Below, in pieces: positions 1 through 64,000 of a stretch of 64,000 nt of DNA; the first letter of the stretch is position 1, and each line of letters opens with the position of its first letter. The stretch is from assembly GCA_003116975.1 (NCBI GenBank), contig BGKB01000068.1, positions 124,001 to 188,000 on the forward strand. Direction: 5' to 3'. Under the pieces are notes generated by a model. That model searched no databases and was not told the DNA's origin. It saw nothing but the letters and a program-made list of their open reading frames with translations. Source of the stretch: Aurantiochytrium sp. KH105 (lineage: Eukaryota > Sar > Bigyra > Thraustochytrida > Thraustochytriidae). The position numbers and the translations under genes were made by a program.

Positions 1-630
1 GAGTTCGGCGTCAGCAACTCCCTTGAGAGCATTCGTTGCGCGTTGGTCAGCATCATCTTCATCAATGGGGCAGTCATTCGAGTCAGAGGCCTGCAAGCAG
101 GCTCGAAATTGCTCATTCATGGCGCGTATTGATTCCACACGCGTCTCAATCTCGTACGCAATCGCTTGATGTCTCGCATATGGAAGCGTGTCGCCACGAA
201 GATGCAATGTACCGCCCTTTTCGGGTCCGTGCCAGTGCATATCCGTCACCTTGCCGCTCACGCGCCGACCGTCAGCAAGATCGAGAACCACTGGCGCCTG
301 GGTATTGTATGCGTCCAAGTACATTTGAGGATTTCTCGAGGCGATGACCATATCAGGGCCCGCTTGGCGTGTCTCGAAGACCTCCCGTGTCTGCCGCAGA
401 CGCCAACGCTGGTGTCGAGTCGTCGCAGCGAAGGTGGCATCCGCCTTTCGCAGTTGTTCCCGAAGAGCCGCGTCGTGCGCAGCTGCACGAGCTCGCGCAG
501 CTTCTAATTTATTTGCAAAGTTACGTTCCATTTGAAAGACTCTCTTCTCAAAGTACAGTAGCTGCTTTGAGCGTGAGTCCTCCCACGCTTCTTCTCGCAA
601 GGACGGTTGTGACCGCACGAGCATCTGCAT
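1..630 (-). CDS. Coiled-coil protein, N-terminal part (runs off left edge)
   Basis: An open frame on the minus strand runs from an ATG at 630 to the window edge without a stop, so about 210 residues are visible and the 3' end is missing. The first 90 or so residues are rich in Ala, Arg, Glu, Lys and Gln and read as a helical coiled coil (for example EKRVFQMERNFANKLEAARA). They are followed by a compact, beta-like stretch (VVLDLADGRRVSGKVTDMHW) and an acidic region. I do not recognise the family. The start is uncertain: the frame stays open upstream of 630, other ATGs lie at 624 and 531, and a 5' exon is possible. It is divergent from the metal ATPase gene. No function is proposed. Confidence 0.6.
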   Translation of the reverse strand, partial: MQMLVRSQPSLREEAWEDSRSKQLLYFEKRVFQMERNFANKLEAARARAAAHDAALREQLRKADATFAATTRHQRWRLRQTREVFETRQAGPDMVIASRNPQMYLDAYNTQAPVVLDLADGRRVSGKVTDMHWHGPEKGGTLHLRGDTLPYARHQAIAYEIETRVESIRAMNEQFRACLQASDSNDCPIDEDDADQRATNALKGVADAEL

Positions 631-1260
631 CGATTTACATTTTTTGACTTTGCGCGTTATTAATGTTCCCTTATTCTCTCGATGCCGGTGCGCGTGTCGC
701 ACTTCCTCCCGCATTCCGTGGCCCCCCTTGCGAGACCTCCTTTTGGCTCTTCTGCGCCGTCGCTGGGACTCGCTGGCCTCTGGCGCCACGGCGGCGACCA
801 TTCTCGACGACATAGTCGACTTCCTCGGCGCGCGCACCACTGACCGGCCCAGCGAACGGCTCGCGAGCGTCCGAGATCTGCAGTTCCGCCCTCGCCTTCG
901 CGCTCTCCTCTCCTCCGCTCCGCTCTGCGCTGGACCCCTCCGCCTCGATGTCCAGGCGCGCGGCCGCTGCCTGAGAGCGCCCCGCGAGAGACGGCGACTG
1001 CGAGCAGGAGAGAAGAAGTCCCAAGTTGCGTTCCCAAGGGTGTGCGCCGGGCCCCCGATTCCGCGGGGCCCCCAATCCCGGTTCCGCCCCCTCGGCGACG
1101 CGGCGCCAGACCGCCACCTCGGCCCGCCCAAAAGCAGAGCGCGAGCCGCGACGGGAGGCGGCAGACGCCGATCTCCGGCAGGGCGGCGCCGCGGCGAGCG
1201 CAGAGAGGAGGGAGAGCGAGGCCGGGCCGGACCGGACTGGACCAGACTGGACCAGCTCAG

Positions 1261-1302
1261 ATATCAGATTAGATCTGATAAGATCTGATAAGATTTGATC
1301 AG
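1261..1302. promoter_or_regulatory. Tandem 10-bp repeat with GATA cores
   Basis: Four consecutive 10-bp units. The two central ones are identical (AGATCTGATA) and the outer ones are imperfect. The repeats create two TGATAAG sequences that match the WGATAR consensus of GATA-type factors. They lie about 170 bp before the ATG of the metal ATPase. A role as binding sites is inference. Confidence 0.35.
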
Positions 1303-1338
1303 ACACAAAGACAACTTGGGCCACCCTCGAGGCGCTCC

Positions 1339-1378
1339 GACGCGACGCGACGCGACGCGACACGCCGCGACGCGACGC
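1339..1378. repeat. GACGC pentanucleotide run
   Basis: Imperfect tandem GACGC units in the leader region of the metal ATPase gene. A simple repeat, interrupted once near its middle. Confidence 0.7.
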
Positions 1379-1469
1379 TGGACGAGGTGGCGAAAGGCGA
1401 CGCAAGACGCGCCTCGTGGAGAGCTTGGAGAATAGAGTCCAGAAGACCTTGTGGAAAGGGATTGTCAAG

Positions 1470-3657
1470 ATGGCAGGCTCGGCGAGCAAAGAGGCCGTGC
1501 TGAGCGCGGTCGCTCTGGCAACGCTCGCGTCGAGGCTGGGCGGCCTGCACAGCGCAGCGTCGAGACGAGGGAAGAGGGTTGTTACGCTCCAGGTACGTTG
1601 GGCCGAGTATGCAGAATCTGGCGGCTTGAACGTCGACTCTAACTGACTTGCTTGGTGGTGACTTTCGATTTGTGCAGTGGGCTCTCGTGGGCATCGCACT
1701 TTTGTCCAAAAGGACGCGGCGCATGTTCGAGCGTATCCCGTCGCTTGCAGTCCCTTCACTCGCAGTTGCAGCGCTCGTTGTTGACATGGCGACAGCGCGA
1801 ATGGGTCGTCATCTGATGCGATCCAGGGCGCGAAGCGCTCTGTGGTCCGTGGTTGCTCTCGGCATGGTCCCGGAGCTCACCGATGCGGTCGCGCAAGGTA
1901 CCGCTGCCTTTACGAGCGGCGAAGCTGACATTCCTGCTCTCATCGCCATGCAGCTCGGTCTTTGCCTCAATCAAACTCGCGCTGTCGCAGTCATTCTTCT
2001 CATGCTCACAGGCGGCGAGGCTTTCGAGGAGCACGCTCTCGATCGCGCTGGCAAAGCGCTGCATGGCCTCTTGGCTCAGCGTCCCGGTCGCGCCCACCGC
2101 ATGCAGCCCGCCACCGGGCAAATCGAAGATATTGATGCCGAGCATGTGGAAAGTGGGGATCTTCTCTTGATCAAGACCGGCGAGACGGTTCCTGTCGATG
2201 GCGTCGTCGATTGCAGCGAGACCAAAGAAATGCCCGCATTCGACGAGAGTCTGCTCACCGGCGAGCACATTCCAGTGTCAAAGGATTCGGGCGACGCCGT
2301 CATGGCAGGCGCGAGGCTTGTTGGCGGCGCCTGCAGGCTCAGGGCCTCGGCGCGCCACCAGGACTCGGTCTTGGCCCGCATGAAGGCGGAACTGGCCAAA
2401 GCGCTCGAGCGCAAGGCGTCTTTGGAGCTCGAATCAAAGCGCTTTGTGGCTTTCTTCACACCTCTCACCTTTGGCTTTGCTGCCCTTGCTTGCGTGATCT
2501 CGGAGTGGAGAAAACTTTCTTCCCGGCGCGTCTGGGAGTCGGTCCTTGCCGTCTTCATGTCAGCAACGCCGTGTCCGGCGGGAATCGGTGTCCCCATCGC
2601 CATGCTCTCAGGCATGAGCGTTGCGAGTCACCGCTTTGGAGCCACCGTCAAAGCGGGCACTGCCCTCGAAGCTCTTGCCAAGACCACGGTCGTGGTCCTC
2701 GACAAAACTGGGACGTTGACGCAAGGTTCGCCCTCGGTCAAATCGTTTTCAATCCATAGCAACGATCTAGCTTCGCCTCTAGGCCAAGATAAGGAGAGCA
2801 TTCTTCGACTGGTCGCAGCTACAGAACAATACTCAACGCACCCTTTGGCAACGGCCGTCTGCGAATATGCAAAGGAAGACGACTCGTCCAAAAAGAAGGC
2901 AAAAGACGACCATCGCCTTTCGGCTGCGCACGTGGACCAGCACGATGGCCGCGGTCTTGCCGCTGACTTTGCTGATCTCGCACTCAAGGTGCGTGTGGGC
3001 TCGGCAAAATTTTGTTTCGAGCAGACGGAGATGCCCGAGACGCCGAGGGGATTTACGCGAGACAGCGACATCGAGGCGTACTTTGCAATCTTCGAAAAAG
3101 ACCAGATTCGCGCCCACGGACGCTTTACATTCGAAGATAGCGTGCGAAGCTCGGCGTACACCCTCGTGCAAAGGCTTCGCAAGGACATGGGACTTCGCGT
3201 CATGGTCTTGAGCGGTGACCGTAGCGAGCATTTGGCCAGGGTTGCCCAAGATGTGGGCATTGCCGAGTACGCTTCGTGCTGGCCGCACGAAAAGGCTCAG
3301 GTCGTCACGAAGCTCCGACAGGCTGGTGAAGTGGTTCTCATGGTCGGAGATGGTGCAAATGACTCTGCTGCCTTAGCAGCGGCGGACGTTGGAATGAGCG
3401 TCGGTGCGAGCAATCTAGCTGCTGAAAGCGCTTCTGTCGTCCTTCTCAACGAGGATATTGAGAACATTGCAAATCTTCTTGTGCTCAGCAAGCATGTCGT
3501 TCGCGTCGCCCGTGAGACAGTTTCGTATGGTATGTCTATCTCCCTCTGTCTCATGGCCGCTGCAGCTGCAGGATTTACAACGCCCTTTGGAAGTGCCATG
3601 GCTCAAGAATGCGTGGACCTGGGTGCTGTCTTTTCTTCTCTGCGCGCGCTTCAGTGA
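1470..3657 (+). CDS. Heavy-metal P-type ATPase (P1B-like)
   Basis: Two exons, 1470-1592 and 1678-3657, give about 700 residues. The intron (1593-1677, 85 bp) starts GTACGT, has a CTAAC branch-like site and ends GTGCAG; the frame is kept across it. All hallmarks of a P-type ATPase are visible: DESLLTGE in the actuator domain (TGE near 235), a membrane TPCPAG motif (Cys340), the phosphorylated DKTGTLT (Asp383), an STHPLA motif typical of the P1B class, and GDGANDSAAL near 598. The predicted activity is ATP-driven export of a transition metal across a membrane. No N-terminal CxxC metal-binding domain is present. The metal-binding transmembrane motif is Cys-Pro-Ala rather than the common CPC or CPH, so the metal cannot be named. 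The first ATG in exon 1 was chosen; the frame opens 54 bp earlier at a GTG. Confidence 0.9.
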
Positions 3658-3990
3658 ACTAAAGTGCGTGTATACCCGACCTTTTTATCTATTATGGTGA
3701 GCGCGAAGAATCAATCTTCATCGCAAACCCAAACGGAACGAGAGAGAGAGAGAGTGCAAACAAAAGAACGAGTGCTCTTCGGTCTTTTGTGTGCCGCTCT
3801 CAATCCAAATTTTAAGTCAAGTCAAGTCAAGTCATAAGAAATAAAGAAAATCAAAACAAAAAGGCGAACCTTGTACATGCGAGCAAACCGCAGAGAGAAT
3901 CGAGTTATTCTATCTCCGCTATCGTCGTTGTTCCAGCGTTTTGACCAACATGAATTGACAACGTGCTTGTAATCTTGAAAGTCAAAGGTT
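3658..3990. other. Convergent 3' intergenic region with AAGTC and GA repeats
   Basis: A+T-richer DNA between the 3' ends of two converging genes. It holds a short GA run near 3741-3755 and four tandem AAGTC units at 3814-3833. No gene is seen; it probably carries the 3' untranslated regions of both neighbours. Confidence 0.5.
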
Positions 3991-6900
3991 TCACTCCTTT
4001 TGTTCTTGCGTCAATGGAGAAGAACGTAATTGCGCCATCACACCAAGAGGTGAAGTCACACGGACCTCCTTGGACTGTGCTGCAGGAAGCGCTGGCGGCC
4101 CATACGCAGCAAAAAGATTACCATAGCAGTCGAGACACACGCGTTGTGGCTTGTGCGGGTCGATGTGCTCCAACAGCCAGCGGTTAGGAGTGCAATCATT
4201 GCACAAGCACTTGCCGCAGCGACGACAATGATGAGGACGCGACACCAGAGAAAATGGTGCTTCGCATCGCATGCACTGTGCTGTGTCCTTGACCCAGACT
4301 GGTGCAGTTTCGCTTTCAATTCCCTTTTGGCGCTCTCTAACTGTGGCAATCGCACGTCTGAGATCCGATACCCACTCCGCGCAAACAGTGGCATCGACTG
4401 CGCGCACGCGAAAGGACTTTTCACGACCCACGAGCTCGAATGCACAAGAATCATCCTCGGCTTCGCGCACCTGACAATATGCAATGAGCATTGTCCGATG
4501 ATGGCGCACCCGCTGAAGAAATTCGTCGCGCTCGCCGTACATGAGAGCGTCCGTAAATAGAACAAAGTCATACTTTTTGAAGCCTTTCCTTGACTGCTTG
4601 ACGAGCGATCCCTCGCGCAAGCACCGCCGGTCGACCGGTGCGTCGCGAATGACGACATTCCCCCAGCAACGAACAAAGTCGTGCATCTTTACGAGTCCCT
4701 CTCGCTCTCGAATGCGTTCGTTGATGTGACATGTCATTGCCTGGATGGCGTCCACCGCGCTCTGCAGACGCGCAAACTCCGCACAGTCCGGGTCCGTATT
4801 CTTGCGAAGGCGCTCCAGAAGCAAGAGGTATCGAGGGAGACGCTGTATCGGGAGAATCAGGAGGCTTTGCATGCACTGCGCACCGACAGCTCTTAGTTGC
4901 GTCTCATTCTCGCGTTCTTGGCAGTCAAAGAACTCTCGCAATGTTTGGAAGGCATGCATTTTTTCTGTGAGCGTCCGATTGGCAAATTCAAAAGAGCTCG
5001 AGTACTCATCATAGAGCTGAAAGAGCGGACTCATTTGTAAAAAGATGTCGGCGATGGACCCGCGCAAACCTGAAGCGGCCCCACTTGAGTCAAAATAAAA
5101 GCATTGTTCGCGAAGAGCCACCAAGAGACGTTCGCTCAAAGCCGCAATGTACTGAATGTCCGATAGAAAAACAAACATGGACGAAAGATCAGCCTGCTTG
5201 ACAATGCCCACGACCTCGCCACCGATCAATCGCGCGTCAGCCCGAAAGTCGTCAAGAAGAGGCCGCACGTAAACCTTGGTGAGCGTCCGCAGACCTTCCA
5301 GATACGAAACCTCGGACTGCAATATATCGAGGGCAACGCGAAGAGCAGGATCAACTTGCACCTCATTGGGAGGTTTAACTTCTTCTGTAGAATCTTGCCC
5401 CATAGCTGAGCCTCCTGCTAGTGTATTCTCGTCTTCGACATTCACGTAATTCTGCATGGTTTCAGAGGACAAAGTCCCCGTTTCTTCTTTGCTCGTGGCT
5501 GCAGAGATTGAAGAGGGCAAAGTCCTTGTTTGCTCCTTGTTCGCCTCGTCGGAGGCCGAAGCGATTGTCTTTGTCGACTTGATTGAGCACCCTTCGCACA
5601 TACGGACAGTGCGCTCGAGCGTTAGCTTCTCTTGAGCACGATCACTGAGGCCCGTGGAGCCTTGCTTTTTCAGCAAGCGACGGAGCGAACTGTCCTTGGC
5701 GAGTGCCGACACCTGACGCAAACCTCGGAAGCGGGAGCACGATCCACACAAGAGACGACCACATGCATAGCAGTGGTGACGTCTTCGAAGCGTAGTAAAA
5801 GGCGCATCGCAAAGTGTACACGCCGAGGAGGCCTTATCGGGCTGCCAAACGGGTGAGAGAACGTCATGGAGGTCACGATTGGCTTCCAGGCGTGCTCCGT
5901 TTGCAGCGTCAGGCCCCGCTGATACGAAGCGTGCTGCGTGTTGAGCTTGTCTCTGTTTATACTTGGTTGCTGTGCGAGACAGCGTGAGCCACCACTCGCA
6001 CAATTCACCGGGGCTCTTTGCTTTCACGCAGAAACTCTTTCCGCCCCCGCCAGAATAAATGTTGAACCTGAGCTGGCCCCGTTCTTGCTCGGAAAGCGAC
6101 GAGAGCATCGAGAGCACAGCGCCTCCAACAGCGCCATCGGGAGCGACGGTGGATAAGTCGTCGAGCTCGAGAGCAGTATCGCCCACGGAGATGATCCCAA
6201 TCTGGACAGAGACGAGGTCGAGCGCATTGTGCATTTTGAATCTTTTGCGAGACATGACACCCCCTCGCGAGCCGTACATGAGGGCATCATTGAATAGAAC
6301 AAACTGATAGGCCACCTCTTTCTTGCGCGAGACCTTGATGAGCGTCCCCTCCTTGACGATGAGTCTTCCAGGCCGTTTGATGGCAAATACGTGATTTCCT
6401 ACGTCCCAAGCTGCAGCAATTTGGACGATGAGCGCTTCACTTGCATGACGGGCCTCAATTTCGTTGATGCGCGTCTGGGCATTCTCGAGGAACTCGGCGA
6501 CTGGGACAAGATGTTCGAGCGCTCCTGGTCCTGATACTCTTCCTCCTGCTACTGCTGCTGCCGCTGCTGCTGCTGCTGCTTCTGCTGCGTCATGCACGTG
6601 TCGCCCGAGACGTTTATTGATACAACCTCGTAGTGCAATAATCTGAAGTAAGGGGAGATCAAGCATCTCATCAAACTTGCAACCAACTCGCACTTCCGTC
6701 TCGGCAATAAGGCTCTCGAGAGAGGGTGTCTTTTGTCGCTCAACGCGCACAAGCTCCGCAAAGGGCTTCTTGGCCTCGAAATACTGCTCATAGACGGAAA
6801 AAAGGGGCGCAAAGTGGAGCAGGACCATCTCGAGTTCTGCGGTGTGGAGGTCGCGCAGGGCAACTTGCCGCATTTCTTTGGCCATAAACTCGTTGAGCGC

Positions 6901-7101
6901 GAGCATCGTGTTTGCAGTTCTCAAGAACGCCACGGTCCAGGCGCTGCGCGGCAGGAGCGTGCTCATGCTGGCGTGCTGCGCGCGTAAGTCAGCCCAGACT
7001 GCCGACACAAAGACGCTACGAAAGGTCCCGAACCTTTTCGCAAAGCCGTCAACAATCTCCACGAGCTCGTTCCCTCGCGACTCCTCGAGTGAGGTCATCA
7101 T
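3991..7101 (-). CDS. Tandem DH-PH-FYVE protein (Rho-type GEF-like)
   Basis: 1036 residues without an intron, made of two copies of a DH-PH-FYVE unit. In the second unit the DH domain (about 590-800) has the signature LLILPIQRLPRYLLLLERL, the PH domain is at about 830-920, and the FYVE finger at 933-1000 has WVKD, SRPHHCRRCG and QRVC. In the first unit, PH1 lies at about 245-380 and FYVE1 at 415-505 with WQPD, RRRHHCYACG and VRMC. Both fingers keep the eight Cys/His ligands and the basic patch that binds PtdIns3P in this family. The first DH domain is degenerate: it lacks the QRLPRY core, has an Ala-rich insert (about 172-185) and begins without the first conserved helix, so an upstream exon may be missing. 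The likely role is activation of a Rho/Rac-like GTPase on endosomal membranes. The start is the double ATG at 7101/7098. Confidence 0.9.
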   Translation of the reverse strand: MMTSLEESRGNELVEIVDGFAKRFGTFRSVFVSAVWADLRAQHASMSTLLPRSAWTVAFLRTANTMLALNEFMAKEMRQVALRDLHTAELEMVLLHFAPLFSVYEQYFEAKKPFAELVRVERQKTPSLESLIAETEVRVGCKFDEMLDLPLLQIIALRGCINKRLGRHVHDAAEAAAAAAAAAVAGGRVSGPGALEHLVPVAEFLENAQTRINEIEARHASEALIVQIAAAWDVGNHVFAIKRPGRLIVKEGTLIKVSRKKEVAYQFVLFNDALMYGSRGGVMSRKRFKMHNALDLVSVQIGIISVGDTALELDDLSTVAPDGAVGGAVLSMLSSLSEQERGQLRFNIYSGGGGKSFCVKAKSPGELCEWWLTLSRTATKYKQRQAQHAARFVSAGPDAANGARLEANRDLHDVLSPVWQPDKASSACTLCDAPFTTLRRRHHCYACGRLLCGSCSRFRGLRQVSALAKDSSLRRLLKKQGSTGLSDRAQEKLTLERTVRMCEGCSIKSTKTIASASDEANKEQTRTLPSSISAATSKEETGTLSSETMQNYVNVEDENTLAGGSAMGQDSTEEVKPPNEVQVDPALRVALDILQSEVSYLEGLRTLTKVYVRPLLDDFRADARLIGGEVVGIVKQADLSSMFVFLSDIQYIAALSERLLVALREQCFYFDSSGAASGLRGSIADIFLQMSPLFQLYDEYSSSFEFANRTLTEKMHAFQTLREFFDCQERENETQLRAVGAQCMQSLLILPIQRLPRYLLLLERLRKNTDPDCAEFARLQSAVDAIQAMTCHINERIREREGLVKMHDFVRCWGNVVIRDAPVDRRCLREGSLVKQSRKGFKKYDFVLFTDALMYGERDEFLQRVRHHRTMLIAYCQVREAEDDSCAFELVGREKSFRVRAVDATVCAEWVSDLRRAIATVRERQKGIESETAPVWVKDTAQCMRCEAPFSLVSRPHHCRRCGKCLCNDCTPNRWLLEHIDPHKPQRVCLDCYGNLFAAYGPPALPAAQSKEVRVTSPLGVMAQLRSSPLTQEQKE

Positions 7102-7922
7102 CGTGCTCCTCCTCGTCGACGTCCTCCTCCTCCAACTCCTCCTCGTTCCAGTCCAGGTGTCTGCGGCCTCGCGACGCCTCGTCTCTGTTCTGGTCGGCTC
7201 CGCGTTGCTCTCTCGTCGTCTGCCCTAGTCTACTTTGCCCGGGCCTCGCTTGCTCTGCTCGGCGCGTCCCAGGCAGGCCGAGTCCGAGTCCACTTTGGAC
7301 ACTCTGGTTCTCACACGGTGAGAACGGGGTGTGCAAATGTCCCGGTCGAGCTGGGCTTTTATGACCACCGATCGGCCAAGCCTCGGCCAAGGCGAGCTCG
7401 CCTCGCGGCGTCTTCTGGCTCCAGGAGTAAACGCCGTCGCTCAACTCAGGCACCCGCATCGGGCAGTTCGTTGCGGGCGAGCCATCCTCTCGTTTCCCTC
7501 GCTTTTCTTTGGACGACGAGAAGAGCGGGCGCTCTCAGGAAAGGGAACGCGGGGGAGGACTTGACTCGTAACCGTCTCGCATGGTGCGATGAGCCAGCAG
7601 CTGCTGCTGACTCTCCATTTGCAAGCGAGCGTGGCTGGCTCATTCTCTGGCAGCTCGACCGAGATGCACGCTATACTGCAGAGTATAGTAGTAAGGTAGT
7701 GGGGATAAGTAGGGCAACGGCTCGCCCGTCTGGCTCCTGGAACCCTGCTGCTTCGGCAACTGGAGCGCCCGGGTCGCACGGCAAGCAAACCCAAGACGTC
7801 CGCAGCAAAGAACCTGGAGACTTGAGCAAAGAACGGAAGACGCGACAGCGGGCACGACAAAGCAAGCGAGCGAGTCGGACTCGAGATACCTTTCGCGGAA
7901 AAGGAGAAAGGAGAAAGGAATT
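7102..7922. other. Divergent intergenic region
   Basis: About 820 bp between the divergent starts of the DH-PH-FYVE gene and the secreted-protein gene. Reading frames cross it on both strands but show no domain. A minus-strand exon encoding the missing first helix of the DH1 domain could lie here; I could not find one with convincing splice sites. Confidence 0.4.
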
Positions 7923-8705
7923 ATGGTTCGCAGCAGCTGCCTCATGGCGGTTCTGGGCGTGGTGGTCCTGGCGCTCTCAAATGTCGACGCTGGACTTGCA
8001 ATGGGTGTATCGGAGCACTGTAACGCCGCGTGCTTGAACGCCGCGTCGCCGAGCGATGAGGACGCTCGCAAGCGCATCAACATGGAGACCGCAGCCGCGT
8101 GCCGCAAGGCCTTCTCGCAGTCGAACCACGACGGTAAAATCTGTCGCCAGCACTTTTTGCGCGCCGGGAAGCTAGCTTGCATCCTCGGCTGCGAAAATAT
8201 GGCCAAGGGAAACGTCATTGCCAACAAGATTGAAATTGCCAAAGAGCGCCAGGCCTGCCTCAAGTATGCAAATGGCCAATACACGCACTTTAGCAAGGGT
8301 TCGTGCGAGCAGGGCGTCAAGGCAGGAACTGCCTATTTTTCAGAGCAGGGTCTCGCTCTTCGCGCAAAGGTAGACGAAATGTGCGCGATCTCCAACGACG
8401 ACGCTAGCGAGGCAGAGGTGGCAAAGGAGAAGGAAGAGGAAGTCGTCGTCGTTCGTTCCGCGGGAAAGCCCCAAGTACCCAAGGAGCCCGTTCGCGTTGC
8501 GGTCGATCCTATTGTGACCGAGCCTGTCGTCGAGGAGGAACAGCACCCCGAGGTTGCTTCAGAAGACTCACAGCCTGTTCAGGAGGATTTGGAGGAGTTT
8601 CCGGTCGTGATTGACACGGAAAAGGAGGCTGACGTGACGGAGGAGAACGAGCCCGTGCTTTCGAGGAAGCTTCGCACCTCGTCCTCGGCAGAGGAGCTCC
8701 TGTAA
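7923..8705 (+). CDS. Secreted cysteine-rich protein with acidic tail
   Basis: 260 residues from the ATG at 7923. The first 24 or so residues form a clear signal peptide (MVRSSCLMAVLGVVVLALSN). The mature N-terminal part (about 25-155) carries nine cysteines in short helical-looking segments (HCNAAC, ACRKAF, KICRQHF, CILGC, ACLKY, SCEQG, EMCAIS), suggesting a small disulphide-bonded domain. From about 155 to the end the protein is acidic and Pro/Val/Glu-rich with no predicted fold. There is no second membrane segment and no clear ER-retention signal, so secretion or an endomembrane lumen is likely. I do not recognise the family. Confidence 0.75.
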   Translation: MVRSSCLMAVLGVVVLALSNVDAGLAMGVSEHCNAACLNAASPSDEDARKRINMETAAACRKAFSQSNHDGKICRQHFLRAGKLACILGCENMAKGNVIANKIEIAKERQACLKYANGQYTHFSKGSCEQGVKAGTAYFSEQGLALRAKVDEMCAISNDDASEAEVAKEKEEEVVVVRSAGKPQVPKEPVRVAVDPIVTEPVVEEEQHPEVASEDSQPVQEDLEEFPVVIDTEKEADVTEENEPVLSRKLRTSSSAEELL

Positions 8706-8980
8706 GCAAAAATTTTCCATTTTGGAGTCGTCTGAGCTGGTTGAGCAGCTCGGGTAAGGAAGACCCGTCATTCTTCACTGCTGAAGGGAGAAAAATTCTC
8801 CTTCTTCTACCGATTTTTTTTCACACCTTTCCGCGCTTTTTCTTTGTTGCGGGACTTGCGATGTGCTGCAAGGCACGAAATGCTTAGATTCATTCTAAAA
8901 GCAAGTCACATTTTCTCGTCATTTTTTTGTTATCTCATTTTCGTTTGCTTGTTCCGCAAAGGCTAGTGGACACCTGAGCA

Positions 8981-10699
8981 TCACCAATCACCGTTCTCAG
9001 CGGCAAGCTTTTCGTTCGCCTCGCGCCATTCGCGCTTGATGGTGTTGTACAATGGTTTGAGAAATTGCTTTTCAAAGCCCTCGAGGTAGGGCTTCATGGA
9101 CGTCTGCAGGTACAGCGGCCCCTCCTTGTTGGGATCGGCAGCGTTGATCTCGTCCGCAAGTTTGGGAAGCGTCGGTACATCATCCGGATCAAAGGTATCC
9201 GCATTGGCCACGTCCAAAATTGGCACACATACCTTGCCAGTCTGTGGTTCGTTCGTTCGTTCGTGCGTGCGTGTGTGCAGGGGTTTCGTCGTCAGTCGGC
9301 ATTCCATTTGCCCGCACAAATGCACACACACACACACACCATCAAGTAGAAGCCACCAGGCACAAAGGACTCGAGGAACTTACTTTGGGGTGAATCACAA
9401 AAGGGCTTTTCAGCAAGTGATTCCGGTGCGTGGACACATTAACATCAAGTCGCGGATAGCAAAAGACAATGAGGATTGTGGGGACGACCTTGCGGAGTAG
9501 CGCAATGGTTTTTTTGTTGCCACCGGATCGATCCTTGGAGAGACGTTTGATCTCGTCCTCGGTGGTTGCCTTGAGCTGTTTCCAGCGAAATCTGGAGTCC
9601 TTGCCATCGTCAGAGGCCCAAGCACTGTCGAGACGCGCGCGCAACTCCTTGTTGGGAATAAGTTTGAGCACCTTATCCCAGCGCGACTTTTCGCAAAGGA
9701 TATCTTGGCCTTCTGGGCTAAGGACCATCTTGTCGAATATTTCCTCAAGCTTCCCAAGGCTTCGTTCAATGGACTGTACAGCAAACGCATGGTGGCAAAA
9801 CAAGCGGGTGAGCGCGTGAGTTAGTTTGTGGGTGAAGAGAATCTTCGCGATTGGTTCACGCCAAGATCTTGCACACAGCAAGACTCGAGGGGAGAATGAA
9901 AAAAGTATAAACGTACCGGGTGCAGAGGGTGCGAGAGCTGCACACGCTGCGCTGCGTTTTCGTTGCCGACAATGAGGGTGAGGTAATCCACGACGGCCTT
10001 GCGCTCCTTGTCTTCGAGCTGGCGCGCTCGCTTGTCCGAGACCCAGCAGTGCACACCGCGACGGCCGGAAAAGATCCAGACAAGGTGCTCAAATCCGAAG
10101 TCCTCCCGCAGGGCCTCGTCAACAATTTTCATGGCTACCGACATGTAGAGCCAGCTCCCTCTGTCCCACATCATGTCGGGCGTGCATCCGAGGCGGACCT
10201 CATCGTAATCGGTAAGATCGATATCAAAGACAAGCTCACGCTCGACCGGCTTGAAGGCCGCAGCCTTGACAGACTTGTTGTTTTTGGGTGGTAACGTGTA
10301 GAGCGGCCCGATATCGATTTTATGCGGGTTCTTGCGCTCGATGAGCTGGCGAAACTCGGAGGCGTCGCGGAAGCACAAGTACCGGATGTAGACGTCGTCG
10401 GCCATGGTGAAGGAGAATTCGCGACGCATAAAGTAGTCGCTGTCGATCTGCGACTGCTCATCTGCGCGGTCGGGGTCGTTTCCGTAGCTCAACCACCGGA
10501 ACATGGCATCGTGAGGAAAGAGACGGGCATAGTAGACGCGCAGAAGCTCCTCGTCAAAGACGCTCTTCTTTGAGCTAACCTGCTTCGCCTTGTCAGCCTC
10601 ATTGTCGTCCTTTGACTGTTGCTGTCGCTCTTCTTCTTCTGTGTCCTCCATTTTTGGGTCCTTGTCCAGCGCCGGGTTGGCGCCCTCGTCAACCTCCAT
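8981..10699 (-). CDS. PRIM1: DNA primase small (catalytic) subunit
   Basis: Three exons on the minus strand: 9917-10699, 9384-9773 and 8981-9241. The introns (9774-9916 and 9242-9383) begin GTACGT and GTAAGT, end in CAG, and all junctions are phase 0. The protein has about 477 residues, against about 420 in human PRIM1. Exon 1 carries the catalytic ELVFDIDLTDYDEVR (Asp159 and Asp161) and SGRRGVHCWVSD, which bind metal and nucleotide in the family. The later parts match family motifs KSRWDKVLKLIP and HLLKSPFVIHPKTGKVCVPI. It makes RNA primers in the pol alpha-primase complex. The usual four-Cys zinc site just after the catalytic Asp pair is not conserved: only one Cys remains. The N-terminal 50 residues are acidic and low-complexity. 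The start is the first in-frame ATG. Confidence 0.93.
9247..9340. repeat. Simple repeats in primase intron 2
   Basis: A GTTC run followed by GTGC/GT repeats (9247-9278) and an AC dinucleotide run (9323-9339), all within the second primase intron. Confidence 0.75.
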
Positions 10700-11628
10700 G
10701 GTGCTGGTTAGACTAATTGCCGGGCGATGGCTCGGTCGGTCGGTCGGTCGGTCGGTCGGTCGGTTGTTTGCGCAGTGCTGCACGTGCGCGCGCACGCAAA
10801 CTCGTAGGTACGCGCGTGCCTCTGCCTCGGCTCCCAGTCTCGTCACGACGTTGCCGCGCAAGAGAGCACGCAGATTGACGTTTGTCTCGAACTCGACCGC
10901 ATTGACTTGCCGCCGCGGCGGTCGTTAGGTTGGTAGAGAAGTATATCCTTGTATTGTAGAATATTATGGTGAAGGTGCCCTCAGCCAACTTGAAGTTGAA
11001 GCTTTGTTGCTCTGTCAAATTTTGCCGTGCAGTACGCCCAAAGGCCATCGAAAAGCGAAGCGTGCGTTAGTATCCAAGAGGCTTATTTTCAACGCACTGA
11101 GAATCACAGGTTCGGATGATTTTCGAGGCGAATCTGGAGCGTTCTTGAAATTTTAGGCCCAATAGGTATCTCCATTTTTCAGGTTCAACCTGCGGCTGTG
11201 ATAGTCATGGTGATCATGATCGACATGATTGCACGATATTCTACATTTGCAAGAGTTATTTGCGTTCTGACCAGCTGGATCTGAATGTAGTTGTGCTTAA
11301 TTGTAAAAGCTTGTTCGTATGCGGACAAACTTTACTTCCCTCGAACACGCAATGACTGACGCTTGCAAAGACAAAAACAAATACGCTGCGCGAGGAAGGA
11401 AAGCTCTAGCTTCTGTTGTGTGCACCGCGTCGCTCTTCCTTGCTTGGACAAACGAATGAATACCATAACACCTTGCCTTCATTGGCGGTATACGTACCTG
11501 CTTACTACCGGCTATACATTAGCTGGTAGCTGTAACTATACAACCGGTGGATGAATCGAAGATGCAGGTTCAAGTCAAGAAGTAGATGCGGAACAACGTG
11601 GCAGCGGGCACATCTCGCGCTCGGCAAG
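10700..11628. other. Divergent intergenic region upstream of primase and VTT-domain gene
   Basis: Eight tandem CGGT units (10733-10764) lie just upstream of the primase ATG, in its leader or promoter. From about 11050 to 11550 the DNA is clearly A+T-richer than its surroundings. No gene is seen; only short frames without domains are present. Confidence 0.5.
10733..10764. repeat. CGGT tetranucleotide run
   Basis: Eight perfect CGGT units about 35 bp upstream of the primase start codon, on the side expected for its 5' leader. Confidence 0.8.
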
Positions 11629-13326
11629 ATGGCGGCAAAGACACGCCCGTCCGCGAAGACGTCGTCACCTGCGGCGGCGGCGGCGACGACCAAGACGCTG
11701 TCGCCGTCGGAACCGCCTTCGACAACGGAAAGCGGCGACACTCGAGGCGATGGGAGCAGCATCAAAGCCCTCGTCCAGACCGTGGCTGGCGCTTGCGCCG
11801 TTGCAGCGCTCGCTTGGGCATTCTCTACATACAGCGAGACCAAGGGAGGAGAGGTGAGCGTTTCAGGGATGGCCGAGGACGCCATTGCTCTCATCGAGGC
11901 ACAAGGTGAGATGGGGCCAGTGTATTATACCATTTTCTTGGCCATCTGGATTGCCTGTCTGCTGCCTTGCTCCATCGTGGAGGTCGTGCCCGGCTTTCTG
12001 TACGGCGTGAAGGTCGGCTTTGCAGTCTCACTCGTTGGCAAGATCCTCGGCGCGACGCTCAGCTTTCTCGTGTGCCGCACATTTTTCAAAGCGGCCTTGA
12101 AACGTTGGTTTTTCGACAATTACCCAACGATTCGCGTCGTCGGCAAGGCTGTCGAGGAAGAAGGTTTGCCTGTTCTAGTGGTCGTGCGCCTCTCGTACGT
12201 GCCCATGATTTTCAAAAACTATGGCATTAGCGTGCTGGACGTGGATTTTGCGCGCTTCGCGGCGTCGAGTGCGATCGCGGGTGTGCCATTCAGCCTGTTG
12301 TGGGCGAGCTTGGGTGCCTCTTCGCGTGACTTGCAAAGCATCTTTCGCGGAGAACGTTCGCTGCACGACATGCTTCCAGTGGACCCCGTGCAACGTGTGA
12401 TGCTTGGTGTTGCGGTCATTCTCGTTGTTGGAGTGGCGGTTTTGGTCGTCTCCAAGGTCCGCGCCAGGGTCAGCGAAAAGATGCGCAAGCTTGCGCTCAG
12501 CAACGAGAAAGGCGATGGCAAGGCCGCGGAGGCAATTTCAGAGGCTCTCAAGCAGAACGAGGAAGAGACGCTGGTGGCACGCGGACGTATTTGGTGGAAT
12601 ATCGGCGCGATTGGGGCAATCCTGCTCGCGGCCAGCGTTGGGTACTGGCAGCGCGAGTCGCTGCCTAGTCTTCAGGGTACAATGGTCAAGGCAGTGGACT
12701 GGATTCGCGCTCAAGGAGATGTGTGGGGTCCAATCTACTACTCAATGTTTCTTGCCGTGTGGGTTGCGGCCCTTTTGCCGTGCAGCGTGCTGGAGATGGT
12801 GCCCGGGTACCTGTTTGGCTTTCGCGTTGGCGTTGTCGTCTCCATTTTAGGCAAGAATCTTGGTACGGTGATGAGTCTTTTGCTCACTCGTTTCTTCTTG
12901 CGGGATATGGTGCAGAGGCGTCTGTTGACTCGTTTTCCGATATTACGTACATTGGAAAAGGCTGTCAAGATGGAAGGTTTTCCCGTCATCGTCATGATTC
13001 GGTGCGCATATTTGCCCATGATCGTCAAGAACTACGGTCTCGCTTCGCTTGACATTGATGTCTTCAAGATATGGATTGCCTCGATTGTCAGTTCTATTCC
13101 GTTCGCTGCGGCATGGACTGCGGTGGGGGCGTCTGCGACGAATCTTGCCGACATTTTCGACGGCAAAATGAAGCTGCGCGATTTGCTTCCCGAGGACTCG
13201 ATGCCGCTTCTCCTCGTTGGTATCCTCGCGGGGGCGCTTTTTCTGTACGCGCTGACCAGCTTCATGAAGCGTTTTCGCGAGATTCTGCGCGAGGCCGACG
13301 ACGACGCTGTCGCCGCTGTCAAATAG
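11629..13326 (+). CDS. Two-domain VTT/DedA (SNARE-associated, TVP38-like) membrane protein
   Basis: 565 residues from the ATG at 11629. An in-frame ATG at 11551 would add 26 arginine-rich residues, but 11629 has the better context (AAGATGGCG). Two copies of the VTT domain lie in tandem. Each has YY(T/S)(I/M)FLA, then PCS(I/V)(V/L)E(V/M)VPG, then a GK(I/N)LG stretch, an R-(L/C)-(S/A)-Y-(V/L)-P-M segment and KNYG. Proteins of this family (TVP38, TMEM41, TMEM64, DedA) act in the ER or Golgi membrane and some are lipid scramblases. The two halves share the same order of motifs and a similar spacer, so they arose by internal duplication. An additional single membrane segment precedes copy 1, and another separates the copies. 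The Ala/Thr/Ser-rich N-terminus is low complexity. Confidence 0.85.
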   Translation: MAAKTRPSAKTSSPAAAAATTKTLSPSEPPSTTESGDTRGDGSSIKALVQTVAGACAVAALAWAFSTYSETKGGEVSVSGMAEDAIALIEAQGEMGPVYYTIFLAIWIACLLPCSIVEVVPGFLYGVKVGFAVSLVGKILGATLSFLVCRTFFKAALKRWFFDNYPTIRVVGKAVEEEGLPVLVVVRLSYVPMIFKNYGISVLDVDFARFAASSAIAGVPFSLLWASLGASSRDLQSIFRGERSLHDMLPVDPVQRVMLGVAVILVVGVAVLVVSKVRARVSEKMRKLALSNEKGDGKAAEAISEALKQNEEETLVARGRIWWNIGAIGAILLAASVGYWQRESLPSLQGTMVKAVDWIRAQGDVWGPIYYSMFLAVWVAALLPCSVLEMVPGYLFGFRVGVVVSILGKNLGTVMSLLLTRFFLRDMVQRRLLTRFPILRTLEKAVKMEGFPVIVMIRCAYLPMIVKNYGLASLDIDVFKIWIASIVSSIPFAAAWTAVGASATNLADIFDGKMKLRDLLPEDSMPLLLVGILAGALFLYALTSFMKRFREILREADDDAVAAVK

Positions 13327-13665
13327 CCTCGCTCTTTTCCTTTCTTTTCTTTTTACTGATTGCATCGTCCGCGATTGTTGAAGTGTAGTAGTTTCCCACG
13401 AAAATGTAGCTGTCGTAGAAGTCATCGGATCGAATGACACTGTATCTCCTTTCCTTTCTCGCGCCGAGGCGTGTTCGAGACCATTCTCTTCGTCCCGCTA
13501 AGGATGATGACGACGATGGCGCTGATAGACCAAGAAGAAGCAGCAGAAGCCTGCCAGGAGAAAAGGGAGGGTGTGCGCCACACGTCTCCTCTCTCTCCTA
13601 TTTCCCGGGCATGGCTCGTTTCCTTCCTGTGGCCCAACAGAGGCGGCGCGTGCACGATGAAGAGG

Positions 13666-13673
13666 TATAAAGT
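13666..13673 (+). promoter_or_regulatory. TATA-like box before CH-domain gene
   Basis: TATAAAGT about 60 bp before the ATG at 13729. If it is used, transcription would begin near 13695-13700, which favours a start at 13729 or later over the in-frame upstream codons. Confidence 0.4.
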
Positions 13674-13728
13674 ACAAAGTACTAGGCCATCGCACTCGCG
13701 CAGCGCGTGCACGCACCTCGAAAGAGCA

Positions 13729-14601
13729 ATGCAAAGACGATTCGCGTTTAGGTGCGAGCGCGCGGCGCAAGCAGACGGACGGGCGGGTGCGCGGGGCGCG
13801 GCAGGCGAGCGGCGCGGCGCGGCGAGACGTGCAGAGGCCGGCTGCACGAGCGGGCGTGAGGAGGAGGAGGAGGAGGAGGAAGGCAAGCCGAGCGAGATGC
13901 CGATGAAGGCCGCAGACGCGCGCAAGTCGAGCAGGTACTCGATGGAGCGCGAGGAGCTCGTCGCGCTGCACGACCGCGCGCTGCTCGAGCATTACGCGCA
14001 ATGGGTCACGGAGATGACGGGCGTGCGAGTGCGGCGCAAGGCGTTCACGCAGGACCTTCTCGACGGTACGGCGCTCTGTTCCATTGTGGCCCGTGTCCCG
14101 GACAGCGGCGTCAAATCGTACAAGGATGTACGGCAGAGCCCTGCGCACATGCGCGCGTTCCATGCGCGCGATAACATGGTCAAGTTCCAGGACGCCTGCC
14201 GGCGCCTCGCGCTCCCAGACTCGCTCTCGACCGCTGATCTCGAGAGCGGTAACGTGCGAAAGGCTCTGTCCATTATGGTCCATCTCGAGGAGCTTTGCGA
14301 AGATGAGGAACTCGCGCCGATTGGAGCTCCGGACGACGGTTATGACAGCGCCGCTGACGACGTCGATGAGGTCATGGTCGAGCAAGAAATCGAAGAAGAC
14401 GAAGTAGTGGCGGAACCGCCAAGCGTTCAGCCTTCTGAAACAAAGCGCCGGTCCTCGTCATCGTCTCGGCGAAGGTCATCTCGACTCAGCAAGAGGTCCT
14501 CGAGGCGAGGAAGCAAACACGAGGAAGAGGACCCCTTGCAGGCTATGCTAGGTCGCTTCAAGGACTTTTGTGGCTGCGATCGCTTCAAGACCTCCGATTG
14601 A
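13729..14601 (+). CDS. Calponin-homology (CH) domain protein
   Basis: 290 residues from the ATG at 13729; starts at 13897 or 13906 are also reasonable and remove only an Arg/Ala/Glu-rich low-complexity leader. The core (about residues 75-190) is a single CH domain: QWVTEMTGVRVRRKAFTQDL, then LLDGTALCSIVARV, then RDNMVKFQDACRRLALPD and VRKALSIMVHLEEL. This resembles the type-3 CH domains of calponin-like proteins. The C-terminal third is acidic, then rich in Ser and Arg (a SRRRSSRLSKRSSRR-like stretch) and ends with KDFCGCDRFKTSD. A cytoskeletal or signalling adaptor role is likely from the domain; actin binding by a single CH domain is uncertain. Confidence 0.8.
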   Translation: MQRRFAFRCERAAQADGRAGARGAAGERRGAARRAEAGCTSGREEEEEEEEGKPSEMPMKAADARKSSRYSMEREELVALHDRALLEHYAQWVTEMTGVRVRRKAFTQDLLDGTALCSIVARVPDSGVKSYKDVRQSPAHMRAFHARDNMVKFQDACRRLALPDSLSTADLESGNVRKALSIMVHLEELCEDEELAPIGAPDDGYDSAADDVDEVMVEQEIEEDEVVAEPPSVQPSETKRRSSSSSRRRSSRLSKRSSRRGSKHEEEDPLQAMLGRFKDFCGCDRFKTSD

Positions 14602-15036
14602 CCACATTTCCTTTGATCAGTCAGTAAAATGGACAGCCCCAATTCATTAGCACACCTTTTACGACTTCCCCCTCTCCACCCCTCTTTTTTTTTCTTTTTC
14701 TTTTCCCGTGTTGCACTTCGTAGAGTAAGATTCCGTGAACAAATTTTAATAACAATCGTGCACAATTTCGTCTGTTTCACGCAAACTACATTGCTCATTG
14801 TCTTGACAACAAGAAAATGAGGCAAGCAAGCCTTGAAGGAATAACTTCTTAGCCCACGACAACGAGAGCTCGCGTTTCACCTTGTTTCGGCTCCAAAGAA
14901 TCACGACAAAGGATGAAGGAGCTTTGTGAGACATTCTGGCCACAGGCAAGCCCCGCGTAAAATTTTGACAGAGATTCGTCTTCCTCTTTGGTCTCGAAAT
15001 TGCGCGACACATGGTACTGGTCCTTGACCAAAGAAA
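14602..15036. other. Convergent intergenic region
   Basis: About 430 bp of A+T-richer DNA, with a T-rich stretch near 14687-14705, between converging genes. No gene or RNA is seen; probably the two 3' untranslated regions. Confidence 0.45.
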
Positions 15037-15810
15037 CTAATGTCGGACTTCCGAGCGCTGCTGTCGACGATCCGCCTCGAGAAGCTCATCGATCGTGCGC
15101 GATTGATCCATGAGCGAGTGGAGCTCAGCGCGCACCTTGGCAATAGCGTGCGCATTGGTATCGGGAAGAGAGTCGAGCAAGGCTTGCTTTTTTCCAATAA
15201 GTGTCATGACCTCCTCAAAATCGCTCTCGAGTTCCGATGTGCGGCGTCGCTCGGCAGCATAGGCAGCCCGGGTTTCTGCTTCAAGAGCTCGAAATGATTT
15301 CCGCGGTGCGCGTCCCTGCAATAAGTTGGTCGGCAAGAGTCCTTGCGTTTTCCCCGGAAGTCCGGCTTCGGGAAGCGCCATGCCTCCCTTGAATTGAAAT
15401 TGCAACTGCAACTTACGCTTCTCGGCGTCAAGATTGTTGTAGCCCGTTCGTTTCATTGGCGCCTGTGACTTGGTGTTTACTTCGGCGCGTCGTTCTTCTT
15501 CAATTTGACGATGAGGTTTACGCATAGGGCGGTACTGCTGTGTTGCAGGATGATCATCGAGATCAGGCTGCTGGCTTCTGCTGCGATGCTTGGGCCCTAC
15601 CTTGGGCACCTTGATGACGCGTTTGGTGAGCACATTGTCCGCATCCTTAGCTGGCGCACCCCATGGTCTATCGTGAACTGCCCGACGCCCTCCTTGTCCG
15701 CGACGAGCGTGTTGTTGCCTGTTCGTGTCTCCGGCCTCGATACCTTGTGCTCTTCGAACAAGTTCGCGAATTTGCGCGGACGTCAACGTTGCAGGTGCCG
15801 AGGAAAGCAT
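15037..15810 (-). CDS. UPF0193 (EVG1/C22orf23-like) protein
   Basis: 257 residues from the ATG at 15810; the frame extends further upstream only through non-ATG codons. The layout follows the UPF0193 family as I remember it: a short helical N-terminus (SAQIRELVRRAQG), a basic middle, the EKRKLQLQFQFKGG segment that matches the EKxKRxLQ..FxxGK block of the human protein, and a C-terminal coiled coil (ELESDFEEVMTLIGKKQALL, then VRAELHSLMDQSRTIDELLE). Family members are found mainly in organisms with cilia or flagella, so a flagellum-associated role in motile cells is plausible. The assignment rests on remembered motifs and should be tested by a profile search. A GATC/AATC repeat lies just upstream. 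Confidence 0.6.
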   Translation of the reverse strand: MLSSAPATLTSAQIRELVRRAQGIEAGDTNRQQHARRGQGGRRAVHDRPWGAPAKDADNVLTKRVIKVPKVGPKHRSRSQQPDLDDHPATQQYRPMRKPHRQIEEERRAEVNTKSQAPMKRTGYNNLDAEKRKLQLQFQFKGGMALPEAGLPGKTQGLLPTNLLQGRAPRKSFRALEAETRAAYAAERRRTSELESDFEEVMTLIGKKQALLDSLPDTNAHAIAKVRAELHSLMDQSRTIDELLEADRRQQRSEVRH

Positions 15811-18362
15811 CGCGGCCTCCTGCGCTTTCTTCGACTTGGCTCGATCAATCAATCGATCAATCGATCAATCGACAAACGCGTAGGCCTGGCTTGGCCTTCA
15901 GCCGCAGCTTACTGACTGCAAATGCGTGTGCATGTGCGTCGTGCACACATCGAAGTAATTGACGCCAGCAAAAACCAAAATGTAGCCGTTGGCGTAAGCA
16001 GGCTATAATTAGGTCGAGTCAGTCTTTTCTCATTGTTTCATATGGCTCATTGTTTCATCTCATTGACTCATCTCGTTGACTCATCTCATCTTATCTGGCT
16101 GCGTGAATGGCCATGAATCGTGGGACTGGAGTGGCGGAGATGATCAACCTGGTTGGCAGACAGCGCGTACCAGACCAGACAAGCCCAGACCGGACCAGAC
16201 CGACCTCCTCCTCTATCTGGCTGGCTCGCTGGCGCGCAGGTCGGCTGGCTGCGCGTAGGCTCAATCGTTCGACGGATCACGCCGAGGTACACGGTCGCCG
16301 GCGCTGTCCGGGTGCGCGAGGAGGCTGTGGCGCCGTGCGGGACCTGGCAAATGTCCCAAACCCACCGTGCACCCTCCCGCGGCCACGGCCGGAACCGCCC
16401 CAACGCGCTGCGCCCGCACCGCGCCGCGAGGCCGAGCCTCTGCGCGTGCGTCCCCGCGCGAAGCCCGAGGAGACAGCCCGCCCGCCCGCCCGCCCGCCCG
16501 CCCGCCGCGCTCTTCGCCGTCGCGCGGCAGCGGCAGCGGCGGCGGCGGGACGATTTTGCGCGGCCCAAGCGAAGGGTTCAAGAGGAGGTGGCTCGAGATT
16601 CTCCTTGGGCTTGCAGTTGGGTAATTTTTTTTGTTTCATTGTAGTATTTCATTTCATTCGTTTTTACTGTTGTTTTGTTGGTAGGGCCTAGAGGAGAAAG
16701 GAAAGAAGAAAAGCGAGGCGGGGTATTCCATGCCAAGCCGTGGCGCCCTGCCGCCAGGACCCGTGGCGTTCGCTTTGCCGTGGCGTTCGTTTCGCCGTGG
16801 CGCGGCGATCGTGCGCACGCCCGCTCGTCTCAAGTTGCGTCCACAACCTGCAGCGATCGAAGACCGCGAGCGAGCGAGTGCAAGTCGCGTCGCTGCGAAT
16901 GCCGACACGAAGGAGGCGACCTCCTCCTCTTTCGTACGACAAGCACCTCGAATTCAGCCCGGCGCACGCAAGGTTTCCGGGCCAGACCCGAACAGAGCAA
17001 GTCGCGAGGAAGCAGCGCAGGGAAGGAAGCAACTGCTGCAAGCAAGCGTCATCCACGCTAGCCAGCCAGCCAGCCAGCCAGAAGGCTCACGCGCAGTCAG
17101 TCGCTTGCTCGCTCGTGGCCGTTTCGGCCCGTGCCGGTCAGGCTCTCGACCCCAAAGGAAAAAGTAAAAGAAAGAAAACAACTTGAAAACGAGTCCTCCA
17201 TCCCGCCGCCGCTATCCCCCGCTCGCGCTCGTTTCGTTTCGTTTGTCGTTTCGACGCTCCTCACTCGCTCCTCACTCGCTCGGACTGCAGCTGGCCTGCA
17301 GGCCTGCGCGAGAGCAGCACAGCCGCATGTGGCCGCCGGCGGCACAGGTCTTGGATTCGGGTCTCGATCGCAGTCGAGGTGGTTTTCTGGAGCTCGCGCC
17401 GCCACGCGCCCTCCTGAACTCCTCTTTTTTTTTTTTTTTTTTCTTTTTTTACAAACTTGTTCACCCATGAGCATGGCGCAGACTCCGATGCTAGCCCCTC
17501 CACCTCGGTGGCGCGCGTGCGGAGGACGGTACTGCGCGCGCTGCTTGCGAACGGTATAAATGTCTCTGGGTCTGGTGTGCAGCGGGGCGCGCACACCGGT
17601 CGCCCGGGGGGCTTGCGGCGAGTCTGGCGCGGGGCCCTCGCTCGCTGCCTGTGCGGTGCTCGACCGCGGCCAAGAAGCGGTTTCGGCGGGACGCGTCGCA
17701 TCGCTGGCCGCTCTGTCGCTCGCTCGCTGGCGCCTTGCGCGCAGCAGCGCAGCGCACAGCTAGCTCTCTTGTGCACGGAAAGTTCTTCCCTCCAGCGCGC
17801 CGAGCGAGTGTCCTGTTCGGCGCCCGCCAGTGGTCATTGTCCATGCCTTCCTCATTCTCACATTTCCTGGCTCGTGCATCCGCCACGTTCGTTCATTCGC
17901 CTCGCAGGGATAGTTCACTTGCACCCGTCACCTCGCGCACGCGCAAAGTCGATCATTCCCATCCAGTTCACTCTTTCCACCCACCAGCGTAAGAAGCGAA
18001 AAAAGTATGAATAAAACTGAGTCGGGCACGTGCAGCCGGCCGCACGCTCGCTCGCTCGGCCTTGCGCAAGCAGAGCAAGCACGCAAAACAAAGCAAGGCG
18101 AGGCGAGGCGAGGCAAGGCAAGGCACAGCGAAAGCGAGCACAGCAATCCGCCTTCGCAGCCGCGCGCTCGCCCGCCACGCACGCACGCGAGCTCGCGAGC
18201 TCGCAAGCGCCGCACGGCTTTCCGCGGCGGAGCCGCTTGATTGGAGGCGAGGCCGCTCGAGCGTCGGCGCGAGGCCCTGCGCCCGGGCCGGCTTCGGCAC
18301 GTTCGCGCCTCGCTCTCCGCGCCCGGCTCTCGCGGCCCGGCACTGAGCGCGAGACGAGCGCG
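15811..18362. other. Long G+C-rich divergent intergenic region
   Basis: 2.5 kb between divergent starts, with several simple repeats: GATCAATC-type units (15840-15872), GCCC (about 16477-16506), CAGC (17060-17081) and a T-rich run (17424-17450). Frames of 100-190 codons exist on both strands but overlap one another and are Arg/Ala/Pro-rich, so I treat them as chance. A TATA-like box is at 17555. The 3' part probably includes the leader of the metzincin gene. Confidence 0.45.
17555..17562 (+). promoter_or_regulatory. TATA-like box upstream of metzincin gene
   Basis: TATAAATG in G+C-rich DNA about 800 bp before the metzincin ATG. If it is functional, the transcript has a long leader or an unrecognised 5' exon. 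Confidence 0.3.
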
Positions 18363-21300
18363 ATGGACGCGCAGACCCAGAGTCCGCCGCAGCGGAGACG
18401 CCGCGCGCGGATGCCGACGGCGCCCGCTGCAGCTGCTGCTTCTTCGCCATCCTCCGCGTCTTCTTCGCCTTCATCTTGGCCGCAAACGCCTCTTCAGGGC
18501 GCCATGCCCGGGCGCCGGCCCCGCGCGCCCTGCTGCGCGACGGCACCAGCTCGGTCCCCCTCGACGGCGAGGCCGGCCTCGCCGCCGCCGCCGCCGCCGC
18601 CGCCGCCCGGAGCCCTCGGCGCCCGCCCCTCGAGAGACGGCGAGCGCGGCGTGCATGGCGCGCGTACTCCAGGTGCACGTGCAGCAGCAGGTGCACGTGC
18701 AGCAGCAGGTGCACGTGCAGCAGCAGGTGCGCGTGCAGTACAGGGAAGAGGAGGGGCCGCGAGGCTGGTGGCGCTGGCCGGCCTCGCGGTCGTGTACGCG
18801 CTGCTGGCCGGCCTCGCTCAGGCAGACGCGGGCCTCCGGGCAGAGGCTGACCTCAGCGCGCTGTGGTCGCGCCTGCAGGACGACGGGAGCCACGCCGACG
18901 AGGCCCGCGCCCTGTGGAGGAACAGGCGCCTGCAGGCCTCTGCGGGCGATATTGTGCAAAAGGCGTACGTTGCCATGAACGTGAGCGTGGTGAACGAGCT
19001 CACCGAAAACGTCGACGACGACGCGTCCTGGACAATCAAGCTCGACCTCCCGAACGGCAACGAGACGAGCTGCATCATGGAGAATTCGGCTATTCTCCCC
19101 GCCGCGCTGCGGAAAAAGTACCCGACTGTGCGCGCATGGAACGGCGCCTGCAGAGATGGCATCGAAGCGCACATCAACATGGAAACCGACAAGGCGGATA
19201 GCCTGAGTGCCACCGTGCGCATGCGCGACGGTGAAATGTATTATGTGGACTCCACCGCACAAAACAGCTCTGTCTACATCATGTATAATGTCAGAGAAGC
19301 CCGCATCACACAACTAAACGCGAGCACAAACTCGAGCGCGATTGGCGACGGTGAACGTCCTGCCAACAGCTCAGACACCTCAAACGCAACCTTCTCCTGC
19401 GGGACGCACGGCGACCCAGTCATTCCCGAAGAAGACGACGACGAGGTTGCCGATGCCAACGCCACGTCCAGTGGTAATGGACGCCTGCGCCGTCTTGAAG
19501 ACGGCACGGTGTACTCTGCATCCTACAAGTTTCGCATGGCGCTTATCGCCAACAGAAACTACGCCGCCTACCACGGCGGAACCAAGGCCGCGGTCCTCAA
19601 CGCCATGGGGACGCTCATGGCCCGCGTCAACGGCATCTACTCACGCGAACTCGGCGTGTACTTTCAACTCATTGACCGCAACGACGAGCTCATTTGTAGC
19701 GGCTCAAGCTGCAACTTTACCCTCCCCAACGACTCGTCACTCATCAACTACAACAAAGCCTTTTTGGACCACGTCGGCATTGACACCTCTGAATACGACA
19801 TTGGCCACAGCGTCTCCACGGGCGCGGGCGGTGTCGCCACGTATCCGTCGCTGTGCTACACAAACAACAAGGCGCGCGGTACAACGGGGATTAGCAATCC
19901 TATTGGGGACTCGTTTGCCGTCGACTATGTTGCGCACGAGATCGGCCATCAGCTGATGGGGGCTCACAGTTTTAAAGACTGCGGCAGCCAACTCATGGCT
20001 GTGGCCGCTGTCGAGCCCGGATCCGGGTCCACGATCATGGGCTATGCAAACCTTTGCTCGGGACGCAACCTTCAGTCCTATTCGGACCCTTATTTGCACC
20101 CGGTCAACCTGCAGCAGATGCGCGATTTTCTTGAGACTCGCGTCGAGAAGGCTTCGGACTGCGGCGAGGTCGTCGTCACCGAGCGAGAGCGCCCCGTCGT
20201 CTCCGTCATCGACGATGTCTGCACTGTGCCTGTCGGCAATGCTTTTCAGCTGCGGGGTGCCGCCAGCAATGATGCTGCCAAAGAGTCAACTTTTGCATGG
20301 GACCGATCTGACACAGGCGCGCAGACCTACAGCGACACCTCGCTCGGCGATTTCCGCTCGTACATGCCCATCGCCTCGCAGTCGCGCTTCTTTCCCAACA
20401 TGTTCAACCTTGTCAATGAGGTGACCTCGCTCTCGGAACATCTTCCGCAAACGGACATGAGCATGACCATGCGCTTCACGGCGCGGTCTTACTTTAATGC
20501 CACCAAGTTGCTTGATGGGTATGCCAAGGACGTCATTGGCGACTTTGGTTACGAGGACGTCGAGGTCGACTTTACGTCTTCGGTTGGACCGCTTCAGTTC
20601 ACCACTGCGACGAAATCGGCGCTCTCTGCTGGGGTGACGCCTCTTGAATATCAAACGTTCAAGTGGGACGTCGCGAACACAGACACCATATCCCCGAATG
20701 TGGAGATTCTCGTCGCCATCGATACGCTCGTTAGCAAGCAAGCCTACGATTACTCTACGGACACCGTGGACCTCGATTGGTGGCTCTTGGCCAAGGTTCC
20801 CAACACGGGGAGCACTAGCTTGAAAATTCCGCTCATGGCCAACAACACTGCCCTCATGACGCACTTTATGATTCGCTCGGCAGTGCACGACGTCTTTGAC
20901 GGCGATCGAGGATGCTACTTTTTCGATCTTGCGACATATTCCAAGGCTGAAGCCGTGAGCTCCTTGTCACCCGTTACTAATGGTAACGCCACAACGCCAA
21001 CGAGCGACATTGGAAGTGCGACTGATTCGCCATCTCCTAGCGACACAAGTGCAGATGACGGAAAGGCTTCGATCATCCCCCTTGTCGGTGGCGGAGCCGG
21101 AGCAGGCGTCGTCATCGTTGCGATCGCATTGTTTGCCTATCGTCGCAAAATGCAACGACGCAGCAACGCGCGGAGTGGAAGCCTCTCGGACCAACACGAC
21201 TATACCGAGCCCAAGCCGCCCCTGCTCAAGCGCTTCTCCAGCTCTTTTGCGTTTGGCAAGGGCAACGGAGGCGGCTCCGGCGAGTCTTCATTTCAAATGG

Positions 21301-22172
21301 CCTCGGCTGTCCACATGGGAGGGCCGTTCGACACTGTCACGGCTCAGCCCCAGCGCGCAAACCTGTCGCACGCCACGAGCTTCCATGCCGAGCCTGCGGG
21401 AGCTTCGCGCTACGAAGGTGCTCGTAACCTCCGTGGCGGCGACACAAGCTTCCATGCAGAGCCTTCTTCATTTCGGGGCGCGCCCAAATTGCACGCTGCG
21501 ACGAGTTTCCATGCAGAGCCGCCTTCGCCGCGCGCGCCGCCTTCTGGATTCCACGCCGCCTCCTCTTTTCGCCATGACAACCATGGCAACATGCCTTTCG
21601 GATCGAGACCTTCTCCTCGCGAACATCACAGATACGAAAACGACGACAACGACAGAGAGGACGATCTCGAGTCCTCGCGGGCCCATGAGGCGCCCTCGTT
21701 CGTGCCTCGCACTCCGGAACCTCCCAAGCGACCTGCGTTGGACCTGAGTCGCCTGTCATGGTTCCGCCGCAACCAAGAGCCCACGCCCGAAGACTATGAC
21801 GAAGAGCAGGCTGCGCCCCCGCCTCGCGTGGCGCGCAGACCCGATCCTGTCCCTGTTCGCGCCTACCGGCCGCCTGAGCCTGCGCTGCCCCGTCAAGGAT
21901 CGTCGTCTCCGACCTGGGCCAATGCGCGTCAGAACTTGCGGCCCACGGGCGCGAGCGGCGTGCCTAGACAACCTCAGTCCAAGAGGACCAGCATTCGTGA
22001 CTTGGCGAACCGCTTTCTCCCGGTTCGTCCGAGCGATGTTGCGCGTAATGGTGGTTCCTCTTCGCCTTGGGGTGGTGGCGGCAGCGGCAGGGGAAGTCGT
22101 CCGAGTTCGGACGGCAGCGCCTCGTCAAGAAGCGCTTGGGCCGCTTCCCGCTGGCCTCATGGAGACCAGTGA
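18363..22172 (+). CDS. Type I membrane metzincin metalloprotease (reprolysin-like)
   Basis: About 1269 residues from the ATG at 18363, without an intron. A hydrophobic segment at about 134-156 (VALAGLAVVYALLAGLAQAD) probably acts as signal peptide or anchor, but the 130 basic, Pro/Ala-rich residues before it are unusual, so a later start is possible. The catalytic domain has HEIGHQLMGAH (residues 525-535), the HExxHxxGxxH zinc site of metzincins, followed by the Met-turn GSTIMGY. The preceding NPIGDSFAVDYVAHE context resembles reprolysin-type bacterial and protist proteases. Many N-x-S/T sites occur in the ectodomain. A second hydrophobic segment (about 904-926) is followed by YRRK and a 340-residue cytoplasmic tail rich in Pro, Ser and Arg, with three SFHAEP repeats. 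The predicted role is cell-surface proteolysis or shedding. Confidence 0.85.
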   Translation: MDAQTQSPPQRRRRARMPTAPAAAAASSPSSASSSPSSWPQTPLQGAMPGRRPRAPCCATAPARSPSTARPASPPPPPPPPPGALGARPSRDGERGVHGARTPGARAAAGARAAAGARAAAGARAVQGRGGAARLVALAGLAVVYALLAGLAQADAGLRAEADLSALWSRLQDDGSHADEARALWRNRRLQASAGDIVQKAYVAMNVSVVNELTENVDDDASWTIKLDLPNGNETSCIMENSAILPAALRKKYPTVRAWNGACRDGIEAHINMETDKADSLSATVRMRDGEMYYVDSTAQNSSVYIMYNVREARITQLNASTNSSAIGDGERPANSSDTSNATFSCGTHGDPVIPEEDDDEVADANATSSGNGRLRRLEDGTVYSASYKFRMALIANRNYAAYHGGTKAAVLNAMGTLMARVNGIYSRELGVYFQLIDRNDELICSGSSCNFTLPNDSSLINYNKAFLDHVGIDTSEYDIGHSVSTGAGGVATYPSLCYTNNKARGTTGISNPIGDSFAVDYVAHEIGHQLMGAHSFKDCGSQLMAVAAVEPGSGSTIMGYANLCSGRNLQSYSDPYLHPVNLQQMRDFLETRVEKASDCGEVVVTERERPVVSVIDDVCTVPVGNAFQLRGAASNDAAKESTFAWDRSDTGAQTYSDTSLGDFRSYMPIASQSRFFPNMFNLVNEVTSLSEHLPQTDMSMTMRFTARSYFNATKLLDGYAKDVIGDFGYEDVEVDFTSSVGPLQFTTATKSALSAGVTPLEYQTFKWDVANTDTISPNVEILVAIDTLVSKQAYDYSTDTVDLDWWLLAKVPNTGSTSLKIPLMANNTALMTHFMIRSAVHDVFDGDRGCYFFDLATYSKAEAVSSLSPVTNGNATTPTSDIGSATDSPSPSDTSADDGKASIIPLVGGGAGAGVVIVAIALFAYRRKMQRRSNARSGSLSDQHDYTEPKPPLLKRFSSSFAFGKGNGGGSGESSFQMASAVHMGGPFDTVTAQPQRANLSHATSFHAEPAGASRYEGARNLRGGDTSFHAEPSSFRGAPKLHAATSFHAEPPSPRAPPSGFHAASSFRHDNHGNMPFGSRPSPREHHRYENDDNDREDDLESSRAHEAPSFVPRTPEPPKRPALDLSRLSWFRRNQEPTPEDYDEEQAAPPPRVARRPDPVPVRAYRPPEPALPRQGSSSPTWANARQNLRPTGASGVPRQPQSKRTSIRDLANRFLPVRPSDVARNGGSSSPWGGGGSGRGSRPSSDGSASSRSAWAASRWPHGDQ
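18673..18738. repeat. 18-bp tandem repeat inside metzincin N-terminal coding region
   Basis: Three perfect copies of GTGCACGTGCAGCAGCAG and a partial fourth. In frame they encode repeated GARAAA units just before the hydrophobic signal-like segment. The unit length is a multiple of three, so copy-number change would not break the frame. Confidence 0.85.
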
Positions 22173-22494
22173 TCTCTCGCTCGGGGTCAGATGAAAGCAA
22201 GGTCTTTGGGTCTTCTTCAAATCCTTTAGTGTTTCTTATTGTAAATCCTCAATTCCGATGTGTACCTTCGTGTGTGTTTATGCGTGTCTTTCATGGCTGA
22301 TGCGTTGGTTTTTCTTGCGTGCGTGCCTGTCTGCTTGCTTGCATTGCGAGCACCTATGTACCATGTGACTGACTTGTCTCTCTTGTGCCGATCATCGCAC
22401 ATCACAAATGCGCAAGAATCTCTTATCTATTCCCTGCAATCCATCGAGCCTGGGGCATAGGAGCTTCCTTGGTTCCTTGCTGGAATAAAACCCA
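22173..22494. other. Convergent intergenic region
   Basis: 322 bp between the 3' ends of the metzincin and ICMT genes, rich in TG and CTTG-like runs. No gene is seen. Confidence 0.45.
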
Positions 22495-23346
22495 TCAAGC
22501 CTCAATGAAGGGAATGCCAATTGGCGTCTTGCGGCGGTACGCAGGGTACTCGTCGGGGAAGAACTTGATGAGTCTATCCTCCTCAAAAGGAATGCGTGTG
22601 TTGAAGAACATCCACGCTGCATAGGCGTAGCCAGCCGCGCAAATAGGATTGCACATGAGGAGCTGGGTTCCAATACTCCACCAGAACCAGCCAAAGTAAG
22701 AAGGATGGCGGACGATGCTATACAAGCCCGTGGTGACGAGTTTGTGTGAGCTGGACTTTTCTGTCTGAATGATGTGCGTGAAGTTGCTGCCAGCCTCAAC
22801 CATGGCTCCCGTGCGGAAGCTCTGTCCCACAAGGACGAGCACAACACCAATAAACATGATGAGCTGACTCAGAGCGCTTGACTTAAGTCCTGGGACAACG
22901 AGAACCTCTAGCCAGAACTCAACCCAGGAAGCAACCAAGGCGATCTGGTACGCTTTGCTTTGATTGAGCAGGAAGCTTTCCCAGGCGACAATGGGGGCAT
23001 TGTACCTCGCCGTGGTGATAAATTCTGACATGTGATAAAAGCAGAGCGCCACAAAGTACGCGCACCAAGCCCTGGTGAGCGTGGCGCTCGAGGAGGAGTA
23101 GCTGAATGACCATGCCAAGCCGACAAGGTGAGCTGCGCCGAGTCCTCCGAGCGCAAAACTAGTCACAGCAATACGGCCGAGCCCTACGGGATTAGTGAAT
23201 TGCATGGCCGATCTCGCCTCGGTCTTGTCAAAGAGCGCATCCAGCATTATCATGTACTCTTCCCTCGGCCACAGAGACCCCTCGCGGATCTCCATGCGCA
23301 CGTTCACACCGTCGTAGACCTCGCCATCTTTCCCGACTTGCTTCAT
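22495..23346 (-). CDS. ICMT: Protein-S-isoprenylcysteine O-methyltransferase
   Basis: 283 residues from the ATG at 23346. The C-terminal half has the ICMT signature: HKLVTTGLYSIVRHPSYFGW, then FEEDRLIKFFPDEYPAYRRK, with several hydrophobic segments before and between. This ER membrane enzyme methylates the C-terminal prenylcysteine of Ras/Rho-like and other CaaX proteins using S-adenosylmethionine. The length matches the family (about 280 residues). The N-terminal 60 residues are less conserved. It follows PRPF38A on the same strand with 600 bp between them, too far to suggest co-transcription. Confidence 0.92.
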   Translation of the reverse strand: MKQVGKDGEVYDGVNVRMEIREGSLWPREEYMIMLDALFDKTEARSAMQFTNPVGLGRIAVTSFALGGLGAAHLVGLAWSFSYSSSSATLTRAWCAYFVALCFYHMSEFITTARYNAPIVAWESFLLNQSKAYQIALVASWVEFWLEVLVVPGLKSSALSQLIMFIGVVLVLVGQSFRTGAMVEAGSNFTHIIQTEKSSSHKLVTTGLYSIVRHPSYFGWFWWSIGTQLLMCNPICAAGYAYAAWMFFNTRIPFEEDRLIKFFPDEYPAYRRKTPIGIPFIEA

Positions 23347-23944
23347 GCTCGCCCGATGAAGCCCTGCTTTGCTTGCTCGCTCACGCGCTCACTCGGGGTC
23401 CGATTGATGCTACGACGCGACGAGGCGTGGCGTGGCGTGGCGTAGCGTGGCGCGTTAGCTCACGGCGCGAGCCTGCTTTGCTGCTTGGCCGCGTCTCGCC
23501 GGATGCAGCAGAGAGGCGCGCCGGTGTATGGAGTTTGATCGTCCTCTTTGAGTTTTCTTATTTTATGAGCGAGCGAGCGAGGGTCAGGGTCAGGGTCAGC
23601 GAAAAGCTAGGGAAGGAGAAGGAAGGGTCATACAAGGTGCAGAGAAATTGTGACAGCACGACGCGCAGGTCTCTTTACTGATAATCTGAGGATAAGAGAA
23701 TAGTATAAATTTTTGTCTTGAAGCTTGCCAAGAAGAGAAGCACGTGAAGCAAACTTAGGCTCTTTTTCTCCAACTTTTCCCACTTCATTTCTCAAGCTTT
23801 TTTGGTCAATTGTGCAAATATTCGCATGTAGCTGACGCTCTGATCCAATCAGGCGCACCGACTGTACTATTTTTCTATGCAACAAAGCCGAGGAGCTGCC
23901 ACTGTATTCTTCTTTCAGGTATTCAGGCGATCTTCAGGCGAAAC
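23347..23944. other. Intergenic region between PRPF38A and ICMT
   Basis: About 600 bp. GTGGC-type pentamer repeats at about 23425-23455 and GGGTCA repeats near 23580-23600 lie upstream of ICMT; the part next to PRPF38A is A+T-richer, as expected for a 3' untranslated region. No gene is seen. Confidence 0.45.
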
Positions 23945-25039
23945 TCAGGCTGAATGCTGCTTGAGACCCTTGACAAAAAGGGTCTTGGCAGGCTTATCCT
24001 TTTTATCATCCTTTTTGCTCTTTTTCTTCTTTTTCTTCTTCTTCTTCTCCTTCTTCTCGTTGTGCTCGCGTTTGTGCTTGCTCTTCTTTTCCTTTTTACT
24101 TTTCTTCTTGCTGCTTTTTGTCAATACGTCGTCAGAGTCATCTGACTCGCTATTCTCGTCCTCTTTTTCGGCGAAAGTCACATTCTCGTCGTCACGTGTT
24201 GTCACAGGTTCTATGGGTGTCTCGGCAACATTATCGTCTTGTCTCGCTCGTTTGGCCGTCTCGTCGTCATGCGAGACAGACATCCCGTTGCGGGCGCGCT
24301 TTGTACCCAAAGATGGCTCTTCGACCGAGCTAGCGTCTGAACGAGACGAGTTGTCGTCGCCATTTTCGCTTTCGCCCTCCAAATCACCAACGTCATCAAG
24401 AAGACTGGGAATGCTGGCATCATCAGCAAGGCCGCCGTTTGCAATCTTGTCGCGCAAGACGGTCTGGCGTTCTGGAGGCAAAAGCCTCGCCTGGACAAGC
24501 ACAGACCGCAAGGCCAAACGAGGAAGCGCAATCGAACACGCCATGTCTTCCTCGAGCAGGGTATCAATAAAGTCATCCATGGTGGTGAGCTCCCAGCCCA
24601 CCTTTGTCTGAACACGAAGTTTGCGGTAATCCGACATGAGCGGCTCAAGCAATCTGTACACATCAGCTGGACGCGCTGTCATGCGCACGTACATGGCTGC
24701 AAGGGCGCGCATGTACTTGAACTCTTCGTTGTCGAGCATCGCGCGCGAGATCGCGAGCTCCGGGGCAATCTGGAGCATCTTCACCAGCAGGCAAATGAAG
24801 GGCGTCGGTTTGTTCGTCTCGCTCGCCGTGGCGCCAATATACTCGAGGTCCGCCGCGCGGTCCACAAGGTCGGCCGCATTGACGCCAAAGCAGTACTGCT
24901 GCCAGTACGCCGACTCGTACACGCGCAGGCGCAGGATACGCTCCACGAGGTTCACCGGGTCCGTGCCGTGCACGAGCGGCCGGATCAGCGCGCCATCATT
25001 CGCCGCCGCGGCGGCCGCCGCCGGCTGCGCCTCTGCCAT
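23945..25039 (-). CDS. PRPF38A: Pre-mRNA-splicing factor 38A
   Basis: 364 residues from the ATG at 25039. Residues from about 20 to 190 are the PRP38 domain: VHGTDPVNLVERILRLRVYE, YWQQYCFGVNAADLVDRA, NKPTPFICLLVKMLQIAPE, then EFKYMRALAAMYVRMTARP and TTMDDFIDTLLEED. PRP38 proteins belong to the U4/U6.U5 tri-snRNP and are needed for spliceosome activation. The C-terminal 150 residues are acidic, then a lysine-rich run ending in KGLKQHSA, comparable to the charged tails of animal and plant homologues. It is divergent from CRY-DASH with about 510 bp between start codons. Confidence 0.93.
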   Translation of the reverse strand: MAEAQPAAAAAAANDGALIRPLVHGTDPVNLVERILRLRVYESAYWQQYCFGVNAADLVDRAADLEYIGATASETNKPTPFICLLVKMLQIAPELAISRAMLDNEEFKYMRALAAMYVRMTARPADVYRLLEPLMSDYRKLRVQTKVGWELTTMDDFIDTLLEEDMACSIALPRLALRSVLVQARLLPPERQTVLRDKIANGGLADDASIPSLLDDVGDLEGESENGDDNSSRSDASSVEEPSLGTKRARNGMSVSHDDETAKRARQDDNVAETPIEPVTTRDDENVTFAEKEDENSESDDSDDVLTKSSKKKSKKEKKSKHKREHNEKKEKKKKKKKKKSKKDDKKDKPAKTLFVKGLKQHSA

Positions 25040-25552
25040 CGCGCGCTCCTCTCCGCCGCCCTCGCGGCCTTCTCCGCGGCCGCCCGCGCAACCGCCGCGC
25101 CGCCCAGAGCCTCGGGCCGCGGAGTCGGTGACGGAGTTGGCGCCCTGCCAGGGACCTTGTGCGCCGCCTCTCTTCTTCTCCTTGGGCGCCTTTAGCGAGC
25201 GCCTTTAGCGAGCGCCTTTAGCGATCGCCTTTAGGCGACCTTTAGCAACTTGGGTCAGGTCGCCCTGGCCACTGCGAGGCGCGCCCAGTCGCCGCAAGCA
25301 AGAAGCGAGCAGGCGAGCAAACCCGCAAGGCTGGTCTCGGAGAAGGACCGAGAGGACGGGAAAACCTGCGCGAGACCTCGCGCAAGCCTTACGGAGAGCT
25401 GTCTCGCCGGCAGCTGCGGTGGACGCGGACCTGAGCCCGGACTCGGGGCTGGACTCGAGCTGGGACCAGGCCGAGGAGCGTCGTCCCGTTTTACGTTGAG
25501 GACAGGTCCAGCATAGCTCGAAACAGAGCATCGAACCAAGGTAGAGAGAAAC
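25040..25552. promoter_or_regulatory. Shared divergent promoter of PRPF38A and CRY-DASH
   Basis: About 510 bp separate the two start codons, so both promoters must lie here unless there are remote leader exons. The region holds a 13-bp tandem repeat with a CTTTAG core (25186-25246). Which gene the repeat serves cannot be told from sequence. Confidence 0.5.
25186..25246. repeat. 13-bp tandem repeat with CTTTAG cores
   Basis: Three perfect copies of GCGCCTTTAGCGA followed by two altered copies, giving five CTTTAG cores in 60 bp. It lies about 150 bp upstream of PRPF38A and 310 bp upstream of CRY-DASH. Confidence 0.8.
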
Positions 25553-27289
25553 ATGGGCGGCGCGTACAGACCGGTGATCGTCTGGTTTCGCAATGATCTG
25601 CGTCTGACCGACAACGCTGTGCTGCATTTACCCGAGATCCAGCGCGCAACGCACCTCGTGGGCATTTACTGCTTGGATGATCGTTTCGAGAATGCGCGCA
25701 CCAAACGTTTCAAGGAGCAGGCCGTAGCAGAGCTCAAAGAGCGTTTTCACAAAAGTTTCGGGGCTCCTTTGGAGTGCTACCGCGGCAAACCGGAAAAAAT
25801 CATTCCCGATGTCGTGCGCAAGCTTCGCAAGCTTGGTACCGGCAGTCAAGATGGGTTTGTCGTTGCAAGCGAGGAGGTCACGTCCTATGAGAAGCGAGTA
25901 GAGGCAAAGCTTCAGGAACAGCTTGCGCCTCTCGGGTTTTCGCTCAAGCTTGCGTGGACGTACAGTCTCTTCCATCCGGATGACTTGCCCTTTGACGTGC
26001 GCAATGGTGATCTCCCTGAGCCATTCACCTCATTCCGAAAGCGTATCGAAGATAGTCAAGACGCAGTCGTGAGGCAGGTACTTGATGTGCCCAGCCTCAA
26101 GCTGGGAGCCATCCCGCTGGACGACCCGAATGCGGGTCTCGATTGCGTCCCGGGAGCGTGGACACCTTCGCAGGATGGCGGCGGCGCAGGAAAGAGTCCA
26201 GATCAAAGTGCAGACGCGACAACAGACGTTCTCCCGTTCGAAGATGGACCTTTGAAGAGCGGCCATCCAGACCATTGGCTTACATTCCGTGGTGGCGAGT
26301 CTGCCGCAAACGCGCGCCTCGAGTATTTTGTTGAGCATGGCTTGTCCAAGTACAAGACCAAGCGCAACGAGTCGGTTGGGTGGGACTATTCCACCAAGCT
26401 GTCGCCCTGGCTTGCAGCTGGTAACATTTCCCCACGCCAGGTGTACCATCGAATTCGCGCGTACGAAGAAGAACATGGCGAGAGCGTTCACACGTATTGG
26501 TGCAGCGTCTTTGAGCCACTTTGGCGCGACTTTATGCGCTTCCAGGGCATCAAGTATGGCAACAAGCTGTTCTTCGAGCTTGGTCCAGCTGGCGAGATGC
26601 CATCTGGTGCCAAGTGGTCGTATGGCGATCGTGAGACCGCGAAGCGTTTCAAGTCGTGGCAAGAGGGTCGCACAGGCATCCCTTGGGTCGATGGTCACAT
26701 GCGAGAGCTCGTGCACACTGGCTTCATGTCGAACCGTGGGCGGCAGAATGTGGCCAGCTTTCTCGTGCATAATCTTCACGTGGACTGGCGCGAGGGAGCG
26801 CAATTTTTCCAGGACCAGCTCATCGACCATGACGTGACGAGCAACTGGTGTAATTGGGCATCAGCAGCTGGCGTTGGAACGCGGGGCGCTCGTTTGAACC
26901 GTTTTAACATGGACAAGCAAGCTCGTGACTACGACAAACTTGCGGTTCATGCTCGCCTTTGGGTCCCGGAGGTAGCCGATGTTCGTCCGGAGGCTGTGCA
27001 CGACCTGGCTCTACGAAGCCGCGGCTCATCAATGGAAAGCTTTCGTTCCAAAAAGGGCCAGCAGCGTCAGGAACAGCAAAACAAGGAGCAAGAACAGCAA
27101 GAACAGCAAGAGGTGAAAGAGAGCGGCAAAGGCGGGGAGCAGCAAATCTCGGCTCCGTATCCGCCGCCTGTTGTCCCTCTACCTTTTGTGCAGAAAAATT
27201 ACCAAGGCAAAGGAAAGCATGGGAAGCCCAACAACAGAAACAAGAAGCGCGCGCACAAGGGCAAGAACCAAACTTTTTACACGACTTGA
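25553..27289 (+). CDS. CRY-DASH: Cryptochrome DASH (photolyase/cryptochrome family)
   Basis: 578 residues from the ATG at 25553. The N-terminal photolyase domain starts VIVWFRNDLRLTDNAVL. The FAD-binding half has SPWLAAGNISPRQVY, FEPLWRDFMRFQGIKYG, GRTGIPWVDGHMREL, SNRGRQNVASFLVHN and DVTSNWCNWASAAGVG, the last typical of the DASH branch. DASH proteins bind FAD and a folate cofactor and repair UV-made pyrimidine dimers, mainly in single-stranded DNA. The last 90 residues form a Gln-rich, then basic tail with NYQGKGKHGKPNNRNKKR. A C-terminal NYQGKG extension of this kind is common in the branch and may bind nucleic acid. An acidic insert lies near 205-225. Confidence 0.93.
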   Translation: MGGAYRPVIVWFRNDLRLTDNAVLHLPEIQRATHLVGIYCLDDRFENARTKRFKEQAVAELKERFHKSFGAPLECYRGKPEKIIPDVVRKLRKLGTGSQDGFVVASEEVTSYEKRVEAKLQEQLAPLGFSLKLAWTYSLFHPDDLPFDVRNGDLPEPFTSFRKRIEDSQDAVVRQVLDVPSLKLGAIPLDDPNAGLDCVPGAWTPSQDGGGAGKSPDQSADATTDVLPFEDGPLKSGHPDHWLTFRGGESAANARLEYFVEHGLSKYKTKRNESVGWDYSTKLSPWLAAGNISPRQVYHRIRAYEEEHGESVHTYWCSVFEPLWRDFMRFQGIKYGNKLFFELGPAGEMPSGAKWSYGDRETAKRFKSWQEGRTGIPWVDGHMRELVHTGFMSNRGRQNVASFLVHNLHVDWREGAQFFQDQLIDHDVTSNWCNWASAAGVGTRGARLNRFNMDKQARDYDKLAVHARLWVPEVADVRPEAVHDLALRSRGSSMESFRSKKGQQRQEQQNKEQEQQEQQEVKESGKGGEQQISAPYPPPVVPLPFVQKNYQGKGKHGKPNNRNKKRAHKGKNQTFYTT

Positions 27290-27897
27290 TCTTCGGGTCA
27301 ACAATAGGTATTTATCGTTTCGTTGTCGCTGAGGATGCAGTGATGCCATTCAATCGATAATTTCATTTTTCTTTTCTTTTATTTTTTACCTTGAAGCGCA
27401 TGATGATCATCTTCGATCATAATAATGCATGGCTAAATCTTTTTTCGCGCGATTTCTCAAAGTGACAAAAAGAAGAAGGCTGTTCGTGATCGTAGGCTAG
27501 CAGAGAATGGCAACCCGGCTGTCTTTTATCCTGCCCTCACCCTTGAAAAATAGGTGCATGTAGCCTCGTCAGGCTAACTAACGGAAGGAGAGAAGGAAAT
27601 GACCAGAAACAGCCGAGAGGAGTCTTTTCTGGAACGTTCTGAGATCGTTCTGGAAAACATTGTTCTGAAAACGTTCCGTGAGAGAGATGATGCCGTCCGT
27701 GGTGCAGTGTGTTGCAAATCCTCAACCCCTGCACGCGCTTTGCACGCGTGAGCCTGCTAGACTCGCAGTAGATTTCGCTAGACATTTTTCGTTGCTGGTC
27801 AGGGGCCTCACTCCTTCACCTTCGAGGAAAAGAGACGAAAGAGAGAGAAATTTGACCGGCCGGCAGCGGGTCACGGCAACGGTCGCGGTTGCGGTCC
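27290..27897. other. Intergenic region
   Basis: About 610 bp between two + strand genes. The part after CRY-DASH is A+T-rich, as for a 3' untranslated region. Near 27626-27682 the related words GAACGTTCTGAG, ATCGTTCTGGAA and AACGTTCCGTGAG form short inverted-repeat-like clusters. No gene is seen. Confidence 0.4.
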
Positions 27898-28992
27898 ATG
27901 GGCGGCAGTCGCTTTGAGAACACCCGTAGGCTTGACCGCACGGAGCTCGATGCCACGGCCGCCAAGGTTCGACATGCTGTCAAAAACGCTGGCTGCCAGG
28001 TTCGATGCGCGATGCCGCCAGAGCTGCGCGATAAGTCATCGTTTGGGGATGTCGATCTCATCGTGGCAACTTCTCAAGACAACGAGGGGGACAACGAAAT
28101 GATCTTTAAAGCACACGAGCAAGCAATCGACGCTGCTGCCTCAGCACTGCGTAGCGTGGCGCGCAAAGGCGATGCTGTGACGCAGATGAGCTTGCTCTCC
28201 GAAGAAAGATTTCAAGTCGATCTCGAATTTGTCCCATCGGCATCCTTTGCACTGGCCGTGGCGGTGCATGCGCATGGAGATTTTTGCTGGCTCCTTGGGC
28301 GCGCTCTGCAGCCCCTTGGTCTCAAGCTAACCACACATGGCCTCTTTGTTCGACGAGCTGCGGCAACGCTGCTCGAGGATTTTCTGCTGTCCAGAGATCC
28401 TCATGCGGTGGCAAATTTCCTTGGTGTGTGTCCGTCTTTCTTTGATGGCGAAACAAGCAAGACCTCTGTGCAGGTCTTTGACGCAGTCCAAAAGTCTCGC
28501 TTCTTTCGTACTGACTCCTTTCTAGATGAATTTAATGCGCTCGAGCCGAAAACAAAAGACCAGCGCCGCCGCGCGGCGCGGCGCCCCATGCTCGCTGCAT
28601 TCCAGCACTGGTTGAAAAGTAATCATCGTCCGCAAGAAACAATCGAATATCCCACGCCTGAAGTGGTTGCATCTTCTTTCGAAGCACGAGCTGCCTTTCT
28701 TGCAGCCGAACGTCACGCTCAGGACACTTTGATAGAAATCGAGAACCGTCGGGCATGTCGCGCCTTTATAAGTGGCGGCGACGTCATCCAACGGCATCCG
28801 TATCTTGCGGGTCCTCTCGTAGGCCAGTGCTTGCGCGAACTCTGTATCTCTCATGGCAACGGCAACTGGAAAGCCTACCTCCAGTGGCTGCAAGCGTCGC
28901 CAAGAGAGGACATCCTCAAAGCCATTGATGCGCAAGTAAATGCCTTGCAGCGTCGCGCAAATTGTGATGTTGCGAGGCTCTCTTCATCATGA
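27898..28992 (+). CDS. Predicted nucleotidyltransferase-fold protein
   Basis: 364 residues from the ATG at 27898 (GTCCATGGG context). Residues 46-58 (KSSFGDVDLIVAT) resemble the GS-x-GDxDL motif of the nucleotidyltransferase superfamily, with Asp51 and Asp53 as the likely metal-binding pair, and FQVDLEF (Asp108) fits the third acidic residue on a later strand. The helical regions after about 130 (HGLFVRRAAATLLEDFLLSR) could form the accessory domain. The usual Ser of the motif is shifted (SSFGD), and no poly(A) polymerase or CCA-enzyme landmark is seen. I cannot name the substrate. An inactive or divergent member is possible. Confidence 0.55.
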   Translation: MGGSRFENTRRLDRTELDATAAKVRHAVKNAGCQVRCAMPPELRDKSSFGDVDLIVATSQDNEGDNEMIFKAHEQAIDAAASALRSVARKGDAVTQMSLLSEERFQVDLEFVPSASFALAVAVHAHGDFCWLLGRALQPLGLKLTTHGLFVRRAAATLLEDFLLSRDPHAVANFLGVCPSFFDGETSKTSVQVFDAVQKSRFFRTDSFLDEFNALEPKTKDQRRRAARRPMLAAFQHWLKSNHRPQETIEYPTPEVVASSFEARAAFLAAERHAQDTLIEIENRRACRAFISGGDVIQRHPYLAGPLVGQCLRELCISHGNGNWKAYLQWLQASPREDILKAIDAQVNALQRRANCDVARLSSS

Positions 28993-29288
28993 TTGCTGGA
29001 CGGATACGACAAGGCTTTAGGCCGATCGCGGGGCTGCCTACGGGGAAATATTGTCAAAACAACAAGCACCCAGAGACTAGATTGGGTGAAAAATCAGGAA
29101 CAAATAGAGGACCCACATGCGAAACACAAGAGCCAAAGTCAAGGTAACGATTTGACCTAGGGGCTGGGCCTAAATTCGTTTGCTTCGTGAGCTGGAGCTT
29201 GCGTATTGAGTCCTTCATGGTTGATAGAGGTGGCGTTCCGCTGTCGAAATTGTCACATACGTTGAAACTAGCCTACAGAACATTTACT

Positions 29289-30386
29289 CTACTTGACGGT
29301 TTTTAACTTGCACTTGAATACAAACACTGCAGGGAAGGATACCTTCCTCTCTGCGGGCTTGTACACACCAACACCGATTCTACAGCCCGTCCAAAGAAAG
29401 TTCATCTCCCGACGTCGAACCTGCCGCCCATTGAGATAGATTCCATTTTGACTGAGCTTCTTTTCTGCTTTGGTGGCCTGCCTTGATGATTTGTACTTTG
29501 CCTCGGCGCCTTCTGGTGCCCCGTCGAGCTCCTCAACATCCTGTTGAGACAATGAGACAATCTCCGGAATTGACTGGTTCTCCTCGTCTGGGTTCTGCGC
29601 GTTCTCGAGCTCGACAAAGTCTCCTTTTTGCGACGAAGCCGCGGATTTGATTGATGTTTCTGCCTTGGAGTTCCCGGTCCTGTCTCCTGATTCGACATTG
29701 TTTCCCTCTTCGACATCGTTTCCTGCTTTTGCGGGTTGTTGAGCGTCATCGTCTTCGCGGGGTGCTGAGGAACGCACAGAGACGTCCGAAATTGCGAACC
29801 AACCATTGTACTTGAAGATCTGAAATTCCATCTTGGAGAGGCCTTCGACATCACTGAGGTCAATTTCACATTTTGCACTGGCGCCGGCGGTCAATAGGGT
29901 TGCTGCTGTGGGAACACGCCAGGCCTTGCCCTTGAGCGGGCCGCGGGTACATTCGATAATCGCGTCGCTGGATAGCTGGTTTGAGACCAATGTCACGATG
30001 CTCTTTCCAAAGCGTATGGCGCACGAGAGTCCGAGAGAAAACTCTGTATCCTTTTCGAGGGTTTTGGACTTGCCTCCCGCGAATACCATTGTGCCAGTCG
30101 AAGACCCCACGTCTGTGACCGCCCATCGGTTCGTTTGCGCGTCAAAGCTGAGAATAGCGTGCTTGGCACTTGTCGTCCTGTTGGCAAGAGGAATGGCGTT
30201 CTCATGGCTGCGTCCAACCGTGAGCGGCGCCTGGTTTGTGCGAATGCGCAGCGTCGCCCACTCGAGGTCCTCGGAAAAGATGCGCCATATTTTCGTTTTC
30301 GCTAAGAGCTTGGTCTCCATTTCTTCGCTCACATCTGATGGGTAGGACTCGGGGTCCTTGACCACGATGGAGGCGGCGGCGCCCAT
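29289..30386 (-). CDS. Two-FHA-domain protein with myristoylation-type N-terminus
   Basis: 365 residues from the ATG at 30386. The protein begins MGAAAS, a good N-myristoylation context, so membrane attachment is likely. FHA domain 1 (about 50-125) has LTVGRSHENAIPL, TTSAKHAILSFD and WAVTDVGSSTGTM: the GR and S-x2-H elements that bind phosphothreonine are there, but the usual Asn of the last motif is replaced. A second FHA-like region starts at about 145 (RGPLKGKAWRV) and reaches WFAISDVS. It is then interrupted by roughly 105 acidic, low-complexity residues and resumes with NGIYLNGRQV near the C-terminus. FHA proteins read phosphothreonine in signalling. The partner is unknown. Confidence 0.75.
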   Translation of the reverse strand: MGAAASIVVKDPESYPSDVSEEMETKLLAKTKIWRIFSEDLEWATLRIRTNQAPLTVGRSHENAIPLANRTTSAKHAILSFDAQTNRWAVTDVGSSTGTMVFAGGKSKTLEKDTEFSLGLSCAIRFGKSIVTLVSNQLSSDAIIECTRGPLKGKAWRVPTAATLLTAGASAKCEIDLSDVEGLSKMEFQIFKYNGWFAISDVSVRSSAPREDDDAQQPAKAGNDVEEGNNVESGDRTGNSKAETSIKSAASSQKGDFVELENAQNPDEENQSIPEIVSLSQQDVEELDGAPEGAEAKYKSSRQATKAEKKLSQNGIYLNGRQVRRREMNFLWTGCRIGVGVYKPAERKVSFPAVFVFKCKLKTVK

Positions 30387-30886
30387 CGTACGATCGTGGC
30401 GCTACCCTACCGACCCCTTCTCCCCTCGGACGATTACCGCCTGGCACGTCCTCGCTTGGATGTGCTTTCGCACCAAGCGCAGCAGTTTGGAGGCGACGAT
30501 ACAGCTTTGCCCGGTTTGCGGCACGGCTTTTGTCCCGCGTGCCAATGCGCTCTTCCCTAGCAAAGACGCTCGCGCGCCGGGAGCCTTGGTTGATTGGGAA
30601 GAACAATGCAATCAACCCTCGCCCAGCCAACCGCTCCGAGGTCTTCCGGATTGCGCGCCCTTCCAATCTACGCTGCGTCGAAATTGCGATGGAGTCCTGC
30701 TAACAATTGATGCAGGAGGCACCGAGCGCGCGCGAGGCCGAAGGTATACTACTCCACGACTTGACTCCTTTCTTGGTCGGACCAATTCCTACTTTTCTCC
30801 AGGTTTATTGGATTTTTATCGCCCAGCGCCAACCTGCCAGTCTGCCAGCCAGCTATCTCAATGGCCCTGGCGCTCCTTCTCCTTAC

Positions 30887-30925
<39 letters not shown>

Positions 30926-31971
30926 GCTGGCTGAATGATGGATGGCTACGTTAGTTCGCTTGTTATACAGAATCTCAGCCTCCGCGGCGCACCCATTACG
31001 GCTTCGTCTGCAAAGTAAAGCGAGGCTGTTTGGTTCACAGTACACGATTAGAAACGCACTTTCAAGGCAAGCGAATTGCAATTGCAATCAGTCTGAAAAG
31101 TCAATCTTATACCAGTCAAATCCAAGAACACACACAAGCTCAATGTCAAATTGTCAAACTGAAAGGCCATTCAACGGACAAATCTATAGTATGTCGACTC
31201 TACGTTTTACGTGGACTCATAAAAAGGAAGAAAATGTGATTGATGGAATACATCTTACATTGCTTTGTATAGAACCAAGGGCGTGCATCCAATCATTTCA
31301 CATAGTCCATGCTCATAAAGTGGAAGTTGTGTCAGTAAGACATTGATCAACTTCCCTGATGGTTCAGGCGCAACTGCGTTTACAGTTTGTTAGGCTACTG
31401 TTGCTGCAGCTGCGAGGAGGAGGTTCGTGGCCGTCAGCCGTAGCCTTTGGCTCATTGCCGGAACTTTATGTTTTCGCGGTGGGCACAGGTCCGTTTCTAT
31501 TCTCGGCAGCGAGACGAGCGAGGCTCATAAACAGGACACAAGTTGTGGGCAAGCCATAGGCACGGCAAATTAAACACAGCCCGTGCCCGTCCACAAATTT
31601 ACCATTTCGGTTGCTGCAGGTAGATGAAAATGGACAAGCTCTCAAACTGCGTCTTCTTAGAGCATTCCTACGGCCGCCGCTGTCTCAATCCGCACCTTCT
31701 CACTGGCAGCAGTTCTTTTCCATTGATTATCGATCGATCGCGGCGACAGATGGACGCAACGGCATTCGTTCCCAAATATTGGGGGATTCATTCACACACC
31801 TTGTCCGTGAGAACTTGACCGGGACAAATAAGCGCTGTCTCGGCGCGGCTTGCCGATGATGATCGATTGCGATTGCGGACAAGACACACATGCGCGAGAC
31901 GTGACGTGACGTGGCGGCGCGAAAGACCTTGTTGCTATTGCTGCTCTTCTCTCTGCAGTTCGCACGAGAGG
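30387..31971. other. Divergent intergenic region with CTGG run
   Basis: About 1.6 kb between the FHA gene and the kinase gene. A CTGG tetranucleotide run lies at 30886-30932. The stretch 31030-31350 is A+T-rich and unlike its surroundings. A pyrimidine-rich CTCTGCAG at about 31951-31958, just before the kinase ATG, could be a 3' splice site of a leader intron. No gene is supported. Confidence 0.4.
30886..30932. repeat. CTGG tetranucleotide run
   Basis: About eleven tandem CTGG units, one with a substitution near the 3' end, in the divergent region between the FHA and kinase genes. Confidence 0.85.
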
Positions 31972-34278
31972 ATGATCGGCATCAAGGATCTCGCGCAGCT
32001 GAACATTGCCCGACGCCGGAAGAGGCCGACGCCGCCGCCTCGACCTGGCACTTTATCGGGTGGGCTGCAGCGCGAGCAAGTCGAAGTCATCAGCGAGGCG
32101 GCGAAGCATAAGCCGCCCCCGGCGTTTCCGCCGCCTCCTCGTAAGCCTCCTAGTGCCATAAGCCTACCGCCTGCTCGCGTAGCCAACCCTCTCCGAGCTA
32201 GCAAAAAGGATGCGAGTGGCGTGACGACCGGGCGAGGACCCAGGCCAGATTTTCCCAATGGGACGAACTCGGTCTCTTCCTCTTCGCCAGTCTCTACGTC
32301 TTTGGCGTCTTCCTCCTCCTCGGCGTCGTCATCGTCATTAGGTGGCCTTAAACCTGCGCCTCCAGGATACTGGAAACCACCGCCGCCCAGCGCAGCCTCG
32401 CTCCCGGCAGGTGCTCGACCTGTAAATCGCGCAGGCGCACGAGGCATACTCACGCCCTTGAGCGCGTCCAAGCAAGCGTGCGACGCGCACGAAGTAGCAC
32501 AGGATGAGTCGCTAGCAACGAGTGCCGCCGCTCCCGGGATCAGAGCAGAAGTCGACGAACCTGTGGTCGTTTCTGCGAACAAAGAGACGCAGCAGGAGAA
32601 TGCAATTATTTCGGAGCGTGTCGTTGGGGATATGCAGCCAGAATGTCACGCTGTATCGCAGGCAGCCTTGTCAGATTGCCAGCCTGCCGTTTTGGAGAAA
32701 GATGTACTACGCGGCGACGATGAGAGAGAAGAAAAAGAAGAAGAAAACCTGGAAGCTGCGATTGGAGCCCCAAGCGTTGCAGTGGCAGAAAGCGTCCTCG
32801 GGAGCGTGGATGACGCCGCAACGGACGCCGTAACGCGTTCAAGTCGCCAAAAGCCGCGACCGAAGCTTACCATACGTCTTTTCGATGATGAGGATGAGCA
32901 TGAGGAGGAGGATGGGGATGGGGATGCCAATGGGAAAGACAGATATTCTCAAGCACCGGGTGAAGGGTGGAACACTGAAGGAGCGAATGATCGTGTTGGG
33001 TCTCAGGGTTCCCGGATTGGAGGTGCTTCGACCAAGCTTTCCCTCCAAATCGAAAGCGATGACGAGGATGAATTTGGCAACGGCCTAGGCCCTCTTCACG
33101 GCGAAGGTGAAGGTGGGAGCGCCGAATTTATTGCGATTGGGAATTTCGAGGTGCGAGAGCAAGGTATCCGCAGCAATGTTTCAAGCGATGAGGGAGAAGG
33201 GAATGTCAAGAATGAGCTCGTAATGATGGCAGCATTGGGCCAAGGTGCAGGAGGCATCGTGTACAAGGCTGTGCACCGGCCCACGTTGCGGTTGGTTGCA
33301 GTGAAGACAATTCCGGTTTATGACCCAACAAAACGGTCGCAAATGCTCAAGGAACTCAAGGCCCTGTACGAGAACATGGCCCCAATCGGGTACCGAGACA
33401 AGGCGCCTCTGCTCGACACGTCGACACCGGCGCCGTGTCCCTTTATTGTAACGTTTCACGACGCTTTTATTAATCCCGAAATGGCGAATGTGGCCATGGT
33501 GGTCGAGTACATGGACGGCGGGAGTCTGCAAGACATTATCGATGGCGGCGGGTGCGAGAATGAGGACATCTTGTCGCAGATTGCGTACCGCGTTTTGCGC
33601 GGTCTGCAGTTCATTCATGAGAGGCACCAGATTCATCGGGACATTAAGCCGTCGAATTTGCTCATCAATCACCGAGGTGAGGTCAAAATCTCAGACTTTG
33701 GCATCGTGCGCGAACTCGAATCAACGCAGGCAATGGCGTCGACGTTTGTCGGGACGCTAACATATATGAGCCCGGAACGTATCAGCGGACTAGCATACAA
33801 TGCAAACTCGGATGTATGGTCGTTCGGACTGAGCCTCATGTCGGTGGCGCTTGGGACGTATCCGCTCGCGACGGCGGGCGGTTACTGGGCTCTGTTATCG
33901 TCATTGAATGAGGGCCCGGTGCCTCGTTTGCCGGAGGACAGATTCAGCCCGATTATGATCGACTTTGTCGCACAGTGTCTCACGCGAGACCCGCATCAGC
34001 GTCCATCGTGTGAGCAGCTCTTGCAGCATCCCTTTGTAACGCAGTCGCAGCCTCTCGTCGATGCGCAGATGATTGCCGGGGAGAATGTCCCGCCCACGGA
34101 CGCAGATTCGAACCTCGAGGAACTCAATGATCTCGTAGAAGCTCTTGGTAGAGCGGAGGAGCAGCAGCAGCTCGGGCCGGATCCGCCCCTTGAGAATGTT
34201 TCACGACAGCTTGGGGTGACTCTGTCTCTCGTCGAGGCCAAATTCGCGTCGTTGCTGTCAGTAGGGAATTCTGAATAA
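31972..34278 (+). CDS. MAP kinase kinase-like (STE7/MEK-type) protein kinase
   Basis: 768 residues from the ATG at 31972. The kinase domain occupies about 410-700: glycine loop GQGAGGIVYKA, VAVKTI, catalytic loop HRDIKPSN, DFG, and an activation segment FVGTLTYMSPERI, which is diagnostic for MAPKKs. The residues before it (STQAMAST) offer the Ser/Thr sites that a MAPKKK would phosphorylate. An insertion occurs between the VAVK lysine region and the PFIVTFHDAF strand. The first 400 residues are low-complexity, with proline-rich (PPPAFPPPPRKPP), serine and acidic tracts. A basic RRRKRPTPPP near the start could be a MAPK docking site. The C-terminal 70 residues contain a helical, Glu-rich region. 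Likely cytosolic and part of a MAP kinase cascade. Confidence 0.88.
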   Translation: MIGIKDLAQLNIARRRKRPTPPPRPGTLSGGLQREQVEVISEAAKHKPPPAFPPPPRKPPSAISLPPARVANPLRASKKDASGVTTGRGPRPDFPNGTNSVSSSSPVSTSLASSSSSASSSSLGGLKPAPPGYWKPPPPSAASLPAGARPVNRAGARGILTPLSASKQACDAHEVAQDESLATSAAAPGIRAEVDEPVVVSANKETQQENAIISERVVGDMQPECHAVSQAALSDCQPAVLEKDVLRGDDEREEKEEENLEAAIGAPSVAVAESVLGSVDDAATDAVTRSSRQKPRPKLTIRLFDDEDEHEEEDGDGDANGKDRYSQAPGEGWNTEGANDRVGSQGSRIGGASTKLSLQIESDDEDEFGNGLGPLHGEGEGGSAEFIAIGNFEVREQGIRSNVSSDEGEGNVKNELVMMAALGQGAGGIVYKAVHRPTLRLVAVKTIPVYDPTKRSQMLKELKALYENMAPIGYRDKAPLLDTSTPAPCPFIVTFHDAFINPEMANVAMVVEYMDGGSLQDIIDGGGCENEDILSQIAYRVLRGLQFIHERHQIHRDIKPSNLLINHRGEVKISDFGIVRELESTQAMASTFVGTLTYMSPERISGLAYNANSDVWSFGLSLMSVALGTYPLATAGGYWALLSSLNEGPVPRLPEDRFSPIMIDFVAQCLTRDPHQRPSCEQLLQHPFVTQSQPLVDAQMIAGENVPPTDADSNLEELNDLVEALGRAEEQQQLGPDPPLENVSRQLGVTLSLVEAKFASLLSVGNSE

Positions 34279-34578
34279 TGATGAGCGAGGTTCTCGCGCT
34301 TCTTTTATGTAAAGAAAAAGGTAGCCATTGACAGACGATGGGTGATCTTGCACATTTCTTGCTTTGTCAGCGATGCCATGATGATTATGATGTCGCCTCA
34401 TCTGTTATTCAGAGTCAGCTCGAAAGGCAACGCGTTTCTGGAATGCAGGAAAACTTAGACACAGTATAGAAAGCAAATTTGGTTGCACAATGTGAATGCG
34501 AGGCAATGAGAAGAACAATCTGACGCTAGAGTGGATTCGTGAGCAAGCAAGCTTCGCTTGAGGTTGGAAAACGGGATC

Positions 34579-34911
34579 TTAATGCGTGGACGAAGACGCG
34601 GAACACAACACAACCTCGCGGACTCGCAACTCAAAGCCGAAGGATCCGTTCGGCGGTACACGCGACAGTTTGGGGATGGAAAACTCTGGACCTCTGCGCT
34701 CAGCAAACAAAGCATAGCAGCTGTGAAGCCTGCCAGATACAAAGGACAACTTTGAACGCCATGAATCTAATGCAGCGAGCTTGTCGCTGTCGCTGGGACT
34801 CAGCAAGAGATAATCGCGAAACAAGGCAGCTGCCCGACCTGGCAGAGTTTCCGAAAAAAGTAACGTCGACCAGACGCGATCACCATGCAGTTGCACCAAG
34901 TCATCCCGCAT
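34579..34911 (-). CDS. Possible small protein, 110 residues
   Basis: An ATG-to-stop frame with ordinary amino-acid composition (MRDDLVQLHGDRVWSTLLFS at the start), downstream of and convergent with the kinase gene. No family recognised, no signal or membrane segment. Codon choice is less G+C-biased than in confident genes. It could be a real small gene, a last exon, or chance. Confidence 0.3.
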   Translation of the reverse strand: MRDDLVQLHGDRVWSTLLFSETLPGRAAALFRDYLLLSPSDSDKLAALDSWRSKLSFVSGRLHSCYALFAERRGPEFSIPKLSRVPPNGSFGFELRVREVVLCSASSSTH

Positions 34912-36389
34912 GAATAAAGCAATGAAAATCCTATTCGCTGCCGTCCCCTCTCCTCGCTGAGGTTGGCGTATTTCACAGCGGATTTCAAGACGTTGCAGCT
35001 GGAATCAAGAACGGCTCACAAACCCACCGTGAGCAGTGGGGTCAAGCCAAGCAAGCAAAGGAAGCAGAGCTGCTGGAGAGTCCAAGTTTGACAACGATCA
35101 CTTTTCACATTCGCGTCCATTGCCATTTCTCCGAGCTTTAAATAATCGACGTCGGCCATCGCGTGCGGTGGGTTGGAGCACGCGCGCGCCATGTCCACGA
35201 TCGCCTTCGTCCAGGGCTGCGGCAGGCTGACGGCCTAGCAACACACACGTGGGGAACTTTACGATCCCGTCTTTTCTCTCTGTCAGACCGATCACTGCCG
35301 GCTGCTCCGTGCTCCTCCGCTGCACCGCCTGAACAGGACCAGCCTCGTGGTGCGTGGTGGATGGCCGAAACCCAACAAAAAGGAGCGCAAGAAGGCGGTC
35401 AGAAACGCGGAGCCGACTCTACAGCATCATGCCAACTACTCTTCCTGCCTGCCGACCTCGATCATCGATCGATCGATCGATCGATTCGCGTCGCCTTCTG
35501 TTTTCCCTTCTGCGCAGAAACACACAGCCCCCAGCCAGTGAGTGAGTGGCCGCGCGCGCGCGGACATGAGCGTCGGGCCTGCCTGGCCGACGCGCCTGGC
35601 CGCTGCTCCCCCGCGGCCAGGCTCAGTGGGGCGCCCGAATCCCTCCCTGCGACCCTGGCATGGCCGTCTCGGTGCGCGCGCACGCCGTTCTGCGTACCTA
35701 GCTTGGCCTAGCCCCTCCTGGCGCCGTTTTGTTTTGTGCTGCTAGCTTGCTTTTGCTTCTTCGGCGCGGGCGAGATTGGCGGCGCGGGGCCTGGCGGCCC
35801 TGTGGCGGAGGGCGCGCGAGGCCGCCGCGGAGGGGCGCTGCGGGAGGGAAGGTTTCCCTGGCTGCTTCTTCCCCGCAAACCCCCCAGAGGGCACTGCGGG
35901 CTCTCGAGCTGCCAGCCGCAGCTGCAGCGCTGGTCAGGATGTGGGAGGAGACGAAGCAGGCAACAAGTACGAGGGACAGGGAGAGGGGGTGTAGTACTCG
36001 CCGTTCGTTGGCCTGCCTGCCGGCCTGTCCGGCTTCTTGCCAGTAGCAGCAGCAGCAGCAGCTGTAGCAGCAGCAGCAGCCAGCAATAGTTTCAGGCTAC
36101 ACGCTACCACCACTGGCCGTGACCATTCATCCAGGCTGCCATCCACCATGGCCACCGCTGCTTCGCCGTGCGCAGAGAACATTGCTAGCATTTTATCTTT
36201 TTTTGCTTTTGACTAGCAAGCAAGCAAGCTAGCTTCCCGCTTCCCTCAACTCGAGCTCGCCCTTGCCCTCGCCCTCGTCCTCTGACCCGCCGCCTCCGCC
36301 CCTCCAGCACTGCTTGCCGCGCTCGCGCGCGGCCACGCCGACCGCGAACGACCCACCAGCCAGCCAGACAGGCAGGCCAGCGTCGTTTC

Positions 36390-36470
36390 TGGCTTGCTTG
36401 CTTGCTTGCTTGCTNNNNNNNNNNNNNNNNNNNCTGGCTTGCTTGCTTGCTTGCTTGCTGGCTTGCTTCC
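36390..36470. repeat. CTTG tetranucleotide run interrupted by gap
   Basis: CTTG units occur on both sides of the 19-N gap, so the gap was caused by, and lies within, this repeat. The true length is unknown. Confidence 0.85.
36415..36433. other. Assembly gap (19 N)
   Basis: Nineteen undetermined bases inside the CTTG repeat. Translated frames across it are meaningless. Confidence 0.99.
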
Positions 36471-38583
36471 CCTGGCCACTGCCGCTCGCTCATGTCGCTC
36501 GCCTGCCTGGCCACTGTTGGACAGTCGCTGCGCCTGCTTCCCCTGCCTCATTTTTCGACTCGCCATCATACCTCCCTCCCTCGCCCTCTCTCCTCGCCCT
36601 CAGCGATAGTCTCTCCTCTCTCCTGCCGCTCAGCGCGTCTCCTCTCGTTTCGTCTCTCCTCTCCTCGTCTCGCCTCGCCTGCCCTATTTGTCTCGCGCCA
36701 CGAGTCCAGCAAAGGCCGACCAGTCAAGTTAGGGCAGACGCGCCGCTCCCTCTCCAGCCTCTTTGCGCCAGAGGAGGCTCCCCTCTAGCTTCTCTCTCGC
36801 GCCGCGCCCGGCCCCCGGCCTTGCTGTAGCTTCTCGCTAGCTTCTCGCTAGCTTCCCCCCTAGCTGCGGCGCCGAAGAACGGGTGGCGGCGGCGCTGGCC
36901 GTGGTGGGTGCCAGGCCGCCTCGCGCGCAAGGCAGAGCCGGGGCTGCGGTGGGTAGTCTGTGGGTACGCGCCGTCTGGCCGCGTATGGCAAGCGCGTACC
37001 GCGGCTCCGCCGCTGGTTTCCCTGCTGGCCGTTCTCCAGAGGCACAACCTCGCCCTCCCTCGCGCCAGTGCGCCCCTGTCAACTGCCTCGCCTGCCTCGC
37101 GCTCTGCCGTGCTGCCTGCACCCGCCCGCGCGCGCCTCCGTCCCTCCTGGCCGCCTCTCCCCTTTCGCGGTCAAGTCGCCTCCGCCTGCCTCCGCCAGGC
37201 CTGCCGCTCTTTGCGTCAAAGCTGCGCCCCCAGGCTGCTTCTGCTCGCAGTGTGCCGTCTGTTGCATTTTGTTCGTTGCTTGCCAAGCGCGCTTGTTGGA
37301 GCGTCCCTCCACACCGCCGCTGTGTGGATGCCTGCGCCTGCCGCAGCGATGCCAACAGCCCCAAGCTGCTTCGCGATGCCCCAAGCTCGCTGCGGCCCTG
37401 CTTCGCGACGCGCGGGCCACTTTGCTCACCCGCTCCCCGCGCCTGCCCGCCTGCCCGCCTGCCCGCCTGCCAACCCTGCGCGGAGCCTGAGCGAGGAGAG
37501 CTCTCGAGCGCGCGGAGGAGGACGGCCGCGGCCGCCGCCGCGCCTGCCGCTGCGCGTGCTGCAGCGCAGTGGGGATGCGGGGGGCACGCGCAGGGAGCGA
37601 GCGAGAGAGCATCTTGGAGGGAAGGCGGGCTGGCGAGAATGTGGTCTCGCGTGCGAGAATGCGTGCGGAGGGAAACGGAGGGAGCGCGGAGGGGAGGTTG
37701 CATGCAAGAAAACTTGCACGCCTGCGCTCCGTGGCCGCTGCGACTGCGCCTTCGGCAAGCAACCTTGGACGCGGCCAACGGGTCGACGTCATGTCAAGGC
37801 TGGCTGCCCTCCGCCGACCATCCGCGAGGAAGTGGAAACCAAGTTCCAGTCCAGCCGGCAAGCCAGCTAGCTGCCGTGCTTGCCAGCCACCTACCTACGT
37901 CTAGCCAAGCCTAGCCTGACCGTAAATGTCCTGGCTGGCCGTCGAGGTCTTTTCCTTTCTTTTATCTCGCGGTTCTCTCCAGAGAGGCCGGCCAACTTCT
38001 GCGCCTGCGCTTCCTTCCATTCGCGTCTCGCCCGTTCTGCGCTTGCTTCCCTCGCTCCCTCGCTCCCTCGCTCGCCCGCTCGCGGCCAGAGCCGTATGCG
38101 CTGCCTCACGCTGCGCCTATCCCTGGCGCCGCGCCTGGCCCGCCCTTGGCGCTCGCCTCGCAGCCTTGCCAAGATGGTCGGCCGGTTTCCTCCCCCAGGC
38201 GCGCCCGCGGGATCCACACCTCGCCCCCGCAGCTCCCTCCCCACGAGCTTCTCCGCCCCCACATAGGGGCGCGCCGCCTCTGGTGGGCTGCAATCGACCC
38301 CCCGCAACCCCCCTTATCACCCCCCGCATCTTGGCAGCAGGCAAGCTAGCTGCTTGTTGGTTGGCAGCGTCCTGCCCACCGTGCAAGCTGCGCGGCGCGA
38401 GGAGAAGCAATATTGAAAGCTGGCTGCTTCGGCGTCGTGCCGAAGGAGAAGCACGCGAGCGCGGACGCGCGGCCTCGCCGCAGCGACGCCAAGCCCCGGC
38501 CGGGGCGTTCTGCCGGCCGCGGCGGCGCCGGGGGCCGACACTGCGGCCGCGGCAGCGCGGGCGCCGCGCGCGCCCGCGCCGCT

Positions 38584-41454
38584 ATGGAGCGACCGAACGA
38601 GGGCGGCCCTGCGCCATCGCCCCCCTCCTCCTACCTGCACAACAACCAGCCCAGCGGCGACGCGGATAACGCCCGCTTCGTGGACGACGACAGCCCGCTG
38701 CTCGCGGACTTCGACGTGCTGCACGAGCCTGTGAGCCCGCGCGCCGCCGCGCTCGCCCGCGCCGGTCACGCGCCAGGCCAGCACCACCTGCAGCAGCACC
38801 AGCAGCAACAAGACACTCTCATCTTCGGCCACGCGGGGGACGCCGCCGCGCCGGCCGGCGTCGCGCGCGACGAGGAGGACGGCGGCAAGGCCAACGCGAC
38901 CGAGAGTCACGCCCACAACGGGGACGCCGCCCTGGGCTTGTCGCGAAAGCGGGGCGCATCCTCGCGAGCAGGCGGGTCCCCTTCGGAGACAGTGCCCAGA
39001 TCGCAAGATGCAAGCAGGCTGCGCTCCGCCGACGACGCGACGGCCGTGCAGGGCGCCATCTTTGCGAACGGGACCAAGGAAATAGGAATGGTGAGCACAA
39101 GGGGCATGCAAACGAATGGCAAGAATCCTCGAGCATCGGTCAAGTATCAGCGTCTTCGTAAGAGCCATGACAAGGTGTTAGGGCAGCAGCCACATGAGCC
39201 GCTGCCGCCAAGGGGGCGGCGGCGCTCTCGTCGCGCCAAGGATGCCAGCTCCTCGAGTAACCATGCACAAATGACTGCAAATGCGCACGGTTCGATGCAA
39301 GCCGAAAATTCTACTCTCCCTGTCGTCAACGTCGGTCGTCCTGAAGACGATTCTCTCGCAAATGACCCTGGGGGTAATGCAGCACACCACCACCATCATC
39401 AACTACAACAACATCATCATCAACAACAACAAAATTCGAGCGACAGCCAGCAGCATCTCCAAAGGCGTCTGCCGCACGTTGATCCAAATCTTCGACCAGG
39501 GTCTGCCCCTGCCCAGCAGTTTCTGCATTCCTCAATGGCAGTCCACTCCGGAATGCCACCCGGAGATGAAGTTGGTCAAATGGCAAACCATGAACAAGCA
39601 ACGTCGGAAGCGTCCGCCACGGTCAACAGACGAACCACTTCCGATCCACATGTGACCTCGATGCCCTCACACATTCATTCGTACCCCATGCAGTTTCCTG
39701 GCCCAAGACCAGGCTACTGGGCGCCTCATCCCGGTGCCGGGTGGGGCCATCCAAATATGCCGTGGTCGGCGCAAGGCGTGCAAAATATGCAGGGCATGCA
39801 GAACTTGAAAGGCATGATGTCAAACCCCCCTTACTTGTATGGTGGGTACGGTCATCAACCTTTTGCGTACCCCGGAATGAATTCCAACATGTACAACGGC
39901 GCCTACTTTAACTTCATGCAACCACCACCTCAGATGCCGCAGCACTACTTTCAGCAAGCGCAAATGGGAGCCGCAGCCTATGGACAAAATTCAGTGAACA
40001 CCCAACAAGAGAATCAGTCGGGGTCGCAAGATCATCAGCCAAGAGCACGCCCTAGACATCGCGCTGCCACCAATATCAAGTCTCCATCCAGCGATTCCCC
40101 CGACCACGGGAGTATGCCTGGCGAGGGTCAAAACGATAGCGCTGGCAGAGCCAGCAGCAACAGCAGCGGAAGTGGCAGCGGCAGTGGCAGTGGGGCCGGC
40201 GGAAAAAGCTCTGCCGGAAACGGCGTCGGCAGCAGCAGCAGCAGAAGTAGAAGCAGTGGCAGTGGCAGTGGGAACGGCAGTGAGAACGGGGGCTTGCAGT
40301 CCCAAGACGCGGCGCCTGCCTTTGCCCATCGGAAAAGCCGCAAAGCGCCGAAACGATGGGATGTGGACGCTGTCGCGGAGCTCATGCTCTTTGTGTGTAA
40401 CAATCTGTCCAACAGCAACCGGCACACGCGAAATTGGGCTGCATGTGCAGAACGCTGGAACCGTTGCAAACCGGACTTGCTGTTGAGCAATGACGACCTC
40501 AAGATGAAAATCAAGCATCTCGTTCATGAACGGCCTAATCGCTCGCAGCACAAGACTTGGAACCGTAGCAGCAAGGCCACTTCTGAAAGCGAAGTGTACC
40601 ATCTCTTGGCTCGAGTCGCACCAGAGCCCCCAGATCTCCCCCTGGTTCACATGGCACGCTACATGTTCCATCGCCGCTTCAGCGAGGCGCTCCCTACGCC
40701 GCTCACGACGAGTCACGGCAAACGCGGGAATTCCCTTGTCGGTGGCACGGAGAGTTTTTCCAAGGAAGGATATGCTGGAAGCGATGTTGTCTCCATCACC
40801 TCGTCAGGGACGGGCTCGGAGTTGCTAACAGGCGCTGGAGCTTCATCAGCATCTTCCATGACGACTTCGTCATCGTCCCGGGGGAGCTCGCGACCGACGC
40901 GTGGGCGTCGCGAGCCCCGTGGCTATCTTGGTCTTTTGGCCTGGGCGGAAACGTATCGCAAGATCGTCGTCCAATGGATGCGCTCGGCGCACATGCAGCA
41001 TGGCATGAGCATATACGAGCTGCAACGTGCGCTGAGCCAAATTTTCACGCCATACGACATCAGCCTCGTCCTTCGCGGCGGATGCACCTGTCCGGCGTGC
41101 GCGCCGTGGGCTCTCAGCTGGAATCCTCTTGCATTCACTGCTTCGTCCGACGGCCAGCTCCAGCTCGCGCACACGCGAACACACCTTCGCATTTTGTGTG
41201 AGATTCTCGCGTGCTATGACTCGGCTCTACACAATAACAGTCTGCAGATGTGGTATGAGGCTGCGATCGCCAGCGTTGAGGCTGTCGCGACGTGGTCCAT
41301 TGACGAGTTCTCAGATTTTGTGGAGCCCTTGCTCGTGAGCATGGAGGATTTCGCCGCCTTTTCTGCGCACTTGCGCAATTTTTACTCCCAGACCGCCGAC
41401 AGCAATCGCAGCGCATCTGTCGCTTCCATTCTCCAGAGCATCGTTGCAGATTAG
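38584..41454 (+). CDS. Clustered family member A: His/Gln-rich protein with single-knuckle variant of the novel Cys domain
   Basis: 956 residues from the first ATG at 38584. Residues 1-590 are low-complexity: His/Gln runs, a Met/Pro/Gly/Tyr-rich middle (NMQGMQNLKGMM region) and a Ser/Gly run. The C-terminal part (about 590-945) aligns with the three genes at 43.1, 49.0 and 51.7 kb. Visible matches are the LKMKIKHLVHERPNR block, the HMARYMFHR segment, YRKIVVQWMRSAH, the C834-T-C836-P-A-C839-x-x-W knuckle and the long helical end (TRTHLRILCEILA). Unlike the others it has a Ser/Gly-rich insert of about 80 residues between the two halves and lacks the later C-x2-C pair. It ends without the LDRLxL tail. 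The function is unknown; the composition suggests a nuclear or RNA-associated regulator (inference). Confidence 0.8.
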   Translation: MERPNEGGPAPSPPSSYLHNNQPSGDADNARFVDDDSPLLADFDVLHEPVSPRAAALARAGHAPGQHHLQQHQQQQDTLIFGHAGDAAAPAGVARDEEDGGKANATESHAHNGDAALGLSRKRGASSRAGGSPSETVPRSQDASRLRSADDATAVQGAIFANGTKEIGMVSTRGMQTNGKNPRASVKYQRLRKSHDKVLGQQPHEPLPPRGRRRSRRAKDASSSSNHAQMTANAHGSMQAENSTLPVVNVGRPEDDSLANDPGGNAAHHHHHQLQQHHHQQQQNSSDSQQHLQRRLPHVDPNLRPGSAPAQQFLHSSMAVHSGMPPGDEVGQMANHEQATSEASATVNRRTTSDPHVTSMPSHIHSYPMQFPGPRPGYWAPHPGAGWGHPNMPWSAQGVQNMQGMQNLKGMMSNPPYLYGGYGHQPFAYPGMNSNMYNGAYFNFMQPPPQMPQHYFQQAQMGAAAYGQNSVNTQQENQSGSQDHQPRARPRHRAATNIKSPSSDSPDHGSMPGEGQNDSAGRASSNSSGSGSGSGSGAGGKSSAGNGVGSSSSRSRSSGSGSGNGSENGGLQSQDAAPAFAHRKSRKAPKRWDVDAVAELMLFVCNNLSNSNRHTRNWAACAERWNRCKPDLLLSNDDLKMKIKHLVHERPNRSQHKTWNRSSKATSESEVYHLLARVAPEPPDLPLVHMARYMFHRRFSEALPTPLTTSHGKRGNSLVGGTESFSKEGYAGSDVVSITSSGTGSELLTGAGASSASSMTTSSSSRGSSRPTRGRREPRGYLGLLAWAETYRKIVVQWMRSAHMQHGMSIYELQRALSQIFTPYDISLVLRGGCTCPACAPWALSWNPLAFTASSDGQLQLAHTRTHLRILCEILACYDSALHNNSLQMWYEAAIASVEAVATWSIDEFSDFVEPLLVSMEDFAAFSAHLRNFYSQTADSNRSASVASILQSIVAD

Positions 41455-42689
41455 ACGGCCTCGGGCGAAGCATGAACGATGCCTTCAGAATCACCAAATG
41501 ATTTTGAAGGCGCACCATCAATGGGTGGGAAGCACTGTATCGCTTTCGGGCGCACTCAGCATGCATGCATGATTTCTTTGGTCGAAAGTCATGCTTTTCG
41601 GTTCGTTATGAACCCCACTCGAAACACGACCCATGACAATTCCCTGTGTTTGAGTTCACCGTGGTATGTTATACCACTCTCTCTCTTACTACCGACCTAC
41701 TTTTTATAAAAATGAGAAATTGAGATCGCCTTTGAATGAATCAATTGCGCTTTCCGTCCCCCTTTTTTTCCGAATCGCTGCTCTTGCTTGCGCGTTTCCT
41801 CTCCCCTCCCCCCCTCGAGATCCAGCGACCACTTGAATTGAACCAAAACCCTCCTCAGAAGCTGCCCTCCAAAACCCTGCTACTTTTCGATCCACGCATG
41901 AGTAATCGCACTATCAAACTCTGGCTGGCGCTCGCAACCCTCGCGTACGAGCCGTGGCTCTTTTACCTCTCCCCCACCCAGATAATCAGACTCAGTCTCG
42001 CCTGACCACACACACACCATGACACGCACTCACTCACGCACGTGTCCCGTGACGACGACTTTTACCCACCCACCCACCTCCCCATTTCGTGATACAACCT
42101 CCTTCCGCCGCCTCGCCGCCGCGCTTGCAAACCCCGCCGCGTTTCTCCAAATCCGCAGCAGAAATCCTCCTCGCCGTCGCCGTCGCCGTCGCCTTTGCGA
42201 ACCCTGCCGGCCAGGTTCTCGCGCGCTCCTATTCTGCGCTCCCGGTGGCCCCTGCGAAGAGCTGCAAATGAAGAAATGTAGTAGGCCTAGTAGTATACTA
42301 TACTCTGTTCTGCGACTTCTGCTCATAGTTTTACTACCAGCAACGCGAAGCCCGCGGCCTCCGGAACCCGCCCAGACTCGCACCATACCCCTCCCGGCGG
42401 CCCTGGCCCCGCTACACGCCCGGCGCCGGCTCCGCAACCCGGGGGCGCCGCGCGCGTCTCTGCTGAGCCCTGGAGTTGGCGGCATAGCGCGATAAGCAGC
42501 GGCGCCGCCGCCGCGACGCGCGAGCCCGCAGACCCGCAACCCGTGCGCGAAGCCCGACGCAGCCGCGCCCGCAGACAGCCGCCCCGACGCGCCGGATAGA
42601 GGAGCGGAGAAGCACAGCGCAGCGCAACGCAACGCAGCACAGCGCAGCGCGCAGGATCGCGTCGCGCTGGAGCGGGCGAAGTATCATCA

Positions 42690-42749
42690 TCTCGTCTCGT
42701 CTCGTCTCGTCTCGTCTCGTCGCGTCTCGACTCGACTCGACTCGCTCGA
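42690..42749. repeat. CGTCT and CTCGA pentamer run
   Basis: About seven tandem CTCGT units followed by CTCGA units, in the putative leader of family member B. Confidence 0.8.
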
Positions 42750-43020
42750 CCCGCCGGCGAACGGAGCGCGCGCGAGCGGAGGCCTTGTTCGCCCCCGGGC
42801 GCGCTACGCGAAGAAGGAGCGAGGCCGCGCAGAGGCACGGCGGCCGTGTCGCAGCGACGTACCTTGTCTCGGCGGAAGGCTGTCGTACTCGTTGCGTCAA
42901 GGTGCACGTGCACGTGCACGCGCCCGCACGAGACACCGGCACAAGCTGTCTCGGTCCCTCGGTCCCTCGCTCGCTAGCTCGCTCGTCCGCGCGGAAAGGA
43001 GAGAACTGCCTGCCAAGGGG

Positions 43021-43030
43021 AATAAAAATA
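43021..43030 (+). promoter_or_regulatory. TATA-like sequence before family member B
   Basis: AATAAAAATA in otherwise G+C-rich DNA, about 50 bp before the ATG at 43074. If it directs initiation, the leader is very short. Confidence 0.3.
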
Positions 43031-43073
43031 GACGCTCTTGTTTGCCTACAGCGCGAGGCCACGGAAGCGAACC

Positions 43074-44921
43074 ATGGCGCAAGAACAGGAGCACGATATG
43101 CTGCTGCAGGCGCCGCTGGAGCCCACCCAGGATGAAGACTCCATCATGAAAGGATATGAAGACGATGGCGAGGCCCTGCAAACGTCGCAGACGACTTTCT
43201 TCGACGAGATGGACACCAAAACCGGCAAGGACGCGACCGGTCTGGGATTCAATCAAGACCTCCTTGAGGAGGAGGTCCATCTCGGCGGCTCGCAACCCCC
43301 GGATCACGATGTGACCCTCGCAGCCTCGTACGATGACACTTTTGACGACGGCGTCGCCGCTGGGGGCCTCATTGGCAGCGAGTTCGCGAACGGAGACCTC
43401 CAAGACCTCGAGGACCAATTGAGCAAGGACTCGTACGACTTTCACGTGAGCCCGCAAATGCACGCTTGCGTGCAGCAACAAGAGATCCGTGCGAACAGCG
43501 TCCCCGATATTGACGCGTTCATGGCCGCCACCGATGAAGCCTTCGACAAGGAGCTGATCGAGCCTTTGGCCGACGAACTGCTCGCCTCAATGACGCTGGG
43601 CCGCAAGCGCATGGCCCCGGCTTGGTCACCTTCCGACGGAGCCGACGAGAGCGACATGGAGACCGCCGCCGCGCTCTCGCCGCCACAGACGCCCGCCTCG
43701 CCGCCAGGGTCCCCTGGGTCCGCGCAGCAAACGCCGGCATCTGTATCCGTGCCAATGCGAGCAGCGATCCCCATGACGCGTCGCCACAACGTGCCGCGGC
43801 CCTCAAGAGAGTCCCAGCTCACGGTGCAACAGACCATTATCGTTTACAGCACCCTTGCTCATCAAGTGGATAACACGGTGCGGCGAGAGCGCAACTTTGC
43901 AGACCTGTACAGGAAACTGTCTGACGCGTACAGGTGGATGCAGACCACCTTTACAGATATTTCGCTCTTCAAGCAAAAAATTAAGCTTTACCTGCAGGAG
44001 CGACGCACTCGGCAGAATCTGAACTTTTGGAGAAAGCTCACGGCGAACCAAGGGGATCCCAAGAAAACGCTCAGCTTTCTCAAGTCAGAGTTCAGCCAGA
44101 CGCTCATTCCCGAAAGCATCGACCTCGGCCCCATTGCCGAGTACCTGGCGCACTTAGTGGTGAAGAAGGCAAAATCCCCGGGTTGCATAAATGACTGGGA
44201 TGCGGACGCGCGCAAGGCCATGATCGACCTCCTCGTCGCTGTGCACCAAGAGGAAGGTGTCGGCGCCTTTACGCTGGCGCACGGGGCCGTGTCTGGTCTA
44301 ATCACACTCGGTGCTGTCGAGATGACCATCGTCTCCAACTGCACCTGCAAGACATGCGCAAGCTGGAATGTCCCATCAGGCAAACAGACGCACGAGACTA
44401 TTTTGGCTTGGACGAAAACACGCATGAGCATCATGCGCGACGTGCTCAAGGCACACGTCGAAGCTGCTGAACGAGGCACTTGGTCCACCTTTAAAACTCT
44501 TGCGCACCGGATTCCGCAAGTTGAGAACTGGTCTGTCGACCGACTCAACAACTTTGTTCAAAGCGTGCACAACACTGAATCCTGCGAGTTTTGCGCTCCC
44601 ACCCGGAAGGTGCGCCGCAAGCGCAGCGGAACTGACGCTGACGATGAGGATGACTGCTGTTCAGTGTCATCATCTTCGTCGTCTTCTCCATCTTGCAGTG
44701 ACGACGAGGAGGGTGAATGCGAAAATGCGAACGCGGACACCTCCTTCGTGCCCATTCCCAGCGGAAAAGACCTTGAATTGCTCGCTTGGGAAGAGGCAGA
44801 TATTCCCCTGCAGCTGCAGTTCGAGGACGAAGAGGACGAAATTACCGTGGGTGCCGCGGGCGTGCCTACGCTCTCCGAAATTGCCTCTCTCACAGACGGC
44901 ATTGCCAAGGTCACTGTCTGA
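43074..44921 (+). CDS. Clustered family member B: acidic protein with novel two-part Cys domain
   Basis: 615 residues from the ATG at 43074 in a strong context (ACCATGGCG). Residues 1-180 are acidic with scattered hydrophobics, and 185-235 are Pro/Ser-rich (SPPQTPASPPGSPGS). The family domain spans about 247-510: FKQKIKLYLQERRTRQ, a helical EYLAHLVVKKA, DARKAMIDLLVAVHQEEG, the knuckle C423-T-C425-K-T-C428-A-S-W, TKTRMSIMRDVLKAH, and the pair C504-E-F-C507. A basic RKVRRKRS follows, which could be a nuclear localisation signal, then a Ser run and an acidic tail. Two Cys motifs about 75 residues apart could bind one zinc ion or support two small sites; this is inference. The acidic and Pro-rich N-terminus is the kind of arm found in transcription activators. 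No intron. The family is not one I know. Confidence 0.82.
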   Translation: MAQEQEHDMLLQAPLEPTQDEDSIMKGYEDDGEALQTSQTTFFDEMDTKTGKDATGLGFNQDLLEEEVHLGGSQPPDHDVTLAASYDDTFDDGVAAGGLIGSEFANGDLQDLEDQLSKDSYDFHVSPQMHACVQQQEIRANSVPDIDAFMAATDEAFDKELIEPLADELLASMTLGRKRMAPAWSPSDGADESDMETAAALSPPQTPASPPGSPGSAQQTPASVSVPMRAAIPMTRRHNVPRPSRESQLTVQQTIIVYSTLAHQVDNTVRRERNFADLYRKLSDAYRWMQTTFTDISLFKQKIKLYLQERRTRQNLNFWRKLTANQGDPKKTLSFLKSEFSQTLIPESIDLGPIAEYLAHLVVKKAKSPGCINDWDADARKAMIDLLVAVHQEEGVGAFTLAHGAVSGLITLGAVEMTIVSNCTCKTCASWNVPSGKQTHETILAWTKTRMSIMRDVLKAHVEAAERGTWSTFKTLAHRIPQVENWSVDRLNNFVQSVHNTESCEFCAPTRKVRRKRSGTDADDEDDCCSVSSSSSSSPSCSDDEEGECENANADTSFVPIPSGKDLELLAWEEADIPLQLQFEDEEDEITVGAAGVPTLSEIASLTDGIAKVTV

Positions 44922-45271
44922 CGTGCGACCTCGCTCGTTCGGCCATGCCGCGACAGAATCATATAAAATTTCATAAGTGTCAGCATGGCGTATCTTAATT
45001 TTTGGTCTCACCTTTCATGATGATTCTTGCGCAAAATCGTCGGCGAAAGAGAAAAGATCTATTCATTAAAATTGGCCTGTATCTCCTTCCACGACTCTAC
45101 TACTCGATTCTTTTCTTTTCTACTCTTGCAGTAGCTGCGGCTTTACCTTTCGGAATTTGTGGTACTACGCAAATGTGAAACGGAAAAGGAATTTAAAAAA
45201 GTTGATCGAGCATTCTAAATTGATTGGCTGCATCTAGCAACCGCCGTCATCGCTGCTCAAGAAAGGGTCCT
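44922..45271. other. Convergent intergenic region
   Basis: A+T-rich 350 bp between family member B and the dynamin-like gene, on the scale of two 3' untranslated regions. No gene is seen. Confidence 0.45.
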
Positions 45272-45421
45272 CTAGATATTCCATGAAACGCTCTCTTTTT
45301 CATCGTCGGAGTCGTTCTCTTCATCATCGGAGTCGTTCTCTTCATCAATGTACGGGACCCTGAATCCCCCGGCGCCAGAAACGCTCTCTTCATCTTCGGA
45401 GTCGCTTTCTTCTTCATCGTC
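45272..45421 (-). other. In-frame acidic extension after the dynamin-like stop codon
   Basis: Directly after the TAG of the dynamin-like gene the same frame stays open for 49 more codons until a second TAG. The extension is composed of Asp/Glu/Ser repeats that resemble the last residues before the stop (EESVSG occurs on both sides). It looks like former or still-used coding sequence: a recent stop mutation, stop-codon readthrough, or an assembly error. Confidence 0.6.
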
Positions 45422-47626
45422 CTAGACGCTCTCTTCCGCATCGCCAGAAACGCTCTCTTCTTCGTCGCAGAGGCCTTCCTCATGGAGGACAGAAGCAGTC
45501 GTGCCATGAAGAAAGTTCTGAGGGAAAGTCTTCTCTTCAAGTGACGTTTGCAACTCGTCGGTGATGCCGCTCTCAGTGAGGTACTTTGCGTATTGAAAAT
45601 CCTCGGGAAGATCTTCCAGGTCTTGTAGCTCCTGCAGGACATGCACGGTGCGGTAGACGGCATCGATTTGCTCCTCAATGCCTGAACGCGTATCAAATAC
45701 CTTGGGGGCCTCCCTGAGCTCAACCTCACAATCGGAGTAGAGGCTCTCAGATAGAGCCTCGGCCGAGAACGAACTTGCGAGGCTTACGAACACGGACTCG
45801 CGAACATTCGACCAGATCTGCTCGGGATCGATCGTGTCGCTCTTCTTTAAGAGGGCATCCTTTAGTTGCGCAGCTGCACAGAGAAAGGCTTCCTCAACGA
45901 TCGCTTCGGACGCTGCGTTGAAGCTGGCATCCAAGGTATCTTCAATGTGCTTTCTGACAAAGAAGAAGCGCCCAATCTTGAGTGGGATCTTTGATTTGTC
46001 GAGCACCTCACGCATCACGAGCTCCTTGTAACTATCCCATGTAGTGTATGCGAGACCTACGATATGGTCCTTGAGTTCCGCCTTGTGATCGCGGAAAAGA
46101 TGGGCTCTGCGTGCGAGGGTTTTCGATTTCGGGAAATCCAACATGAAATGGAGAAAAGCGGGGACATCAATCTCCCCGAGCAATTTCGCTGTTGGCATGT
46201 CCATGAAGACGTCAAGGCCTCGCTTGATCTCGTCTTTTACCATTTTCTGCGTGATGGCTCGAGGTGTCATGCCAAGATCCCAGAGGTTGCTGAAGCGCAC
46301 CTTGAGGGCGTCCCTGCAGCGCTTGAGCTCTGCATCCACCCATCGGTCGCGCATGTACACGCGAATCATCTCATTCAGTGCGTTTAAAACGCCGGACATG
46401 CCATGTTTGTCCGCATCGTACTCCATGTCTTCACTATCACAAGCTTTTCGCAGCGCGATCACCTCTTGGGCAAAAGAGTCTCGCAAAGAGGTCATGTCAA
46501 TGTGCTTTCGCGTGTCTCGATTCGCCACAGGGACGACACAGTCAACATTCACGTCGTCTGGCATGACTGCTGGGTCGCGCTCGAGACGCGCCTTGAGGTT
46601 CTCCTCGCCACCTGGCATGTCGACCCTGGTCAGCACCACAACGGTGGGTTTCTTGGCCTCACGCAACAATGGCCAGATGCCGTTGTTATGAAGCGATTCC
46701 GATCTCGCGGATACCACCGCAAGCACGAGGACGTGCTCTTGCCGGAGCATACGCTTTGTAATGCTCATTGTGGCCTCTCTGGCAGCTTCTGGAGCAGTCA
46801 CCATCCCGGGCAGATCGACCAGGTCAATGGTCGGCACAGAGGGAGCGCGAATTTCAATCTGAACTTCGCGGTCGATGACCACATGGCGGAAATTGTCTTC
46901 AGGGTGCTCTTTGCTGATGAACTCGCGAATCAGATCCGCAACTTGTGAAGAGAATGGCTCGTCGGTCTGATCCCCCGTCACGCAGATCTGGGGATCGGTC
47001 TCACGAACAATCTCGCCCGTGTCGAGGTCCTTGACGCGGATCGTGACCTGATTCTGGTGACGACTTGTGCGAAGCATAAGTCGAATGGGCATGCGCGTGC
47101 AGAATCTGCTGTCGCGCGGGAAGATGTCGCGCATGGCGATGCGTTCAAGAGTCGAGGACTTTCCCTGATTCTCAGTGCCGCACACAATTATCTGCGGTAG
47201 TTCGAGCTCAAAGTTACCTTGAACTTTCAAGGCTGCTTGAAGAAGTTTTGCATACGGTGCATCGGGAGCACAGAGGACACCAGCAATACCTTTGTTGTGC
47301 AAAGGATTTACTTGAGCTGGGCGCGGCTCACCTTCAGTATCGGCGGCCTCGACAAAACTGTCGTTGCCGTCTTCTCCTTGTTCTTGTTCTTGTTGGTACG
47401 GCGAGAGCGCGAGGCGATAACCATTGCGACAGGCCTCTGTCTCGACCGTTCGGAACGCCTCGTGGAGGCGCCGACGCTGTTGTTCTTCGGTCGCCGTGCC
47501 GACCAGCTCGTCGTACGCGGCCCGAACTTCTTCGTCTGTCAGTTCGACGCAGTCGTTGATAGAAAGGACCTCGAAGGCGGTCTTGTCCACGCGCACCCAG
47601 CTGTCCTCGCTCGCGGCGTCGTCCAT
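45422..47626 (-). CDS. Dynamin-like GTPase with degenerate J-like N-terminus
   Basis: 734 residues from the ATG at 47626. The GTPase domain has the P-loop GTENQGKSS (about 150-158), CTRMPIRL with the switch-I Thr, DLPG (271-274) and TRVD (333-336). The long helical remainder fits the middle and stalk regions of dynamin-related proteins, which assemble on membranes and remodel or cut them. Before the GTPase domain, residues about 17-75 follow the helix pattern of a DnaJ domain (FEVLSIND, DEEVRAAYDELV, LHEAFRTVETEACRNGYRLA) but lack the HPD motif. There is no PH or proline-rich domain and I could not delimit a GED. The protein ends in an acidic repeat that continues in frame past the stop. It lies on the opposite strand inside the cluster of four related genes. 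The target membrane is unknown. Confidence 0.85.
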   Translation of the reverse strand: MDDAASEDSWVRVDKTAFEVLSINDCVELTDEEVRAAYDELVGTATEEQQRRRLHEAFRTVETEACRNGYRLALSPYQQEQEQGEDGNDSFVEAADTEGEPRPAQVNPLHNKGIAGVLCAPDAPYAKLLQAALKVQGNFELELPQIIVCGTENQGKSSTLERIAMRDIFPRDSRFCTRMPIRLMLRTSRHQNQVTIRVKDLDTGEIVRETDPQICVTGDQTDEPFSSQVADLIREFISKEHPEDNFRHVVIDREVQIEIRAPSVPTIDLVDLPGMVTAPEAAREATMSITKRMLRQEHVLVLAVVSARSESLHNNGIWPLLREAKKPTVVVLTRVDMPGGEENLKARLERDPAVMPDDVNVDCVVPVANRDTRKHIDMTSLRDSFAQEVIALRKACDSEDMEYDADKHGMSGVLNALNEMIRVYMRDRWVDAELKRCRDALKVRFSNLWDLGMTPRAITQKMVKDEIKRGLDVFMDMPTAKLLGEIDVPAFLHFMLDFPKSKTLARRAHLFRDHKAELKDHIVGLAYTTWDSYKELVMREVLDKSKIPLKIGRFFFVRKHIEDTLDASFNAASEAIVEEAFLCAAAQLKDALLKKSDTIDPEQIWSNVRESVFVSLASSFSAEALSESLYSDCEVELREAPKVFDTRSGIEEQIDAVYRTVHVLQELQDLEDLPEDFQYAKYLTESGITDELQTSLEEKTFPQNFLHGTTASVLHEEGLCDEEESVSGDAEESV

Positions 47627-48965
47627 CCTCCCTTTATCCAAGAATCTGCGCGCGACGTATCGGGTTTGCCGCGCCTCGCGGACGGGCTCTCCTCCTTCCT
47701 TGCTTTTCTTCTTCCATTCTTTTCTCCACGCGCTGTGTCACGTTTCTCCAAAGCGTGATCACCATCATGGCCTAGACCGGCAGTCACTTTTTTCTCTTTC
47801 CCTGTCATAGTCAACTTCTTCTGGCTGATGACATTGTCCATTTCTACTCGGGTGAAACTTGACTTTACTAATCGTAGCCTAGGCCTGGGCCTAGTAGACA
47901 CGAAAAGAGCCTGTGCCAGGCAGCACGCGCGCGAAGTGTCCATTCGCACATCCCTTAAATCGGCCTGCCGCATGCCCTCACGGAGAATCTATAAAAGGGC
48001 TGGACTACGGGGGGCAAGAAGCGCGAGAGGCGCCTTAACGAGTTTTGCTCCTACGCAATCTGCGCCCAGTGGCGGAGAATCCACCTTGCGAGGCGATCTT
48101 GAAGAGCCACCTGCAGCTAGCTGCAAGCGTTACGATTCCGAACCCAAGCGGGGCGGCGCTGCAGACGGATGCCAGGGCGCATGTCATGGAAAATGTCTTC
48201 GACCAATGGCAAAAAAATGCTCCTCTCACGGATCACAGATTGTTTGCCATCGTCGCAGGGCGTGTATCTATTCCCTATCCTCTGCCACGATCCTACGTGT
48301 CATGTTCGTGCAGCAGCAGCAGCAGCAGCAGCAGGCGCCGCCATCTTCCCCGTCCTCCTCGGCCAGAAATTTCCTCTCGCCGCCGCGTCCAAGCTGGAGA
48401 TTTCCGCGCGTCGGTGGGGCTCCGCGCGCGCATCTCCTTTCGTTCCTCACCCGTGTTCTCGTGGAGCCGGCCAGTGATGGCGACGGCAGAGTTCGTGCGA
48501 GGCGAAGAAAAGAAAGAACATGGGGCAGGCCGACTCGCCGGACTCGAGAGCATGCGGAGAGCATGCGGCACGTGCACGGACGGAGTGCGCGCGGCCGGAC
48601 TGCGCTTGCTCGTTCATGACGCACTCACTCGGGGCTGAGGCCACGGGCAGCGCAGAGAGCAGGGCAAAGCAGAGCAGGCATCGAAAAGATCCTCTGGAGA
48701 GTAGAGCAGGCCAGGATAGAGGTTGCAGCCACGGACGTCGATCGCACTCCAAAAAAGATACCATGGAGAAAGCCGGCCAACGCGGAAGTGTAGGTTCTTA
48801 GCCCACCAAGATGCGTAGGTGTCGCACTCCAAAGCCGAAATCAAAACCCAAACCCAAAGCGAGTCGAAGAAGCCTGCACCTCAGAGCCCGAAGCGCGCTA
48901 GGAACAAGAAAGACAAAGAATAGCAATCAACGATCAAGAAAAAGATCAGCGAAACCGAGAAGAAT
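47627..48965. other. Divergent intergenic region between dynamin-like gene and family member C
   Basis: 1.3 kb with a good TATA-like box (47990) on the + strand and a CAG run near 48311-48332. Frames up to 260 codons cross it on the + strand but have no domain and overlap frames of similar length on the other strand. Most of it may be the leader of family member C. Confidence 0.45.
47990..47997 (+). promoter_or_regulatory. TATA-like box
   Basis: TATAAAAG, the closest match to a classic TATA box in the window, nearly 1 kb upstream of the family member C start. It would imply a long leader, an unseen leader intron, or an unrecognised small gene. Confidence 0.4.
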
Positions 48966-50822
48966 ATGGACAGCAACAATGTGAACATTTCCGGGGCTGG
49001 GCAAGAAGTCGAAGGAAACGGAGGAAACAAAGTCTGCGCGCAAGCATTCGACAATGCGTTTGAAGATGAAGATGGCACTGGCGGGATGCACGACAGCGGC
49101 AGCGCAAAGTCGACCGAACCCACGAACAATCGTGGTGGCTTCGAGCACCCTGTCCTTGAGCGGGAATTATCCCAGGCTTCTTTGCAATCTTTCCCAACGC
49201 CGCCAAATTTTCCGCCTTCGGACTACGATTTTACGCAATGTTTGGAGGGGTTCAAGGCTCCTGTCTCACCGGGTGCCAACGGCAGTAGCGGAGGCTTGCC
49301 GTCCTTGTTCCTTTTCGCTGAAGACGACCTTGGAATAACTGCGCCGTGCTTGCACAATCCATCTCGCCCGGGTGACCCTAGCATAATTTCGGGTGCGCAG
49401 CAACCTCTTGAATGTACAAGTGCAGCATGCCAAGATGCAGGACCACAGAGGTCTGGTGACGAAGTCGAGACGCTCACGACCCAGCCATATGAGTGCATGG
49501 AAGCCACTGCTGATGGCAACACAGAGATGCATGGGTGTCACTGCAGCGTGAAAACATCCACAACGGAGCCTCCCCTTCGTTCGCCATCAGAGGTGCCCAA
49601 TGCTGTCTCTCTGGACAGTACGACCAAGACTCCCCAGATCAGCCCTTCCGTCAAAGACAAAAAGAATCCGCGCAAACGCAAGCTCGATCTTGATAGCGCT
49701 ACAGCCTTCTTCGAGACCGCCAAGTTGATGCAATGTGCCACAAATGGACAGAGCGAGAAACGAGGCTTCCGTGAGACGTACATCCAATTTTGCTCAAGTC
49801 CCTCCGCAAAGAATGTGTCCATTACACCAGACCAATATAGGATGAAGGCTAGATCTTTTTTGGGCGAACGGCAGACCAGAGGGAAAGCTCGCGAGCAGCT
49901 TTTTGAAAAGTTCACGAGCGAGGCCTGTGTCGAGGCTGAACTTGCTCGGTCCTTTTCCCATTGCAAGCAAGAGGGTTTCAGCTTTGCGCCAATCACAACG
50001 TATTTGTGGAACGAGATTCAGCTGGCGCGGCAAGAAGTGCAACATGTACAAAAGGCACGACGCGCACAAGTAGGGGAAAATTGCACGCACGAAGTGCAGA
50101 AAGCACGGGAGAAAAAGCCTTCATTCAGCGGAGGATCTTACTGGCCCGAGCCCGCGAGGCAGTGTCTCGTGGACCTCCTCGTCGATTCACATCAGCGTCA
50201 CTGCATGACCGTCTCCCAAATTGCTGCTGCCAGTTATTGGTTCTTGACCAAGTTCCATGTCGAGGTCATCATTTATTCCCGCTGTGCTTGCCTGGACTGC
50301 GGCTTGTGGGGGATGTACGGCAAACAGAGCACTCCGGGTCAGTCGGTCCTTGAATACACGCGCCTCCAATTCGAGGTTTACCACGTGCTCCTTTCGGCGC
50401 ACAAGTATGACGATCCCACGCTCCTAGAGCGGTGCCCTCAACTTCTTGCTCTGAGTGAACGTCAACGAAAGTCTTTGCTTGGAAAGTTGCACGACTGTAC
50501 GAATTGCCCGCGCTGTCGGAGCTCCTCGAAATCCGCTCGCACTCGTTGCAATAGCTCCAGCAGCTACGAGTCCATCGATGATGGCTATGGGGATGACCAT
50601 GAGGATAAGAACGAGGACGAGGACCTCATGGACGAGGGCACGGGCATTCAACGCATTACTGCTGATGGTGCGGCCGCAGTTGCCCACACTCTCTTTCCTC
50701 AATCCGAGGACTTTCTTGACGATGAGGATTCTGACGAAGACGACGAAGACGACGAGAAGATTAAATACGAGGAGAATGCCATCATTCTTTCACTCGACCG
50801 CCTCGCGCTCAATAACCATTAG
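48966..50822 (+). CDS. Clustered family member C: acidic protein with novel two-part Cys domain
   Basis: 618 residues from the ATG at 48966. Residues 1-235 are acidic and Pro/Ser/Gly-rich and contain one basic KDKKNPRKRKLD stretch that could be a nuclear localisation signal. The family domain spans about 239-520: LDLDSATAFFETAKLMQ, YRMKARSFLGERQTRG, the aromatic ITTYLWNEI, ARQCLVDLLVDSHQRH, the knuckle C440-A-C442-L-D-C445-G-L-W, TRLQFEVYHVLLSAHKYDDP and HDCTNCPRC (C511, C514, C517). A Ser-rich linker and a long Asp/Glu run follow, and the protein ends SLDRLALNNH. It is closest to family member D: both share the FLGERQ/ALGERQ block, the LLSAHKY/ILTSHKY block and the terminal LDRL motif. No intron. 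The function is unknown. Confidence 0.83.
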   Translation: MDSNNVNISGAGQEVEGNGGNKVCAQAFDNAFEDEDGTGGMHDSGSAKSTEPTNNRGGFEHPVLERELSQASLQSFPTPPNFPPSDYDFTQCLEGFKAPVSPGANGSSGGLPSLFLFAEDDLGITAPCLHNPSRPGDPSIISGAQQPLECTSAACQDAGPQRSGDEVETLTTQPYECMEATADGNTEMHGCHCSVKTSTTEPPLRSPSEVPNAVSLDSTTKTPQISPSVKDKKNPRKRKLDLDSATAFFETAKLMQCATNGQSEKRGFRETYIQFCSSPSAKNVSITPDQYRMKARSFLGERQTRGKAREQLFEKFTSEACVEAELARSFSHCKQEGFSFAPITTYLWNEIQLARQEVQHVQKARRAQVGENCTHEVQKAREKKPSFSGGSYWPEPARQCLVDLLVDSHQRHCMTVSQIAAASYWFLTKFHVEVIIYSRCACLDCGLWGMYGKQSTPGQSVLEYTRLQFEVYHVLLSAHKYDDPTLLERCPQLLALSERQRKSLLGKLHDCTNCPRCRSSSKSARTRCNSSSSYESIDDGYGDDHEDKNEDEDLMDEGTGIQRITADGAAAVAHTLFPQSEDFLDDEDSDEDDEDDEKIKYEENAIILSLDRLALNNH

Positions 50823-51653
50823 AGTGCCGCCTCAGAGACCGCAATGCTTTTGCAAACATAAGCAATTCAATCTTTCTGTACACTGAGAAAAGCTTCAGGG
50901 ACCATGCGCTGTAGTCTCACCAGCATTTCTAACCTAAGTTTTGCGGTGGCTCGGCCACTTCCGAGCTTAATCTCACCCTCTTCAGACGCAGCCTCCTCAG
51001 CCCTTGCGAGCTCTCCTTCACCTCGGTCGCTCTCGACGCCTCACCTCCCGACTCGCCTTCGACCCTCGGCCCCTTCTTCCCCCGCCGGCTCCGCCGCCCC
51101 CTTCGGCGCCCCTCTTCTCCCACGGACGCTCTGCTTTTTCGCGGGTCCGTCTGTCTGTCAATCTGGCTGTCCGTCGCAGCTGGGGGGGGGGTCCCCGCGC
51201 CGCGGCTGCACGGGCCGCCGCCGCTCCGGCCCTTTCCTTCTCCGGCCGCAGCTGGCGCTGCGCTGCGCTGCGCTGCGCTGCGCTGCGCTGCGCTGCGCTG
51301 CGCTGCGCCTCCCTGGAGCCGGCGAGAGCGGCCCCGCAGGTTCTCCTCGCGCGGGCTGCCTCTCTCTCCTGCCGCGCTCTCGCGGGCGAGCGCGCGTCCG
51401 GCGCCGGTTCTCGCCCGCTCTCGCGGCCTCTGCGGCCCCCCCTTCCCGCCCCAACCGCGCCTGCGAAACCCGCGCGGACGGGGCGACGCGGGCCGCGCGG
51501 CAGCAGCAGAACGCGAACGCGAGCGAGCGCGCGGAGAGCGGCGGAACCCGGCGCGAGCGCGCGGGGAAGGCGGAGCGGGCGGGCGAGAGGAGCGCGCACA
51601 CGGGCGGCGCGAGCGCGTGCACGGGCGGCGCGAGCGCGTGCACGACCGCGGAG
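50823..51653. other. Leader region of family member D with GCGCT run
   Basis: 830 bp between genes C and D. The frame of gene D stays open through it to an ATG at 50904, adding 250 residues of Ser/Pro, then Arg/Ala-rich sequence that includes a pentamer-encoded RCAAL repeat. It has no similarity to the N-termini of the other members, so I read it as promoter and leader. Long frames also exist on the opposite strand. Confidence 0.5.
51255..51307. repeat. GCGCT pentanucleotide run
   Basis: About ten perfect tandem units of GCGCT (equally CTGCG). They lie upstream of family member D. Confidence 0.9.
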
Positions 51654-53267
51654 ATGTACGCTGCGACGGGTACCAAGGCGGAGAGGGGCGCTCCGGGCGT
51701 GGAGGTGTACGACGAGGACCTTCCCTACGCTTCGGAGATCCCTGATGGCATGACCGGAGAAGAAATCGAATACGTCGGAGACCCAAACCTCGACATGCCC
51801 AAGCTGTCTTACACGGATGATGACATGCTAGAGATTGCCGGCCTGCTCAGCGACAATTTGGCCCCGATGCCGTGTGAGTCTGGCTTTCCGCCGTCGCATT
51901 CTGACATTGAGCCGATCATGGAAGAGTCCCTTTTCACCTCTGACAACGAGCCGCTCGCCTCTACGGGACAAGAGTTCCTCGGCGGCCAAAGAGATTATGA
52001 TGACTTTGCGTTGGTGTCGCCGCCACCGCCACCGCCGCTGCTCCCTGCCATGGTAGGGTACCAATTTGACTCGAGCGTCTCGCCACCTGGATCTCCCAAC
52101 GACCAAGCGACCGTCCCTTCATCCCCTGCGTCCGAGCCAGATAGCGTGTACCGGACACCAAGCACGCCCGGCTCGCAAAAGCAAAACAGACTGAAGCTCT
52201 CGCTGGACTGCGCGCTTGCTCTGTTCCGTACGGCATCGCTCATGGGAATGAGCCGCAGCGATCTGCGCGACTTCACAGCATCCTTCGAGGCCTACAAGCA
52301 GTTTCCTTGCACAGCGGGATCGACGTGGAAGGCGCAAGATTATCGCCAAAAGCTGAAACACGCTCTGGGTGAGCGGCAAGTGAGGACGGTGAGGCAAAAT
52401 CAGATGATTCGGTCCTTCAGGGACGAGGCCGCCGTCCTGGCGGAGCTCCAGAAATCGTTTCCCGAACGCACAGAAAGCGGATTTGACTTCCAGCACATCG
52501 CCGCACATCTGTGGAAGGCGACATGTGCCTCGCGTGCGGAGGCTCAGAAGAAGGGAAGATCCTTCATTGCGCCCAAATTCAAGTGCGGCCTTTTATGGGA
52601 CGGTCTCGCTCGAGAATCTCTTGTCGAGCTCTTGGTGGAGGAACACCGGAAAGCGGATTTGAACTCGAGTGTCGAGAAGAGTTGGTGGTTTCAGAAGAAG
52701 GCCCAAGTGGAACTCCTCGTATTTTCGCACTGCAAATGCAGCAATTGCAGCTTGTGGCATCTCGACATCAACAGTGCGAGCCCAGGAATGTTGGAGTTGC
52801 GCTTCACGAGGCTCCGCAGCGAGATTTACCACGCCATTCTTACGTCTCACAAGTATCAGGAACCCATGTCTCGCCTCAGACGCGATTTCCCCCAGCTTAA
52901 AGCGGTTGACCAAAATATCCTGGAAGAGATGCACGTGCACCTTCACGACACGGAAGAATGCCCCGTTTGCCAGCGCCGATCAACCCGTATGCACCGCGCC
53001 GCGGCTCAACTTGAGAGCGAGGAGAGTGACGAAGACAGCGACGAGGAGGATGACGACGACAACGTTGGCAAGGCTCCGGAAGGTATTGATGGACTTGTGC
53101 TGGCCAAGGTTCTCATGCCGCTTTCGGCCGATCACTACGACGATGGCGACGAGGGTGTGGAAACGGACGATGAGGAAGAAGAAGAAACGAATGTGGAGAA
53201 CGGGGTGGCGCAGGACACGGACGTTGCCGCCCTTGCCCTGGATCGTCTCACACTCAGCAGTAGCTAG
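51654..53267 (+). CDS. Clustered family member D: acidic protein with novel two-part Cys domain
   Basis: 537 residues from the ATG at 51654 (GAGATGTACG). The frame also opens at an ATG at 50904, but the extra 250 residues are low-complexity. Residues 1-120 are strongly acidic with hydrophobic spots (DDDMLEIAGLLSDNL), and 120-175 are Pro/Ser-rich (SPPGSP, SPASEP, TPSTPGS), offering proline-directed phosphorylation sites. The family domain (about 180-440) has KLSLDCALALFRTASLMG, YRQKLKHALGERQVRT, IAAHLWKAT, ARESLVELLVEEHRKAD, the knuckle C360-K-C362-S-N-C365-S-L-W, TRLRSEIYHAILTSHKYQEP and HDTEECPVC (C436, C439). An acidic stretch follows and the protein ends ALDRLTLSSS, matching the end of member C. 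No intron. The function is unknown; regulator-like by composition. Confidence 0.83.
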   Translation: MYAATGTKAERGAPGVEVYDEDLPYASEIPDGMTGEEIEYVGDPNLDMPKLSYTDDDMLEIAGLLSDNLAPMPCESGFPPSHSDIEPIMEESLFTSDNEPLASTGQEFLGGQRDYDDFALVSPPPPPPLLPAMVGYQFDSSVSPPGSPNDQATVPSSPASEPDSVYRTPSTPGSQKQNRLKLSLDCALALFRTASLMGMSRSDLRDFTASFEAYKQFPCTAGSTWKAQDYRQKLKHALGERQVRTVRQNQMIRSFRDEAAVLAELQKSFPERTESGFDFQHIAAHLWKATCASRAEAQKKGRSFIAPKFKCGLLWDGLARESLVELLVEEHRKADLNSSVEKSWWFQKKAQVELLVFSHCKCSNCSLWHLDINSASPGMLELRFTRLRSEIYHAILTSHKYQEPMSRLRRDFPQLKAVDQNILEEMHVHLHDTEECPVCQRRSTRMHRAAAQLESEESDEDSDEEDDDDNVGKAPEGIDGLVLAKVLMPLSADHYDDGDEGVETDDEEEEETNVENGVAQDTDVAALALDRLTLSSS

Positions 53268-53806
53268 TTCAGCATGACCCCAACGGCAAGTGCGCAGCCA
53301 GCTCTCCTCCTGTAAATAAGTTGCTTTTTTTTTGTTACTTTTTACAAAGACTTGTTGAGATACCACCGACCAGCGATGGCAAGAGAAAGGAGTTCACATA
53401 CTACAGAGAAAAAGGGCGAGAAGAGAAGAAAAGGAGAACTATTTCATATATATATATAGGACGCGACGTGCGCGTGACGATGTGATAATATACTAGCGAC
53501 GGCGGCGGCCATGTGGCCCATTTGTGTTTGGTGAAGAAAGGATATTCCGCACGTCGAGCTGCGTAGACTCTTGGACTAGCAGAATGCGAGAAGTGAGGCC
53601 TTGTTTCTTTTTCTTTTTGACATTTTCGTCAAAAAAGGCGATCAACGCATCGTGAATTACGGCAGCTGCTTGCAATGGCAAAAAGAGTTGCCGAAATGTA
53701 GTGTGAGTGTGTGTCGAATGTGATTGATATTGGAGACGGAGGGCCGCCCTTGCCTCAGAATGCATGAATTTAGAAGTGCAAAATGAGGAATGGGGCGAGA
53801 ACTGAT
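53268..53806. other. Convergent intergenic region
   Basis: 540 bp between member D and the zinc-finger gene. It contains a short AT run (53446-53458) and A+T-rich 3'-end-like DNA. No gene is supported. Confidence 0.45.
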
Positions 53807-54922
53807 TCAGCGCGCGCGCATTTGCAGACTCGCGAGGATGGCAATGGCCTGGCTCTCGGAGTGTGTAAAGGGGTGAGAGAGTGCCGCTGCTGTTGCTGCA
53901 GGAAACTTGATTTCATCATCGTTCAGAGCGTCTCGGTGCGACTTGCCCTCCTTTTCGATCCTTTTCTTGGTGTCGTGGCGCTCGAGGTCGCGGCCGAGAA
54001 GTTCGTCTTCGGGAATGGTTGCGGGAGGTGGTGGGGAAGATCGCCGGACTTTGGGAGGCGATCCGCCTTCTGGCCAACGATCAAGGAGATCTCCAGCGGA
54101 GCGCTTTCTTGCATGTTTGCTGAGCGTGGCGGGACCATTTGCGGCGTGGCCTGTGATGGACATTAGCGAGACCGTGGACTCGGAGCCGGTGGAGCGCGGC
54201 GAGGCGTCGCCTGCACCGGAATTGGCTGCCTTGGGTGGCCGCGTGTGCGAGTTAAGAGTGGGCAGCATTTGCTGCGACTGGGCCAGGATTGGTGTGAGAA
54301 GCGGGAGCGATGCGGGCTGGTGCATGTAGGCTGGGCCGACGCGCTGCTGTTGCTGCTGGTGGAGATGCTGAAGTTGCTGGAGATGATGTTGTTGCTGTTG
54401 CTGGAGATGGCGCTGCTGCTGCTGCTGCTGTTGCTGTTGCTGCTGCTGGTGGTGGTTATGTTGTTGATGATGATGGAGTTGCTGTTGTGACTGCTGTGAC
54501 TGCTGCTGCTGCTGCTGTGATTGCTGCTGCTGCTGTGATTGCTGTTGCTGCGCCTGAGCGGATTCACTCGTGGTCCGTGCAAAGCTGCCAACGCCGCGGG
54601 CGACCTTCATGCTCGGGTGAATCGACTTGATGTGCCTGCGGAGGCTGCCGAGCTGGCCAAAGCTCTTCTCGCAAAAGGAGCACTGATAGCGGATGCCGTC
54701 GTGAATGGCCTCCTTGTGGAGACGCAGAGAACTTTTGGTAGTGAAGGTCTTGTCGCACTGGTCGCAGGGGACACGCACGGAGCTGTGCATCTTTTCGTTG
54801 TGCTCCTTGAGAACATTCCTATGCACGAACTCCTCGTTGCACATTTTACAGCGGTACATCTTGTTGGCTTTGCCGTCGTCTCCCGGGCTCTCGGGGCCCG
54901 TCTTGGCTTGCGTCATTGTCAT
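53807..54922 (-). CDS. C2H2 zinc-finger protein with polyglutamine tract
   Basis: 371 residues from the ATG at 54922 (a second ATG is two codons later). Three C2H2 fingers lie at about 22-110: YRCKMCNEEFVHRNVLKEH, VPCDQCDKTFTTKSSLRLH and YQCSFCEKSFGQLGSLRRH, each closed by a second His, with linkers shorter than the classic TGEKP. They are followed by a long Gln/His-rich tract encoded by CAG/CAA-type codons (about 125-215), then a Ser/Pro-rich part with a KHARKRS basic patch, and a C-terminal helix-like end. A DNA-binding transcription regulator is likely from the fingers. It is convergent with the four-gene family but unrelated in sequence: its Cys/His spacing differs from their C-x-C-x2-C knuckle. 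Confidence 0.88.
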   Translation of the reverse strand: MTMTQAKTGPESPGDDGKANKMYRCKMCNEEFVHRNVLKEHNEKMHSSVRVPCDQCDKTFTTKSSLRLHKEAIHDGIRYQCSFCEKSFGQLGSLRRHIKSIHPSMKVARGVGSFARTTSESAQAQQQQSQQQQQSQQQQQQSQQSQQQLHHHQQHNHHQQQQQQQQQQQQRHLQQQQQHHLQQLQHLHQQQQQRVGPAYMHQPASLPLLTPILAQSQQMLPTLNSHTRPPKAANSGAGDASPRSTGSESTVSLMSITGHAANGPATLSKHARKRSAGDLLDRWPEGGSPPKVRRSSPPPPATIPEDELLGRDLERHDTKKRIEKEGKSHRDALNDDEIKFPAATAAALSHPFTHSESQAIAILASLQMRAR

Positions 54923-55803
54923 CTCTCTCTCTGTCTCTCTTGCTGACGTGCGTCCCGCAAAAGGAGTGGAGGGATGGAGCAAGGAGGGCGTGCAACGATC
55001 GATCGAATGAACGAACGAACGAACGATGTGCAATTGCTTTTGCTTTTGCTTTTGCAATTGCGTTTGCAATTGGCGGTTCCGCTGGCGCGCTTCTTCCCAG
55101 CAGCCAGCCGGCCAGCCGGAGGAAAAAGCACGAAAGAAAAGGAAAGCAGGAAGTCAGATGGAGGAGGAGCCTTGTCCCTCTCTCACTCTCTCCCTCTCTC
55201 TCTCTCTCTCAGGCCCTCCTTCCTGCTCCTGCTTTGCCTGCGGTGCCTTCGCTTTTCTGCTTGCCCGATCGATGGCTGGCTGAGGCGCGCGACCCCCGGT
55301 TTTGGGACTAACTCTCGGCTGCGGGCGCTCCACGCTCGGGCGCGCCGCGCTTTGGCTGGCTGCGAGCGCGCGCGGCGCCGAGTCGAGCCGAGTCGAGCTG
55401 AGCTCTCACCACCGACCTGGTGCCAGAGCACGGGCGAGGAAGAAGGCAGCGACGGAGGGGAGTGCGAGGAGTGCGCCACCCGTGAACGAGAGTCAGCGCC
55501 TGCGAGGCGGGTGCTGCTGTGCTAGCTCGCTAGCTACGCTGTGCTACGCTATGCTGCGCTGCGCTCTGCGCTGAGCTGCGCTGAGCTCGGCTGTGATGCG
55601 AAGCGAAGCGGTGCCAAGCGATGGATGCGAAGAAAGGACGCGCCAATCAATGCGCGATGGATGTGGTGAGATGTGATGTGATGCACGGCAGCTCCGGCGC
55701 TCTCGGGCGTCACGAATGGACGGATGAACGCGAAGTTTCACGCGCGTGCGTGCCTGCCTGCCTGCGTGCGTGCGTGCGTACGAGGCCCCGGCTCCACTCC
55801 GCT

Positions 55804-55832
55804 CAAGCAAGCAAGCAAGCAAGCAAGCAAGC
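55804..55832. repeat. AAGC tetranucleotide run
   Basis: About seven tandem AAGC units (equally CAAG), the reverse complement of the CTTG run that flanks the assembly gap at 36.4 kb. Confidence 0.85.
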
Positions 55833-57059
55833 GCTGCCCTGGCCTGGTCGGTCGGTCCCTGGGCTTCCTTTCCTCGCCAGCCGGCCGTGGCTGGTCTTCC
55901 CGCCGGGCCTAGTCTAGCTAGCTCCTGCGCGGTGCGCCGCCGAGGAAGGACCAAAGCACAGCGGCAGGCTCCTCGGCACCAGGCCGCGGACCGCCCGCGC
56001 TCGCTCGCTCGCTCGAGTCCGGGTCTGCGCCCGGGTCCGCGTCCAGGTCGGCGCCGAGCGCGGCGGGGCGGGAGCGAGGGAGGCTGTCTTCCGTTGGCGG
56101 CTTTTGCTGGTGCTGGAGCTGTTGTAGCGTACGTGCGCGTGTACTGCGTGGACGTGTCCAAGGTGGACGTGCAGTACTACGCGGACGTGAACCACGCGTA
56201 TCTACGCGGAGACGCTCGCGGGAGAGCCGCGCGACCCTGCGATGCGCGACGGGATGCGACGCGAGGCGAGGCGAGGCGACGCGAGCGGCACGTTCCGCAA
56301 GGCGAGCGCAGGCAGGAAGGCGTCGCGGGATGAGTTGCGAGGGCCTGCTGCGATGCGATGCGATGGGCGGCGATGGAGACGACGGTGAGTGAGTGAGTGC
56401 GAGAGTGAGAGCGCGTCCCGCGCGAACTCCAGCGCCGGCGAACTCGGGCTCGCGTCTGCGCTGCGCAAGCTGCGACCGCGGCTCCAGGGACGGACGACCG
56501 CCCGCTCGCTCGCTCGCTCGCTTCGGTTCGGGTCTGCCAGACTAGGCTTGGCTTGGCTTGGAGTGAGTTCGCGAGCGATGGCGATCGCGCTTTCGCAGTT
56601 CGGAACGGTCGATCGATCGATGCCCGATGGCGCAACGGCCGAGGCCTGCTCTCGTTCGCGAGGGACGTGCCGGCGGCCAGCACCGCGGTCGCGGGGAGGG
56701 GGAGGGCGGGGGGAGGTTTGGCGTCGAGAAGCTAGCTCCGCGCGGGGCGCAGCAGGTCTCGGTCTGGCTTCGGTCGCGGGGTCGGGCGGGGCCGAGTCGG
56801 GTCTCGCTCGCTCGGCCTCTTGCAGTTGGCGCTTTGCAATTTGTTTATTTTATTTTATTTTATCTTCTTCTTTTTTTTTACAATTCTTTTTTTTCCTTCT
56901 TTCCACCCAAAACTAAAACTTCTTTTTCAACAAAGAGAGAGAGAGACAGGAGGAGGGAGAATGGAACTGCCTGCGAACGGAAAGAAGCCCGGCTGCTGCA
57001 GTGCAGTGCGGCAGGCAAGCATCATGGACCGCCAGCAAGCCCTCGCATCAAGTCAAGTC

Positions 57060-57160
57060 GCGCTGCCTCGCCTCGCATCGCCTCGCATCACATCGCATCG
57101 CATCACCCACAATCGCCTCGCCTCGCATCGCCTCGCCTCGCATCGCATCGCACCCGGCCT
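57060..57160. repeat. Imperfect CGCAT/CGCCT pentamer cluster
   Basis: Interspersed CGCAT and CGCCT units over about 100 bp, with small breaks. Confidence 0.75.
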
Positions 57161-57265
57161 CGACTTCCACCTCGCCGGCCGCCGCCTACGTAAGCACGGC
57201 CTCCGCCTGCCATCTTGGTCCAATCCCTCCCTGAGGCCAGCCCTCGCGGCGCGGCGGCATGCAAC

Positions 57266-57318
57266 GCAGGCAAGGCAGGCAAGGCAGGCGAGGCAGGCAA
57301 GGCAGGCAAGGCAAGGTC
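57266..57318. repeat. GGCAA/GGCAG imperfect repeat
   Basis: Alternating GGCAAG and GCAGGC-like words in a purine-rich run of about 50 bp. Confidence 0.7.
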
Positions 57319-58516
57319 GGGATCGGGCGTCCGGCAGCGGCCACCTCGGACCGGGCGGAGCGGCCGCGCGATCGACCCTCGCACGCGGCTGCGGCGCGTT
57401 ATTTTGACACGGCGCCGCGTCCCGGCAGTGCGGGCGGAGCGTTGTTCTCCCTTCTTTCTACTTTACAGTTATAGTTTGCCTTTTCCCAGCCAGATGCAAT
57501 GTGCCTGCTTGCGTGCTTGCGTGCTGAAAGAATGGATAAAAGAAAGAAAGATGAACGAATGCATGCATGAGAGAATGCAAGAAAACGCGGATACCTTTGC
57601 CAAGTTGGTGCCGCCGACCGATCCTCCGGAGGCCGGCGCGACCTCGACAGCGGCGGCGGCCTACGCTCGTGGTCCAGCGCTCGCAGTGCAGGTCATCTCG
57701 CTCGCAGCAGTGGCAGCTCGCTAGCTGCAAACGGCGGCACGCCAGCCAAGCTGGCTGGCGATCCCAGACTTCGCGCGTCCTCCGCTCCTTCTCCTTCTTC
57801 TCCCTTCTTCCATCCGGCCTTTTCCTTTTTCTCTCCTCTCCCAAGGCGGTGGGCCCTGCCGTACTAACTGTAAACCAACTCAGCTTCGCAGCACACAGTC
57901 AGCCAGTTCTGCGCCCTCCCTCCTTGCCAGCCAGCCAGCCAGCCAGCCACCATGGCCCCTGGTCGGCCACGCCAGGCACGCCCGGCCGCCCGCCCGCCCG
58001 GCTGACGCGCGCCTCGGCCCCGCGCGCTGCAGACGGCACGGCAGCTGCGTCTGCGCTGCCGTCGCTCGCTCGGGCTGCCTGAGCGCCGGCCAGCGCAGCA
58101 CGGCGTAGTGCAGCACGTGCACTTCCTTCTTTTTTTCTTCTTTTTTTTTCGAGTTCGTTCTCCTCTCTGTTTCCTTTTTTGCATTACATTACTTTGCGTT
58201 TGCAACATTTTATTATTGTGGTTTGTTTTTACCTCCACCCCCCGCGCCGCGCCGAATACTTTTATTTATTCCGATAGATTCGAGTTCTTGGGAGAGTTTG
58301 CGAGTTCTCGCCTCGAGAGCGCCCAGGGAAGAAACTGCGCTCGCCGCACCGCCGCTGACTCCCCGCTCTGCACGCTCCGCGTTCACTCGCGCTGCGCGCC
58401 GCGGCCGCTACCTTCCGTTCTTCGCGTCCGGCTGTTGCGCCTGCCGGGCTCTGGCCGCTTGCTTCGCGAGGCTCGCGGCCGCTCGATCGCGCGCTCGCTG
58501 CTTCGAACCTGCGTTC

Positions 58517-58565
58517 ATTCTTTCTTTTTTTCTTTTCCGTTTTTCTTTCTTTCCTTCTTTGTTTC

Positions 58566-58656
<91 letters not shown>

Positions 58657-58698
58657 TCCGTTTTTCTTTTTTTCTTTCTTTCTTTCTTTCTTTCTTTC
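58517..58698. repeat. Long TTTC tetranucleotide run
   Basis: Around 180 bp of TTTC units with few interruptions, a strong polypurine-polypyrimidine tract, followed by a CT run at 58712-58730. Its length makes it the largest simple repeat in the window and a likely site of length variation. Confidence 0.9.
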
Positions 58699-61440
58699 GC
58701 TCTTCCCTCCTTCTCTCTCTCTCTCTCTCTCCGGTCGACCGGTCGGCCGTTCGTCCGCCCGCGCGGCCGCCTCCTGCGCCGGCCCTGCCGCCCTGCCTCC
58801 TCCCGGCGCTCGTCTCCAAGCAGGCGAGGCGAGGCGCGCAGGGCGGGAGGGGCGCGCATCGAAGCATCCGTGCGTCCGCCCGTTCGACCTGCCGGCCGAC
58901 CGGTCCTCCCTCGCTTCGATCGACCATCGGTCGATCGATCGTTCGATCATTCGTTCGTTCGTTCGCTTTGTCTTTCTTTCTTTCTTGCTTTCTTTCTTGC
59001 TTTCGCGCTAGAGTCCAGCCAGAGCAGGGCGCGGAGCTGGCGGGGCCGGGACCCGCGCGGGGCCTGGTCTTCCTCGCGCGGGGCAGCGGCGTGCCAGGCG
59101 CGGCGGGCATGGCAGGCTGGCATGGCGGACGGCAAGGGCCGACGGCGAGCGCGGCGAGCGCGGCGAGGAGGGAGGGAGGGAGAGAGCGAGAAGGAGGGCG
59201 GAGACGAGCGAGAAGGCGCGAGAGGCGCTCTCCCTTTTTCTCGCCCTGTCTCACAGGTGGCAGGCGGCGCCTGGCCGGGGCCAGCCTCCGCGCTGTGGGC
59301 ACTCTCCGCAGCGCCGCGTCCACTGACGGCCGGCGCCCGCAGCCCGCCGCCCCACACCTGGCCGGGCCAGCCTCTGGAACGCCAGCTGCGCGCCGCCGGA
59401 ATCGCGATCACGCCCGCCTTGCGTGTGGTGCTATGCTATGCTATGCTGTGCTCTTGAGTGATGCGATGCGATGCATCACATGCCGCACTGCAGGCACTGC
59501 GCTCGTTCGCTGCAGGCACTGCAGCCGCGGCCGGTCACCTCCGCGTGACTGCGACTGCGACGCGCCGCCTCCGTGCGGAAGCGAGGCGGAGCGAGGCGGA
59601 GGCGCGGCATAATGGAGACGCGGCCCATCGAGAGGGAAAAGGAAGGCCGGGCCCGACGGGCGCCGCTCCCGCGATGCATCGGCCAAAAGACAGCAGCCGG
59701 GGCAGCAGCGCAAAGACCAGAAGAGCAGAAAAGAGGCCAGAAGAGCGCAGGCCGCCGCTAGAGGGCGAAATCAGACTGGTGCGGGAAACGCCGCGACCGT
59801 TGGTGCCGGCCGCCGCCTTAGCTTCGGTCGCCGGGAGCCCAGAGGGGAACACGCGGACAACGGTGTGAATGTCGCTCGGGGACTAGGCGGCGCTTAGGGA
59901 ACGCTACGGGCTCCACCGCCCCCGACGTCCGCAGCGAGAGCGGCTGCGGGCACTGCTTCAAAGCAGCCTCGCCACGCGCACTGGACGCATGGCCTCCGTC
60001 GCGGGAGCGCATTGCCCGCTGTTTTCAGTGCTGCGGGCCGGACTTGAGGGTCCCTGTGCCCGCACCCCACCGCAGCATTGCTCTCGGGGCTCCTCCCCGG
60101 TCAGCCCCCGGCCGTATACCTAGCTCGAAGTTCCCCGCAGCTCATGCTGGCTGCGATTCCTTGGGGCTTCTGGGGGGGGAAGAGCACCGCCGCGTCTTGG
60201 TCCGCACCTGCGGGACCGAGGAGCCGCCCACGTCACCCGTCCTTTTTCTTCTTTTCTTTTCTTCTTTTCTTTTTTCCTTCCTTTCTTTCCCCTTCTATCC
60301 ATTCGAATGCCCTCCTTCCCTGCCACGGGGTCCAACTATTCAAGCCGCCACGGCGCACTGCTGCAGCCAGCCAGCCGAGTCCTTTCTGCTCCTCCAACCT
60401 CCTTCTCGGCCGCCGCCTGCAGCGCGGTGCAGCGCGGTGCAGCGCAGTGTGTCCACTCGCTTGCTTCATCTCGCTCCCGCCGCCCTTCTTCTCATTCACC
60501 CCCGTTCTCGGCGACGCACGCTCCGCCCCTACGTCGTGCCTGCGCGCCTGCGTGTCCGCCTGCGTGTCCGCCTGCGTGCGTGCGTGCCTGCGTGCCTGCG
60601 TGCAATCGCGTGCGTGCAATCCAATCGCACGCCGCTGCTCCGGCTGGGTCGCCCGGCCCTCCGCTCTTCCTCCCTCTCTCGCACCGTCGGTCAGTCAGTC
60701 AGTCTGCACCGCCAGCAGCCAAACGTGGCGCGCGCCGTGGGCAGCCGCCACTCGCTGCGCACGCGCTCGAGTCCAGGCCGAGTCCGCCGTCCTCCGGCCC
60801 CGGCTCGAGCTCCAGAAAGTCCAGCCCCAGCTCCAACCACCCCGGGCGCGCGGCCGCCGCGTGCGACCCTGGCCGCGGCGCGAAGGCCTCCGTCTCCACG
60901 CGCCAGACGCACGCGGCGCGTCATACGTGCGTAAGGCGCATGATATGATGCGCGCATGTGCCACCGCACCTGGCTGGCGGCGGCGGCTCGGCTGCCAGAT
61001 GCCGATACCTTCGTTTTTTCCCGGCCAGGGAGGAGCTCGCTGCCGCGCGTGGCGCACGCGACGCCGCGACATGGACATCGACATCGACGCGACGGCGAGC
61101 ACGCTTGCAGGTACAAGGGTGCGGTGGAGAAAATGCGATGTGATGTTGATGTGATGTGATTGCGTGTGCAGAGCAGTCGCTGCAGCTGCTGGTGCGCGCG
61201 GGAGTGCAGCCGAGAAATCCTTGCGATCGTGCGAGTGTCGGAGCCTGCCTGGCTGGTATTGCCACCGAGACCAGTCGCGCGCTCACAAGTCGGCCAGCGC
61301 TCAAGAAAGGCCCTCGTCACAAGGGAAGATGGGGCCTTGCTCTGGGGCCTTTTCACAGGTGTCACAGGCCCAAGCATGTGAATCGTTTTGCATCTCTCAC
61401 AAGTGCACTTGTGAGAGATACTTGCCGCTGCGCCAGTAGC

Positions 61441-61706
61441 ATGGAGCGCTACGTTCGTGAGGTGCAGTGGATGGAGAGTTTGCCGGCCAAAAAGAAAGAA
61501 CGACAAAGAAGAATGGCAGAGAAAGAAAAACTCCTCTTCGGTTTGTTGCTTACGTCGCATGATTTTTTCTTTTGTGTTCACAGTCAAGTGAGGATGAAGA
61601 GGAATGGAAAGCTATACTTTGGCTTGATGACCAAGGTTACGCTCATTGTTCTTTGCCAGATTACTTGAACAAGGTGACAACGATGATGCGGCAAGGCAAG
61701 TCTTGG
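61441..61706 (+). pseudogene. Coding remnant with intron-like interruption
   Basis: Two short stretches read like real protein: a basic helical one starting MERYVREVQWMESLPAKKKE and an acidic one with EEEWKAILWLDDQGYAHCSL. They are separated by about 50 bp that begins GTTTGT and ends TTCACAG, like an intron. With the ends I can see they do not form one continuous gene in this window. No family is recognised. A remnant of a host gene, or of a mobile element, is possible. Confidence 0.35.
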
Positions 61707-61869
61707 TAATCAAATCAATCAATCAGCCCTTGTCAGGTGCGTTGGCAAATCTAAGGTAATGGCACGAAGGATGACGACGTTCGGCTTTGTGTAGCACGCA
61801 TCGCACGATCGTTCTTCGATTCGATAGACACTGCACGACACCCATTGACGCCTTTGCTGGATTTCTCAC

Positions 61870-62470
61870 GTGGCGTTTCTTGCCTTTATCGCTTCAACTG
61901 AATCATTTCGAGACCACGCGCTCAGTACTTTTCTAGCCAAGCGCATTGCAAAGGCAAAGGTTCTTGAGGCTGTCGAAGAGCGAGCGCGTGCACGCAGCGC
62001 AGTGCAAACTGCGCTGCACAAAGAAGGTATCTCTAGTGGCGACGGGGGCCTTTCGCGCTCAGTTCTTTTCTAGCCAAGCGCATTGCAAAGGCACAGGGTT
62101 TTACAGTTGACAAAGAGCGAGAGCGTGCACGCAGCGCAGCGCACACTGCGCTGCACAAAGAAGGCATCTCTCATGGCGACATGGGCCTTTGCAACGTGAA
62201 AACTCAAGAAGATGGCGCTTAGGGGCTGATTGATCTCGGCACTGGACCCCGCGCTTCAAGTGACACGAATCAGGGCCTTGTAATGTTCGACTTTGATTTT
62301 AATGCCAATTTCCACGCAGAGCTTTCATCGCAACGGAAATCTGTGGCCCAGCGATTCTCCCCCACACAAATCGTTTCACAGTGTCAAGAACAATTGCAGC
62401 AACAAGGTATACAATGAGTCTTCGAATCCGCTGTTCGTTTATGTTGATCAATAGGGTAAAAGCACGGTAG
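61870..62470 (+). pseudogene. Decayed coding remnant containing a tandem duplication
   Basis: Coding-like segments occur on the + strand: FLAKRIAKA...ERARARSA...TALHKEGIS, present twice because of a 137-bp duplication, and further on MFDFDFNANFHAELSSQRKS. Base composition is less G+C-rich than in the intact genes. The segment is not intact and I cannot name its family, so it may be a dead host gene or a transposon relic. Confidence 0.4.
61918..62195. repeat. 137-bp direct tandem duplication, two diverged copies
   Basis: Copies start at 61918 and 62055, each with GCGCTCAG, then a TTTTCTAGCCAAGCGCATTG block and a CTGCACAAAGAAGG block. They differ at many sites, so the duplication is not recent. 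The 137-bp period is not a multiple of three. Confidence 0.85.
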
Positions 62471-62908
62471 CCTTTTGCCGCGATCATGCGCGGTTGCTGC
62501 CGACATGTTGAGCGATTTGCAACGTCACTCTGCGTGTTCTCGCGGCGATGGGTTGACGTCGCGGCGATGGGTTGACGCCCCGGGCCAAAATGAATGCAAA
62601 AATCTTGATCAATTCACCATTGTCAGCAAGTGTGATGGGCATGTACATATCCGCCTGACAGCTCAAATATATCGGAAAGAATGACAAGAGTTTCGATTCT
62701 TAAAACAGGTACCGCCCGCTCGTTGCTCAATCTTTGCTCTCCAACAATGAAACAAAGAGAAACCAAAAAAAAAACGCAACTAATCAATTACGAGTTCGAT
62801 ATCAAGCGCTGAAGCTGTCTGTCGCCTTCCCCCGCAACCACATTCATACACACACACGCGCGCGCGGACGAAAAGCCCCTTCCTTCACAAAATTACTCGG
62901 CAGTCAAA
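62471..62908. other. Intergenic region after the remnant
   Basis: About 440 bp; includes a repeated GCGGCGATGGGTTGACG unit (two near-adjacent copies at about 62551-62578) and an AC/GC run at 62850-62866. The 3' end of the ABCG transcript probably falls here. No gene is supported. Confidence 0.4.
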
Positions 62909-64000
62909 TCAGGTGCTCTTAGCCTGCTTGTGAATGGACATGCGGATACTAATGTACGAGATGATGTAGACGAAGGCATCGAGAGCAATGAGAATGCCAA
63001 ACTTTTGCCAAAGGTCGTCGGCATCCAGCTCCTGCAGCTGCAAGTACTCCTCGCCAGAAATCGTCGTGCCGTCCGCTTGAACCAGCGTGCGCGGCTCAAA
63101 CTCAACAATGAGAAGACCGCTGAGCGCATACTGAAACGGACTCAGCCAGTAAAGCCAGGTAAAGTAGTACGGGATCTCCGAGTAAGGAATGAGAAATCCG
63201 CAAAAGAGCAAAAGAGGCATGACCACTGGAATCATCTTGCTTTGCGCATCCTGCACGTTCTTGCTCGTGCTGCCAAGCATGAGACCCAAGGCGGAACCAA
63301 AAGCGGTAATGAGCATCGTGCCAAACAGGTACAGAAAGTACTGACGCGCAGACGGGTAAAGACCCACAATGGGGACCGCAACAGAGTACGCTACGCTACT
63401 GAGCATGTCAAAGAGCAAGTTGTTAATCACCTGCGCCGTGAAAAGCGCAGAAACAGTGTAGGCGCCGTTGCGGAACTCGCGCACAAGCAGCGGGCGCGTA
63501 AGCGGAATCACGAGAATCGAAGCGAAAGCCGTGTCAAAAACAGCAGAAATGACCAAAAAGAAGAGCGGCGAGGTGGACGTAAACGCCGAGCTCACCGAGT
63601 CCTTGCGCGCCTGGTTGATAAAGACCACACCAAGCAGTGCGCCAATGGCCAGCTTCATAAAGAACATTTGCAAAAACTTTTCCTTGTCGCGAACCGTATC
63701 CTCGAAAAAACGCTTGTAAAGCGTCGTGAACTGATGCAACCACCCGTTCTTGGCCGTGATGCTCTCGAGCTGCTCCGCAGACACGCCAGCGCCGGCCACC
63801 TTGTTATGCTTGGACGTGTCGAGGTTCTCGCGCGTAGCATCGTCCAGGGCCGCCCATTTGTCGGCGAAAAACTGGAGATTTTCCTCGTCGCGGGCCTGGA
63901 GTTCACGCATGTAGTAGTCGAGCGGGTTCTCGAAAGCGGGCGACTTGAACCCAATCGAGTTAAAGTAGTCGTGGAGCGGCTGCTGCGCCTGCCCGTTGTA
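62909..64000 (-). CDS. ABCG-type ABC transporter, C-terminal part (runs off right edge)
   Basis: 363 residues are visible; the N-terminal ATP-binding domain lies outside the window. The part next to the edge, LHDYFNSIGFKSPAFENPLD, is the linker that follows the nucleotide-binding domain in the ABCG (white) subfamily. The membrane domain then has about six hydrophobic segments: LAIGALLGVVFINQ, LFFLVISAVFDTAFASIL, VINNLLFDMLSSVAYSVAVP, YFLYLFGTMLITAFGSALGL and MIPVVMPLLLFCGFLIP with the family's YFTWLYWLSPFQYALSGL, and a last one near FGILIALDAFVYIISYISIR. Half-transporters of this family dimerise and export lipids, sterols or xenobiotics. The substrate cannot be inferred. Confidence 0.9.
   Translation of the reverse strand, partial: YNGQAQQPLHDYFNSIGFKSPAFENPLDYYMRELQARDEENLQFFADKWAALDDATRENLDTSKHNKVAGAGVSAEQLESITAKNGWLHQFTTLYKRFFEDTVRDKEKFLQMFFMKLAIGALLGVVFINQARKDSVSSAFTSTSPLFFLVISAVFDTAFASILVIPLTRPLLVREFRNGAYTVSALFTAQVINNLLFDMLSSVAYSVAVPIVGLYPSARQYFLYLFGTMLITAFGSALGLMLGSTSKNVQDAQSKMIPVVMPLLLFCGFLIPYSEIPYYFTWLYWLSPFQYALSGLLIVEFEPRTLVQADGTTISGEEYLQLQELDADDLWQKFGILIALDAFVYIISYISIRMSIHKQAKST

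Follow-up and report, generated by a model that had tools for sequence, protein, structure and literature searches.

An eleven-locus protein family with a predicted helical domain and two candidate zinc sites in Aurantiochytrium sp. KH105

What do four neighbouring genes encode when their proteins share a domain that matches no described family? We analysed a stretch of 64,000 nucleotides (the window), part of contig C68 in a 76 Mb assembly of 367 contigs from Aurantiochytrium sp. KH105. A sequence-only reading had described here a cluster of four intronless plus-strand genes (A to D), suggesting local duplication and a lineage-specific family of zinc-binding regulators. All four reading frames are present and open throughout, but the cluster is not contiguous, as a dynamin-like gene outside the family interrupts it on the opposite strand (Table 1). 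The start of D was chosen over that of a longer frame from 50904 because the second copy of the locus retains the chosen start (MYAATGTK) while its GC-rich stretch upstream is mostly different. Among the ten ORFs scanned in the two ranges of ordinary genes, a single one (27889-28992) has no Pfam match. The window contains one N run, at 36415-36433.

Table 1. Features of the window, with the contigs that carry the two copies of each family locus. Positions are those of the window; residue numbers are those of the full-length proteins unless stated.
Feature	Position	Strand	Description
Ordinary Pfam-matched genes	1648-34278 and 62909-63910		P-type ATPase, RhoGEF-FYVE, primase small subunit, VTT, M12B-like protease, photolyase, FHA, protein kinase, ABC-2 transporter
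Gene A	38584..41454	+	956 aa; long N-part rich in Gln/His/Ser; domain close to C-end
Domain of A	40339..41379	+	
Candidate site 1 of A			H803, C834, C836, C839; site-2 positions are Y878, L917, D922, A925
Gene B	43074..44921	+	615 aa
Domain of B	43803..44612	+	270 aa
Basic N-part of B domain	43803..44048	+	domain residues 1-82, net charge +8; predicted helices 8-21, 32-42, 53-63, 70-80
Helical C-part of B domain	44163..44612	+	carries all eight conserved His/Cys
Candidate sites of B			site 1: H391, C423, C425, C428; site 2: H461, H499, C504, C507
Dynamin-like GTPase gene	45422..47641	-	between B and C; PF00350, 1.8e-18; outside the A-D family
Gene C	48966..50822	+	618 aa; acidic C-tail
Domain of C	49665..50534	+	
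Candidate sites of C			site 1: H409, C440, C442, C445; site 2: H479, H509, C514, C517
Gene D	51654..53267	+	537 aa; acidic C-tail
Domain of D	52179..52988	+	
Candidate sites of D			site 1: H331, C360, C362, C365; site 2: H399, H431, C436, C439
Neighbour gene	53807-55069		zf-C2H2 match
Loci A-D			contigs C68/C21
Locus E			contigs C27/C32
Locus F			contigs C81/C264
Locus G			contigs C10/C81
Locus H			contigs C207/C202
Locus I			contigs C164/C231
Loci J and K			contigs C165/C9; adjoining, about 5 kb apart

One domain at eleven loci

The domain common to A-D spans 263-350 residues. Hidden Markov models built from the 20 domains of the other ten loci, with both copies of the tested locus removed, recovered A at 5.4e-27, B at 2.2e-55, C at 1.7e-32 and D at 1.8e-34, whereas the best of the decoys, comprising 603 ORFs of the window and 400 shuffles of the A-D proteins, reached E 0.15. 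Likewise, a profile made exclusively from the seven loci that lie elsewhere in the genome recovered A-D (4e-59 to 3.9e-12), its best decoy reaching 0.35. The shared domain is real and well past chance. Its ER-x2-R block, CxCxxC-x2-W knuckle and short aromatic helix occur in A-D as first described. The helix given as R-x5-LV-x2-H is also present, but its spacing is R-x6-LV-x2-H, with MR for LV in A; in the second copy of D its R is replaced by G. The later C-x2-C pair of B, C and D exists too, and in full form it reads Hx4CxxC.

Searching the genome itself with eight protein seeds (B, C, D, A, G, K, E and I) outlined a family of eleven loci, each present twice. Seed G found all 22 copies (E up to 1), and the other seeds 21 (B and E), 19 (I), 18 (D), 16 (K), 14 (A, E up to 0.1) and 6 (C, E up to 0.001); all counts from these searches are lower bounds. 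With none of the eight seeds did a place outside the 22 copies fall below E 0.03. The nearest non-family match, on C64 (E 0.031), is broken by a stop, and those on C146 and C42 (0.07 and 0.095) are also interrupted. At C12:69300-69479 and C22:102835-103011 the N-part alone matched weakly (E 0.64 and 0.77), possibly marking a distant family member. Proteins F and G are 70% identical across nearly 800 residues, so that their similarity extends far to the N-terminal side of the domain, into a conserved region without a Pfam match.

No described family matched the four proteins, either in Pfam or among PDB sequences. Full-length A-D hit no Pfam family up to E 1. The 22 domains hit six families in one or two rows each, the best being Lant_dehydr_C at E 0.0028, and the seven members from the rest of the genome, with H truncated where its locus ended, gave E 0.041 at best, Lant_dehydr_C scoring 13.9 bits in K vs a cut-off of 24.4. 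No member rises above the curated cut-off of any Pfam-A family, and no relatives were found among PDB sequences, viral contigs or prokaryote contigs. A protein database search, which reaches only relatives sharing five-residue words, returned the B protein of Hondaea fermentalgiana alone. Hondaea is a thraustochytrid, and its FCC1311_067312 is evidently the orthologue of B: 98% identical, with 14 differences (7 when compared with B of the other genome copy), 615 residues long and structurally no different, it is annotated as a hypothetical protein with no Pfam domain listed. Together these results show that A-D are members of one real family, matched by no described one in the libraries searched and known so far from one thraustochytrid genome and one Hondaea protein; the lineage specificity first proposed goes further than this reach supports.

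Eight His/Cys columns and a predicted helical architecture

An alignment of the 22 domains contains exactly eight His/Cys columns conserved in at least 14 of the 22 rows, and no ninth. H148, C180, C182 and C185 (B-domain numbering; H plus CxCxxC) are found in 22/22 rows, and H218, H256, C261 and C264 (same numbering; H...Hx4CxxC) in 20/22. The rows that deviate are those of A, in each of which all four residues of the second set are replaced, by Y, L, D and A. Four residues stay and four vanish together, as would be expected of two sites with four ligands each (HCCC and HHCC); this pattern comes from one lineage, in which three of the four lost residues are close neighbours. We read A as a natural one-site variant (HCCC only), and the conserved His and Cys probably bind zinc. 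Thus the metal-type residue set proposed earlier stands, whereas the proposed Cys knuckle plus Cys pair gives way to two four-ligand candidate sites, the second absent from A. Other invariant positions include R30, E66, R67, R70, P126, W132 and W188.

The structure model of the B domain is all-helical (pLDDT 75.8, pTM 0.62), and a weaker model of the D domain places the main helices in the same order. The N-part (residues 1-82) carries a net charge of +2 to +11 in 11/11 loci, and the region of its third helix (53-72), which holds the invariant ER-x2-R, one of +2 to +7; from this we infer that the N-part of the B domain is a candidate nucleic-acid-binding part. The flanks had been described as acidic or Pro/Ser-rich; strong acidity holds for B, C and D but not for A. 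In B, C and D the flanks end in a very acidic tail, with net charges over 60 residues of -18 (B), -25 (C) and -26 (D) vs -4 to -15 in 12 control proteins of the window. Elsewhere in the family, E (-16) lies just beyond the most extreme control and J and K reach the same value as that control; like A, the remaining members F, G, H and I stay within the control range. Motifs resembling nuclear localization signals are equally common in controls (8/12). The C-ends of C and D carry, after the acidic tail, similar hydrophobic peptides (SLDRLALNNH and ALDRLTLSSS) that may serve in activation or export.

We compared the family with known zinc and DNA-binding domains. C2H2 zinc fingers follow the order Cx2-4C...Hx3-5H; A-D have no zf-C2H2 match and the order H, CxCxxC, H, Hx4CxxC. 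Fungal Zn2Cys6 domains have six conserved Cys, whereas this family has five Cys and three His columns. TAZ domains are all-helical, and HCCC sets hold their zinc between the helices. The present domain resembles them in its predicted helices and its candidate ligand set of His-Cys-Cys-Cys type but differs in its spacing, H-x28-31-C-x-C-x2-C in A-D, and its additional HHCC set, and TAZ is absent from the Pfam matches up to E 1, a range in which HMMER filters drop most matches above 0.1. The predicted helices of the N-part, with a basic third helix region, recall Myb/SANT, but no PF00249 match occurs in the 22 domains. Aligned by hhalign with ten distinct Myb repeats of the genome, the N-part reached a probability of 0.1% over one aligned column, vs up to 1.6 for 40 column-shuffled controls, 7.2 for the C-part and 5.1 for the whole domain. 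Myb repeats abound in this genome (150 scored matches from 337 candidates, all above the cut-off, both copies counted). The VIA-align structure comparison, made with predicted helices, lists no Myb chain, and that list has no power to exclude one. It does list bacterial regulators, among them Rns of the AraC type, with scores within the stated noise for helical models and 6-13% identity; unrelated proteins rank among them. Within the libraries searched, the sequence family and its ligand order are new, while a zinc-binding probable regulator is of a known kind.

Two genome copies and the fast-diverging pair C and D

A second contig, C21 (36 kb compared), aligns with window positions 27666-61867 in a single orientation and keeps the order A, B, C, D, at 82-95% nucleotide identity per block, with one 190-base block at 78% within C. 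Because every one of the eleven family loci occurs twice, we take the assembly to contain the two haplotypes of a diploid; the two parental subgenomes of a hybrid would give the same picture. On C21 the N-part of C contains an internal repeat, and the open frame is 771 residues long, vs 632 in the window copy.

In the family tree C and D are sisters (support 100/100) and the adjoining J and K form a pair (99/98, with a long-branch warning). This supports tandem duplication of C/D and makes it likely for J/K. The local duplication first proposed for the whole set of window genes fits C and D; A and B sit on long branches, and a tree constrained to unite A-D is 1.0 log-likelihood unit worse (p-AU 0.43), so that such a clade is neither supported nor rejected.

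Between the two genome copies C and D diverge fast. Full-length dN/dS, from Nei-Gojobori counts on one pair of copies, is 1.30 in C (78% protein identity) and 0.99 in D (85%), whereas the seven other genes of the region give 0.29 (A), 0.14 (B), 0.24 (dynamin-like), 0.30 (C2H2) and 0.15, 0.18 and 0.29 (further ORFs); compared with these seven pooled, C and D differ at p 1.2e-19 and 3.9e-11. The dN values are 0.117 and 0.076 vs 0.014-0.059, and the dS values (0.090 and 0.077) lie inside the 0.07-0.20 of the other genes. Because of the internal repeat in its second copy, C aligns poorly in the N-part, and for this gene the domain value is therefore the safer one. Over the domain alone dN/dS is 1.07 in C and 0.56 in D, and the other nine of the eleven loci are under purifying selection, at 0.03-0.37 (A 0.16, B 0.08, E 0.03, F 0.17, G 0.13, H 0.21, I 0.04, J 0.03, K 0.37).

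Selection relaxed by the tandem duplication, neither gene having a special role, has an even chance of being the whole explanation for this pair. C and D are duplicates, their dN/dS is not significantly above neutral (Fisher; C p 0.23, D p 1.0), dS is not raised and so gives no sign of old balanced alleles, and the excess in D falls mainly in residues 1-180, a flank outside the domain. Yet neither gene contains a stop codon, where uniform random substitution without constraint would produce 7.1 in C and 4.2 in D, and simulations ended without any stop in 1/300 (C) and 2/300 (D) runs; because of this shortfall, a complete absence of constraint on C and D is unlikely. The reading frames and all eight candidate ligand residues are also kept in both copies of both genes, and the second adjoining family pair, J/K, does not diverge fast.

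A probable role in regulation and its rivals

We propose, with about equal confidence for and against, that A-D are nuclear transcription regulators of an eleven-gene family, built from a helical basic N-part and a two-zinc C-part. The C-part would fold round two zinc ions, one held by a His and CxCxxC and the other, absent in A, by His...Hx4CxxC; the basic helical N-part would grip DNA, and disordered flanks, very acidic in B-D, would recruit the transcription machinery. DNA binding by the domain is a working hypothesis, evenly balanced in our judgement, because acidity past the controls is limited to some members and NLS-like motifs are as common in controls.

Its main rival, doubtful but well ahead of those that follow, is a zinc-stabilised helical scaffold that binds proteins or RNA and regulates without its own DNA contact. 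TAZ domains bind other proteins, and the all-helical models with metal-type residues fit a scaffold as well. Pfam and profile-profile comparison gave no DNA-binding family match for the domain, and the very acidic tails are missing in some members. Against a scaffold speak the basic N-part common to all eleven loci and the positive third helix region around its invariant ER-x2-R.

Farther-reaching, and improbable in our view, is the joint reading in which a new two-zinc all-helical DNA-binding domain was invented in thraustochytrids and C/D were drawn into a recognition system or arms race, such as mating compatibility, self/non-self or the silencing of a selfish element, leading to their fast divergence between copies. 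That the family is a domesticated transposon or virus protein spread to eleven loci is very unlikely: its multiple intronless copies and the lack of a cellular relative found beyond Hondaea would fit, but Pfam scans found no transposase or viral domain, of the 99 matches to two short patterns in viral contigs not one is a relative, and all eleven loci occur in both genome copies, nine of them under purifying selection.

If the proposal of nuclear regulators is true, a protist group cultivated for omega-3 oil possesses zinc-dependent regulators, a family of eleven genes, that annotation by known domains overlooks. The family would supply its own test material: A would be a naturally occurring variant with one site, and the C/D proteins change faster between the genome copies than those of the seven other genes of the region.
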